The notes beneath the pieces were generated by a model. That model saw only the letters and a list, made by a program, of their open reading frames with translations, had not been told where the DNA came from and searched no databases. From a virus, in IMG/VR virus record IMGVR_UViG_3300027754_000202, positions 1 to 39,981 of that record: DNA of 39,981 bases; one strand, 5' to 3'. A program made the position numbers and the translations under genes. Below are positions 1-39,981 of the stretch, one piece after another; position 1 is the first letter of the stretch, and each line of letters opens with the position of its first letter.

Positions 1-148
1 CTGTTAATGTGAAGAAGTCTAGTTTTGGACCTTGGATCTGAACTGGACCTTGAGCAGCTACGTTAGCTGTTCCTGCGATAGAACCGTTGGCCACGTCCAG
101 TGCAAATACTGGTTGTGTAGTTCCGTTTACTTTTGTAAATACTGCCAT
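1..148 (-). CDS. Virion-type protein, N-terminal part (runs off the window)
   Basis: The first 49 codons of a minus-strand gene that continues beyond the left edge. The visible N terminus begins MAVFTKVNGTTQPVF and reads on through small, Gly/Ala/Thr-rich sequence to a PKLDFF stretch at the edge. This style is common in small structural or decoration proteins of marine T4-like phages, but no domain can be named from 49 residues. The start is supported by a good Shine-Dalgarno (AAAGGAAA, about 6 bases before ATG) and by a perfect T4 late promoter motif 40 bases upstream, so a late, virion-associated role is inferred. It is one of the few late genes here with a conventional untranslated leader. 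Confidence 0.7.
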   Translation of the reverse strand, partial: MAVFTKVNGTTQPVFALDVANGSIAGTANVAAQGPVQIQGPKLDFFTLT

Positions 149-188
149 GATAAATTTCCTTTAAGTTAGTGGGTTGTTGCCCTACTTT

Positions 189-196
189 TATTTATA
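189..196 (-). promoter_or_regulatory. T4-type late promoter (TATAAATA)
   Basis: On the minus strand this reads TATAAATA, identical to the T4 late promoter -10 consensus recognised by gp55-type sigma. It lies 40 bases before the ATG at 148. Transcription should start near 182, giving a leader that carries the Shine-Dalgarno of the partial gene. Confidence 0.65.
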
Positions 197-209
197 CAAT
201 CGGCAAAAA

Positions 210-2168
210 TCACTGGGGTTGAGGATTGTTTTGGGCACGATTTTGGGCAGCAAACGCATTGGGATCAAATCTAGTGACCAGCTTGCTGTCGCCTGCCGGC
301 GTGGCCATCACCCAGCCTTCGCCGCCGGGATTGGCCAGATCAGCCTGCCCTTTCAGATACATCTTCAAGGCATGCAGCAATTCAAATGCGTAGAATGATG
401 CTGCCAAGGCCTGTGCATTGCTGCTGGGACTGTTGAGATATTCCACTATGTTGTTGTACTTGCGAGGGCTCACACGAGACTGCAACCAAGGTCCAAACTC
501 TTGCAACAACTGCTGTGCAGACTGCAACGGAGCACCCACTTTGGTATTGATAAAATCCACTGCCAGCTTGAATAGATCTGTGATCTGTTGGGCCCGCAAT
601 TCAGCAGGATTGAACAAGGTCTTCATGGCAGCACCTTGTGTGCTTATGATCTGTCGGAGTTGTTTTTCTATATTGCTCTCAGTTGCTAATGCTTTGGGAG
701 TAGCAGGTTTTTCCAACAACAATCCTGGAACTGGGTTAAACGAAACCCCACGCAGTGGTTGCCGCGGCTCACCTTGATCTGCATACATTGTGTGCATTGC
801 AATACCTATTTGTGCAGGCGGCACCCCGGCTTCGGGATCGCCAGAAATACGTTGCCCCATTGCACTCCGTACCGGTATGCGATATTCAATGGTATTGGGC
901 TTGAACACATAGTTGCCGGCAATCACTGGTGGTGTTTGCATGAACAACAGATCTCCCTTGACATAGCCACGGAAGTTGGGTGGCAGTGCAGCTTCCAGTA
1001 CTGGAAACAACGCAGCATATATCTGTATGAGATCGTCTCTGTTGCCGGATCTAGTACGTTGTATGTCTGCCATCATCTGCGGACTGGTGGCCATGCCGTC
1101 ATAGCCCTTGGCTTCAAATCCAGATCCATCTGTGAGTACAAATTCTCCAGTGGCAGGTTTGCGGCCAAATATCAACGCAGGCTTGCCGTCCCACTTGGCA
1201 GTGGTAGTCTGTTGCGGTGATTCAGTGGCGTGTTTAACTATGTCCAAGGCTTTTTGTATGCCCGGTGCTCCCATTCGAAATACATAATCTTCCAGATGTT
1301 CTATACCTTTGGCACGGCCACCTACTCCAGCTTCCGCAGCTTCAATCACTGGGCGTTGATGTTCCACCAAGGCCACATATCCACGATTAACAATGCGATC
1401 TCTCAGTCTGGCCAGGAAGTATGAGTCGCCTTCTTTCACTGTTTGTTCGGGCTCTTGCAATCCTTCTCGGGCTAGATAATCACGGAAGTCTTGCAGTTTG
1501 GCATCACGATCAGGATCACGGGCCAATGCCGCATAGATTGATTCCACGTTCTTTAGATTGTCACGAGTGGCTCCGCGACCCAACAATACTGATGCCACAT
1601 AGTCCGGATCCATGCCTCCCTGAACCAGTTGATCAGAGGCTCGAGAAAACATGCCGTTGGCACCAACTCGGAGTCCTAGTTTTTTAGCTATGCTGCTCAT
1701 CAGCACATTGCGATTTACACCTTTGTAAGCTGAATCTGTTCCGCCGGCATAAAAGAACTGTCCCCAATCCAGATTGGGAAAGAACATGAAGTCGGTCTGC
1801 ACAAACCCTCGGTTGGCATCACCGGCAATGGGTGTTTTAAGATGTACCTCACCTTTTTTAACTACGTATTCTCTAGGATCTAGCCTTTGACTCTGCACAA
1901 ACTGTGAAAGAATACCAGCCAGTTGTTCTTTTGAAATTTCATTGAGATCCACTGCGAGATCTAAGTCGCCCGAAGAAGGGGCCTTGCCAGTTGATCCTAG
2001 CCAGCGTGTGGGGATGCCATCTTCTCCTACTTCGCTAGTAAAATCTATACCAGTGACTTGTTCTATCCATTGGATCGTGGCAGGTACATCTTGACGATTG
2101 ATACGCTGTGTGAGTGGCTCGCCCTTGGGCCCTTTGAAAACATTGCCGCCTTCTAGTAAATATCTCAT
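210..2168 (-). CDS. Nucleotidyltransferase fused to KxDG ligase-like domain, 652 aa
   Basis: Two nucleotidyl-transfer modules can be read. Residues 58-70 hold GS followed by GDLDLAV, and residues 123-130 read VQTDFMFF. That is the GS...DxD...D pattern (D68, D70, D126) of polymerase-beta-type minimal nucleotidyltransferases. Residues 322-336 contain AKWDGKPALIFGR, a KxDG motif I as in DNA/RNA ligases and capping enzymes (candidate adenylated lysine K325). GYVKGDLLF (401-409) and TIEYRIP (426-432) sit where ligase motifs III and IV would be expected. The last 200 residues are helical with a Gln/Asn-rich tail. A nucleic-acid end-repair or ligation role is plausible but unproven. The gene overlaps the upstream gene by 4 bases and lies among virion-type genes. 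The N terminus MRYLLE|G would fit a prohead-protease (L-x-E) site. Confidence 0.65.
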   Translation of the reverse strand: MRYLLEGGNVFKGPKGEPLTQRINRQDVPATIQWIEQVTGIDFTSEVGEDGIPTRWLGSTGKAPSSGDLDLAVDLNEISKEQLAGILSQFVQSQRLDPREYVVKKGEVHLKTPIAGDANRGFVQTDFMFFPNLDWGQFFYAGGTDSAYKGVNRNVLMSSIAKKLGLRVGANGMFSRASDQLVQGGMDPDYVASVLLGRGATRDNLKNVESIYAALARDPDRDAKLQDFRDYLAREGLQEPEQTVKEGDSYFLARLRDRIVNRGYVALVEHQRPVIEAAEAGVGGRAKGIEHLEDYVFRMGAPGIQKALDIVKHATESPQQTTTAKWDGKPALIFGRKPATGEFVLTDGSGFEAKGYDGMATSPQMMADIQRTRSGNRDDLIQIYAALFPVLEAALPPNFRGYVKGDLLFMQTPPVIAGNYVFKPNTIEYRIPVRSAMGQRISGDPEAGVPPAQIGIAMHTMYADQGEPRQPLRGVSFNPVPGLLLEKPATPKALATESNIEKQLRQIISTQGAAMKTLFNPAELRAQQITDLFKLAVDFINTKVGAPLQSAQQLLQEFGPWLQSRVSPRKYNNIVEYLNSPSSNAQALAASFYAFELLHALKMYLKGQADLANPGGEGWVMATPAGDSKLVTRFDPNAFAAQNRAQNNPQPQ

Positions 2169-2902
2169 GGTGCTGTACCTGCTTGCATGGCCTGCATGTA
2201 GGCCGCGTGTTGTGGATTGTTCATGTCTATTGGTACCCAGCCTACCCCAAAATTAATTTGAAATTGTCCTGTTCGAGTTCGTCTTATACTGCCATGTTGT
2301 GGTTGATTGGCTGCTGCTGATGCCGGTGGTGGTGCAACCGGTGAGGCCTGCCCTGCTTGTGCTCCTGGATGGAATTGCAGCAACACTCCTGCTTCATATG
2401 CGGCCTGCGCAATCATTTGAAATCTAGCTAATTCTTGTGTGGCAGGGGTCGCTGCATTGAGACTGCTCAATTGATGCATGCCGGACAGCATGCGATTCAT
2501 TATGCCATTAGCTTGATCAACATAAATCGTGGTGGGATTACCATTGGCATCCACCTGAGATACCATTTGATCCAGATGTTCAAAATCTACACCTCTGAGA
2601 AATTCATTGTGTGCTACGATTGATTTTATTGATGCTTTCAATTGGAACTTGGCTCGTGAGCTTATCTGCGCGGGGTCTGTGACTCTGTCTGCTGCCATGG
2701 CTCGACTCACCTGCTCGGCCCATTGACGCTGCATGTTTTCTGCACTTTGTCTGACCAACAACGGTGCCTTGGCCAGTGCTTCTAGTTCAGGAGTTGATTT
2801 TTGTTGATCCGGCACTTTGACTCCCATCTGATCAAGGAATCCCCTGGCGAATGCGCCCACTTCGTTCAGCTTGCTTTTGCCTGTGAGTTCATGGATTTGC
2901 AT
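2165..2902 (-). CDS. Putative capsid-associated protein, 245 aa
   Basis: No enzymatic family is recognised. The protein is mostly helical for 180 residues, then has a low-complexity Pro/Ala/Gln linker (about 187-205) and ends in a short module containing SIRRTRTGQFQINFGVGWVP. The N terminus MQIHELTGKSKLNE|VGAF contains an L-x-E site like those cut by T4 gp21 prohead protease, and it resembles the leader style of the two capsid-targeted candidates at the other end of the window. It overlaps the next gene by 4 bases and its own start lies inside the end of the preceding small gene, so the three are coupled. A virion or prohead-core role is inferred from this context only. Confidence 0.55.
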   Translation of the reverse strand: MQIHELTGKSKLNEVGAFARGFLDQMGVKVPDQQKSTPELEALAKAPLLVRQSAENMQRQWAEQVSRAMAADRVTDPAQISSRAKFQLKASIKSIVAHNEFLRGVDFEHLDQMVSQVDANGNPTTIYVDQANGIMNRMLSGMHQLSSLNAATPATQELARFQMIAQAAYEAGVLLQFHPGAQAGQASPVAPPPASAAANQPQHGSIRRTRTGQFQINFGVGWVPIDMNNPQHAAYMQAMQAGTAP

Positions 2903-3137
2903 CTGTTTTCCTTACTGATCTAGAGAATTTACCGGCATTTTTAGTGCGTATGGCATTGAGGAATTTCCTATTAAGAGCTTCGGCTGTTTCTGCATCAAAT
3001 TCTTGGTCAATCTGTTCTAGCAGTCTCACAGCATTGGCTATTATGGTGGCTGCACGATTTTCTATCACCAACCGACGATCTCGTTCGATGTACAGACTGT
3101 CCAGTTCTTCCAGAATGCTGCGTGTTTTCTTTTGCAT
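2889..3137 (-). CDS. Small helical protein of unknown function, 82 aa
   Basis: A short, charged, helical protein beginning MQKKTRSILEELDSLYIERD with no recognised domain. The ATG at 3137 is chosen; a TTG three codons upstream (3146) would also be in frame. An AAAGG sits 12 bases before the ATG and 3 bases before the TTG, so the start is not certain. It is first in a coupled set with the 245-aa and 652-aa genes (14-base overlap with the 245-aa gene). A late-promoter-like GCTAAATA lies just upstream, divergent from the promoter-like motif of the fibre gene. The length, and a heptad-like hydrophobic pattern in residues 20-60, would suit a small structural or scaffold component. Confidence 0.55.
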   Translation of the reverse strand: MQKKTRSILEELDSLYIERDRRLVIENRAATIIANAVRLLEQIDQEFDAETAEALNRKFLNAIRTKNAGKFSRSVRKTDANP

Positions 3138-3158
3138 GTAAATCAATGGCCTTTGGAT

Positions 3159-3166
3159 TATTTAGC
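3159..3166 (-). promoter_or_regulatory. Late-promoter-like motif (GCTAAATA), minus strand
   Basis: Two mismatches from TATAAATA, but the same C-TAAATA form recurs upstream of other late genes in this window. It would start transcripts near 3152 for the 82/245/652-aa gene set. Confidence 0.4.
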
Positions 3167-3180
3167 GATTTCCGGATGTG

Positions 3181-3188
3181 AATAAATA
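3181..3188 (+). promoter_or_regulatory. Late-promoter-like motif (AATAAATA), plus strand
   Basis: One mismatch from TATAAATA, 21 bases before the fibre ATG. An AAGGA Shine-Dalgarno lies between it and the start codon. It forms a divergent pair with the minus-strand motif at 3159-3166. Confidence 0.45.
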
Positions 3189-3209
3189 TCTATACAAGGA
3201 TACCAACCA

Positions 3210-4493
3210 ATGACCAGCAGCATCAACCCGCAAAACATCGACGCCAACTACCCTGTTGCCGGCGTGCCCAACAACACTCAAGGATTCCGTGATAACTTCA
3301 CCAACATCCAGACCAATTTTACTTACGCCAAAAACGAGATAACTGATCTGGAAAACAAAGCCATCCTCAAAAGTGCATTGACCGGAACTACCTTGGACAA
3401 CAACATGGCGGATCAATTGATCTACTCTGCGCTGATCCGTGACTTTTCCGGCAGCATCGTGCAAAACACAGTGACCTCAGGATCGGTCACACTGGATTAT
3501 AGTTCTGGGCATTATCAGACTGTGAGCACCAGCGGTAGTGTTAGCCTGGGATTTACCAACTTTCCTGCTGCTGGCACTGTGGGTATGATGCGTGTGCAGA
3601 TCAACATCACCAACACTGCATACACCGTGACTTTGCCTGCTGCGGTGACCCTGGGTATCACTGGCATACAAGGTATCAGTTCTAACGTGATCACTTTTGG
3701 AGCAATCGGTTATTACGAATTTGGATTTGTGACCAGTGATGGTGGTACTACTATTACTGTGTTTGATTTGAATAGACCTTTAAGTTATTACACCAACACC
3801 GTTAATGTGGCAGCTACTACTTCAAGCACCAGTACCACCACAGGTGCGTTGATTGTTGCCGGCGGTATGGGCATCGCAGGAAACTTGTACGTAGGCGGTG
3901 ACATATTTGGTAATGTGACTGTGACAGATATTTCTCTTGGCAATGTGTCGGCATCCGGATTCGTCAGTGCCACGGGCAATGTCACAGGCGGTAATGTACG
4001 CACAGCCGGATTGATCTCGGCCACTGGCAATATCACAGGTGGCAATATCATTGGTATTGTTGCTGCCGGATCCAATACAATCACCACTACAGGTAATATC
4101 AGTGGCGGCAATCTTATTGGTATTGTTGCTGCCGGATCCAATACAATCACTACTACAGGTAACATCACCGGTGGCAACATATTGACTGGTGGCCTGGTCA
4201 GTGCCACAGCCAATGTCACTGGTGGTAATATACGAACTGGTGGTCAGGTGAGTGCTACCGGTAATGCGTTGTTTCTAGCCGGTACCGCAGTACCAGTTGG
4301 TGGCACAGCAGGTGCTGGCATAATGATGTCTAGCACTACCAATCTTGGTGTGTTCTTTGGATCAGGTGCACCGACAATAGCAGCAGCCCAAGGCAGTCTA
4401 TATCTCAGGACTGATGGTTCCAGCACCAGCACAAGGTTGTATGTGAATACCACAGGCAGTACCAGTTGGACTGCTGTGACCACTGCTATCTAA
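3210..4493 (+). CDS. Tail fibre / virion structural protein with Gly-Asn repeats, 427 aa
   Basis: The N terminus (SINPQNIDANYPVAGVPNN, then TQGFRDNFTNIQTNF) is a type seen in fibre-like structural proteins of marine T4-like phages and probably anchors the protein to the virion. Residues 100-200 are beta-rich. From about residue 215 the sequence becomes short Gly/Asn repeats (GNITGGN, TGGLVSATANVT) typical of a trimeric beta-helical shaft. Two copies are near-identical 22-residue units. The end (DGSSTSTRLYVNTTGSTSW) resembles a C-terminal module found on other phage fibres. It is one of few + strand genes in this part of the window. It has an AAGGA Shine-Dalgarno and a late-promoter-like motif. 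Receptor binding is inferred. Confidence 0.75.
   Translation: MTSSINPQNIDANYPVAGVPNNTQGFRDNFTNIQTNFTYAKNEITDLENKAILKSALTGTTLDNNMADQLIYSALIRDFSGSIVQNTVTSGSVTLDYSSGHYQTVSTSGSVSLGFTNFPAAGTVGMMRVQINITNTAYTVTLPAAVTLGITGIQGISSNVITFGAIGYYEFGFVTSDGGTTITVFDLNRPLSYYTNTVNVAATTSSTSTTTGALIVAGGMGIAGNLYVGGDIFGNVTVTDISLGNVSASGFVSATGNVTGGNVRTAGLISATGNITGGNIIGIVAAGSNTITTTGNISGGNLIGIVAAGSNTITTTGNITGGNILTGGLVSATANVTGGNIRTGGQVSATGNALFLAGTAVPVGGTAGAGIMMSSTTNLGVFFGSGAPTIAAAQGSLYLRTDGSSTSTRLYVNTTGSTSWTAVTTAI
4026..4157 (+). repeat. 66-bp tandem duplication inside the fibre shaft
   Basis: Two adjacent 66-base units (4026-4091 and 4092-4157), nearly identical, encode 22-residue GN-I-(T/S)-GGN-IGIVAAGSNTITTT units. 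Shaft length could change by slippage or recombination here. Confidence 0.7.
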
Positions 4494-5192
4494 TTTTATT
4501 AGAGACATATTGTTCCAAATTTCTTCACGATCAGGATCATACGGAACCCATTTGTGACTAGAAATACGTTTATATAATTCTTCAGCAAGAGACTGATTTA
4601 TTTCTATTCCGGCCACTGGCATGATTGATTCAATCAACCATCGATAATGTAGCAAAGGCTGTGGCTGTATCTCAGTTCCGCGGCAATCTAAATTTTCTGC
4701 AAATTTTTCTTGTTCATCGTTGCTGGTATCAATGTATCTGGCATTTTGTTGTGAAACATATGCTGATATCAATTTCTTTTGTATTTTTTGTCTCTGTAGA
4801 GATTGTTCGGTCTGTATGTAAAAATTGTGATATTTTTTAATCACATCAATCCCACTGCCACTACTGCACCACCATATACCGCTTTCAGTTTTGTAAGTGT
4901 TAAAATCATATATTGGATCAGATTTTACAATATCCACCCACTGGTCATCTTGTATCAGTTTATCAAATCTTTGGTGTTGCGGCCATTGAAAAATCACGGT
5001 AGAATATCCAATGTCACAGGCCAGCAGTTCGTTGATCAAGAACTCACACCCAGCCCCAACTGCACTTATAACAATCACTTCAAGATCGGGTCTGAGTGCT
5101 TGTAAGATTTGCGGCCATTCTGGCCAGATGTGTCCATGAGCATATCCATCACCAAGGCAAAATATCTTAGTAATATTTGTAGTATTTTCCAT
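4398..5192 (-). CDS. SGNH-hydrolase-like protein, possibly inactive, 264 aa
   Basis: The N terminus reads IFCLGDGYAHGHIWPEW, in the position and style of an SGNH/GDSL block I, but the nucleophile serine of GDS is a glycine here. Esterase activity is therefore doubtful. QWPQHQRFD (about residues 90-98) and LLHYRWLIESIMP could be later parts of the fold. The ATG at 5192 is used; an in-frame TTG lies four codons upstream. The start overlaps the preceding gene by 26 bases. The 3' end is odd: the last 32 codons are antisense to the end of the convergent fibre gene, although other frames hold stop codons right at the fibre boundary. A frameshift or recombination may have extended the ORF. Confidence 0.5.
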   Translation of the reverse strand: MENTTNITKIFCLGDGYAHGHIWPEWPQILQALRPDLEVIVISAVGAGCEFLINELLACDIGYSTVIFQWPQHQRFDKLIQDDQWVDIVKSDPIYDFNTYKTESGIWWCSSGSGIDVIKKYHNFYIQTEQSLQRQKIQKKLISAYVSQQNARYIDTSNDEQEKFAENLDCRGTEIQPQPLLHYRWLIESIMPVAGIEINQSLAEELYKRISSHKWVPYDPDREEIWNNMSLIKLDSSGHSSPTGTACGIHIQPCAGAGTISPEI

Positions 5193-5811
5193 GTGCCAGT
5201 TCAAATTCTGCTTCGTGATATCTTTTTACCAAACTGTTATTCCACAGATTTGAATCATATAAAAAAGAATTTAGACTTTTCCATCGATCCATGTGTGTTT
5301 TGATTTCCATTCCGGACATTATATCATAAAATTCTGCTGTGGTTTCTACTATGTCGGCGAACTCTAAGTTACAATAATGTGGAATAGCACCGAATGCCTG
5401 CAGATAGTTTTTTGCGGTTTCTCTTTGTTTGTCGACAAGTTCCATGCCAGTTAAGGAGCTGATATGATCTTGCTTAGAAAAATATAAATGCCAAGCACGA
5501 AGCCATCGATAAATTTTGCTCCTGGTAGTTTCTGTTGTGATTAGAATAACTTGGTCGCACATGGACAGATCCATTTCCCCGGGCCAACAATGTGTACCAA
5601 TAATTAATTCATGATCTTTTGCGTTTGACAAAAAAATATTAAATTTGTTTTGATCAAAGTTTGTAAAAGTTGATTCTGAATCACCAATCTTTCCATATGA
5701 ATGACTCAACGAATCGAGCCCACCATTTTTATGAACAGGCGAAAACTTGTTTTCTAAAATATCACATAATAATCCGCCACCGGCGTAATGTGGAAAACAC
5801 AATAATTTCAT
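5167..5811 (-). CDS. Unknown protein, possibly sulfotransferase-like, 214 aa
   Basis: No certain family. The N terminus MKLLCFPHYAGGGLLCDIL places a glycine-rich turn after a first beta strand. A later segment runs QVILITTETTRSKIYRWLRAWH. Both are reminiscent of phage sulfotransferase-type proteins (nucleotide-binding loop, then an R/S-containing strand-helix), but a canonical P-loop GKS/T is absent. The ATG overlaps the helicase stop by 4 bases and the 3' end overlaps the SGNH-like gene, so it is part of the primase-helicase transcript although probably accessory in function. Modification of a small molecule or surface glycan is a guess. Confidence 0.45.
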   Translation of the reverse strand: MKLLCFPHYAGGGLLCDILENKFSPVHKNGGLDSLSHSYGKIGDSESTFTNFDQNKFNIFLSNAKDHELIIGTHCWPGEMDLSMCDQVILITTETTRSKIYRWLRAWHLYFSKQDHISSLTGMELVDKQRETAKNYLQAFGAIPHYCNLEFADIVETTAEFYDIMSGMEIKTHMDRWKSLNSFLYDSNLWNNSLVKRYHEAEFELAHGKYYKYY

Positions 5812-7259
5812 TGGATCGGCTTCATTTTGCCCAACAACTGCTTGAGTTTGTTGCTCTGCACTTCTGCACCCACTTTGGGTGTGGGATCAAATGGATCCAC
5901 ACCCGGCTTAGGCTGACCACGTTCCCAGGCGTTGTTTGAAGTCACTGTCTCTGATGGTGTCACAGTGGCACGAGCCTTGATAGTTTCCATGAAGCTGGGC
6001 TTGGAAGCACGTGATCCGGTATCTCCATCTTCACCACCTTCATCGGTGATTCTCATGGTCTCGATGTTGTATTCCAGATCAATCTTTTGCCCAACACCTG
6101 TGGAACTACGCGACTTCATGCATTGGATCTGATACTTGCCACGTTCTTTCATGGATCTGCTGGTAAAGATACCAAACACATTGTCTGCTGTGTTGATTTT
6201 ACTGATACCACCTGCGATGTGGCTGTGATCAAATTCCACTTCTTCCACTGCTGATCGATTCAACTGCGATGCAGTGACCATGAGTATCTGTAGTTCCTTG
6301 GCCAAATTGCGCAGTTCTTCACTCACATACTTGTCTTTGATAAACTGATCATTGGGATTGACTTTCACACTGATTGGCATCAGCAAGTCCAAGTAGTCAA
6401 TCATCACAAAGTCCACCCTCTTGCCTGTTTGTATCTGATACTCTTTTAGATATGATCGGATGTCGTTGATGTTTGATTGTGCTGGCAAGCCTTTGAGCTG
6501 ATAATTGCCCGACTTCTTGGCCATCATCTTGACCTTGAGCTCAGTGGTGTCAATGTCTCTGCGGATGTCTTTGGTGCTCATGTTGGTGAGCATGGCATCT
6601 GTTCGCAAGCCGGTCAAGTCTTCACTCAATTCCAGTGTCACATACACACCACTCAATCCTTGTTGCAACCAGTTCAGTGCGATATTCATCATGACCAATG
6701 ATTTGCCCGACCCCGAACCACCTGCAAAAATGTTCAGCTCGCCTCTACTGAATCCGCCATACAGCAGTCTATCCATTTGTGGCCAGCCTGTTGACACTTG
6801 ACCTCCTGAATTGAAGTATTTGTTGATGCGCTCGCTGGGATTGGCAAAATAATCTGTGCCCATGTCCTTGGTCAGACTGATCTGTACTGCATCTTTGATC
6901 AGCTTTTCAACCGGGCCGTAGTCGCCTTTTTCCAACAAGTCTGCTGCTGCCAAGATCGCACGTTCCAGTTCTTGTCTGCGAGTGAATGACTCAAACTCTT
7001 CCATGAACCATTCATAGTGCCCTTCATTCAAGTCGGGCACTGGTTGCAGTTTTAGTCCAGTGGTAGCTGAGATCTGCGTGATATCTGGCAGAGTCTTGTG
7101 CTTTTCGCTGTGCTCTTTGATAAATGCTGCTGCTTCTCTTAGGCTTTTATCAAAGTTCTCTGGATTGTAGATGTTCTGGATGCGCACATAGCTGGCAGCA
7201 TCTTCCAACATCATTTCCAGGAATAGTTTCTGTACGTCAATTCCGTATTCTTTTAACAA
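5808..7259 (-). CDS. 41: Replicative DNA helicase, DnaB/gp41 type
   Basis: Hexameric helicase that unwinds the fork and works with the primase encoded just upstream. Residues 1-130 form the N-terminal helical domain. The RecA-type ATPase domain begins near 157, with Walker A AGGSGSGKS at 179-187, the following VYVTLELSED strand, and Walker B FVMIDYLDL at 284-292. The 483-aa length fits T4 gp41. The start is taken as TTG at 7259, because AAGGAAG lies 7 bases upstream and the ORF then overlaps the primase end by 23 bases; the first in-frame ATG (7214) has no well-spaced Shine-Dalgarno. A Pro/Gln/Lys-rich tail follows about residue 430. Confidence 0.93.
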   Translation of the reverse strand: MLKEYGIDVQKLFLEMMLEDAASYVRIQNIYNPENFDKSLREAAAFIKEHSEKHKTLPDITQISATTGLKLQPVPDLNEGHYEWFMEEFESFTRRQELERAILAAADLLEKGDYGPVEKLIKDAVQISLTKDMGTDYFANPSERINKYFNSGGQVSTGWPQMDRLLYGGFSRGELNIFAGGSGSGKSLVMMNIALNWLQQGLSGVYVTLELSEDLTGLRTDAMLTNMSTKDIRRDIDTTELKVKMMAKKSGNYQLKGLPAQSNINDIRSYLKEYQIQTGKRVDFVMIDYLDLLMPISVKVNPNDQFIKDKYVSEELRNLAKELQILMVTASQLNRSAVEEVEFDHSHIAGGISKINTADNVFGIFTSRSMKERGKYQIQCMKSRSSTGVGQKIDLEYNIETMRITDEGGEDGDTGSRASKPSFMETIKARATVTPSETVTSNNAWERGQPKPGVDPFDPTPKVGAEVQSNKLKQLLGKMKPIQ

Positions 7260-8220
7260 GTTGTTTCTTCCTTAGTTCTATTTTGATCTTGCTGGTGTTT
7301 CTGTTTTCAAATATAGTTAGCAGAGTCGCCACACGCCCGTAACGAACCACTGAGTCATTCACATCTTTGATGTCCGCAGGCCAAGGTGGCATGCTCACTG
7401 CCCAGCCCAGTTCCACTGCACGATCCACCAGTTCCATGCCAGACAAGTCTTGGTCTGGCACCACTGTTATTTCCTTGCCTAGACTGCGAATCAACCTGGC
7501 CTGTTCATCTGATACGGTGCTGTGCATCACTGCCAGGCCGCCGATGCTGAGCGCATCAAATATTCCTTCTACCACGATTGCATGAGTCCAATCCTTGTGC
7601 TGTAGGTCTGTGCCAAACACATACCCGGGTTGGCTATTGCTGATGTATTTGGGAGTGCGATCATCCAAGAATCTCTGTGTGTGTCCTACTATGCAATTGT
7701 CATGGATGAATGGAATGATCACGCTGGGTCGATGTTTCCATGCTTGTTCTGGATGATCTTGTATCATCACAGGATAGTCATCGGGCACACACCTGAGCCT
7801 TAGATACTCTCTACGCAGATCTTCGCCTGTCAATAACTCACTCAATGGTGGCAGTTCTTGTTCGTCAAATTGTATATCCGCCAAAGTATTGAATATGCGT
7901 TGGCGATCATCTATGATACCGTGTATGCTGCGATGACGCAGACTTTCCAAGTTTAACGCATCAATCTCTGCGTCAGGCACACCTAACCAGCCCAAGAGCC
8001 TGCGGGCCTTAAAACTCAACGAACGGCCAAGGATAAAGCTGGCGGTGTAGGTGCAATTGAAGCAGTGATAACTCCAACCTGTTTCTGTGGGTTTGAGGCC
8101 TCCGCGGCTTCTCTTATCTGCTGTACTACCGTTATGAGCACAGCAAACAGCGTTAAACGACATCCACCCCGAAGGTGTGGCTTTTCGTTTCGCAGGCAGA
8201 TAACCAAGGATGTCTAGCAT
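7237..8220 (-). CDS. 61: DNA primase, gp61 type
   Basis: Synthesises RNA primers for lagging-strand replication together with the helicase gene it overlaps. The N-terminal zinc-binding module has C26/C27-x-H29 and YHCFNC with C53 and C56. The TOPRIM core shows VVEGIFDAL (E218) and VVPDQDLSG (D256, D258), the metal-binding acidic residues, and ends with PPWPADIKDVND. The length of 327 aa is close to T4 gp61 (342 aa). No Shine-Dalgarno precedes the ATG. Instead a TTGCGA-N17-TAAACT element ends six bases before it, the same geometry as the leaderless promoters elsewhere in this window. Confidence 0.92.
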   Translation of the reverse strand: MLDILGYLPAKRKATPSGWMSFNAVCCAHNGSTADKRSRGGLKPTETGWSYHCFNCTYTASFILGRSLSFKARRLLGWLGVPDAEIDALNLESLRHRSIHGIIDDRQRIFNTLADIQFDEQELPPLSELLTGEDLRREYLRLRCVPDDYPVMIQDHPEQAWKHRPSVIIPFIHDNCIVGHTQRFLDDRTPKYISNSQPGYVFGTDLQHKDWTHAIVVEGIFDALSIGGLAVMHSTVSDEQARLIRSLGKEITVVPDQDLSGMELVDRAVELGWAVSMPPWPADIKDVNDSVVRYGRVATLLTIFENRNTSKIKIELRKKQLVKRIRN

Positions 8221-8226
8221 CCGTAT

Positions 8227-8255
8227 AGTTTAACAGATTGTTTGAGCAATCGCAA
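8227..8255 (-). promoter_or_regulatory. Weak sigma70-like promoter, leaderless geometry
   Basis: Minus strand: TTGCGA (8250-8255), 17-base spacer, TAAACT (8227-8232), six bases, ATG of the primase. Each hexamer matches consensus at four of six positions. The geometry equals that of the stronger promoters at 12502, 14003 and 15548. It would transcribe primase, helicase and the two downstream accessory genes. Confidence 0.4.
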
Positions 8256-8258
8256 CAG

Positions 8259-9329
8259 TTATCGGTATTGTACGTTGCGGATTAGTCCGTTTGAGAATAC
8301 CACTGTTGCTGCCAGCGAGCCCTGGAACTGCAATGGTAGGTATCCCGATCCACCATTGGTCACTGTGACATAGGCCACACCACCATTGCCACTGGCCGAT
8401 GCCACTGCTTCGGCGCCAGCACCATTGCCCAGGATCTGCACATATGGTGGAGCCACATAATATTGGCCCGGATAAGTCACGCTGATTCCTGTGACCACAC
8501 CATCCACCACCGTGGCCGTGCCACTGGCACCATATCCAATGCTGTTGTTCATGGCCAATCTCAACAAGGGATGGAATCCTACTATGTTGAAATAGTCGCT
8601 GACCGTGGCATCATAATACTCACGTGCTTCGGATACATCTGTCCAAACTGCTTCGTAGTTTTCGGCAGCCTGGACCTTGACTGTGCCTGTGTAATGCACA
8701 AGATCAAACTTAACAGTGGTAAAAGCTGTTTGATTTGTGTTGATATAGCTGGAATAGAATTCAGTCTGTTGTATGCTGTTGATGGGCTGCGGAGTCAGCG
8801 CCCAGTCAGGGAATGCAGTAGGCGCAGCACCAACATACTGATTCTTGCCATATAGATCAGGCACGGTACAGACTGCACTGGGGATAAAACTGGGGAATAT
8901 GCTGTCCACGATATTGCAATCAGCCCGAGCTGCGCTGTCTGCATTGGTATAAACTGCCTGCACATAGTCGCCGGCTGTACGTTGTATGCTGTAGCTGGCC
9001 GGTTGCGATTGAATGTTGATGGTATCTGCACTGTTGAGAACCACTTTAACACGCCCTGTGCTGGCACTGAGTGTTTCCATGTCCTTGGCCAACAGCAGCT
9101 GGCCGCCGGCTTGGTCGATCAGGCGGAACACAAATGTGCTGCCGGTGATGTTCACAGGTTTTTCATCTTGATTGATGAACTCAAACAACAGAACGTTGTC
9201 AACACCTTTGTTGATGGTCAGGGTTTTTGCATACACAGGGTCATACCTCGCAGTAAAGTATCCTCCACTGGTGTCCACTAATAGCACTCGTGTGATTTGT
9301 TGGTAAAGATAAGCGGTGGTAGAATACAT
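8259..9329 (-). CDS. Baseplate / tail structural protein, BppU-like N terminus, 356 aa
   Basis: The N-terminal 130 residues contain KTLTINKGVDNVLLFEF, PVNITGSTFVFRLID and RVKVVLNSADT, a beta-sandwich pattern like baseplate upper-protein (BppU) N-terminal domains, though no search could be run. The middle is unassigned. The C-terminal 110 residues repeat YPGQYYVAPPYVQILGNG-type and VTVTNGGSGYLPL-type units (NGGSGY), common in phage tail proteins. It has no well-spaced Shine-Dalgarno: AGGA lies one base from the ATG. A GATAAATA late motif ends 7 bases before the start. It is divergent from the 125-aa gene. A role in host attachment is inferred. Confidence 0.7.
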   Translation of the reverse strand: MYSTTAYLYQQITRVLLVDTSGGYFTARYDPVYAKTLTINKGVDNVLLFEFINQDEKPVNITGSTFVFRLIDQAGGQLLLAKDMETLSASTGRVKVVLNSADTINIQSQPASYSIQRTAGDYVQAVYTNADSAARADCNIVDSIFPSFIPSAVCTVPDLYGKNQYVGAAPTAFPDWALTPQPINSIQQTEFYSSYINTNQTAFTTVKFDLVHYTGTVKVQAAENYEAVWTDVSEAREYYDATVSDYFNIVGFHPLLRLAMNNSIGYGASGTATVVDGVVTGISVTYPGQYYVAPPYVQILGNGAGAEAVASASGNGGVAYVTVTNGGSGYLPLQFQGSLAATVVFSNGLIRNVQYR

Positions 9330-9336
9330 ATCCTAT

Positions 9337-9344
9337 TATTTATC
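9337..9344 (-). promoter_or_regulatory. Late-promoter-like motif (GATAAATA), minus strand
   Basis: One mismatch from TATAAATA, with 7 bases between it and the ATG at 9329, so the transcript would begin at or within two bases of the start codon. It sits back to back with the plus-strand motif at 9359-9366. Confidence 0.5.
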
Positions 9345-9358
9345 CAAAAAATACTGAC

Positions 9359-9366
9359 CATAAATA
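9359..9366 (+). promoter_or_regulatory. Late-promoter-like motif (CATAAATA), plus strand
   Basis: One mismatch from TATAAATA, five bases before the ATG at 9372, the spacing at which a T4-type late promoter would start transcription on the A of ATG. No Shine-Dalgarno is present. Confidence 0.5.
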
Positions 9367-9371
9367 CCCCG

Positions 9372-9749
9372 ATGGGTAACAATGTATTCGAAAAACTAAC
9401 GGAGAAATATCCTTTTATCAGCTTGTGCATGTATGCCAACGCTGAATATGTGGGTGTGATCCAAAACAAAGATGATGTGGTTACCACCATCTACGACTTT
9501 GGTGCGGTGGCAGATCAAGCAGACAAGATGCTGTATCTGGAATTGGCATCGGCCTGGTGGTGGGAAAGCAATAGATCCATACCTATCAATATCTTTCTGC
9601 GCAAAGATTGGGAACAATTCCGATATACTCTGCGCACATTCATCAACAAAGATCTAGAAATCCTGCACGGCCCTGCTTGTAGTTTGCTGGACATAGCCCG
9701 CAAAAAGAGCAAGCGCAAAAGCATCATGCTGGTGCGTCGGCTTGATTGA
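9372..9749 (+). CDS. Conserved-looking phage protein of unknown function, 125 aa
   Basis: A mixed alpha/beta protein starting MGNNVFEKLTEKYPFI, with a strand-rich YVGVIQNKDDVVTTIYDFG segment, an AWWWESNRSIPINIF segment and a basic tail (KKSKRKS). No family is recognised. The start at 9372 is preferred over the longer in-frame start at 9297 because the longer version would run through the start of the divergent gene and because of the late promoter motif placed exactly for a leaderless transcript. Its 3' end overlaps the convergent PolIII-alpha-like gene by 26 bases. It is a lone + strand gene between two minus-strand transcription units. Confidence 0.6.
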   Translation: MGNNVFEKLTEKYPFISLCMYANAEYVGVIQNKDDVVTTIYDFGAVADQADKMLYLELASAWWWESNRSIPINIFLRKDWEQFRYTLRTFINKDLEILHGPACSLLDIARKKSKRKSIMLVRRLD

Positions 9750-10302
9750 GTAGATTCATGTGCAAGGCTACCAAGGCTGCATAGCCCAGTGCATGAGCTT
9801 TTTTGAACACATATCCTCGACCGTCATCACCATCCCATACTGATCTAAACACATCCGGCCAAGGCTGATTCTGCAAGTGTGCTTTGCCTGGACGTATGAT
9901 AGAGATAAATGCTGCCATCCTGGGAATTGAATCGGGACGCATGCTCTGCAATAGTCCTGTGTAGTTGCCCACATGTACCAACTGCTGTGCCCAGTCGGCG
10001 TCCTCCCACAGCCTAGCCCAGGGCGGATCTTGTGCCAACATGTGCTCATAGTGTGCAGGATCCTGTATCAGGCCATACACACCCATGTTCAAAAAGTCTA
10101 TCTTGAAATAGCCACGTGATTCGGCAGTTTCATAGTCAATGGCCGCACAGCCCAACACCGGATCTTGAGGAATGTCTGTGACATACACACCTGAATTGTG
10201 TTTTCTTGCTGTGCCTTGGTGTAGCTGTCGTGCCGGAGTATGGCGTATCAGTTTCAACACCTGTTCTCTGTCAGCAAAGTCAATGTCAATGTCTGCGCTC
10301 AT
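9724..10302 (-). CDS. Miniature DNA polymerase III alpha (DnaE)-like protein, 192 aa
   Basis: Five segments align by eye, in order, with the catalytic core of bacterial C-family DNA polymerase III alpha. ADIDIDFADREQV (3-15) matches PDFDVDF...RDQV (D6, D8 for E. coli D401, D403). ARKHNSGVYV (32-41) matches GKHAGGVVI. GYFKIDFLNMGVYGLI (64-79) matches LVKFDFLGLRTLTII (K67, D69 for K553, D555). MRPDSIPRMAAFISIIRPG (121-139) matches LQPDCFEDMIALVALFRPG. FKKAHALGYAALVALHMNL (166-184) matches the NKSHSAAYALVSYQTLWL region. The PHP domain, most of the fingers and the C-terminal domains are missing; full DnaE is about 1160 aa. Whether it polymerises DNA is unknown. It is last in a coupled replication operon, one base after the zinc-finger gene. 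Confidence 0.75.
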   Translation of the reverse strand: MSADIDIDFADREQVLKLIRHTPARQLHQGTARKHNSGVYVTDIPQDPVLGCAAIDYETAESRGYFKIDFLNMGVYGLIQDPAHYEHMLAQDPPWARLWEDADWAQQLVHVGNYTGLLQSMRPDSIPRMAAFISIIRPGKAHLQNQPWPDVFRSVWDGDDGRGYVFKKAHALGYAALVALHMNLLNQADAPA

Positions 10303-10303
10303 G

Positions 10304-10978
10304 TTACCATCCTGCTTTTGCCAGCATTAATTTTGCGTATTCCTGATCAGCTGGGTAGGTCTGGAATTTCTTCTGCCACACATCCGAATCAATATAGATC
10401 CATATCATGGCCACTTGATCTGTGCTGAGCTCACCCAAAAACTTCTGTCCTGACTCGCTGTTGTAGATCACCCAAGGACTCACACGCCCAGTGGTGATGG
10501 CATGACACAAAGCATTGGCGTTGCCGTATCTCACACAATCATGCGCTGGGTTGCCAGTTTTTTCTGCCCAGTCTAGACCGTATTCCATGGCTCGGGCCAG
10601 GGCATCATCCACTGCTTCCACGGTGAGATAATTCACCAGATACTCTGTGTAGATCTGATCACTGCACCACTTGTCGATCTTCTTTTGTTGTTTCAGCAAC
10701 CATGCCATGAAGCGTTCTGGATTGATCACTCGTGTATTCACACAATAGTGTCCAAACTTCACAAACGCACGATAGTAGGATGACGTTTCAAAATCATCAA
10801 AGGTCTTGTTCTTGGCCGAGCCTTGCATGGTCTCATAGAACCGCACATAGGCCTGCAGGCCCAGCTGCACTCCTCGGTCGTCGCGTTGCAGTCTGCGACG
10901 TTTGGGTTCGCACATGTGTATTTCGATACTGCTTTCTCTAGAGAAAGTCTTGTCGCAGTATCCACAGGTGAATGTCAT
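10304..10978 (-). CDS. Zinc-finger protein, 224 aa
   Basis: The first 25 residues form a C2H2/C2HC-type finger: C5-x2-C8, an aromatic and basic stretch, then H21-x-C23, followed by a basic PKRRRLQR segment likely to contact nucleic acid. The remaining 190 residues are helical with no recognised domain. The ATG overlaps the stop of the clamp-loader-like gene by 4 bases and the PolIII-alpha-like gene follows after one base, so a role with the replication proteins is inferred from context. Zinc fingers of this kind at the very N terminus are unusual in bacterial genes but occur in T4-like marine phages. Confidence 0.7.
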   Translation of the reverse strand: MTFTCGYCDKTFSRESSIEIHMCEPKRRRLQRDDRGVQLGLQAYVRFYETMQGSAKNKTFDDFETSSYYRAFVKFGHYCVNTRVINPERFMAWLLKQQKKIDKWCSDQIYTEYLVNYLTVEAVDDALARAMEYGLDWAEKTGNPAHDCVRYGNANALCHAITTGRVSPWVIYNSESGQKFLGELSTDQVAMIWIYIDSDVWQKKFQTYPADQEYAKLMLAKAGW

Positions 10979-11421
10979 TTCTTTTCGTTGCCAGCGGCTC
11001 GGTTGTAAGCGTCGATTTCTTTTTGTGTGACCAGTTGGGCCATCACGTCGATCTCATCATCTTTGTATGTGGGAAACATGGCTACAAGTGCTTTTCTTTT
11101 GGCACTGAGTCCAGCTTCTTTCTTCTTGGGTGCGATCCAGCTGTGTCGCATCACACCCATACCGGGACTGGCAGCAGTGGCACACAGCCATTGCAGTTTG
11201 GGGTGCTTGGCTATGTCAAAGAAGTGCTTGTTGAGATAGTGGTTGGTGCTTTGTACATAGTATTCTTGCAGTTCTCTGCTGCCGCCCACTGCCGAGCCCC
11301 AGCGTATCATGAGGAATGTTGAGAACTTCTTGCGTTCTTCCGGCGTGAGTTCATCATAGAAGTCACGGTTCTTGACATCCAGCTGACGCATCTCATTCGA
11401 AATGTTTAGTTTGTCGCTCAT
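10975..11421 (-). CDS. Possible clamp-loader small subunit (gp62-like), 148 aa
   Basis: Weak but ordered resemblance to T4 gp62 can be read. FSTFLMIRWGSAVGGS parallels the YSKFMVENALSQFPE region. HYLNKHFFDIAKHPKLQWL parallels the helix containing HFNYLM. A basic segment, GMGVMRHSWIAPKKK, sits where gp62 has RGKRYGKWAK. The C terminus is an amphipathic helix with alternating charge. gp62 partners gp44 to load the sliding clamp. No gp44 or gp45 is visible in the window, so the assignment rests on these patterns and on the surrounding replication operon. The start overlaps the previous stop (ATGA). Confidence 0.45.
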   Translation of the reverse strand: MSDKLNISNEMRQLDVKNRDFYDELTPEERKKFSTFLMIRWGSAVGGSRELQEYYVQSTNHYLNKHFFDIAKHPKLQWLCATAASPGMGVMRHSWIAPKKKEAGLSAKRKALVAMFPTYKDDEIDVMAQLVTQKEIDAYNRAAGNEKK

Positions 11422-11723
11422 TTGATCTTGGTCAATCTATAGATTATTTTTGCTTGATCCAGTAGGTCTTGTAAAGCAGGATTGGTTTCAGCGGCTGCTG
11501 TTATGTCTCGCCATTCTTCGAATAGTTGGTATTCATCGCCGGAAAGCTCAAAGTAAGGCTCATATACTTTTTCTTGGATTTCTTTATATTCTTCCATTTC
11601 GCGCAATTTTTCCCATTTGGTGCGTTCCCATTCATCCGGTTCATACTCCTTGGTAAGCCATAGGTCAGTCCATTTTTCTGTATCCAGGTCAGTCCACTTT
11701 TGTGTATACTGGTTAATTTTCAT
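11418..11723 (-). CDS. Small charged protein paralogous at its C terminus to its neighbour, 101 aa
   Basis: Tryptophan- and glutamate-rich, with an internal short repeat (QKWTDLD, then EKWTDLW) near the N terminus and no recognised family. Its last 27 residues (ETNPALQDLLDQAKIIYRL) closely match the C terminus of the next gene upstream (RTNPALQDILDHAIMVYHL). A 20-base stretch is identical between the two at DNA level. The two genes thus share a duplicated C-terminal helix. The start overlaps the preceding stop by 4 bases. Function is unknown; the shared tail may bind a common replication partner. Confidence 0.6.
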   Translation of the reverse strand: MKINQYTQKWTDLDTEKWTDLWLTKEYEPDEWERTKWEKLREMEEYKEIQEKVYEPYFELSGDEYQLFEEWRDITAAAETNPALQDLLDQAKIIYRLTKIK

Positions 11724-11995
11724 GGTGATTTTTCAGTCTGAGTCAAATGATACACCATTATAGCATGATCTAGAATATCTTGTAAAGCAGGATTGGTGCG
11801 GGCCTCTCTGCGAATATCACCCCAGAGTTTGTCTTGCTGTATCCATTCGTGTAGTGGTCTACCATCTTGGGTCCTAGGATCATAGTCATGTCCCACTTCT
11901 GTTCGCGTGGCAGGGTTGGCTCCTGCTTCGCGCTGATACACCGTGGCACCATCACGCTCGTATATCAATGTGGCTCCGGGCTTGAGCTGTCCCAT
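11720..11995 (-). CDS. Small phage protein with shared C-terminal helix, 91 aa
   Basis: Starts MGQLKPGATLIYERDGATVY, followed by DYDPRTQDGRPLHEWIQQD and the TNPALQDILDHA tail shared with its downstream neighbour. Proteins of this overall layout are, to my recollection, common hypothetical proteins in marine T4-like phages. No enzymatic motif is visible. The start overlaps the stop of the 166-aa gene (TAATG), with an AAGG about 10 bases upstream. It is the second gene of the coupled operon that starts at 12495. Confidence 0.65.
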   Translation of the reverse strand: MGQLKPGATLIYERDGATVYQREAGANPATRTEVGHDYDPRTQDGRPLHEWIQQDKLWGDIRREARTNPALQDILDHAIMVYHLTQTEKSP

Positions 11996-12495
11996 TACCA
12001 GGCCTTGTTGTAATCCACTATCTCGCAGTTGCGGCTGATTTCTTTAACAAAATACACACAATCGGGTTCTGCGTCGTCGTTCAGCGGCACTGCCAGCAGC
12101 TGGCCATTTTTCAGCTTGGGTGCAAACCAATTCACTTCATGATACACATCCAAGATTTCAATGTCCGGAAAGCTGGGACGGAAACTGGTCAGCGGATTGA
12201 ATTGGAATACCTTGAAGCCGCGATCATTTATGCTGGTGAGTGGCAGCACTTCGAGGTCGCCCACGTCGGGTTCGCCAATCAAGATCTGCCAGTCCATGGG
12301 CATCTTGATTGTGGTGTTTCCTATCCTTAACACCAAGGCAGGTGCATTGAAGCTTTCTAAAAATATTAATGGTATGAAATGATAGTCTGGATCTTTGGGA
12401 TCCGAGTTGTCCAGAATAGCAAATCTCATGTCATCTACTTCGTCGGGCAAGTGATCTAGATCATAAAAGCTGTTGTCTAAGGTTAGTATTCGCAT
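11995..12495 (-). CDS. Unknown protein heading the replication operon, 166 aa
   Basis: No recognised domain. Predicted beta-rich with a conserved-looking core, LPLTSINDRGFKVFQFNPL and SFRPSFPDIEILDVYHEVNW. It is first in a six-gene coupled operon (this gene, 91 aa, 101 aa, gp62-like, zinc finger, PolIII-alpha-like). Its promoter is near-consensus (TTGACA-N17-TATACT) and ends six bases before the ATG. No Shine-Dalgarno precedes the start codon, so the mRNA is predicted to be leaderless and the downstream genes to depend on coupling. Sliding clamp gp45 was considered and not supported (too short, no pattern). Confidence 0.65.
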   Translation of the reverse strand: MRILTLDNSFYDLDHLPDEVDDMRFAILDNSDPKDPDYHFIPLIFLESFNAPALVLRIGNTTIKMPMDWQILIGEPDVGDLEVLPLTSINDRGFKVFQFNPLTSFRPSFPDIEILDVYHEVNWFAPKLKNGQLLAVPLNDDAEPDCVYFVKEISRNCEIVDYNKAW

Positions 12496-12501
12496 GTGTG
12501 T

Positions 12502-12530
12502 AGTATAGTTGGATATCTTACCAATGTCAA
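12502..12530 (-). promoter_or_regulatory. Near-consensus sigma70 promoter, leaderless (replication operon)
   Basis: Minus strand: TTGACA (12525-12530), 17-base spacer, TATACT (12502-12507), then ACACAC and the ATG at 12495. Transcription should begin on or next to the A of ATG. The uvsW stop codon TGA lies inside the -35 hexamer. Confidence 0.8.
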
Positions 12531-13996
12531 GATATCTTCATCCATTCCAGTTTCTCAGCTGTGAATGGATAGTTGGCCTCTTTGTAAAAGACCTTGCGTT
12601 TGTTTAGATGCCGTCTAGCGAACTTGCATGTGCTGGTGATATCCCAGATCTGCACATGATCTTTGTCTTCGGCCTTGCGGATGCCACGTCCAATTGATTG
12701 TATCACCCGCACAAAACTCTTGCCCGGTTCGATCAACACAAGATTAAAGATGCGTGGTATATTGATGCCCACAGCAGCCACGCCGTATGTGGCCACGATG
12801 ATCTTGCCGTCGCTCACAGCAATTTCGTCATATTCTTCCTGGCGCACCTTGGCCTTGGTGGCGCCGCTCACAAACACAGCATGTTCGCCCAGACGTTCTA
12901 CCAGCTGGCGACCACACTCGGTTCTATCTACCAGCACTAGAGTATTGCCTGTTTCGTTCACACGCTGTATGAGCGAAGCCATGGTGTCCAGTCTGCCGGA
13001 TTCTTCCAGAAGATATTTCAGCTCGGCTTGATAGTCTGCGTACTCCACATGATCAACCAGCTGCACTATATTCACATGGCAGTTGGCCAACACGCCTGCA
13101 TCTTGCAATGTGCTGGCAGATAATCTGCTGATCACCGGGCCCAGGCTGACCAACAACGCCTGGCTTTCAAACAGCTCTTTGGGCACAGTACCGGTCAACC
13201 CCCATCGAATTGGCACTCTAGACATCACGCCGGTCAGCAGAGTTTTCAATGCATCTGCCTTGGCCATATGCACTTCATCCACTATCACGCATATCACGTC
13301 TTCAATGAACTCCTGGATGGTGCAATCACCTATGCCATTCTTGGTGTTCTTCATGAGGTTATTTAGACTTTGCCAGGTACAGATGGTGTGTGTTCTGCCG
13401 TATTCTTTTCTGTCGCCAAAATACACACCCACATCCAGTCCCATGTTGATGTAGTCTTTTTCTGTCTGTGTCACAAGACTTTTGTTGGGCACGATAACGA
13501 TACTGCGACCATACGCACTCACAGCATCACTCAAGGCTGCTGTCATGATGGTCTTGCCTGCACCTGTGGCCACTTCTTGTATGCATTGTGGGTTGGTAAG
13601 GAAGTTGTTGATGATCTCCACTTGATAGTCTCTCAGCAGTATGGGCTGACCTTCTGCAGGATGATTCTTGGGCCATAGTCGATCGCTGTAGCTGTGTTCT
13701 GTGACCTGTGCAAACTCAAACGTGGTTGAGTATTCTCTGCGGTCGTCCAGTTCGATGTCGTAGTCAAATCGTTCCAATAGCGGAATGATATCCGGCAGCA
13801 GATTCACATAAGTGCTGCCGCCCAGTTGGAAATAAGATACCTTGCCATCCCAGCGGCCCAGTCGTACTGCTGGCAGATATCGTGCATACGGAATGTCGTA
13901 TTTGAAAGCCTTTACTAGAGCTTTGCGAGCGTCAAGGTCAAGACCTTCGATCTTGATATTCACTTCGTCATTGATTTGTATTGTACATCGTTTCAT
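12527..13996 (-). CDS. uvsW: UvsW-type DNA/RNA helicase
   Basis: Superfamily 2 helicase that in T4 remodels recombination and replication intermediates and unwinds R-loops at origins. The N-terminal 115 residues form the small UvsW DNA-binding domain (RYLPAVRLGRWDGKVSYF at 39-56). The helicase core follows: Q-like ILLRDYQVEII, Walker A VATGAGKT (142-149), DEVH box (240-243), GLTGT motif III, and motif VI QSIGRGIRKA near the C terminus. The 489-aa length is usual for the family. No Shine-Dalgarno is present; a TTGACT-N17-TATACT promoter ends six bases before the ATG, predicting a leaderless transcript. Confidence 0.93.
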   Translation of the reverse strand: MKRCTIQINDEVNIKIEGLDLDARKALVKAFKYDIPYARYLPAVRLGRWDGKVSYFQLGGSTYVNLLPDIIPLLERFDYDIELDDRREYSTTFEFAQVTEHSYSDRLWPKNHPAEGQPILLRDYQVEIINNFLTNPQCIQEVATGAGKTIMTAALSDAVSAYGRSIVIVPNKSLVTQTEKDYINMGLDVGVYFGDRKEYGRTHTICTWQSLNNLMKNTKNGIGDCTIQEFIEDVICVIVDEVHMAKADALKTLLTGVMSRVPIRWGLTGTVPKELFESQALLVSLGPVISRLSASTLQDAGVLANCHVNIVQLVDHVEYADYQAELKYLLEESGRLDTMASLIQRVNETGNTLVLVDRTECGRQLVERLGEHAVFVSGATKAKVRQEEYDEIAVSDGKIIVATYGVAAVGINIPRIFNLVLIEPGKSFVRVIQSIGRGIRKAEDKDHVQIWDITSTCKFARRHLNKRKVFYKEANYPFTAEKLEWMKIS

Positions 13997-14002
13997 CAGT
14001 GT

Positions 14003-14031
14003 AGTATATACTTATCACAAACAAAAGTCAA
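14003..14031 (-). promoter_or_regulatory. Strong sigma70 promoter, leaderless (uvsW)
   Basis: Minus strand: TTGACT (14026-14031), 17-base spacer, TATACT (14003-14008), then ACACTG and the uvsW ATG at 13996. The -35 begins in the T-tract of the preceding terminator. Confidence 0.8.
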
Positions 14032-14056
14032 AAAAACAGGCACCTAAGTGCCTGTT
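14030..14056 (-). terminator. Intrinsic terminator upstream of uvsW
   Basis: On the minus strand a perfect 9-bp stem (AACAGGCAC / GTGCCTGTT, loop TTAG) runs directly into a run of seven T. It should end transcripts coming from the AAA+ ATPase and the two small ORFs. Confidence 0.8.
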
Positions 14057-14062
14057 ATAAAG

Positions 14063-14110
14063 TTCGGGCGGAGCCAACCTATCCCGAACGTTTCATTGGC
14101 TATGAAGCCA
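14063..14110 (-). other. Two stem-loops ahead of the terminator
   Basis: Stem GTTCGGG/CCCGAAC (14063-14069 with 14083-14089, 13-base loop) and stem TGGCT/AGCCA (14097-14101 with 14106-14110, 4-base loop). No ORF occupies them. With the terminator they form an 80-base untranslated element that may be a stable 3' end or a small processed RNA. Confidence 0.5.
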
Positions 14111-14115
14111 TGACT

Positions 14116-14256
14116 TTAAAAAACTGCCTCTAGCACACGAGCTAGGTAATAGGCACTGATAATCAAACAGATCCATCCTGACATGGTGCTGCCATCCTCA
14201 AAACAATGCTTGGCGAACCAACCATTCAACAACATCCAAACAATTGAAACTTCCAT
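14116..14256 (-). CDS. Small membrane-protein ORF, 46 aa
   Basis: A 46-codon ORF that starts one base after the stop of the tiny ORF upstream and ends just before the hairpin element. It begins MEVSIVWMLLNGWFAKH and has a hydrophobic stretch (SGWICLIISAYYLARVL) able to span a membrane. No family is recognised. Only weak Shine-Dalgarno sequence (GGTG) is present, so translation probably depends on coupling. Position in the AAA+ ATPase transcript and membrane character are the only evidence that it is real. Confidence 0.45.
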   Translation of the reverse strand: MEVSIVWMLLNGWFAKHCFEDGSTMSGWICLIISAYYLARVLEAVF

Positions 14257-14257
14257 A

Positions 14258-14344
14258 TTACCACGTCACCAAAAGAAAAGCAATCAAACCGGCCACCCAA
14301 GGGTAGCCGCACCATAATGCTGCAATCACGGCTACCCAGGGCAT
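14258..14344 (-). CDS. Tiny hydrophobic ORF, 28 aa
   Basis: A 28-codon ORF beginning one base after the AAA+ ATPase stop. It is almost entirely hydrophobic and aromatic (MPWVAVIAALWCGYPWVAGL, then IAFLLVTW), long enough for one transmembrane helix. An AAGG lies about 12 bases upstream. Together with the following 46-aa ORF it fills a 350-base stretch that otherwise looks empty. Small one-helix phage proteins often act on the host envelope, but no function can be assigned. Confidence 0.4.
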   Translation of the reverse strand: MPWVAVIAALWCGYPWVAGLIAFLLVTW

Positions 14345-14345
14345 G

Positions 14346-15374
14346 TTAGTCTGCTACCTTCATGCAGGTAGTCTCTGCAAGACGCTGCCAGTTACCGGGA
14401 CTCAGCTTACGCAAATCAGCAATCTTCAATGCCATACGCAGACTCATTTCACGCAAGCGAGTCTGGTTTGTTTCCATAAACTCAAAGATGCTGTCTTGAG
14501 TTTCGGGTTCAAAGTCGTAGCCTTCAAACAGCACACCGTCTTTGGCAATCTGTTTGATACGCAAGATCTTGTCACGCATAGTATCCAGCGTCAAGTCCAA
14601 GTAATGGCAACGACTTTGCAGAGCGTCCAAATGATCACGCAGTTTCTGCGATTTCATCTTGTCAAACTTCATGTTGGTGATAAAGATCACACTGCCTTTG
14701 AAGTCAAACTGATCTGGGATGCCTTCGCGGCGCAGAGCCGAGCTCTCCGACAACCAAGAAATCTTACGCTTCTTGCCCGAGTCCAATGCACCTTTCAGCA
14801 AGTTCAAGCACACATCGTCCAGCAGGATGCTGTCACAGTCGTCAAATACCAGCACACAATTCTCGTCTGAGTATTTGTACAGAGTTTGATACAGGCCAAT
14901 AGGAGTGGCTGAACCTTTCACAACTTCGGCTCGCAGTCGCTTGCCTGCAAGACGATCAAACAGCGTGGCTTTCTCAATCTCTTGTTCCACGCCAAAGCTC
15001 TTGCCCACGCCTGGAGGACCCGATACGATCATTGCACGGATGTCGCCGCCAATGCAGGCTTTAGACATTTCTGTAAGGATTTCAAAACGCTCGCGGATAC
15101 GAGTCATTGCTTCGTCTTCAGTCTCTACTGTCTTGGCAGTAGGAGCAGGAGCGGGTGTGTTCATTTCCACGCTGTCACCACTGACCAACTCGTAGTCAGA
15201 GATAGCATCAACACGGATGCGGATAGTGGCAGGGCAGTTGGGAAAGGTGCCGTCATTTTGCACGGTTACATAACCGCCTTTGGCACCAGTTTGGAAGCCG
15301 CTGACTAGTGTAAAGTTTTGGTTTTTTACAGTTTTGCCGCGATACTCGCCGCGTACGATACGAATTGCACTCAT
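14346..15374 (-). CDS. AAA+ ATPase, 342 aa
   Basis: Residues 1-70 are a beta-rich N-terminal domain (YVTVQNDGTFPNCPATIRI), and a Pro/Ala linker follows to about 85. The AAA+ core has Walker A GPPGVGKS (119-126), Walker B VLVFDDCD (174-181), a sensor-1-like VIFITNM and an LQSRCHYLDL segment resembling the SRC motif of clamp loaders. It does not match gp44 closely: there is an extra N-terminal domain and the core insertions differ. It is therefore called only as an AAA+ ATPase, perhaps a remodelling factor in replication or packaging. It has a conventional leader with TAGGAG before the ATG and a TTGACC-N17-TATAAT promoter. Confidence 0.85.
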   Translation of the reverse strand: MSAIRIVRGEYRGKTVKNQNFTLVSGFQTGAKGGYVTVQNDGTFPNCPATIRIRVDAISDYELVSGDSVEMNTPAPAPTAKTVETEDEAMTRIRERFEILTEMSKACIGGDIRAMIVSGPPGVGKSFGVEQEIEKATLFDRLAGKRLRAEVVKGSATPIGLYQTLYKYSDENCVLVFDDCDSILLDDVCLNLLKGALDSGKKRKISWLSESSALRREGIPDQFDFKGSVIFITNMKFDKMKSQKLRDHLDALQSRCHYLDLTLDTMRDKILRIKQIAKDGVLFEGYDFEPETQDSIFEFMETNQTRLREMSLRMALKIADLRKLSPGNWQRLAETTCMKVAD

Positions 15375-15409
15375 TTGGTTGGCTCCTAATGTGCTGTTGA
15401 ACTTACTTA

Positions 15410-15541
15410 CTAAGCTGTTATTATAGCAAAATACCCATTATTGGTCAATCTCTTTGTGTTGTATTTTTTACCAACTGTTGTTGCGAAATTTGTGCTTATT
15501 TTGCGACTTTTTTCAGCAACTAAGGTAGTTCTTGCTATCAT
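15410..15541 (-). CDS. Leaderless 43-aa basic ORF upstream of the AAA+ ATPase gene
   Basis: A 43-codon ORF (MIARTTLVAEKSRKISTNF at its start, about ten Lys/Arg in total) whose ATG lies exactly six bases after a TACAAT -10 box (spacer ACACAC). It has no Shine-Dalgarno. The downstream promoter of the AAA+ ATPase lies inside its coding sequence. It could encode a small early protein or serve as a leader ORF. No family is recognised. Confidence 0.45.
   Translation of the reverse strand: MIARTTLVAEKSRKISTNFATTVGKKYNTKRLTNNGYFAIITA
15420..15448 (-). promoter_or_regulatory. Strong sigma70 promoter for the AAA+ ATPase
   Basis: Minus strand: TTGACC (15443-15448), 17-base spacer, TATAAT (15420-15425). 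The transcript would have a leader of about 40 bases carrying TAGGAG before the ATG at 15374, unlike the leaderless promoters nearby. Confidence 0.8.
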
Positions 15542-15547
15542 GTGTGT

Positions 15548-15576
15548 ATTGTAGCACAAGCAGAATTAATGGTCAA
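15548..15576 (-). promoter_or_regulatory. Sigma70 promoter, leaderless (43-aa ORF)
   Basis: Minus strand: TTGACC (15571-15576), 17-base spacer, TACAAT (15548-15553), ACACAC, then the ATG at 15541. The ACACAC spacer is identical to that of the promoter at 12502. Confidence 0.7.
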
Positions 15577-15582
15577 TCGGAA

Positions 15583-16323
15583 TCAACGCCATAATTGTGT
15601 AATAGCAGGGTCGGATATCTGATGTGGTTTTGGCATGCCGTGGAATACCACTACCGCAGTATCCGCAGCAATCTTCACACCAGTGCCGGGTGCCCGTGGC
15701 TGACGTCGTTGGAAATTATATCCGCCATCTAAACATTGCCATCTAAAACTTTGGAACAGTCGATCTTCAAAAAATCTACGTTGATTGACATTGATGGATT
15801 TGGTGATATAATCCTGATCACCTTGATTGTTTTTGGTCAATTGTGAAATATCGCCCTTGGAGAACTGGTCCCATATTCGAGAAAAATTACTCACATTCCA
15901 CCACATGAAACTGCTGTTGAATACAGAATGATGTGGATTTTGCAAATATCTAAAATCCCGTATGCCCCAGAAGTAACTGGTATCATGATTTGTCACCCAA
16001 GACAGATCTCTTACAACCACGGTGTCAAGATCCAAGTACAAAAGATTGCCTGCATGATGTTCTGGATTGAACATCTGCATTTTATACCACCAGGATTTCT
16101 TTGGTCCTGCTATGCCCGGCCATTCAGTCAATATGTGTTTGATCATGTGCGGAGGCACCGATCTATCATGCTCGGTATATACATGGAATCTTATGCCGCC
16201 GGGCAAGGCTCTGGTTAGCATGCTGTATAAATTTTCTACATAGCGCCAATCATATCCGGTGCTGTGTATCACACAGGCACAATCAATCATAGTGTCAGAT
16301 GTGATGCGATTCTTTTTAGCCAT
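15583..16323 (-). CDS. Glycosyltransferase with DLD motif, 246 aa
   Basis: A GT-A fold enzyme by its pattern: an N-terminal CACVIHSTGYDWRYVENLY strand-helix, SWWYKMQMF, then the metal-binding LLYLDLDTVVV (D98-L-D100), and a late FHGMPKPH typical of the C-terminal histidine of sugar transferases that work on lipid- or capsule-linked glycans. It would transfer a sugar from a nucleotide-sugar donor; the acceptor is unknown. The ATG has GAGGG five bases upstream and overlaps the next gene by 37 bases. It is part of the glycan island and transcribed towards the replication genes. Confidence 0.8.
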   Translation of the reverse strand: MAKKNRITSDTMIDCACVIHSTGYDWRYVENLYSMLTRALPGGIRFHVYTEHDRSVPPHMIKHILTEWPGIAGPKKSWWYKMQMFNPEHHAGNLLYLDLDTVVVRDLSWVTNHDTSYFWGIRDFRYLQNPHHSVFNSSFMWWNVSNFSRIWDQFSKGDISQLTKNNQGDQDYITKSINVNQRRFFEDRLFQSFRWQCLDGGYNFQRRQPRAPGTGVKIAADTAVVVFHGMPKPHQISDPAITQLWR

Positions 16324-17141
16324 AGGCCCTCTTTCAACTCATCAACGGTATATTCAGTATGGCAGATTTCAATTACCCATTGACTTCTATCTATATCATA
16401 TGGTTTGTCTATATCTTCTATGGCAACTGATACTGGTGCGGCAAGACTGGATTCATGCACCACGGGCCTGCACCCTGTGATAGCTGCTTGAATGCCCGGG
16501 CCAGAGTTGTAATTCACAACTGCATGATATGAGTGATCCATATCAAACCCGTCATAGGTATTGGGCACAGGTCTTGGTATTTCTAATCTCGCTCCTGCGG
16601 GCAAGTGTGGTAGATTCAGTCGAGATCTTGGATGTGGGCGAACAACAATAGGACGGTCACTCACACCCTGCAGATCCCGTATGCGATCCAACACCCAGGA
16701 CTCTTGACTAGGCAAGTCTTGCACTTGTAGGCTGCGGCTGTGTTGTGCAGCTATCATGATATCTGGTCTGTGGATATTGGGTTTTGATAATTTCACACCT
16801 AACTTGGCTGGGCGATCGAGATCGAGATCTTGTGTATGACCATAGTATCCTTGTGATGTCACATGGTTTACAGATACTTTCCAAGTGTGTCCTCTGTTTA
16901 ACGCACCCACTTCAATGATAATCACCGGGCGATTCAATCTACGATAATGTTCATACACCTGCCGATTGGCTCGCATACGCCCATTCCATAATACAGACCA
17001 AATGATCGCAGCATCTGTATCCCAGGAATTTTCCACAGTTTTTTGTCCGTTGGCTCGCAATGCATCCAGCACAGCACTCATCACTGGCGGACTGTTACCC
17101 GCACACTGGGCGGGAAAATAAGATAGGGTTTTTATGCTCAC
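16287..17141 (-). CDS. Capsule-synthesis-like (KpsS-type) protein, paralog 1, 284 aa
   Basis: One of four related proteins in this island. The family pattern is an N-terminal variable half, then PIVVRPHPRS (a conserved RPHP-type motif), and about 80 residues later AVVNYNSGPGIQAAITGCRPVV (N-S-[SG], small residues, G-x-P). The same order is seen in capsular polysaccharide export/synthesis proteins of the KpsS/LipB type and related GT-B sugar transferases. The start is uncertain: GTG at 17141 is used here; a TTG 13 codons upstream would overlap the divergent + strand gene. Its start faces the + strand glycosyltransferase start about 10 bases away. Confidence 0.6.
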   Translation of the reverse strand: MSIKTLSYFPAQCAGNSPPVMSAVLDALRANGQKTVENSWDTDAAIIWSVLWNGRMRANRQVYEHYRRLNRPVIIIEVGALNRGHTWKVSVNHVTSQGYYGHTQDLDLDRPAKLGVKLSKPNIHRPDIMIAAQHSRSLQVQDLPSQESWVLDRIRDLQGVSDRPIVVRPHPRSRLNLPHLPAGARLEIPRPVPNTYDGFDMDHSYHAVVNYNSGPGIQAAITGCRPVVHESSLAAPVSVAIEDIDKPYDIDRSQWVIEICHTEYTVDELKEGLWLKRIASHLTL

Positions 17142-17147
17142 TAAATA
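17140..17147 (+). promoter_or_regulatory. Late-promoter-like motif (ACTAAATA), plus strand
   Basis: C-TAAATA type late motif, four bases before the ATG at 17152. It would drive the strand-flipped block of six + strand genes from a leaderless start. It overlaps the presumed GTG of the divergent gene. Confidence 0.45.
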
Positions 17148-17151
17148 TCTG

Positions 17152-17991
17152 ATGAAATACAGTATAGTTACCACTTTCAATGCCGACGGCTACAAGAAAT
17201 ATGGTAAGCAAATGATCCAAACTTGGCTATCTAACTGGCCAACTCAAGCCGAACTTCGAGTGTATGCTGAAAATTGTTCTGTGACCGAATCTGCACCCAA
17301 TTTACAAGTTTTGGATTTAGAATTCGCTAGCCCACAATTGGTTGCATTTAAAAATCAATGGAGAGATGTTCCCAAAGCCAACGGTGATATCAGTGCTATT
17401 ACAGGGCTAAATCAACGCAAAGATTTCAAGAAACAATTCAAATGGAATGCAGTACGTTTCAGCCATAAAGTATATGCCATATTCCATGCAGCAAAAGCAT
17501 CCAACGCAGATTGGTTGATATGGATGGATGCTGATATGGTGTGTCATAGTCCCATATCTGAATCGGATCTAGATAGATTGATACCCGCACATACAGATCT
17601 ATGCTATCTTGGACGGCAAGGTAAGTTTTCTGAATGTGGGTTATATGCCATGAAACTACGCACACCGGCTATGGATCGATTCCTTGCTGAGTTTCAACGT
17701 GTGTATGATCAAGCAGACACGGGTATATTTGAATTGGCCGAATGGCATGATAGCTTTGTGTTTGATAGTGTGCGTGTTCGCATGCCCGACCTTGTACAAC
17801 ACAATTGGAGCGAAGCATTGATTGATCTACGAGCGACCAAGACCACGAGTGTGGGTGAAGGCCATCCATTGATCAATACAGAATGGGGCGAATACCTGGA
17901 TCATCTCAAAGGCAGTCGCAAAGATACAGGGCGTAGCGAACGTGCAGATCTCAAAATGCCACGGCGCAGCAGTTACTGGAAGAACACATGA
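17152..17991 (+). CDS. Glycosyltransferase with DAD motif, 279 aa
   Basis: Begins MKYSIVTTFNADGYKKYGKQ, the first strand of a GT-A fold. WLIWMDADMVCHSPI carries the metal-binding D126-A-D128. EWHDSFVFD follows in the acceptor region, and a basic tail (KMPRRSSYWK) closes the protein. It probably transfers a sugar to a surface or tail-fibre glycan. The start at 17152 is favoured by the protein start and by the late-promoter motif; an upstream in-frame ATG at 17134 has AGGG five bases before it and remains possible. It overlaps the next gene by 4 bases and heads the + strand block. Confidence 0.8.
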   Translation: MKYSIVTTFNADGYKKYGKQMIQTWLSNWPTQAELRVYAENCSVTESAPNLQVLDLEFASPQLVAFKNQWRDVPKANGDISAITGLNQRKDFKKQFKWNAVRFSHKVYAIFHAAKASNADWLIWMDADMVCHSPISESDLDRLIPAHTDLCYLGRQGKFSECGLYAMKLRTPAMDRFLAEFQRVYDQADTGIFELAEWHDSFVFDSVRVRMPDLVQHNWSEALIDLRATKTTSVGEGHPLINTEWGEYLDHLKGSRKDTGRSERADLKMPRRSSYWKNT

Positions 17992-18800
17992 GCTGGATCT
18001 GTCTAAGCAAAAACGGCGAGGACGAATACATAGACATGTTTGCACGTGGCGCAGGAATGGAACCTACCCCATTGGAAACATGGAACTACGCAGACAATCA
18101 GGATCCACTGGTGCTGCGTGGTATTATGAAACACAAGATAATCAAAAAGTGCTGGCAAGACAAAAGATTCTTTTGGTACATGGATTCGGGTTACTTGGGC
18201 AATCGACCCAGTATCAAAAACCCGTATGGATGGAAACATTGGCATCGTATTGTACCCAATGATTTGCAACACGATCAGATCATACCACGGCCAGCTGATA
18301 GATTACAACGATTAGAACTGTACATGAGACCGTATCATCGACACAGTCGCAATATATTGATTGTTGCTCCTGATCACAAACCTTGTGCATTTTACGGATT
18401 TGAATTGGAAGACTGGGTGAAAGATGTCACTAACGAATTACAGATGTACACCGATCGCCCAATTTGTATCCGAGAACGTCCTCCTAGTAGGATGGATCGT
18501 AAAACACAACGGGCCGAAGATTGGTTGGCCGATGTACATGCTGTGGTCACGTTTAACAGTACAGCAGCCACTGAGGCTATATTAGCTGGTGTGCCTGTGT
18601 TCACCACGGCACCATGTAATGCCGCCAACCCAATGAGCAATCACGATCTTTCCAAGATAGAAGAACCGTGGTTTCCTACAGATGATCAACGCCATGCTTG
18701 GCTGTGTCATCTTGCGTATGGACAATTTCATATAGATGAATTCAAGAGTGGTATGGCATATCGCATACTGAAACAAACACAGGAGATGATAAATGGCTGA
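17988..18800 (+). CDS. Capsule-synthesis-like protein, paralog 2, 270 aa
   Basis: Shares with the protein at 22195-23166 a long run of matching positions: LVLRGI-K-K, then FFWYMDSGYLGN, HRI-ND-Q, RPADR, AVVTFNSTAATEAILAGVP and a C terminus with LAYGQF---EF-SGMAYRIL. In place of RPHP it has ICIRERPPSR. The pattern of a nucleotide-sugar or polysaccharide-handling GT-B-like fold is inferred. It is in the + strand block, coupled by ATGA to the glycosyltransferase before it and by an 8-base overlap to the FkbM-type methyltransferase after it. Confidence 0.65.
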   Translation: MSWICLSKNGEDEYIDMFARGAGMEPTPLETWNYADNQDPLVLRGIMKHKIIKKCWQDKRFFWYMDSGYLGNRPSIKNPYGWKHWHRIVPNDLQHDQIIPRPADRLQRLELYMRPYHRHSRNILIVAPDHKPCAFYGFELEDWVKDVTNELQMYTDRPICIRERPPSRMDRKTQRAEDWLADVHAVVTFNSTAATEAILAGVPVFTTAPCNAANPMSNHDLSKIEEPWFPTDDQRHAWLCHLAYGQFHIDEFKSGMAYRILKQTQEMING

Positions 18801-19443
18801 ACATTATGGATGGCACTTTCCGGATTTTGAAACACACTTTCCCAAGATGCTGAAAAAAAGTGTTGATAAAGGGCTACCTCCCGAATATCAAGTGGCGGTG
18901 AGAAAAAGAAGCATTGATCTTTGCAAGTCTCGTGGCATTGCATTGGACATCGGTGCCAATGTGGGACTATGGAGTCGAGATTTAGTAAAGAATTTTGCCA
19001 AAGTCATTGCATTTGAACCAGTAGGATTGTTTAGAGAATGCTTGGAAAAAAATGTCACTGGCGATAATTTTTTCATCAGTCCATTGGCCTTGGGAGATCA
19101 AGACAGTCAAGGAACCATGATCATAACCGAAGAGAACAGTGGCCACAGCCATTTAGATCCCAACAGCATGGGCACCGGAGATGTGCAGATTGTGCGTCTC
19201 GATAATCTAAACTTGCAAGGTGTGGATTATATAAAGATCGACTGCGAAGGCTACGAATATCGTGTGTTGCAAGGTGCAGAACAAACCGTAAAACGCTGCC
19301 GACCTGTTATGGTAATTGAACAAAAACCACACGATGCTTACAGCAAAGAATACGGACAGTTTGCTGCTATTGCATTGTTGGAATCCTGGGGTATGGTCAA
19401 ACTAGATCAAGTTAGAGATGATTGGATCATGGGATGGATGTAG
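18793..19443 (+). CDS. FkbM-family methyltransferase, 216 aa
   Basis: SAM-dependent O-methyltransferase of the FkbM type. ALDIGANVGLWSRDL (50-64) is the SAM-binding loop and VIAFEPVG follows as motif II. VDYIKIDCEGYEYRVLQGA is the family hallmark with the conserved IKIDCEG strand, and PVMVIEQKP completes the fold. FkbM enzymes commonly methylate sugars or polyketides, which fits the surrounding glycosyltransferases. The start overlaps the previous gene by 8 bases. Confidence 0.88.
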   Translation: MAEHYGWHFPDFETHFPKMLKKSVDKGLPPEYQVAVRKRSIDLCKSRGIALDIGANVGLWSRDLVKNFAKVIAFEPVGLFRECLEKNVTGDNFFISPLALGDQDSQGTMIITEENSGHSHLDPNSMGTGDVQIVRLDNLNLQGVDYIKIDCEGYEYRVLQGAEQTVKRCRPVMVIEQKPHDAYSKEYGQFAAIALLESWGMVKLDQVRDDWIMGWM

Positions 19444-20060
19444 AAAACCCATCCAAGGGTGCAGAAGATTCCGCAGCATGGGATCGTAAATGGTCTCATG
19501 AACGATATGTGACCAAACGCCGTGCTAGTTTTAAAATTGTTGATGCATATTTGAATCAACCCGTTGGCAGATTGCTGGATATAGGATGCGGATTTGCGTA
19601 TGACAGCAGATGGTTTAACGAAAAGTACGGTACAGAACTTTGGTTACTGGATGGAGATGCTAGCACCAATGCTGCCAAATCAGAGTCAGCCAGCTATGGC
19701 AACTGGAACACCACCAGCAGTGAGCTAAAGTTTTATCACACATTTGAATTCTTGGACGCAAAACTAAAAGCACTGGGCACACAGAATTATCGATTAATTG
19801 ATACCAACAATATTTCTATACCCGATGATATTAAGTTTGATGTCATAACCAGTTGGCTCAGCTGCGGGCATCACTATCCTGTAAAGACTTACATAGAACT
19901 CATGAAGAGACATTCACATGCCGGCACTAGAATTATTTTAGACATTAGATGCAAAGGCACTGAAACCAATTTCATTGGGGTAGATGGATTTGAGATTGTT
20001 AATGTGGTATCCAACGCTGGAGGCAAGAAAAGAGCCACTGTGGAGATACGATTGTTATGA
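19434..20060 (+). CDS. Class I SAM methyltransferase, 208 aa
   Basis: RLLDIGCGFAYDSRWF (46-61) is the SAM-binding motif I, ELWLLDGDAS the acidic motif II, and FDVITSWLSCGHHYPVKTYI the motif near the catalytic site. The ATG at 19434 is used (10-base overlap with the previous gene); a TTG four codons upstream is also possible. It lies third in the run of overlapping methyltransferase genes, each a different sequence, suggesting that several positions of one glycan are methylated. The substrate is unknown. Confidence 0.75.
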   Translation: MDVENPSKGAEDSAAWDRKWSHERYVTKRRASFKIVDAYLNQPVGRLLDIGCGFAYDSRWFNEKYGTELWLLDGDASTNAAKSESASYGNWNTTSSELKFYHTFEFLDAKLKALGTQNYRLIDTNNISIPDDIKFDVITSWLSCGHHYPVKTYIELMKRHSHAGTRIILDIRCKGTETNFIGVDGFEIVNVVSNAGGKKRATVEIRLL

Positions 20061-20728
20061 GTCCTTATTACCAAGAGTCTGTTAGGCTGGGCACCGAGTT
20101 CCAAAAGAACAACAAGAACTGGGCCGGATATGATGTGGTCAAATATCAAAAAAAGATAAAACACCTGGTGGATCGATACGGGGCCAAAACCATATTAGAT
20201 TACGGCTGCGGCAAAGGATTGCAATACAAGGAAAAGTTACCATACGGGCAGTTACCCGGAGATCCAATTCCGCTAGATGAATGGAAAACATTTGACGAAT
20301 ATCTTGGCGTCACAGTGTATGCGTATGATCCATGTGTGGCAGAACATAACCAACTGCCCGATCCGTCGGTCAAGTTTGATGGTGTGATCTGCACACAAGT
20401 GCTCAACAGCATACCGGATGATGACATGCCATGGGTTAGAGATCTATTACAGCAGCATTCTGCCAAGTTCTGTTTCATTGGTGTGAATTTCCAACGCGAA
20501 GCCAAGGATAAAAAAACCATGTATGACCCTGAGTATTTTAGATTGCCACGTACCAGAGAATTCTTTCGCAGCTACTACAACAATTGGTCGGGCAGTGATT
20601 TGTTCTGGTGGTGGAAGGATAGACCTTACTACAACGCATGGGCCGATGATCAATTGAGTGGCACATGGCAAGACGTGCCCGAGCAGTTCGAAGGCAAATA
20701 CAAGTACATAGAGGTCAATCACAGATGA
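20057..20728 (+). CDS. Class I SAM methyltransferase, 223 aa
   Basis: KTILDYGCGKGLQYKEKLP (44-62) is motif I, VYAYDPCV carries the acidic motif II residue, and FDGVICTQVLNSIPDD is the motif IV region. A Trp/Tyr-rich insertion (NNWSGSDLFWWWKDRPYYN) precedes the C terminus. It is coupled at both ends by 4-base overlaps. It is similar in layout to the 186-aa methyltransferase that follows, so the two may be an old duplication. Confidence 0.78.
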   Translation: MSPYYQESVRLGTEFQKNNKNWAGYDVVKYQKKIKHLVDRYGAKTILDYGCGKGLQYKEKLPYGQLPGDPIPLDEWKTFDEYLGVTVYAYDPCVAEHNQLPDPSVKFDGVICTQVLNSIPDDDMPWVRDLLQQHSAKFCFIGVNFQREAKDKKTMYDPEYFRLPRTREFFRSYYNNWSGSDLFWWWKDRPYYNAWADDQLSGTWQDVPEQFEGKYKYIEVNHR

Positions 20729-21285
20729 TAATCAATCAAGAATACAAAGATCAATTGGCTGCTATGCATAGTCAAGGACAATTTGTTAGAGGTAGCAAAA
20801 TACTATCTACAATAAATCCGTTCCTTAAACAATATCAGCCCACAACCATATTAGATTTTGGCTGCGGGCACGGTGCTCTCATGCACAGCATTATGGAGGC
20901 TTATCCAAATACAACGGTAGATGGGTACGATCCTGGATCAGCAACACATAGCGAAATGCCTGTTCAGGACTTTGATTGTGTGGTCAGTGCAGATGTGTTT
21001 GAACATATTGAGCCCGAACATCTAGATCAGACATTGGCCCTGATTGGTCAAAAGATGCAGCGCGTGGGATGGTTCCGTATTGCCTGTTACCCAGCTAAAA
21101 AAGTATTGCCCGACGGACGCAATGCTCATCTCATCGTAGAACAACCTGCATGGTGGCGCGAGCGGTTGTTAAGAAACATGTCCGTCGAGATTGTGAATGA
21201 AGTAATCAGTGACTTTGACAAAAGTCACAAATGGCCCGATGTTAAGGGCTGCAACTACGATGTGACCGTGCTGCGAGTCAAGTAA
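20725..21285 (+). CDS. Class I SAM methyltransferase, 186 aa
   Basis: TTILDFGCGHGALMHSIME (40-58) is motif I, VDGYDPGS motif II, and FDCVVSADVFEHIEPEHLDQ motif IV. HLIVEQPAWWRERL near the C terminus resembles the closing strand of bacterial sugar methyltransferases. The start at 20725 (ATGA overlap with the previous stop) replaces a longer in-frame ORF whose first 20 codons overlap the preceding gene and look non-native. It is last in the + strand block, and its 3' end overlaps the convergent minus-strand gene by 31 bases. Confidence 0.78.
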   Translation: MIINQEYKDQLAAMHSQGQFVRGSKILSTINPFLKQYQPTTILDFGCGHGALMHSIMEAYPNTTVDGYDPGSATHSEMPVQDFDCVVSADVFEHIEPEHLDQTLALIGQKMQRVGWFRIACYPAKKVLPDGRNAHLIVEQPAWWRERLLRNMSVEIVNEVISDFDKSHKWPDVKGCNYDVTVLRVK

Positions 21286-22202
21286 GGCAAGAACTTTTGA
21301 TAGATGCGGCCTTCCTTGGCATCATTGTCGCTCCAATGTGCTGCTGCTAGGTCATTGATCCATTGTTGCCGATCAAACTGCTCCGGCGATTCGATCTTGG
21401 CAATATCTCGGTTGGCCACTGCCCAACTCACACAGCTGGCATCATCTACAAATATAGGTATGCCGGCGCAGGCCGCCGCTACACTAGCACTACTGTTGAA
21501 GAATACCGCAGCATGTGCTCGTTGCAAATTGTCTGTGAGTCGGTCCGTTGATGGTTCTAATACCTGCACTCCAAGATGTGTTTGATAATGTCTAGTTCTG
21601 AACTGCAAAAAATCTGTTGGCTTGTACGCACCCGGATGCGGGCGTACCATGATAGTGCGGTCTGTATATTTTCTTATTTCGGCAATTTTTTGTGTTAGCC
21701 ATACCAATGGATCCAATGCTTTCATGGCAAATCCACCATCGCGTTGCATGCAGATCAACACATGCCCGCCAGGATTTGTTTGTGGCGGGTCTAATGAAAT
21801 GCCCAATACTTGACTGATCTCTTGCCATTTGCTACTGTCGCTGTTGCGGTTGGCATATTCTGCTCGATCATAGAACGGACCATCTAAACTGTAACGTAGA
21901 TAGCTGCTGGCATTGTCTAGATACTTCCAACAACTGGCATCAATGCACATGGTATGGAATCCATGTCGGCGTTGTTGTGCTATGATCTCTTTTCTTAAGA
22001 CTATGTTTGGCCCACCAGTATTGGTAGTGGCCCAGCCCAGCATCAACGCCAACCGACTGGGAGTATATCTGTGAGCAGTCTCCAGTACAACACTGTGACC
22101 CAGTTTGCTCACCCCAGCAGCAAAACTTTCCAGGCATTGTGTTTTTCTAACATGCTTTTGGAAGTTAGCCACACTAGAAATATACACCACAACATCAACC
22201 AT
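21255..22202 (-). CDS. Capsule-synthesis-like protein, paralog 3, 315 aa
   Basis: A member of the four-protein family: TIMVRPHPGAYKP (RPHP motif), AAVFFNSSASVAAACAGIP (N-S-S, small residues, G-I-P), then DIAKIESPEQFDRQQWINDLA near the end. The N-terminal half differs from the others. Cytosolic handling of a nucleotide-activated or lipid-linked polysaccharide is inferred by analogy with KpsS-type proteins. It overlaps the following glycan gene by 8 bases and the convergent methyltransferase by 31 bases. Confidence 0.62.
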   Translation of the reverse strand: MVDVVVYISSVANFQKHVRKTQCLESFAAGVSKLGHSVVLETAHRYTPSRLALMLGWATTNTGGPNIVLRKEIIAQQRRHGFHTMCIDASCWKYLDNASSYLRYSLDGPFYDRAEYANRNSDSSKWQEISQVLGISLDPPQTNPGGHVLICMQRDGGFAMKALDPLVWLTQKIAEIRKYTDRTIMVRPHPGAYKPTDFLQFRTRHYQTHLGVQVLEPSTDRLTDNLQRAHAAVFFNSSASVAAACAGIPIFVDDASCVSWAVANRDIAKIESPEQFDRQQWINDLAAAHWSDNDAKEGRIYQKFLPYLTRSTVTS

Positions 22203-23166
22203 CGTTTAATATGCGCCAGGCTGTGCCATCGCGCATCTCCACTTCAGTGAATTGACAGTAGGCTATGTGTCTAGCCCAGGCTGAGATCTCGTCGAGATTG
22301 GGTCTTTTGATAGTTTCAATATCAGAGATACTGGTGCTGCATACTGCTGCGGCTGCATTGGGTCCTAGTGTGATAGCAGGTTTGCCAAACAAGATAGCCT
22401 CGCCGGCAGCGATACTGCTGTATGTGATCAAGCAGTAGATATCCTGACTCAAGGCCATTTCGATTGTGTCGTCATTGATTCGTGTGCTGCGACCCTGCTT
22501 GCGACGGATCACAACTTCTCTGTCTGTGTGGACACCAATCTCGGCCAGTGTTTGATTGAGCCAGGTCTCGAGATCTATGTCATAGAGATTCAGCAGTTTC
22601 TGGCTGGGAGGTGCCAGTAATATTTTGCTGCCATCGGCACGTACTTTTTTCAGACTCACACCAGTTTGATCAAATCTATCTGAAGGCCGTTCTCTCACAG
22701 GGCCAAAGTTCTGCACATCATTGCGTGTGATACGATGATAGTTTTTCTTCTTTCCGTTGCCAAAGTAGCCGGTGTCAATGTAGTAAAAATCTCTACCGGT
22801 GGCCTTGCAGGTGTCCATCTGTTTGCGTTTGGTTATTCCACGCAGCACCACCGGGGTCTTTGTGAGTTCTTCTTTTGACCAGGTACTGATCTGGCCGCCA
22901 GCACCTTGCACAAAACTTTGTAATATAGGATCGTACATGTGACCTTTTCTTTCATATCTGTATTCGCTATCCAGTGCCACTATGCGATCAACTGGTAATT
23001 CGGCAATCTGTTGCATGAGTGTTTGCTGTGTGATGCCATAGTACAGCCCTTCAGGGTCCACACGGTATTTCAAAATATCGTCAAACAGCTTTCGTATTTC
23101 CGGAACAACCATGTCCAAGACATGTTTTTCTGTTGGAGGCAAATCAAGTTCTTCGTCTGACATCAT
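22195..23166 (-). CDS. Capsule-synthesis-like protein, paralog 4, 323 aa
   Basis: Closest relative in the window is the + strand protein at 17988-18800: VVLRGITKRKQ, DFYYIDTGYFGN, HRITRNDVQNF, RERPSDRFD, CLITYSSIAAGEAILFGKP and a C-terminal IAYCQFTEVEMRDGTAWRIL. The RPHP position reads VVIRRKQGRS. It is 50 residues longer at the N terminus than its relative. The start at 23166 is chosen because its ATG overlaps the stop of the glycosyltransferase by 4 bases. Confidence 0.65.
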   Translation of the reverse strand: MMSDEELDLPPTEKHVLDMVVPEIRKLFDDILKYRVDPEGLYYGITQQTLMQQIAELPVDRIVALDSEYRYERKGHMYDPILQSFVQGAGGQISTWSKEELTKTPVVLRGITKRKQMDTCKATGRDFYYIDTGYFGNGKKKNYHRITRNDVQNFGPVRERPSDRFDQTGVSLKKVRADGSKILLAPPSQKLLNLYDIDLETWLNQTLAEIGVHTDREVVIRRKQGRSTRINDDTIEMALSQDIYCLITYSSIAAGEAILFGKPAITLGPNAAAAVCSTSISDIETIKRPNLDEISAWARHIAYCQFTEVEMRDGTAWRILNDG

Positions 23167-23843
23167 GTTCTCTGTTGGCAATGGTCTGTGAGTGAGCGTT
23201 CGGCATGCCAATGTTCATTCATTGGTGTATCTCTGAATTCATCAAAGCAAGGTGTACCTAGTGTGTAGTGCAACAATTTGGCATCTGGGTTTGGCCCATA
23301 TTCGTCCGGCAACCAGTTCCATTCTTTGGGCAACTCGCCTAGGCGTTCATCCGCTATCCAGGAAAAACGATGTAGGAATGCGCCTGTTGAGTTTTGCACA
23401 AACTCAGGATCAAGATGTCTATTGCGTATGGCATTGCAATTCCATAATATCACACTAGACCAGTTTTTACGTGGGTAATCTTCGTTTGGACTGCCCAGAT
23501 ACTTTTCTTTCATTCGTGTCTTGTAGTCGTGCTTGACTACCATGGCATCTTTGCTGTATTCTCTGAGATTCCAAAGTTCAGTGATATCGCCACGTACGAT
23601 CATGTCTCCGTCTATAAAAATAGCCCATCCTTGATAATCCATCAGGTGAGGTACTAAGAAACGTGTGTAGATGAAGTGATTGCTGCCATCTGTGTGTGTT
23701 TCGGCGTAGTCTTTGAATAGGTTCAAAGCTACAGGTACTATAGCAACCGGACTGGTGCTGTTGCGTATGATTGAATTTGCGCAGGTATGATAGGCTATGG
23801 CTTCTCTGGGATCATATCCTACAAAAACAGGAATTGGTTTCAT
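23163..23843 (-). CDS. Glycosyltransferase, GT8-like, 226 aa
   Basis: Begins PIPVFVGYDPREAIAYHTC, the nucleotide-binding strand and helix of GT8-type transferases. IYTRFLVPHLMDYQG precedes the metal-binding AIFIDGDMIV (D78-G-D80), and a late LLHYTLGTPCFDEF provides the usual C-terminal histidine. It would transfer a hexose from a nucleotide sugar. A perfect TATAAATA late motif ends five bases before the ATG, with no Shine-Dalgarno, so a leaderless late transcript is expected. It starts a minus-strand transcript running through the two capsule-like paralogs. Confidence 0.85.
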   Translation of the reverse strand: MKPIPVFVGYDPREAIAYHTCANSIIRNSTSPVAIVPVALNLFKDYAETHTDGSNHFIYTRFLVPHLMDYQGWAIFIDGDMIVRGDITELWNLREYSKDAMVVKHDYKTRMKEKYLGSPNEDYPRKNWSSVILWNCNAIRNRHLDPEFVQNSTGAFLHRFSWIADERLGELPKEWNWLPDEYGPNPDAKLLHYTLGTPCFDEFRDTPMNEHWHAERSLTDHCQQRT

Positions 23844-23848
23844 GAAGA

Positions 23849-23856
23849 TATTTATA
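23849..23856 (-). promoter_or_regulatory. T4 late promoter (TATAAATA), leaderless
   Basis: Perfect T4 late consensus on the minus strand, followed by TCTTC and the ATG at 23843. The usual late start site would fall on the A of ATG. Confidence 0.7.
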
Positions 23857-23864
23857 GGTGTAGA

Positions 23865-24317
23865 TTACACCGTGATATCTTCCATGCCTGCTGTTCTTAG
23901 TCGTACCACATGCCCCATCTGCCATTGTTTGGTATCCAGGCCTTTCATGATACCCAGCCATCGATTGCGCAGGTATGCTACTTCATTGATGATAGTTTCA
24001 TAATCAATCACTTCATCTTCGCCGTCCACGTACTTTTCTGCATCTCTACTGGTCAAGGCTCGGGCATAGCCTTCCAGATACTTTTGAAAGTGTTTCCGGC
24101 GTATCTTGCGTAGCTGGATGTTGAGATAGTTTAACACAGCTTCAATCTCTTGAAGCTGGTTAAATCGTTGCTCAGTGATTCCTGGTAATGCGGTGATATT
24201 TTTTTCTACTACACCGCCGATCTTGCAGTCCTTTTTGGCATCCTCAAGCTCACGCTCGTAGTGAGTTATAAAGTCTGGAATAGAACTTAAACTAGCAGTT
24301 ACACGACTATACCACAT
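23865..24317 (-). CDS. uvsY: Possible recombination mediator (UvsY-like), 150 aa
   Basis: A small, highly charged helical protein. Its second half, HFQKYLEGYARALTSRDAEK, then a loop, then IINEVAYLRNRWLGIMKGL and a final TKQWQMGHVVRLRTAG, has the length, helix order and C-terminal Q/I-x-N/G-VV-LR pattern I associate with UvsY proteins of T4-like phages. UvsY loads UvsX onto gp32-coated ssDNA, and both partners lie a few kilobases upstream. The ATG overlaps the radical SAM stop by 11 bases. Confidence is moderate, since UvsY sequences diverge strongly. Confidence 0.5.
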   Translation of the reverse strand: MWYSRVTASLSSIPDFITHYERELEDAKKDCKIGGVVEKNITALPGITEQRFNQLQEIEAVLNYLNIQLRKIRRKHFQKYLEGYARALTSRDAEKYVDGEDEVIDYETIINEVAYLRNRWLGIMKGLDTKQWQMGHVVRLRTAGMEDITV

Positions 24318-25572
24318 TTTGAATTTTGTTTTCTATAAAATATTGATCGATATGAGGAAACAATTTTTTCCAATCGGTGTTTCGCCTGTGGTCGATCATG
24401 TCTAGTGTAGCACGAAGTTTGGCCAGGCGCGACCTGTCAGGTTTTGCTGAAGCTATCATCATGTTTATACCTATTAGGCGTTTTTGCATTTCTACATCCC
24501 ATTTGGTTGTTATTGGGAAGTGTTTTACAAGTTCATCTAATTTAGATTTAAAAAAAGATCCACCGAACATGTCTGGATGGAATATTTCCTCTTGCCCGCT
24601 ATCAACCACATGATAGCCTTGAGTAATTTTTGGATTTTGGATTTTGTATTCTGCAATGCGTGACTGTAGATCTAAGGTGGTATTGATGCTCAACGACGTG
24701 ATCACATGATGTACTGAGATTTCTAACCATTTGTGTTGTACAAGATATTCAAAATTTTCTTGCCAGCGAGCAAGATCCAACCCATTTCTAATAAATTCTG
24801 CTTGTGGTCCCCAACAATCCAAGCTAGCATCAATGTGTATTTTTTTTATATTTTTGTTAACTAATAAATCTTTACCAATTTCTACAAAACGCTTTACAAC
24901 ATCCAGACGAGAATTCAGATTGGTATTAATGGCGATGGTTAAATTTCTATTTTGTTTTGTTGATATCATCTCCAAAATAGTCCACAGCTCTTTTTGTAAC
25001 AGTGGTTCTCCGCCTAAGATGCTGATCTGGTCCAGCTGTTGATAGTTGTGGTCAACCCAGTTTAACCAAGCAGCAAAATATTTTTCCCTGTCAGGAATTT
25101 GAGATTTAGAAACAATCCCAATAGGGTACGCACCGTATTTTTTAAGTTCTTCGTTTATTCTTGAACTAAATTCTGGCAAACAATAAACACAGGCTAGATC
25201 GCATGTGTTGGTCAGAAACAACTCAACAATACGAGGCGTAACCTTTTGATCTCCGGCAGGATCAAAGTCTACAGGTGTCAATCCTGGTATATTATTATGA
25301 TAAGTTCTATCGCTTGTGCCGCCCTGTTGTTCGACGTTTTTGCAATATTCGCAGCCGCGGCCGGCCTTGGGCCACTGACCGGCTAGCATTTTCTGCCTAT
25401 CGTCTAAGACTTCGGGAGTATTGTGAAAATTATCAAACTGATCAAGTGGTATCTTGACAGCTTTTACTCTGTGACAACTGCCCGAAGTTGCGTCATACAA
25501 TCTAAATGTGTTCCAAGTCCATTTAAATACGCAGGCGGCATCATTGACAATAGGAAACACGTTGCCGTGCAT
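24307..25572 (-). CDS. Radical SAM protein with N-terminal twitch-type cysteines, 421 aa
   Basis: The radical SAM core has CDLACVYC (C124-x3-C128-x2-C131), the [4Fe-4S]/SAM binding motif, and GGEPLLQK about 65 residues later. Extra cysteines lie before the core (C14, C33, and GCEYCKNVEQ with C74 and C77), as in the N-terminal twitch radical SAM class known from phages. They probably bind an auxiliary cluster. The substrate is unknown. Two paralogs sit at 35.4 and 37.1 kb. The gene is coupled to the acidic protein gene upstream (TAATG) and to the UvsY-like gene downstream, so it is embedded in a recombination operon. Confidence 0.85.
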   Translation of the reverse strand: MHGNVFPIVNDAACVFKWTWNTFRLYDATSGSCHRVKAVKIPLDQFDNFHNTPEVLDDRQKMLAGQWPKAGRGCEYCKNVEQQGGTSDRTYHNNIPGLTPVDFDPAGDQKVTPRIVELFLTNTCDLACVYCLPEFSSRINEELKKYGAYPIGIVSKSQIPDREKYFAAWLNWVDHNYQQLDQISILGGEPLLQKELWTILEMISTKQNRNLTIAINTNLNSRLDVVKRFVEIGKDLLVNKNIKKIHIDASLDCWGPQAEFIRNGLDLARWQENFEYLVQHKWLEISVHHVITSLSINTTLDLQSRIAEYKIQNPKITQGYHVVDSGQEEIFHPDMFGGSFFKSKLDELVKHFPITTKWDVEMQKRLIGINMMIASAKPDRSRLAKLRATLDMIDHRRNTDWKKLFPHIDQYFIENKIQNVV

Positions 25573-25838
25573 TAGTTTTCCCAGTCGTCGGCGTGGTAAT
25601 CTTCTTCTTCCTCTTCCTCGGCATCTTCCTCATAGGATTTGTCGTTGTCAAGATACGCTGTAAGAGCTCGTTTGATATCAGAGTCACCCTTGAATGTGTC
25701 TTTGATGTCATCCACATCACAGTCGTTGTCAATCAAGATAGCCACCACGGTTTCTGCTGCTTCATCTCGATCCACTGTGTTTACATACCGTTTGAGTTCT
25801 GACCACATCTCACTGGCCACTGCCACTGCTTCATTCAT
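25572..25838 (-). CDS. Small acidic protein next to uvsX, 88 aa
   Basis: An N-terminal helical part (NEAVAVASEMWSELKRYVNT), then a DDIKDTFKGDSDIKRALTAY segment and a strongly acidic tail with a run of six glutamates interrupted by Asp and Tyr. DNA-mimic-like acidity and the position directly after uvsX suggest a partner or regulator of recombination proteins, but no family is recognised. The start at 25838 overlaps the uvsX stop by 4 bases and has GAGGAGG upstream. A longer in-frame ORF from 25910 would lie inside uvsX and is not preferred. Confidence 0.65.
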   Translation of the reverse strand: MNEAVAVASEMWSELKRYVNTVDRDEAAETVVAILIDNDCDVDDIKDTFKGDSDIKRALTAYLDNDKSYEEDAEEEEEEDYHADDWEN

Positions 25839-26890
25839 TCTGCTGCCTCCTCGATGGTACTTACCTCTTCTTTGTGATTTCCAAAGTCTGCCATAGCACG
25901 ATCCAAACACCCTTCCTCATTGGCTTCCCACTTCTTGCGGAACTTCTTGATGATCTCGCCGTCGCTGGTCACAAATACTAGGCTGTTGCCTTCCTTCTTC
26001 AAGAGACTGCGTTTCTCCATGAGATCCACCATACCCGAGTAAGGGCTCATTCCTGTTGTGTACGGAATCTTGACTTGTACTCCTTCAAAAGGTTTTGAGT
26101 ACCTTGTTTTCATCACTTTGCAAGCAGCGCGGATACCCATGACGTCAGAAATCTTGTTGCCATCCTCATCTTCTTTGAGCTTGAGTTTCTTCATGGCAAC
26201 CACAATACTACTGGCATAGATAAACCCTTGACCACCAGAGATCTTGTCGTCGGGGTCAAACATATCCTGACTGGCGTAGGTATGATTGGTACACACTAAT
26301 CCCACATTATATGAGCCAAACATGTTCACACAGTTACGCACAAGACTGGTTAGTGCCTTGGGCTTGCGACCCAGGTCGCCCTTCATCTCACCTGCATCAA
26401 ACTGATTCACGTCAGTGGGTGTGAGCAACATGCCCAAGCTGTCGATCACAAACATCACTTTAGGACGTTCGCCATCGGGCAAGGCCTTGTAGTCGCTCAT
26501 GAATGTACTGATGGTCTTGGCCACATCGTCGATCATGGCCATGCTGAGTTTAAGCAGCTTGTCCTGGCCAGTATCTACTCCCAATGCTCTAAGCCAGTTT
26601 TCATCCAATGCATTTTCGCTGTCAATCAGCACAACATATATGCCCTGTGCCTGAGCATTCTTTACAATGTTGCCGGAGCAGATGTAACTTTTACCTGCAC
26701 CCGAATCGCCGGCAAACACCGTGACCTTGCCTAGAGGAATACCTCGGTTGAAGTCTCCTGATATCAAGTAGTTCAAGGCATAGTTGCCTGTGCTGATCCA
26801 ATCTGTTGGATCATTGAAACCAATGCTCAATCCTTCGATCGACTTGGTGATTTCCTTGCGGAACTTGCTTACGTCAAATGGTTTTCCCAT
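25835..26890 (-). CDS. uvsX: UvsX, RecA-type recombinase
   Basis: ATP-dependent strand-exchange protein for recombination-driven replication and repair. Walker A is GDSGAGKS (61-68), then VVLIDSENALDENW, Walker B VMFVIDSLGML (145-155), DNA-binding loop region GDLGRKPKALTSLVRN, and CTNHTYASQDMF leading into GGQGFIYASSIVVAM. The length of 351 aa is close to T4 UvsX (391 aa), and the C terminus is acidic. The ATG at 26890 follows GAAAGAAAC; a TTG five codons upstream is in frame. Confidence 0.94.
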   Translation of the reverse strand: MGKPFDVSKFRKEITKSIEGLSIGFNDPTDWISTGNYALNYLISGDFNRGIPLGKVTVFAGDSGAGKSYICSGNIVKNAQAQGIYVVLIDSENALDENWLRALGVDTGQDKLLKLSMAMIDDVAKTISTFMSDYKALPDGERPKVMFVIDSLGMLLTPTDVNQFDAGEMKGDLGRKPKALTSLVRNCVNMFGSYNVGLVCTNHTYASQDMFDPDDKISGGQGFIYASSIVVAMKKLKLKEDEDGNKISDVMGIRAACKVMKTRYSKPFEGVQVKIPYTTGMSPYSGMVDLMEKRSLLKKEGNSLVFVTSDGEIIKKFRKKWEANEEGCLDRAMADFGNHKEEVSTIEEAAE

Positions 26891-26901
26891 GATAGTTTCT
26901 T

Positions 26902-27810
26902 TCAATGTAAAATAATGCTGGCAGAATTGTCGGCCTGTGAGTTATTATAAAGTATTCTGCGATACTGTGTCAAGTGTTTATCTAGATCAATCACGTTGGC
27001 CACAGGAATCTGATTGGCCATGGGTCGTCGATCATGCCGATCACACCATGCCAAAAACTCTGGACTAAATGCCACAGTCTCGGGTTGTTGTAGGCTAAGG
27101 TTAAATGAATATTCCAAAGTCTCATAGTTGTAGTGATCCATGCAATCAAGATCCATGTCAAAATATTCAAACTTGTTATAAAGTTGCCGACCCACATAGG
27201 TATATCCAAATGTGAAGTTCATCCGATCTGGATTACTGACCATGGATGTTTTTCGAAATGGATTATCAAAAATTTCCCATTTGCCGACAGCATTGAACTC
27301 GACGTTGTTGGTAAAAACGGATTCCAATCTATGAACAGCCATGTTCACATCTTCATATGGAAAAATCTTTCCTAGATGTTGCATAGCCACTGCTAATCTT
27401 GTCTCCGATATTTCATCAGAGAACTGATTGTGTAGTTGTTCTCCTAGCCTAGCAGTATTTGAGTTTTGACTGAATCTCAGTTCATGTACCTGTACTTTGT
27501 GATTTTGTGAAAATACCCATTTAGCATGTATGCGATTAAGCAGACTTTGATCCAGATATGTTTCTAGATTGTCCGACTGTGGAAATTTAATACCCACAAG
27601 GTCCCACAGAATTTCGTTGGTATTCGACAATGCCCAGTGGAGATCAGTTAATCCTTTGTTGACTTTTTGTGCCACCAGTTGATGGTCAGAAAATCTGTTC
27701 TGATTTTGACTGCTGGATTTATCTACAAAAAATTCAAACAACTCATAATTGTACTTTACCTCAAAAGGTATAGTATCACCTGTATTCTCAAATACCAAAG
27801 AAAATTTCAT
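26902..27810 (-). CDS. Unknown phage protein between gp32 and uvsX, 302 aa
   Basis: Begins MKFSLVFENTGDTIPFEVKY and is a mixed alpha/beta protein rich in Asn, Gln and aromatic residues. No motif is recognised (DMDLDCMDHYNYETLEY contains clustered acidic residues but no known catalytic pattern). The start at 27810 is preferred to an upstream in-frame ATG inside the hairpin. A perfect 10-bp hairpin lies 10 bases before the ATG, and no Shine-Dalgarno is visible. Location between gp32 and UvsX suggests a conserved middle-time function, but nothing specific can be said. Confidence 0.6.
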   Translation of the reverse strand: MKFSLVFENTGDTIPFEVKYNYELFEFFVDKSSSQNQNRFSDHQLVAQKVNKGLTDLHWALSNTNEILWDLVGIKFPQSDNLETYLDQSLLNRIHAKWVFSQNHKVQVHELRFSQNSNTARLGEQLHNQFSDEISETRLAVAMQHLGKIFPYEDVNMAVHRLESVFTNNVEFNAVGKWEIFDNPFRKTSMVSNPDRMNFTFGYTYVGRQLYNKFEYFDMDLDCMDHYNYETLEYSFNLSLQQPETVAFSPEFLAWCDRHDRRPMANQIPVANVIDLDKHLTQYRRILYNNSQADNSASIILH

Positions 27811-27820
27811 AATAGATAGA

Positions 27821-27845
27821 CGCAAGCACCGCAAAGGTGCTTGCG
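27821..27845 (-). terminator. Perfect 10-bp hairpin between gp32 and the 302-aa gene
   Basis: CGCAAGCACC pairs with GGTGCTTGCG around a 5-base loop. No T-run follows on either strand, so it is at best a partial terminator. It could also be an RNA processing site or block ribosome access to the ATG ten bases further on. Confidence 0.5.
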
Positions 27846-27856
27846 ATACCGGTCAA

Positions 27857-28840
27857 TTACTTGTTCTGACGACTGCGGATCATGGCCAGGATGTCCTGGG
27901 TTTTGCTTTCGCCGGCAGGCTTGCTGACTGGAGCAGTGGCCACTGCTGGCTCATCGTCAAAGTCATCGGCTGCTTTGGTAGGTGCTGCTACTCGCAAAGC
28001 CGGCTTGGCTGTTTCTTCATCCACATCAACAGCAGGTGCTGCGCCGGCAGGTGCATTCACACCAGCCGGGCGGAAGTACTGACCCCAACGCTCTGTGTCG
28101 TAAGGCTGTCCATCCACTGAAGCTTCAAACATTTCCTTGATCACACGCAGTTCCACATCAGTGGGCTTTTTAGGCAAGAATGTGTTCAAGTCAAACAGGC
28201 CATGTGCATCCACTGCTGCCTGTTCCACATCAGTCAATGCAGACTCTTTACGGGCCCACTTGCTGCTGTTGTAGTCAGCGAATCCACCTTTTTGTGTTTT
28301 GCTGATACGGAAGTCCAGGCCGCTCATGTAGTCAGTTGGCAGGTTTTCCAACTCAGGATCCATCAGGGCACCCTTGATCAAGGTGAACAGCTGAGGTCCA
28401 ATGATGAACTTGCGAATGGGATTTTCCGGAGTCTTGTCGTCTGCGATAGGATTCTCACGCACAAATCCTTGAAAGATGTAGCTGCGTTTCTTCCAGTATT
28501 TGCGACCCATGTCTTCAAGGCTCTTGTCCTTGAACCAGGTACGCACTTCTGCCAAGATTGGACAAGCGTCGCCCCACATCTCCACGCAGGGTACCTGCAC
28601 CATGACCTGTTTGGAATCCATCTCTCCTTTGATGCCATTGAATGGCAGTCGGATCATGGCTCGTTCCACCCAGAAGAATGTGTTCTTTGAATTGCCGTCG
28701 GGTAAAAAGCGCAAAGTGGCTGATTGACCTTCTTCCATGTTCCAATGTGGATAGATGGATCTGTCACCGCCTCCGGTGGATTGCCCACCTTTGTTCTCTG
28801 CTGCTTGTAGTCGTGCTCTGATTTCTGCTAAAGTTGCCAT
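27857..28840 (-). CDS. 32: Single-stranded DNA-binding protein, gp32 type
   Basis: Coats ssDNA at replication forks and recombination intermediates and organises UvsX, UvsY and the primosome. The N-terminal segment MATLAEIRARLQAA matches the cooperativity region in position. The OB-fold core spans about 30-215 (SIYPHWNMEEGQSATLRFLP, FFWVERAMIRLPF, VPCVEMWGDACPILAE, IFQGFVREN, FIIGPQLFTLIKGAL). A Pro/Ala linker and an acidic region (DDFDDEP) end in a helical tail. Two cysteines (in PCVEMWGDAC) recall part of the T4 zinc site, which is not complete. AAAGG lies 11 bases before the ATG. Confidence 0.93.
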   Translation of the reverse strand: MATLAEIRARLQAAENKGGQSTGGGDRSIYPHWNMEEGQSATLRFLPDGNSKNTFFWVERAMIRLPFNGIKGEMDSKQVMVQVPCVEMWGDACPILAEVRTWFKDKSLEDMGRKYWKKRSYIFQGFVRENPIADDKTPENPIRKFIIGPQLFTLIKGALMDPELENLPTDYMSGLDFRISKTQKGGFADYNSSKWARKESALTDVEQAAVDAHGLFDLNTFLPKKPTDVELRVIKEMFEASVDGQPYDTERWGQYFRPAGVNAPAGAAPAVDVDEETAKPALRVAAPTKAADDFDDEPAVATAPVSKPAGESKTQDILAMIRSRQNK

Positions 28841-28914
28841 ATTGTGTTGCCTTTCTATGCTTTAATATGATTAAAAATATTTAAGATGTACTTAAATGTG
28901 TTGCCTACAAGGTT

Positions 28915-28937
28915 ATTATACACAGCCTTGTCTGTGT
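28915..28937 (-). promoter_or_regulatory. Possible gp32 promoter with operator-like palindrome
   Basis: Minus-strand TATAAT at 28915-28920 lies about 75 bases before the gp32 ATG and has no recognisable -35 box. Directly upstream lies a dyad, ACACAG-N6-CTGTGT (28920-28937), that overlaps the promoter. An activator-dependent middle promoter is an attractive reading. The leader (28841-28914) is A/T-rich and contains GGCAACACA twice, which might serve gp32 autoregulation as in T4. Confidence 0.4.
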
Positions 28938-28982
28938 TTGCTACCTTTACGATAGCGAAATTTGCCTATCTAGTTGATTACG

Positions 28983-29008
28983 GAAGTGTGTGCCACTGCA
29001 CACACTTC
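28983..29008. terminator. Perfect 11-bp hairpin between the 1355-aa gene and gp32
   Basis: GAAGTGTGTGC and its exact complement flank a 4-base loop. A T-rich tract (TTTTGTTTGTTTT) follows only on the plus strand, so it looks like a plus-strand terminator. On the minus strand it could stop or stabilise the late mRNA ending at 29029. No other gene is seen in 28841-29028. Confidence 0.6.
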
Positions 29009-29028
29009 TTTTGTTTGTTTTATTTATG

Positions 29029-32000
29029 TTATCTCAGCATAGCCAAGGATTTTATTCTTGCCAGCAATGCATCACCTTCTCGTGATTCGTAATTGATAGA
29101 ACGTCCAGCTTCGCCAGGTGCATGCACAAATTCCGAATCTGCTGATGCGCCTGCTCGGCCAAGACGTGCTGTTTCGGCATCGCTTTGATCCGGCTCGTCG
29201 TCACGTTGCATAGCAAAGGCATCTGGATTGTTGGGATTGATCAACATGTGAGCCAGAGCAGGATCAACATTTGGATTCCTCAACCGGCCAAGACGTGCTG
29301 TTTCTGCACTGCTTTGATCTGCATCATCATAGTCGTAGTAGTTGTATCCACCTTGACCCGAATGTGCCTGACCTTTGGGCTCTTCTTCCTGATAGTCGTA
29401 ACCTTGCTGGCCATCGTGTGCAGCGCCCGGTGTGCTGAATGATGGCGTCGGTGCTGGTTCCCAAGGAGTCTTGCCTTGACCAACTTGTGCTGCTGCTAGT
29501 GCAGCATTGGATTTGCCCAATGCAGAACGATCGCCTGCTTGCAGAGCTTTGCCCAATCCTGCCAAGTGAGCAAGATGTTCAGGCGATCCAAAATCCTTTG
29601 GGATTTCAGGATTCATCATGTCTGCTTCATCTATGCCATAAGCGTTCTTGAACAGGTCCTGATTGCCTTGCATGCTATTTTGTGCGTCGATAGCTGCACC
29701 TTTGCTTTTTTGTGCTCTAGTGTAGCCGGTCGGCGAGTAGTCGTTTGGCATGGCATCTCTTTGAAACTGGCCAAATCCTTTTTGAACATTCTGATCATGA
29801 TTGAAAGACTTGAGTAGGTCTGTATCTGACTGTGATGTCCATGGAGTATCAGGATACCGTTTGTTCCAGACTTTCATGTTTCCTTGTTCCTGATTGCGGG
29901 CTGCCTGTAGCAAAGGATAATCAGGGTGCCCTGGAGATATTTTTGTGATCATATCCTTCACAGCATTTGCTGCCTTACCACCTAATTCACCTGCGCCTCG
30001 GAGTGCTGCACCCATACCTGGCATGCCGCCTTCATCCATGGGTTCGTCTTGTGTGCGGCCAACACCATCTACACGGATACGAGGAATTTGTTTGCCGTCG
30101 GTATCGATTACATAGTTTTGAAAATATTGTCGGCCTTGATCATCAACTTCATCTGGTAAATCTGTTGCAGTGATCTTGGCACCAGGAACTGGCTTGGCCA
30201 CTGCTGTGGAAGTTCGAGGAGTAGGAGTACGTGGTGGTATTGGCCTAGATTGAGCACCAATTAATCGAGGCTCGTCTTGACCAGTCTGCGTTTCCCAGTC
30301 ACTTATTCTTTTTGCCCGATCATTGTCGGCTTGTGAGCGAGTGGCATCTCGAGGAGTAGGAGTACGTGGTGGTATTGGCCTAGATTGAGCACCAATTAAT
30401 CGAGGCTCGTCTTGACCAGTCTGCGTTTCCCAGTCACTTATTCTTTTTGCCCGATCATTGTCGGCCGCTGAGCGTGTGGCATCAACAAAATCTGGATGCG
30501 CAAAATAACCAGCTTTCCCATCATACTGACCTGGTGTATCTGGACCGCGTTTAAAAACTTTCGTGCCCATGGCTCGCACTTTTCCGCCCGGTGGGCCCGA
30601 GATAGCAGAATCCTCATCCAGGTCTTCAATCAGTCGAGAGCCTGTGGCCAGGATGCTGAGATTCATTTCTTCCAACCAGCACTCTTTCAGGCCATGCACA
30701 GGGCAGTATTCATTTTCCATGGTGTAGTTGCACTCTTCCAAGGGCGCACTTTCTTCCAGGCCGGCAGACATATCAATACGCAGCACGCCGTTTGAATCAT
30801 AATACCCTGATGCACCAGTTGTGTTGCCAGGCGTGGTGTCGGGCATGTCTTGGCGCATGCGTTCTATCCTGTCTTTTTGATTTTGCGTTTGCTGATCTCG
30901 GGTAATCTCGGCTTGCAAGGACGGGGAAAGCATGGAAAAAGGATCAGATTTACTAGTTGCCGTTGGTACTGCTGGTGTTAATATTCCTGCATTCTGTCTA
31001 ACAGTGGCCAATGCGTCTATTGGGTTGTCTTTGTAAATATAGTCCTGCTGTGGCATTGACTGCTGACCGGTCAGGTCAAGGGCACCAACACGGCGAGCAT
31101 CCGGGGAGGCTAATGGTGTGGCAGTGACCGGAAATCCTTTAGGATTACGACGCATTATTTCGGACTGGGGCTGAGCCTCATCAACCATTGCCTCGCCAAC
31201 TATGCCGCCAAGGCATTCATCCACTATGGGATGACCCTGCATGTCATCGTAGAATCGATCACCAATCCATTCGTGTGGATCACCGGTGCGAGCTTTTTTC
31301 ACACCGTAAGGCATGGCATCAAAATAGTAGTCATACAATTCATCATACAAGTGATCACTCATGCTGCCGTGTTTGATAAAATCTCTAACGTCTTCTTGAT
31401 AAGTCTGTATGATATGACCCAATGTGCTTCCGCTGTCATTCAATGCATTTTCTGCCAAGGGCACACCAGCCAGGCTGGCCATGCGTCGCAGGCTTTCAAA
31501 GGCGGCGATGTTGTCGGCCTCGGCCATGCCTTGATTTACTTTGTTCCAGTTGTCGTCAAACCCGTATTTTTTTTTCTGCCATTCGTTGGGTGGCTGTCTA
31601 GGTTCTAAAATTGCATATATTTCATCTGCTCTGTCATTGAGTTGTTTAATTCTTGCTTTGGCCTGCATTTTTTCTTCGTTTGATTTGCTATTATACTGTA
31701 AATCAACCAGACTTTTAATTTCACGATGCAAGTCCATGTACTCTTGTTTAAGTTCGTCTCGTTGTGGATCACCGCTTGGCTCCATTGGTGGCATTTCAAC
31801 GTCCGGAGCACCTGGAAAGCCAGCCTCCGCCATTGCCTGCTGTGGTTGAGCATCCATATCTGGTTCAGCACGGTCAGGCATCTGTATGCCCAGTTCTTGC
31901 ATTCTGGCCTGCACCACAGAGTCGTCCCATAAGTTGGCACGTGGATCTTGTGCAGCCAACTCGCTGATGCGATCAAACAACAGATCATCTCCCACAAGAT

Positions 32001-33096
32001 CATACAATTGTTCTGTGGCGTTGGTACCATCCGGTCCCACGATCAATTCGCTGCTCATAAGCTCTTTGAGCTTGTTCAGTTGTTCAGGAGTTTCGGGCAG
32101 GCTCCAGGTACCTTCTGCTAAGGTGTTCATCCAGTTTTCAAATATGTCAGCTTCTTTCATTTCACGTCCTCGTTGTATTTTTGCCAACAGCGGTAGAGCT
32201 TGCTCAATCCTGTTGTCAATGGTCTGTTCTACGAACAGTGTTTTGATATCTTCTACCAATTGGTCTTGTTCTGTAATGTCTGCAGGATGCCAAGATTCAA
32301 AGTAAGCACTATAGCCACGTGGGCCGGATAGTCGCTTGATGCTTTCTCTCAAGGACTTGTAGTAGATTTGCGCACCTTCTACCACACCTTGTTTGACGCC
32401 TTCCAACACACGCCCTTGGCTAGCACGGTTAAAACGTGCGAGAACCTTGAGTTCTGTGATCATTTCGCAAATGTGATTGCCACGCACATCATAGGGCTTG
32501 CCACCTTGACGCACATGTTCTAACATGGCTCTGCCGCCTGCTAGATTGACGAATGGCAGTCGATATCGTTCACCATCTGCTGTTTCCACAAAGATGCTTT
32601 CCACATAACGGAAACGTGCATCATTCTCGCCTAGATTACGATTGTGTCGGATCATCAACCTTGCTTCAGTAGGCTCACCGGCGTAGCTGATTCTGCGTGT
32701 GCCGTAGTAGCCTTCGAACAGGCCTTCTTTGATGGCTGCTAGACCTTGCATGGTGTACTTGAGCTTGCTTATGTCATCGCCGGTGTAGGTCCAACGATGG
32801 GCATTGGCAAATTGGCTCAGTTGTTGTTGGAATTCAAACCATTCGTTTTTGTCCTGGTCTTCCATGCCGCGGCCTAGATTGTTACCAAACATGGCTTTCA
32901 AGTCATTACCCACGTCCAGTATGATTACCATGGTACCGTAGTTTTTACCACTGGCAGCAGTGTAATCGATTTTGAATAGTTTGGCATCTTTTGGCTCGCA
33001 TCCGTCGTTGCCCGCTGCGTCCCGTAATTCCGGGTCGTATCCGCGGGTGACCAGTAGGTCATTCAGTTGCTGAGCGATATTGTTGTCTTGTGCCAT
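29029..33096 (-). CDS. Large virion-type protein with tandem repeats, 1355 aa
   Basis: The longest gene. Residues 1-250 look globular and conserved (GDDISKLKYTMQGL, EARLMIRHNRNLGENDARFR, LPFVNLAGGRAMLEHVRQGG). The middle is helical and charged, and the C-terminal third is low-complexity (Gly/Pro/Gln/Asp/Tyr). A cysteine/histidine cluster (C-x8-C-x2-H-x5-C, with EYCPVHGLKEC) near residue 785 could bind zinc. Residues 871-960 are a 45-residue unit repeated twice. DQS(S/D)AETARLGR occurs twice near the end. Several L-x-E sites fit prohead-protease cleavage. It is next to the terminase and has a C-TAAATA late motif 7 bases before the ATG. A structural or packaged role is inferred. Confidence 0.7.
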   Translation of the reverse strand: MAQDNNIAQQLNDLLVTRGYDPELRDAAGNDGCEPKDAKLFKIDYTAASGKNYGTMVIILDVGNDLKAMFGNNLGRGMEDQDKNEWFEFQQQLSQFANAHRWTYTGDDISKLKYTMQGLAAIKEGLFEGYYGTRRISYAGEPTEARLMIRHNRNLGENDARFRYVESIFVETADGERYRLPFVNLAGGRAMLEHVRQGGKPYDVRGNHICEMITELKVLARFNRASQGRVLEGVKQGVVEGAQIYYKSLRESIKRLSGPRGYSAYFESWHPADITEQDQLVEDIKTLFVEQTIDNRIEQALPLLAKIQRGREMKEADIFENWMNTLAEGTWSLPETPEQLNKLKELMSSELIVGPDGTNATEQLYDLVGDDLLFDRISELAAQDPRANLWDDSVVQARMQELGIQMPDRAEPDMDAQPQQAMAEAGFPGAPDVEMPPMEPSGDPQRDELKQEYMDLHREIKSLVDLQYNSKSNEEKMQAKARIKQLNDRADEIYAILEPRQPPNEWQKKKYGFDDNWNKVNQGMAEADNIAAFESLRRMASLAGVPLAENALNDSGSTLGHIIQTYQEDVRDFIKHGSMSDHLYDELYDYYFDAMPYGVKKARTGDPHEWIGDRFYDDMQGHPIVDECLGGIVGEAMVDEAQPQSEIMRRNPKGFPVTATPLASPDARRVGALDLTGQQSMPQQDYIYKDNPIDALATVRQNAGILTPAVPTATSKSDPFSMLSPSLQAEITRDQQTQNQKDRIERMRQDMPDTTPGNTTGASGYYDSNGVLRIDMSAGLEESAPLEECNYTMENEYCPVHGLKECWLEEMNLSILATGSRLIEDLDEDSAISGPPGGKVRAMGTKVFKRGPDTPGQYDGKAGYFAHPDFVDATRSAADNDRAKRISDWETQTGQDEPRLIGAQSRPIPPRTPTPRDATRSQADNDRAKRISDWETQTGQDEPRLIGAQSRPIPPRTPTPRTSTAVAKPVPGAKITATDLPDEVDDQGRQYFQNYVIDTDGKQIPRIRVDGVGRTQDEPMDEGGMPGMGAALRGAGELGGKAANAVKDMITKISPGHPDYPLLQAARNQEQGNMKVWNKRYPDTPWTSQSDTDLLKSFNHDQNVQKGFGQFQRDAMPNDYSPTGYTRAQKSKGAAIDAQNSMQGNQDLFKNAYGIDEADMMNPEIPKDFGSPEHLAHLAGLGKALQAGDRSALGKSNAALAAAQVGQGKTPWEPAPTPSFSTPGAAHDGQQGYDYQEEEPKGQAHSGQGGYNYYDYDDADQSSAETARLGRLRNPNVDPALAHMLINPNNPDAFAMQRDDEPDQSDAETARLGRAGASADSEFVHAPGEAGRSINYESREGDALLARIKSLAMLR
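30215..30484 (-). repeat. 135-bp direct tandem duplication in the 1355-aa gene
   Basis: Copies 30215-30349 and 30350-30484. The first 116 bases are identical by reading and the differences lie at the end of the unit. Each encodes a 45-residue unit containing DATRS-ADNDRAKRISDWE and ending PIPPRTPTPR. The high identity points to recent duplication. Confidence 0.9.
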
Positions 33097-33103
33097 GATT
33101 GTT

Positions 33104-33111
33104 TATTTAGT
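33104..33111 (-). promoter_or_regulatory. Late-promoter-like motif (ACTAAATA), 1355-aa gene
   Basis: C-TAAATA type late motif, seven bases before the ATG at 33096, predicting a leader of no more than about two bases. No Shine-Dalgarno is seen. Confidence 0.45.
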
Positions 33112-33112
33112 T

Positions 33113-34696
33113 TCAACGCATGATTGATATAAATGGCATGGGTTCGATTATGACATCGCCATGATCCTTGAGATGTGTGTCTAACTCCACATGATATGTC
33201 TGTAACATCACCAACATACGCACAGCTAGCAATGTGGCCATGACCAAATCATCGGTTTCTCCGGGCTTGGCAGCAAAGCTAGTGCCATGTGCCACAAATG
33301 TTTTGAGCTCGGAAATCAGCGGCGAACTTTGGATTTTCATCCTGCCGGACTCGATCAGGATCTTGGCCTTGTTGCAGGCCATGATTTTGCTTTTGTTTGT
33401 GGTAGTAAAACCCTTGCGGATCCTGCGTCCGGCTGTGCCTTGCACTGAGTTGTCGCTGAGGAAATAGCCCGGAATGTTTTCTTCGCCGTATTCTGCAATA
33501 GATATCAATGCTGCTTCACCCAGTGTGTTGTTTTCCACTGAGTAGTAGATCTTGCTGGCATCTTTTACTACTGCATTGATTTCTTTGATGATGTCCACTA
33601 GTATTTTAACTTGGGTGGGCACATCTGTACGATCATGCCGCCATTCAGCCACCTGTATGGTGGTTTCGGCTTCAATCACCTGTATGGCACTAGGGTCGCC
33701 GCCGGTGCCCAGGCTGGGATCCAAGGCCACAATGTACATCTTGTCCTTGCTGGGTTCTTTGTACCAGCGCACCTGCCCAGTTTTACGCAGCGGCTCGCGC
33801 CCTTCAAGATCCAATAATTTAATTGGAGAGATTAATGTTTCATCATTGATAACAAATTCACAATTCATCTCGCGGCGGAAACGATCTTCACCTAGTGCTG
33901 CACGTTGTTGATCGGCCCAGGCATCATCACGATCAGGATGCTCATTCCAGTAGCTGCGGAATGCTCTGAATCCATTGGTGCCCAACACAGTTTGATTGCC
34001 GTATTCGTCTACGGTTTTGTTGGCACCTTTCCACAAGAACGCAAACTGATCTTCGTCTGAGTTGGGAGTGCTTGTGATAATGGCTTTACCACCTGTGGCC
34101 AGTGTGGGCGATATTGAAGTCCAGAATTCTTTGGCAATGGTTGGACGAACAAATGCAAACTCGTCGCAGTACAGCAGCGAAATACTCATACCACGACCGG
34201 TATTTTCTGTAGTGGTAGCACTGACAATACGACTACCATTGTCAAATTCCAAACTGCCTTTGTTGTAGCTGGTGGCACCTGCACGTATGTGATTGGGGCA
34301 CAGCTCGTACGCATAGCGAATACGTTGCATGATCTCCTGAGCACCTGTGTATTTGTGTGCAGCAATCAACACAGTGGAGTCTGGCACAAACATGGCGTAC
34401 CACAACAAATAACCAGCAGCCGACGTCGATTTGCCTGTTTGTCGCGGCATCATGCTGATGCTGTATCTGTAGTTGTGGTAGGTATCAATCAGTCTGGTTT
34501 GATATTCAAAAGGAGAATATCGCATCTTGCCACGTATGGGATGTTGGATGTGAAAAAAATGATCCATGAAGTACAATGGACCGGTTACAGGATCAGCACA
34601 CAGCATGAATTCTGTGATCTCTTGTTCGGTGTAGGTCTCGCGACGATGCGGAGCCTTGACCAACACGGTTTCTAAATTATTTTTTGGCAATATCAT
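33113..34696 (-). CDS. 17: Large terminase subunit, gp17 type
   Basis: The DNA-packaging motor and head-full nuclease. ATPase domain: adenine-binding FEYQTRLID, Walker A MPRQTGKS (83-90), Walker B LLYCDE (174-179) and coupling motif IITSTPNSDED. Nuclease domain: MYIVALDPSLGTGGD (D326), SVENNTLGEAAL and the C-terminal GETDDLVMA carrying further metal-binding acids. The 527-aa length fits the family (T4 gp17 is 610 aa). The ATG overlaps the stop of the SGNH gene by 20 bases. Confidence 0.95.
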   Translation of the reverse strand: MILPKNNLETVLVKAPHRRETYTEQEITEFMLCADPVTGPLYFMDHFFHIQHPIRGKMRYSPFEYQTRLIDTYHNYRYSISMMPRQTGKSTSAAGYLLWYAMFVPDSTVLIAAHKYTGAQEIMQRIRYAYELCPNHIRAGATSYNKGSLEFDNGSRIVSATTTENTGRGMSISLLYCDEFAFVRPTIAKEFWTSISPTLATGGKAIITSTPNSDEDQFAFLWKGANKTVDEYGNQTVLGTNGFRAFRSYWNEHPDRDDAWADQQRAALGEDRFRREMNCEFVINDETLISPIKLLDLEGREPLRKTGQVRWYKEPSKDKMYIVALDPSLGTGGDPSAIQVIEAETTIQVAEWRHDRTDVPTQVKILVDIIKEINAVVKDASKIYYSVENNTLGEAALISIAEYGEENIPGYFLSDNSVQGTAGRRIRKGFTTTNKSKIMACNKAKILIESGRMKIQSSPLISELKTFVAHGTSFAAKPGETDDLVMATLLAVRMLVMLQTYHVELDTHLKDHGDVIIEPMPFISIMR

Positions 34697-35438
34697 CTAT
34701 TATCTTTTCTGCAAACAGCCTATGGCCCCGGGGTCCAGCATGCATACGATCTCTTGCGTATTCTACTTCTTCACGACTTTTAGCAAACCAATCATGTGCG
34801 TTGTAGGTCAAACACTTGATCCCCAGTTCAGCACATAGTCCTTGCACAGCCAATCGGTTGCGCGAGTTATTTAACTCTGCGTTGCGGTCATTTAAAAACC
34901 AATTCTTGACAAAATCATTGGTTTCAGTTTGTCCCGACTCATGCCCGGGCATGTATGTTTCATGTGGCAACTGCCGGTCTTCGGTTATGAGATCAAATCT
35001 ATGCCGGGGCGGTGCTGCCATCACTACCCATCGGGGTCGTAATACCGGTAGCCAATAGCTGGCCAACATAAAACAGGTATCTGCGCTGAATCCGGGCCAG
35101 GCCAGATTGTAGTTTTTCAATCCTGTGGCCCGTGATACCAAATATGACCAGGTAGCGGTTTCCGGCAGACCAACACCAGCTGTGTAACTGCATCCTAAAG
35201 ACACCATGCTGGCAGCAGCAGGATCAAATTCTTCTGATCTGAATCCGTTGCTGTTTATACGATAGGTTATGGCTCCCGGTTCAAGCCATCCTTTGCTGCG
35301 GAAATATTCGTGAAACTCTGGATTATGATCCAGTTGGCGGAAATTCTCTTCTGTGTCGGTGGGCAACCACGCTATGGTTTGTGCAGCATACTTCATGCCA
35401 AAATGCCAAGGCGCTTTAGTTTTCATTTGCATTCTCAT
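34677..35438 (-). CDS. SGNH-hydrolase-like esterase, 253 aa
   Basis: VSLGCSYTAGVGLPE (79-93) is block I, with S84 as the candidate nucleophile (GCS in place of GDS). NYNLAWPGFSADT supplies the glycine block, and the C-terminal DRMHAGPRGH gives the DxxH dyad (D230, H233). SGNH enzymes remove acetyl or acyl groups from carbohydrates or lipids, so modification of a surface glycan is plausible. It is coupled between a radical SAM gene (23-base overlap) and the terminase gene. Confidence 0.7.
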   Translation of the reverse strand: MRMQMKTKAPWHFGMKYAAQTIAWLPTDTEENFRQLDHNPEFHEYFRSKGWLEPGAITYRINSNGFRSEEFDPAAASMVSLGCSYTAGVGLPETATWSYLVSRATGLKNYNLAWPGFSADTCFMLASYWLPVLRPRWVVMAAPPRHRFDLITEDRQLPHETYMPGHESGQTETNDFVKNWFLNDRNAELNNSRNRLAVQGLCAELGIKCLTYNAHDWFAKSREEVEYARDRMHAGPRGHRLFAEKIIDDIAKK

Positions 35439-36591
35439 TTAATATAGTTGCCATTGCGGGCCATAGATCCGCAAAGCTGACTGATTTTTTTAGCAATACC
35501 TCGGTCTCGGTGTGCCAGGTCACAGTGCGTTTTGCGATACCATCTTGATGTTTGATATAACTAGGATCTGCCAAAGTATGTCTATAGCTTTTTAACACAT
35601 GAGTAGATAGATTAGTGCGATCATCATATTTGGCTATGATGCGATCTATCTCTTGTATGGCTAATTGTCGTAATTGTGCAGAATGTCGGCGGATGTCCAA
35701 TTCAACAGGATCGTTGAGTTCGCACCAATAGATTCCTAAATCTTCCTTATCACAAAATTCATAGTATTCTTCAAGATCCAATGCACAATAGATAGAATAA
35801 GCAGGATGGGCATTCACTCGCACACCATCTTGTTTCATCACACGTATATTTTTTACAAATTGCACCCAGTTAGCGCCGTTTCTAACATATTCAAATTTTT
35901 GCTCGTTGGCATTGTCAAAACTGATCTGCCATTCAACATCGGGCCAGGTACGCAACAATTGATAGACGGGATTTGCAGTGATGTCCATACTGAGATTTGT
36001 TGTGACCATCACACGTACTTTGTCAGGATTTAGATAACTTAAAAATGTATCTAGCCCTTTCTGTAACAGTGGTTCTCCGCCTCCAAGGCTGAGTCCTTGT
36101 ATGTTGTGCCCTTGTGTTTTTACCAGATCTATTAGATCCTCATGTTCGTTTTTTACATGGTTGATAGGTATCTTTCGAACACTCTGCCATGCTGTGGATG
36201 TTTGTGGATTGCAATACACACAGGTTAGATTGCATAAATTGCTCCAATTAACCACAAGATGTTCTAGTTTAAAAAAATCTGGATCTCGGTTGATCGATGC
36301 CAGGGTATCTTCACTCGCAATTCTCACAGTTCTTCCACTAGCGCCTGTAGTTTCTTCCAGTCTCTTGCACCAGCTGCATCCAGAATGCCACTCACCTTTT
36401 GCCATAGCCGTTCGCATATCAGTAACGATCGGACCGTGTATGATTTCTTGGATGGATGTTTTTTTGTTGTTGCCAATCATTTCCACACAATGAAAGCAAG
36501 GGCTCACCGCACCAGCTTGATTGATGTTGAGACTGGTCCAAGGTGCTGGACAGAATGTAGGACTATCTGAAATCATTTTGCTATCAACCAT
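35416..36591 (-). CDS. Radical SAM protein, N-terminal twitch type, 391 aa
   Basis: N-terminal TFCPAPWTSLNINQAGAVSP and CFHC (C14, C32, C35), then HSGCSWCKRLEE (C72, C75) for an auxiliary cluster. The radical SAM motif is CNLTCVYC (C120, C124, C127), and GGEPLLQK lies in the barrel. The conserved cysteine layout is shared with the other two radical SAM proteins here. The substrate is unknown; a peptide or nucleotide-sugar modification is possible. The ATG at 36591 overlaps the oxygenase gene by 19 bases; an internal ATG at 36576 gives an ATGA overlap and is an alternative. Confidence 0.85.
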   Translation of the reverse strand: MVDSKMISDSPTFCPAPWTSLNINQAGAVSPCFHCVEMIGNNKKTSIQEIIHGPIVTDMRTAMAKGEWHSGCSWCKRLEETTGASGRTVRIASEDTLASINRDPDFFKLEHLVVNWSNLCNLTCVYCNPQTSTAWQSVRKIPINHVKNEHEDLIDLVKTQGHNIQGLSLGGGEPLLQKGLDTFLSYLNPDKVRVMVTTNLSMDITANPVYQLLRTWPDVEWQISFDNANEQKFEYVRNGANWVQFVKNIRVMKQDGVRVNAHPAYSIYCALDLEEYYEFCDKEDLGIYWCELNDPVELDIRRHSAQLRQLAIQEIDRIIAKYDDRTNLSTHVLKSYRHTLADPSYIKHQDGIAKRTVTWHTETEVLLKKSVSFADLWPAMATILNENANEN

Positions 36592-37124
36592 GAATAAGAA
36601 CTCACTCTAAAGGAATCAGCAGGTACAGGAGTCAGCATGCCATGCCATTGTAATTTTCTGTAACCAGTTGTGTCAGGATTGTTTATCATGATGTATCCTG
36701 CATTTGCTACAACTTCAAATTGATGTCTTGGTGCGGCGGAATCTTTGTAATGATAAAATGCAGTACCGAGATTGTGACCGATCCATGTCATCTGCATGGC
36801 TCCGGGCATTTCTCCATCGGTGTGTATGCTGCAAATGAATCCCGGTTGATCTACCCACCAGGCTGTGCCTTGGTATTTCTCAATCGGGCTATCTAGTGTA
36901 GCACCAATATCGGGCCATAGTTCTTGACAACATTGATCCCATTCTTGATTCCACTCCAATGCTTGATTGTTGATCCGTCGTCTTGCCCAGTTTTCTTGGC
37001 CTTCTTGTGGTTGCCAAGGCAAATTCATCCAATCAGTCGTGAGTATTTTTTCCACTAGCGAATGTGGGAAAACATCCGTCACACGGAATAGATTGTGATC
37101 TTGATCGACTGCGGTTATTTGCAT
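36573..37124 (-). CDS. 2-oxoglutarate/Fe(II) oxygenase-like protein, 183 aa
   Basis: A double-stranded beta-helix oxygenase pattern: SIHTDGEMPGAMQMTWIG gives the H-x-D iron ligands (H101, D103), QWHGMLTPV gives the distal histidine (H161), and SFRVSSYSWL an arginine (R173) to hold 2-oxoglutarate. Such enzymes hydroxylate or demethylate proteins, nucleic acids or small molecules. Located between two radical SAM genes with overlaps on both sides, it may act on the same product. The start at 37124 is chosen; an in-frame ATG at 37145 would lengthen the overlap with the radical SAM gene to 31 bases. Confidence 0.72.
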   Translation of the reverse strand: MQITAVDQDHNLFRVTDVFPHSLVEKILTTDWMNLPWQPQEGQENWARRRINNQALEWNQEWDQCCQELWPDIGATLDSPIEKYQGTAWWVDQPGFICSIHTDGEMPGAMQMTWIGHNLGTAFYHYKDSAAPRHQFEVVANAGYIMINNPDTTGYRKLQWHGMLTPVPADSFRVSSYSWLIAK

Positions 37125-38257
37125 AGGTGCGCCAGTTCCGGCCATAATTGCACAAACTCACCTGTCTTGTCTGTGTGATACACCTGTTCAATGTCATGCA
37201 TGTGCTGTTGAAATTGCTTTGAAATCTCCGGATCAGATGATGTGATCTGTTGGTATGTGGCCAATGCTCGATCAAAAAATTGCTGTTCTGCCGACATAGC
37301 GATTCCCAATGCATAGAATCGTTTGATTTCATCAATGGCTGCGGCTGCAACTGCTGGTCCATGTAAAAATGGATCAAGATATCGTGGGTGGAACAAATTC
37401 TGCCAAAGCACGGTGGTGTTTGTTTCTTCGGCCAATTGTCTGAGCTCACAGATGCGTGTGGCATTGTAGATACTATACACAGCGTGGATTCCGCCATGAT
37501 GTCCCATGGTATCCATCAGCTGCCGGACCTTGAGAAGATTTTGTTTGACCATTGGCCAACTGGCCCCATGCCGTACATATTCCATCTGAGAGCCTGTATT
37601 GTCAAAGCTCATGCTCCACCCTACTCGATTGCGTGTGGATAATTTTTGGAATATCTTGTTGTTGTCTAGATCCACACTCAAGTTGGTGATCAAAGTGACC
37701 AGAGCATGCTTGGGTATCACATCCAACAAACGATCGTTCTCAGGAAGCAACAACGGTTCTCCGCCTACTAGTGCTACTTCGTGTATGTGTTCGTGATGCT
37801 GTGCCAAGAAGTCACAAACTGAATCATAGTATGATCTTGTGCCAGATTTGAACGGAATACCTTTGATACCGGCCCACTTTGAACTGCATGCTTCTCCGCA
37901 ATAGTTACAGCTGAGATTGCAAGTGGTGTTCCATCGCACATCCACAATAACAGGATAGTGATATTGGTCACCGGCTGTGGCATAATCAAAATTGGCATTG
38001 ACATTGTTATGCCATTGCCGTTCAGAGTTGGCACCAAATCTTTCTGCCTGCACACAATTGGAGCAATATTTGTGAGCAATACCTTGTGACAAGCTGTCAC
38101 GTATGCTTTTCATCTGACTGCCGTTGAGGATTTCTATTATGCCATGCTGATCGAGGTTTCCAAGAATATCTGGATCACCGGCACAGCAAGTTTTGACATT
38201 GCCTTGAGGGTTGATATGCAGCCCGCGCCATGGGGCTGCACAATAGAAATCGGTCAT
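37115..38257 (-). CDS. Radical SAM protein, N-terminal twitch type, 380 aa
   Basis: N-terminal FYCAAPWRGLHINPQGN (C6) and CC (24-25), then HKYCSNCVQAERFG (C65, C68). The radical SAM motif is CNLSCNYC (C113, C117, C120), and GGEPLLLPE lies in the barrel. Its architecture matches the other two paralogs. A late-promoter-like CGTAAATA ends four bases before the ATG and no Shine-Dalgarno is visible, so it heads a leaderless late transcript through the oxygenase, second radical SAM, SGNH and terminase genes. Confidence 0.86.
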   Translation of the reverse strand: MTDFYCAAPWRGLHINPQGNVKTCCAGDPDILGNLDQHGIIEILNGSQMKSIRDSLSQGIAHKYCSNCVQAERFGANSERQWHNNVNANFDYATAGDQYHYPVIVDVRWNTTCNLSCNYCGEACSSKWAGIKGIPFKSGTRSYYDSVCDFLAQHHEHIHEVALVGGEPLLLPENDRLLDVIPKHALVTLITNLSVDLDNNKIFQKLSTRNRVGWSMSFDNTGSQMEYVRHGASWPMVKQNLLKVRQLMDTMGHHGGIHAVYSIYNATRICELRQLAEETNTTVLWQNLFHPRYLDPFLHGPAVAAAAIDEIKRFYALGIAMSAEQQFFDRALATYQQITSSDPEISKQFQQHMHDIEQVYHTDKTGEFVQLWPELAHLCK

Positions 38258-38261
38258 GCAG

Positions 38262-38269
38262 TATTTACG
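38262..38269 (-). promoter_or_regulatory. Late-promoter-like motif (CGTAAATA)
   Basis: Two mismatches from TATAAATA, four bases before the ATG at 38257. The geometry matches the other leaderless late candidates. Confidence 0.4.
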
Positions 38270-38290
38270 ACATGCCTGTTTGGACAGATT

Positions 38291-39106
38291 TTAATCGTCT
38301 GCTGCGCCGCATTTGGCACGTTTGGCTCGGGTGAGAGCACCAAAATCCACTGCCCATTCTTTGCCGGGTGCCAGTTCAACAGCGCCAGGAGGAAATGCAA
38401 ATTCTACACCGGCTGAGCTTTCAATCATGTCAATGGGCAATCTGAAACGAGTTAGATCATTGCCCAGATTGGGATATGGTGCTATATGTGGAAATGCCCA
38501 TCCGGCTATTTCCTTGGTCTTGTTGTTGATAACGATCTTGTAGAAGCCATGTGGCACAACCACGCCCTTGCCAATTCGCTTGTCTGTGGCATCATATGTA
38601 CTGCCGGCGATGATAGTATATGCTTGATTGTGCTGTACTGCCCAGCCACGTACTGATGTTTCCAGCAATTTCCAGATGCCGCGGTTCAAGCTGCCTGCTT
38701 GTGGGCTCATGTTGGTCATCAAGAAACTTTCGTATTCCACTTGCTGATCCCAGCTGAGATCGCCATCGGGTGCCATGTGACCTTTGTCGTATCCTGTGCC
38801 AGCATAGTCATCAGGTGTGGCTCCATTCATAATACTTTGATCCACTGCAAAAGCATTGGTACGAGCAACACACCCCAGTGCGTTGGGCGGAGTGAGTGTG
38901 TAGGCCACATAGTTAGGGATTTTGGCCTGTGCGTCGTAGGCCACGAGATATGCCTGCCGGCAGATGGGTTGCAGTTGGCGTTCAGTTTTTGCAAATCCAT
39001 ATGGTTGATGCACTCGGCACATGGGCAACGGATTCGCCGGGCGTTGAGTCCATGCCTGTGCCAGATTAACGGTTGCGAGCAACAGTACCAAGAGTAGTTT
39101 TTTCAT
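38291..39106 (-). CDS. Secreted DNA/RNA non-specific endonuclease, NUC1/EndoG type, 271 aa
   Basis: An N-terminal signal peptide is clear: MKKLLLVLLLATVNLAQA, with a likely cut after A18. The nuclease core has DKGHMAPDGD (107-116, general base H110; the family usually reads DRGH), and LMTNMSPQAGSLNRGIWKLLE (N141 and neighbours, Mg ligand). Four cysteines (30, 49, 79, 265) could form disulfides outside the cytoplasm. It would act in the periplasm or outside the cell on DNA or RNA. The gene lies between capsid-targeted candidates and the radical SAM operon. Confidence 0.87.
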   Translation of the reverse strand: MKKLLLVLLLATVNLAQAWTQRPANPLPMCRVHQPYGFAKTERQLQPICRQAYLVAYDAQAKIPNYVAYTLTPPNALGCVARTNAFAVDQSIMNGATPDDYAGTGYDKGHMAPDGDLSWDQQVEYESFLMTNMSPQAGSLNRGIWKLLETSVRGWAVQHNQAYTIIAGSTYDATDKRIGKGVVVPHGFYKIVINNKTKEIAGWAFPHIAPYPNLGNDLTRFRLPIDMIESSAGVEFAFPPGAVELAPGKEWAVDFGALTRAKRAKCGAADD

Positions 39107-39113
39107 GTTAAAA

Positions 39114-39494
39114 TTAATAACCTTTGAAGGGCCGGACTGGGCTGGTGTGATTTACTGATGCAGGTTCTAAGCTGTTTGGCGTGCTTATTTGTACTTTTTT
39201 AGCAGGCAAGCCAGCCATTTTCAATGCTTGATCAATCACTGGTTCAACGCTGGCATTAAATCCTGCAATTACTGCATCTTCACCAAATGCTGCTTGTGCA
39301 GACCAGGCAGGTAGTTTGTCGGTGATGCCATCTGTTCCGGCATCACTTCTGGCACGGGCCATAGCCACACCCAGTCTGTAGATCTGATATGGGTCGCTGG
39401 ATTTTACTCCAGGCAACACAAACACATGATTCATGGGATCTGCTTGCTCCGGAGGTAAAGTTTTTTCTTCGGTTATAAACTCTCGAGCTCTCAT
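39114..39494 (-). CDS. Putative capsid-packaged protein with CTS-like N terminus, 126 aa
   Basis: The N terminus MRAREFITE|E closely resembles the capsid-targeting sequence of T4 internal proteins (MKTYQEFIAE), with an I-x-E site where a gp21-type protease would cut. The rest is a small helical domain (DPYQIYRLGVAMARARSDAG) that ends NHTSPVRPFKGY. It is paralogous to the protein encoded immediately upstream: same leader, same Y-x-L-x-R core and same SPV-F-GY tail. Being packaged in the head is inferred from the leader only. The ATG overlaps the previous stop by 4 bases. Confidence 0.65.
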   Translation of the reverse strand: MRAREFITEEKTLPPEQADPMNHVFVLPGVKSSDPYQIYRLGVAMARARSDAGTDGITDKLPAWSAQAAFGEDAVIAGFNASVEPVIDQALKMAGLPAKKVQISTPNSLEPASVNHTSPVRPFKGY

Positions 39495-39862
39495 CTGTAA
39501 CCCCGGAATGCTTGTACAGGGCTAGTGGTGTTGGTGCTGGGCAATTCTAAACTGCGGAGATCGCCTTTGTTGAGATCCTGGATGTCGGAACCAATGGCCT
39601 TGTAGGCCATATTCAGCATGTTTTGTTCTTCCGGCGTATAAGGTGCTGCAATGTTGTATCGACCGGCCCAGGATTCACCATCTATATCAGGCACAAAGGT
39701 GCCATCGGTGCTGGCGGCAGCCATCATGATGCGATTTAATTCATACACACGATCAGCATGGTTTGGATCAACAAATTTGTTCAAGCCCACAGTGGCAAAA
39801 CTTTTGGTCTTGCTCAATCGGCCAATCTGCTGACCTTCGGCAATGAATTCACTGGCACGCAT
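39491..39862 (-). CDS. Putative capsid-packaged protein with CTS-like N terminus, 123 aa
   Basis: Starts MRASEFIAE|GQQIGRLSK, even closer to the T4 capsid-targeting peptide (EFIAE identical). The core VYELNRIMMAAASTDGTFVP and the tail NTTSPVQAFRGYR match the downstream paralog. It contains no enzymatic motif. A head-internal or prohead-core role is inferred. It is preceded by the end of a virion-type gene at 39871 and has no clear Shine-Dalgarno. Confidence 0.65.
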   Translation of the reverse strand: MRASEFIAEGQQIGRLSKTKSFATVGLNKFVDPNHADRVYELNRIMMAAASTDGTFVPDIDGESWAGRYNIAAPYTPEEQNMLNMAYKAIGSDIQDLNKGDLRSLELPSTNTTSPVQAFRGYR

Positions 39863-39870
39863 GGTATCTA

Positions 39871-39981
39871 TTAAGACGCGCCGGTCACACCTGCTGTGGC
39901 TGATGTTGCTGATCCAATTGCTGTGGCAGTAAAACCGCCTGTACCGGTCAAGATGTTGAGATAATTGCCTGCACCCACATA
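39871..39981 (-). CDS. C-terminal end of a virion-type protein (enters from the right edge)
   Basis: Thirty-six codons and a TAA stop of a minus-strand gene starting outside the window. The visible part (YVGAGNYLNILTGTGGFTAT and a Ser/Ala/Thr-rich end) has the Gly/Ala/Thr composition of fibre or decoration proteins. Joining it to the partial gene at position 1-148 as if the window were a circle does not preserve the frame, so they are treated as separate genes. Confidence 0.5.
   Translation of the reverse strand, partial: YVGAGNYLNILTGTGGFTATAIGSATSATAGVTGAS

Follow-up and report, generated by a model that had tools for sequence, protein, structure and literature searches.

The window (the whole stretch of DNA that was analysed, 39,981 nucleotides of an aquatic-type phage) carries three N-terminal-twitch radical SAM genes, rs1, rs2 and rs3, all confirmed as open reading frames (Table 1). 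These genes and their relatives keep fixed positions, with oxygenases, glycosyltransferases and further enzymes of the sugar type as neighbours, which suggests a glycan-decorating chemistry of the phage. Our best explanation, with about even chances, is that they form part of a modular toolkit, found widely in this phage lineage, for making or decorating a sugar-containing structure; candidates are virion glycans, nucleotide sugars and surface polysaccharides of the host.

Table 1. Features of the two radical SAM slots and of the neighbouring glycan-type cluster.
Feature	Position	Strand	Description
rs1	24307..25572	-	421 aa; N-terminal-twitch radical SAM, uvsX-uvsY-slot subfamily; NF033640 214.3 bits
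rs2	35416..36591	-	391 aa; N-terminal-twitch radical SAM, terL-slot subfamily 2; NF033640 203.2 bits
rs3	37115..38257	-	380 aa; N-terminal-twitch radical SAM, terL-slot subfamily 1; NF033640 209.9 bits
2OG-Fe(II) oxygenase (by modelled fold and motif)	36573..37145	-	prolyl-4-hydroxylase/PasI-like fold; without curated family; overlaps rs3 and rs2
SGNH/GDSL-like hydrolase (weak call)	34677..35438	-	PF13472 E 3.2e-4, below cut-off; overlaps rs2 and terL
Terminase large subunit (terL)	33113..34696	-	core gene bounding the slot; PF03237 E 1.2e-16; phrog_36964 E 4.5e-112
g31	25572..25910	-	small and acidic; its gene lies between uvsX and rs1; slot census
UvsX-like recombinase	25835..26905	-	core gene bounding the rs1 slot; phrog_97 E 2.8e-68
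UvsY-like recombination mediator	23865..24317	-	core gene bounding the rs1 slot; phrog_231 E 6.8e-14
GT8 glycosyltransferase	23163..23843	-	opens the sugar-type cluster that follows downstream of rs1-uvsY; PF01501 E 5e-9
Glycan-type cluster	15583..23211	mixed	includes the three genes below
GT2-like gene (weak)	17134-17991
DUF6716 glycosyltransferase-like gene (weak)	17988-18800
FkbM methyltransferase	18793-19443		E 2.6e-19

All three proteins match the NCBIfam profile NF033640 (N_Twi_rSAM) over its full length with 203-214 bits, the curated cut-off being 170 bits, and rs1 is 23-24% identical to rs2 and rs3 over the full length. Each protein has four twitch and three core cysteines. The first twitch cysteine is C14 in rs1, C14 in rs2 and C6 in rs3, and the second is C33, C32 and C24, respectively; the CxxC motif occupies positions 74-77, 72-75 and 65-68, and the CxxxCxxC motif, positions 124/128/131, 120/124/127 and 113/117/120. 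The sequence-only reading had described a common plan with a single early cysteine followed by CxxC, CxxxCxxC and GGEPLL. The three motifs are indeed found in all three proteins, but C33/C32/C24 had been overlooked: it is kept in 94 out of 94 representatives, and hence there are two conserved early cysteines, not one. No loss of cluster cysteines was seen in homologs, the twitch and core cysteines being invariant in 93-94 out of 94 divergent viral relatives. We predict that rs1-rs3 are catalytically equipped radical SAM enzymes.

The N-terminal region of the family profile (positions 11-82) is similar to the C-terminal twitch of BtrN (positions 185-261; E 6e-8), a butirosin aminocyclitol dehydrogenase of the radical SAM/twitch type with a fully ligated auxiliary cluster (PMC6231123). 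Given this homology of the four-cysteine twitch, full ligation is predicted for the phage proteins as well; unlike in BtrN, their twitch is N-terminal, and a sugar is only a putative substrate. BtrN is not among the solved structures listed by VIA-align for the rs2 model, an absence that carries no weight either way. With four conserved cysteines outside the core, rs1-rs3 are not SPASM proteins in the sense of a seven-cysteine domain with two auxiliary clusters, although the SPASM model PF13186 matches rs2 and rs3 in their N-terminal parts. The barrel of the rs2 AF2 model (pLDDT 94.6) is structurally tied to BlsE (Z 14.6) and DesII (Z 14.2), both acting on sugar-nucleotide substrates, together with SuiB and anSME, and viperin is also among the ties; in sequence, many of its PDB neighbours are peptide-modifying enzymes, e.g., SkfB, SuiB and YydG. 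The viperin model NF038283 scores rs1-rs3 at 29.5-35 bits (cut-off 180), and their scores with the QueE model are also far under the cut-off.

In the terL slot, rs3, the oxygenase, rs2, the SGNH gene and terL overlap end to end, by 31, 19, 23 and 20 bp, respectively. Searches with the oxygenase sequence gave no Pfam, PHROG, NCBIfam or PDB match. Its AF2 model (pLDDT 90.7) has the 2OG-Fe(II) double-stranded beta-helix (Foldseek E 1.6e-5 to P4H), and H108 and D110 of the HxD motif, together with H168 and R180, do not vary among 21 homologs; by modelled fold and motif, the gene is therefore a 2OG-Fe(II) oxygenase, flanked by rs2 and rs3 as initially proposed. The proposed coupling of this block to an SGNH gene and the terminase agrees with the overlaps; the SGNH identity itself is weak, as Lipase_GDSL_2 (PF13472) gives 21.7 bits, below the Pfam cut-off of 32.9. 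Values of dN/dS of approximately 0.08-0.14 in unsaturated comparisons indicate purifying selection on rs2, rs3 and the oxygenase. These three genes adjoin terL and a nuclease gene, outside any sugar cluster, and two small paralogs, g42 and g43, lie upstream of rs3, past the nuclease gene.

Structural comparison places the oxygenase nearest to PasI with octosyl-acid phosphate (9ei6; Z 16.0), OGFOD1 (Z 15.5) and PolD (Z 15.1), with Tpa1 and P4H among the further ties. In polyoxin biosynthesis, the radical SAM enzyme PolH precedes the proposed 2OG enzymes PolD and PolK (PMC5365060). The phage set resembles this system in pairing a radical SAM enzyme with a 2OG oxygenase and in the oxygenase fold (Z 15-16), which, along with BlsE and viperin among the barrel ties and the location of the slots amid replication and packaging genes, would fit nucleotide modification, i.e., octosyl-acid nucleosides or hypermodified phage DNA for genome protection or inhibitor synthesis. 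However, PasI and the prolyl hydroxylases differ by less than one Z unit, and the phage oxygenase, whose fold scores for PasI and PolD are tied with that for OGFOD1, is only about 10% identical to these two enzymes, with no match in sequence searches. Taking into account also the QueE and viperin scores, and the fact that neither a base-modification gene set nor recognised octosyl-acid pathway genes were seen in the window, we regard nucleotide modification as quite unlikely.

The second slot, where rs1 had been placed between uvsX and the uvsY-like gene, was confirmed, with the small gene g31 intervening on the uvsX side and an 11-bp overlap of rs1 and uvsY. Other methyltransferase genes are also present in the glycan-type cluster nearby. 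As g31 is retained at most sites without rs1, it is no dedicated substrate of rs1 and was rejected as such; the search for a small substrate peptide, suggested by the sequence-only reading, yielded no other candidate in the immediate vicinity, since overlapping genes leave no intergenic room; a precursor encoded further away, or g42/g43, may still serve.

These observations bear on a possible modification of a protein or peptide, namely, a virion or injected phage protein subjected to radical epimerisation or cross-linking and to prolyl-type hydroxylation by the oxygenase. It agrees with the barrel sequences being close to SkfB, SuiB and YydG, with the fold ties of the oxygenase to OGFOD1, Tpa1 and P4H, and with g42/g43, which have a near-invariant C-terminal SP[VI]xxFxGY and a capsid-targeting-like N-terminus. 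At the same time, the N-terminal domain of the radical SAM proteins is a twitch rather than a RiPP recognition element, the overlaps exclude an adjacent precursor ORF, g31 survives where rs1 is missing, and the g42/g43 motif is retained at sites without rs3. Moreover, the partner genes are mainly of the sugar type, which argues for glycan or nucleotide-sugar chemistry rather than an adjacent peptide, and hence peptide modification seems unlikely.

The census covered 47 complete terL slots and 71 uvsX-uvsY sites. In the terL slot, rs3 is present in 35 out of 47 cases, the SGNH gene in 16, and the oxygenase in 11, always with rs3; rs2 and the oxygenase are optional. The rs1 slot is filled at 24 out of 71 sites and empty at 47. 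In the tree, the rs3 clade (n = 17, support 100) and the rs2 clade (n = 11, support 100) are sisters (support 98), and rs1 belongs to a separate subfamily in a different slot. Random swapping of cassettes among slots was ruled out, as 20 label changes were observed against 90.6 in shuffles, so that subfamilies follow slots. The three radical SAM genes are thus not the single set assumed at first, rs1 being also absent from the closest relative (L096/L101/L113; terL 97% identical). Co-occurrence of the partners in other phages holds for the oxygenase and rs3 (11 sites) but does not extend to rs1, which stands apart, and rs2 and the oxygenase have been gained and lost.

Variable regions between core genes are a feature of T4-like phages, and such slots could gather unrelated accessory genes, with the radical SAM enzymes and the oxygenase working separately. 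Gains and losses on the terL tree (eight changes for rs2, nine for the oxygenase, 15 for SGNH) conform to this explanation, as do tree-paired tests of rs3, the oxygenase, rs2 and SGNH, which, with too few independent pairs for adequate power, gave no significant association. The same tests showed no counter-example to the oxygenase occurring with rs3. Nevertheless, independent accumulation is very unlikely in view of the overlapping genes, the oxygenase never found without rs3, and the recurrence of the pairing: the gp32-uvsX slot holds an independent cassette in the order radical SAM-2OG oxygenase-SDR-radical SAM, whose oxygenase is unrelated in sequence to that of the terL slot. Partner enrichment also speaks against it. 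Direct neighbours of N-twitch radical SAM genes are an SDR family (36 out of 36), a sulfotransferase-like family (34 out of 35), two oxygenase families (12 out of 13 and 30 out of 40) and a fucosyltransferase-like family (42 out of 111), compared to a 15% background, the counts being non-independent as related phages were sampled around radical SAM loci.

Related large phage genomes carry 6-10 clear N-twitch copies, each at a fixed position, and in related records radical SAM arrays are interleaved with fucosyltransferase-like genes. Both transferase calls are weak profile matches (E 0.015 for fucosyltransferase-like, E 0.087 for sulfotransferase-like), and the former family has no PHROG or Pfam match and a single weak PDB match. 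In all seven records with an uncut array, it is directly followed by genes for a carbamoyltransferase (one), a DegT aminotransferase and an NDP-sugar epimerase; the same region of G017 also encodes a PIG-L deacetylase and an amidinotransferase. In Vibrio phage K566, of a distant lineage, N-twitch genes alternate with two GT8 genes above the cut-off. Bdellovibrionota homologs have no obvious sugar context.

If a glycan or nucleotide sugar is the substrate, the CxxxCxxC cluster would cleave SAM, and the resulting 5'-deoxyadenosyl radical would abstract hydrogen from a sugar-like substrate, while the twitch cluster, if fully ligated as in BtrN, would take an electron in a reaction of the dehydrogenation or epimerisation type. 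In the terL slot, the oxygenase could next hydroxylate or oxidise the same or a following intermediate, and the SGNH-like protein might add or remove an acyl group. This substrate class and reaction order are putative, and the role may be decoration of the surface or virion, e.g., altered adsorption or exclusion. The glycan assignment draws on the cysteine conservation, the BtrN-like twitch, the BlsE/DesII ties, the sugar-type genes near uvsY/rs1 (GT8, FkbM and methyltransferases), partner enrichment, the post-array sugar genes, K566 and the published reports of radical SAM genes accompanying glycosyltransferases. Counting against it are the location of the terL-slot genes outside the sugar cluster, the weak SGNH, fucosyltransferase-like and sulfotransferase-like calls, the peptide-enzyme neighbours of the barrel, the peptidyl-prolyl hydroxylase ties of the oxygenase and the Bdellovibrionota context. 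In a more speculative and somewhat doubtful reading, N-twitch enzymes in general would act on sugars. Large T4-like phages would then possess a combinatorial radical-plus-oxygenase tailoring system, where every slot-specific enzyme works with a dedicated oxygenase, SDR, transferase or esterase towards a glycan or nucleoside-sugar peculiar to the phage, by chemistry unseen in known phages.

Radical SAM genes have been reported together with glycosyltransferases in pelagimyophages and marine viromes (PMC7029224; PMC7150976). Similarly, T4-like environmental viruses and pelagimyophages have many radical SAM genes per genome, with glycosyltransferases in a host-recognition cluster; the parts of these reports considered here make no mention of N-twitch subfamilies, of slots at fixed positions or of cassettes with partner genes (PMC5332604; PMC7029224). 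The expansion in such phages is already known; the slots and dedicated partners appear to be new. The name of NF033640, with which rs1-rs3 share the N-terminal twitch and identical cysteines, assigns no function; the phage members form slot-specific subfamilies whose fixed slots, dedicated partners and multiple copies per genome offer concrete substrate candidates. A glycan substrate would imply that phages use radical chemistry to reach new sugars at the surface of virions or hosts, and a peptide or nucleotide, an equally novel modification of phage material. A tblastn search of the isolated-phage collection found nothing for rs1, rs2 and the oxygenase, with distant matches via array members only. 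Vibrio phage nt-1 (recorded host V. natriegens, a laboratory species) has an N-twitch relative, VPFG_00320 (ORF138), separated by a single gene from the glycosyltransferase-like ORF140; this phage makes the substrate question testable.

The window is a viral contig fragment of 39,981 bases whose genes for terminase, UvsX and UvsY mark it as T4-like; the closest isolate terminases, from large Pseudomonas phages such as PA5oct, are about 54% identical. A second viral-collection contig, L004 (7783 bases), is 100% identical to it across the proteins covered, and thus represents the same phage assembled twice. The ORFs rs1, rs2 and rs3 each belong, over their full length, to the N-terminal-twitch (N-twitch) radical SAM family NF033640, which has a name but no assigned function; rs2 and rs3 have 23–24% identity to rs1. 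Tandem N-twitch genes were also observed in loci L134–L146 (MAGs, mostly Bdellovibrionota), with NF033640 scores as high as 373 bits, above all three proteins of the window.

Features of the window and conserved cysteines of the radical SAM proteins
Feature	Position	Strand	Remark
First of two genes near tail-type gene, family unclear	4398-5204	-	one of the two SGNH-like by eye, the other with a start resembling sulfotransferases; no Pfam match
Second of two genes near tail-type gene, family unclear	5167-5811	-	see row above; no Pfam match
rs1	24307-25572	-	uvsX-uvsY slot
g33	26902-27834	-	fills the gp32-uvsX slot
terL	33113-34696	-	
SGNH-like gene	34677-35438	-	
rs2	35416-36591	-	terL slot
Oxygenase	36573-37145	-	190 residues
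rs3	37115-38257	-	terL slot
Small paralog	39114-39494	-	
Small paralog	39491-39862	-	
Twitch cysteines	C14, C32, C72, C75		rs2 numbering
Core cysteines	C120, C124, C127		rs2 numbering

Seven cysteines are kept in 93–94 of 94 viral relatives (set reduced to <75% identity); cluster cysteines are therefore not lost in homologs, and the alignment agrees with the cysteine plan of the sequence-only reading except for the second twitch cysteine, which had been overlooked. The rs2 structure is predicted confidently (pLDDT 94.6), and the whole fold finds matches among protein models from uncultured Caudovirales and, at lower strength, from Vibrio phage KVP40. Its barrel matches BlsE, SuiB, DesII, anSME and viperin equally well, which leaves the substrate unfixed. 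Modification of a peptide or protein, or of a nucleotide, are both live alternatives to the sugar chemistry considered below.

The gene between rs3 and rs2 has no match in curated families. Since its model (pLDDT 90.7) is a double-stranded beta-helix and all 21 homologs keep the ligands H108xD110, H168 and R180, it is, by predicted fold and ligands, a 2OG-Fe(II) oxygenase, as had been proposed. The nearest structures, PasI, OGFOD1, PolD, Tpa1 and prolyl-4-hydroxylases, are all tied. Polyoxin biosynthesis, where the radical SAM enzyme PolH comes before PolD/PolK, the proposed 2OG enzymes (PMC5365060), is a precedent for such a pair within a single pathway.

The suggested coupling of the oxygenase and its two flanking radical SAM genes to the SGNH-like gene and terL is seen in successive overlaps of 31, 19, 23 and 20 bases from rs3 to terL, so that an additional peptide gene would not fit among them; rs1 overlaps uvsY by 11 bases. 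Purifying selection is indicated by dN/dS values of 0.08–0.14 in rs2, rs3 and the oxygenase gene; synonymous sites are saturated in the rs1 comparisons.

Co-occurrence was counted from independent anchors, terL (47 distinct complete sites) and uvsX-uvsY (71 sites). At terL, rs3 is present in 35/47 sites, SGNH in 16, the oxygenase in 11 (all 11 with rs3) and rs2 in six. On the terL tree (61 sites), rs3 changes six times, rs2 eight, the oxygenase nine and SGNH 15; informative pairs were too scarce for the tree-paired tests to become significant, although the oxygenase never ran counter to rs3. The uvsX-uvsY interval contains exactly one N-twitch gene in 24/71 sites and is empty in 47, and the closest relative by terL (97% identical) lacks rs1. 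Thus, the three radical SAM genes are not one unit, contrary to the initial proposal.

In the tree of 163 N-twitch proteins, subfamilies track position (20 label changes versus 90.6 in shuffles). Proteins of the terL slot form one group (support 98) divided into rs2 and rs3 clades (100 each), and this group joins most gp32-uvsX-slot proteins (98); uvsY-slot proteins fall mostly within two clades. As the quick method used has no mixture model, deep joins are provisional. From these sequences, rs2 and rs3 seem to stem from an ancient tandem duplication, and rs1 is a lineage apart.

The gp32-uvsX slot of relatives contains, in order, sulfotransferase-like, short N-twitch, 2OG-signature, SDR and N-twitch genes, then uvsX; many relatives have this cassette where the window has g33. 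Its oxygenase belongs to a second 2OG-signature family (H85xD87, H134, R147, numbered as in locus L005). The pairing of radical SAM genes with oxygenases of unrelated sequence in two slots is the best evidence for their combined action, as initially suggested. Against a background of 15% of genes directly adjoining an N-twitch gene, adjacency is seen for SDR (36/36), sulfotransferase-like (34/35), two oxygenase (12/13 and 30/40) and fucosyltransferase-like (42/111) families, counted in related phages sampled around N-twitch loci, where events are not independent.

Among the matches listed, about 10 N-twitch copies above the cut-off occur in each of the related records G001, G008 and G015, nine in G017, eight in G011, seven in G021 and six in G012, all with additional weaker copies. 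Radical SAM scores are identical and neighbourhoods near-identical in G020 (364404 bases) and G021 (220546 bases), so the phage of G021 may also be contained in G020, as part of a more extensive assembly or of a concatenation. In G017, the closest relative, the array is interleaved with a TEK-motif family weakly matching fucosyltransferases. In all seven records with an uncut array, the downstream genes include a single carbamoyltransferase, a single DegT aminotransferase of full length and an NDP-sugar epimerase; G017 has PIG-L and an amidinotransferase there as well. Vibrio phage K566 shows an alternating arrangement of N-twitch genes with two GT8 genes, both above the cut-off, and one weak GT4-like gene; the window itself has GT8, FkbM and methyltransferase genes clustered after uvsY.

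Beyond the anatomy, conservation and neighbourhood established here, the most economical reading we infer for substrate, order and role is that a sugar or glycan is tailored. The radical enzymes would dehydrogenate or epimerise it, passing an electron to the twitch cluster; oxidation by the 2OG enzyme and steps by an esterase, SDR or transferase would come next. Support from sugar-type clusters is greatest in the arrays and in the Vibrio phage, and the terL slot itself has less of it.

Earlier reports describe 12 radical SAM genes in one T4-like environmental genome (PMC5332604) and pelagimyophage host-recognition clusters combining radical SAM cassettes with glycosyltransferases (PMC7029224); a Tasman Sea virome is enriched for both (PMC7150976). 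Slot-specific N-twitch subfamilies or partner cassettes were found neither in the accessible portions of these papers nor by further literature searches, which mostly covered papers outside subscription journals.

The two small paralogs upstream of rs3 start with MRA[RS]EFI.E, resembling the T4 capsid-targeting sequence, and end with a near-invariant SP[VI]xxFxGY; both motifs are combined in 97 ORFs from 62 loci, with or without rs3. The two proteins are candidate internal head proteins.
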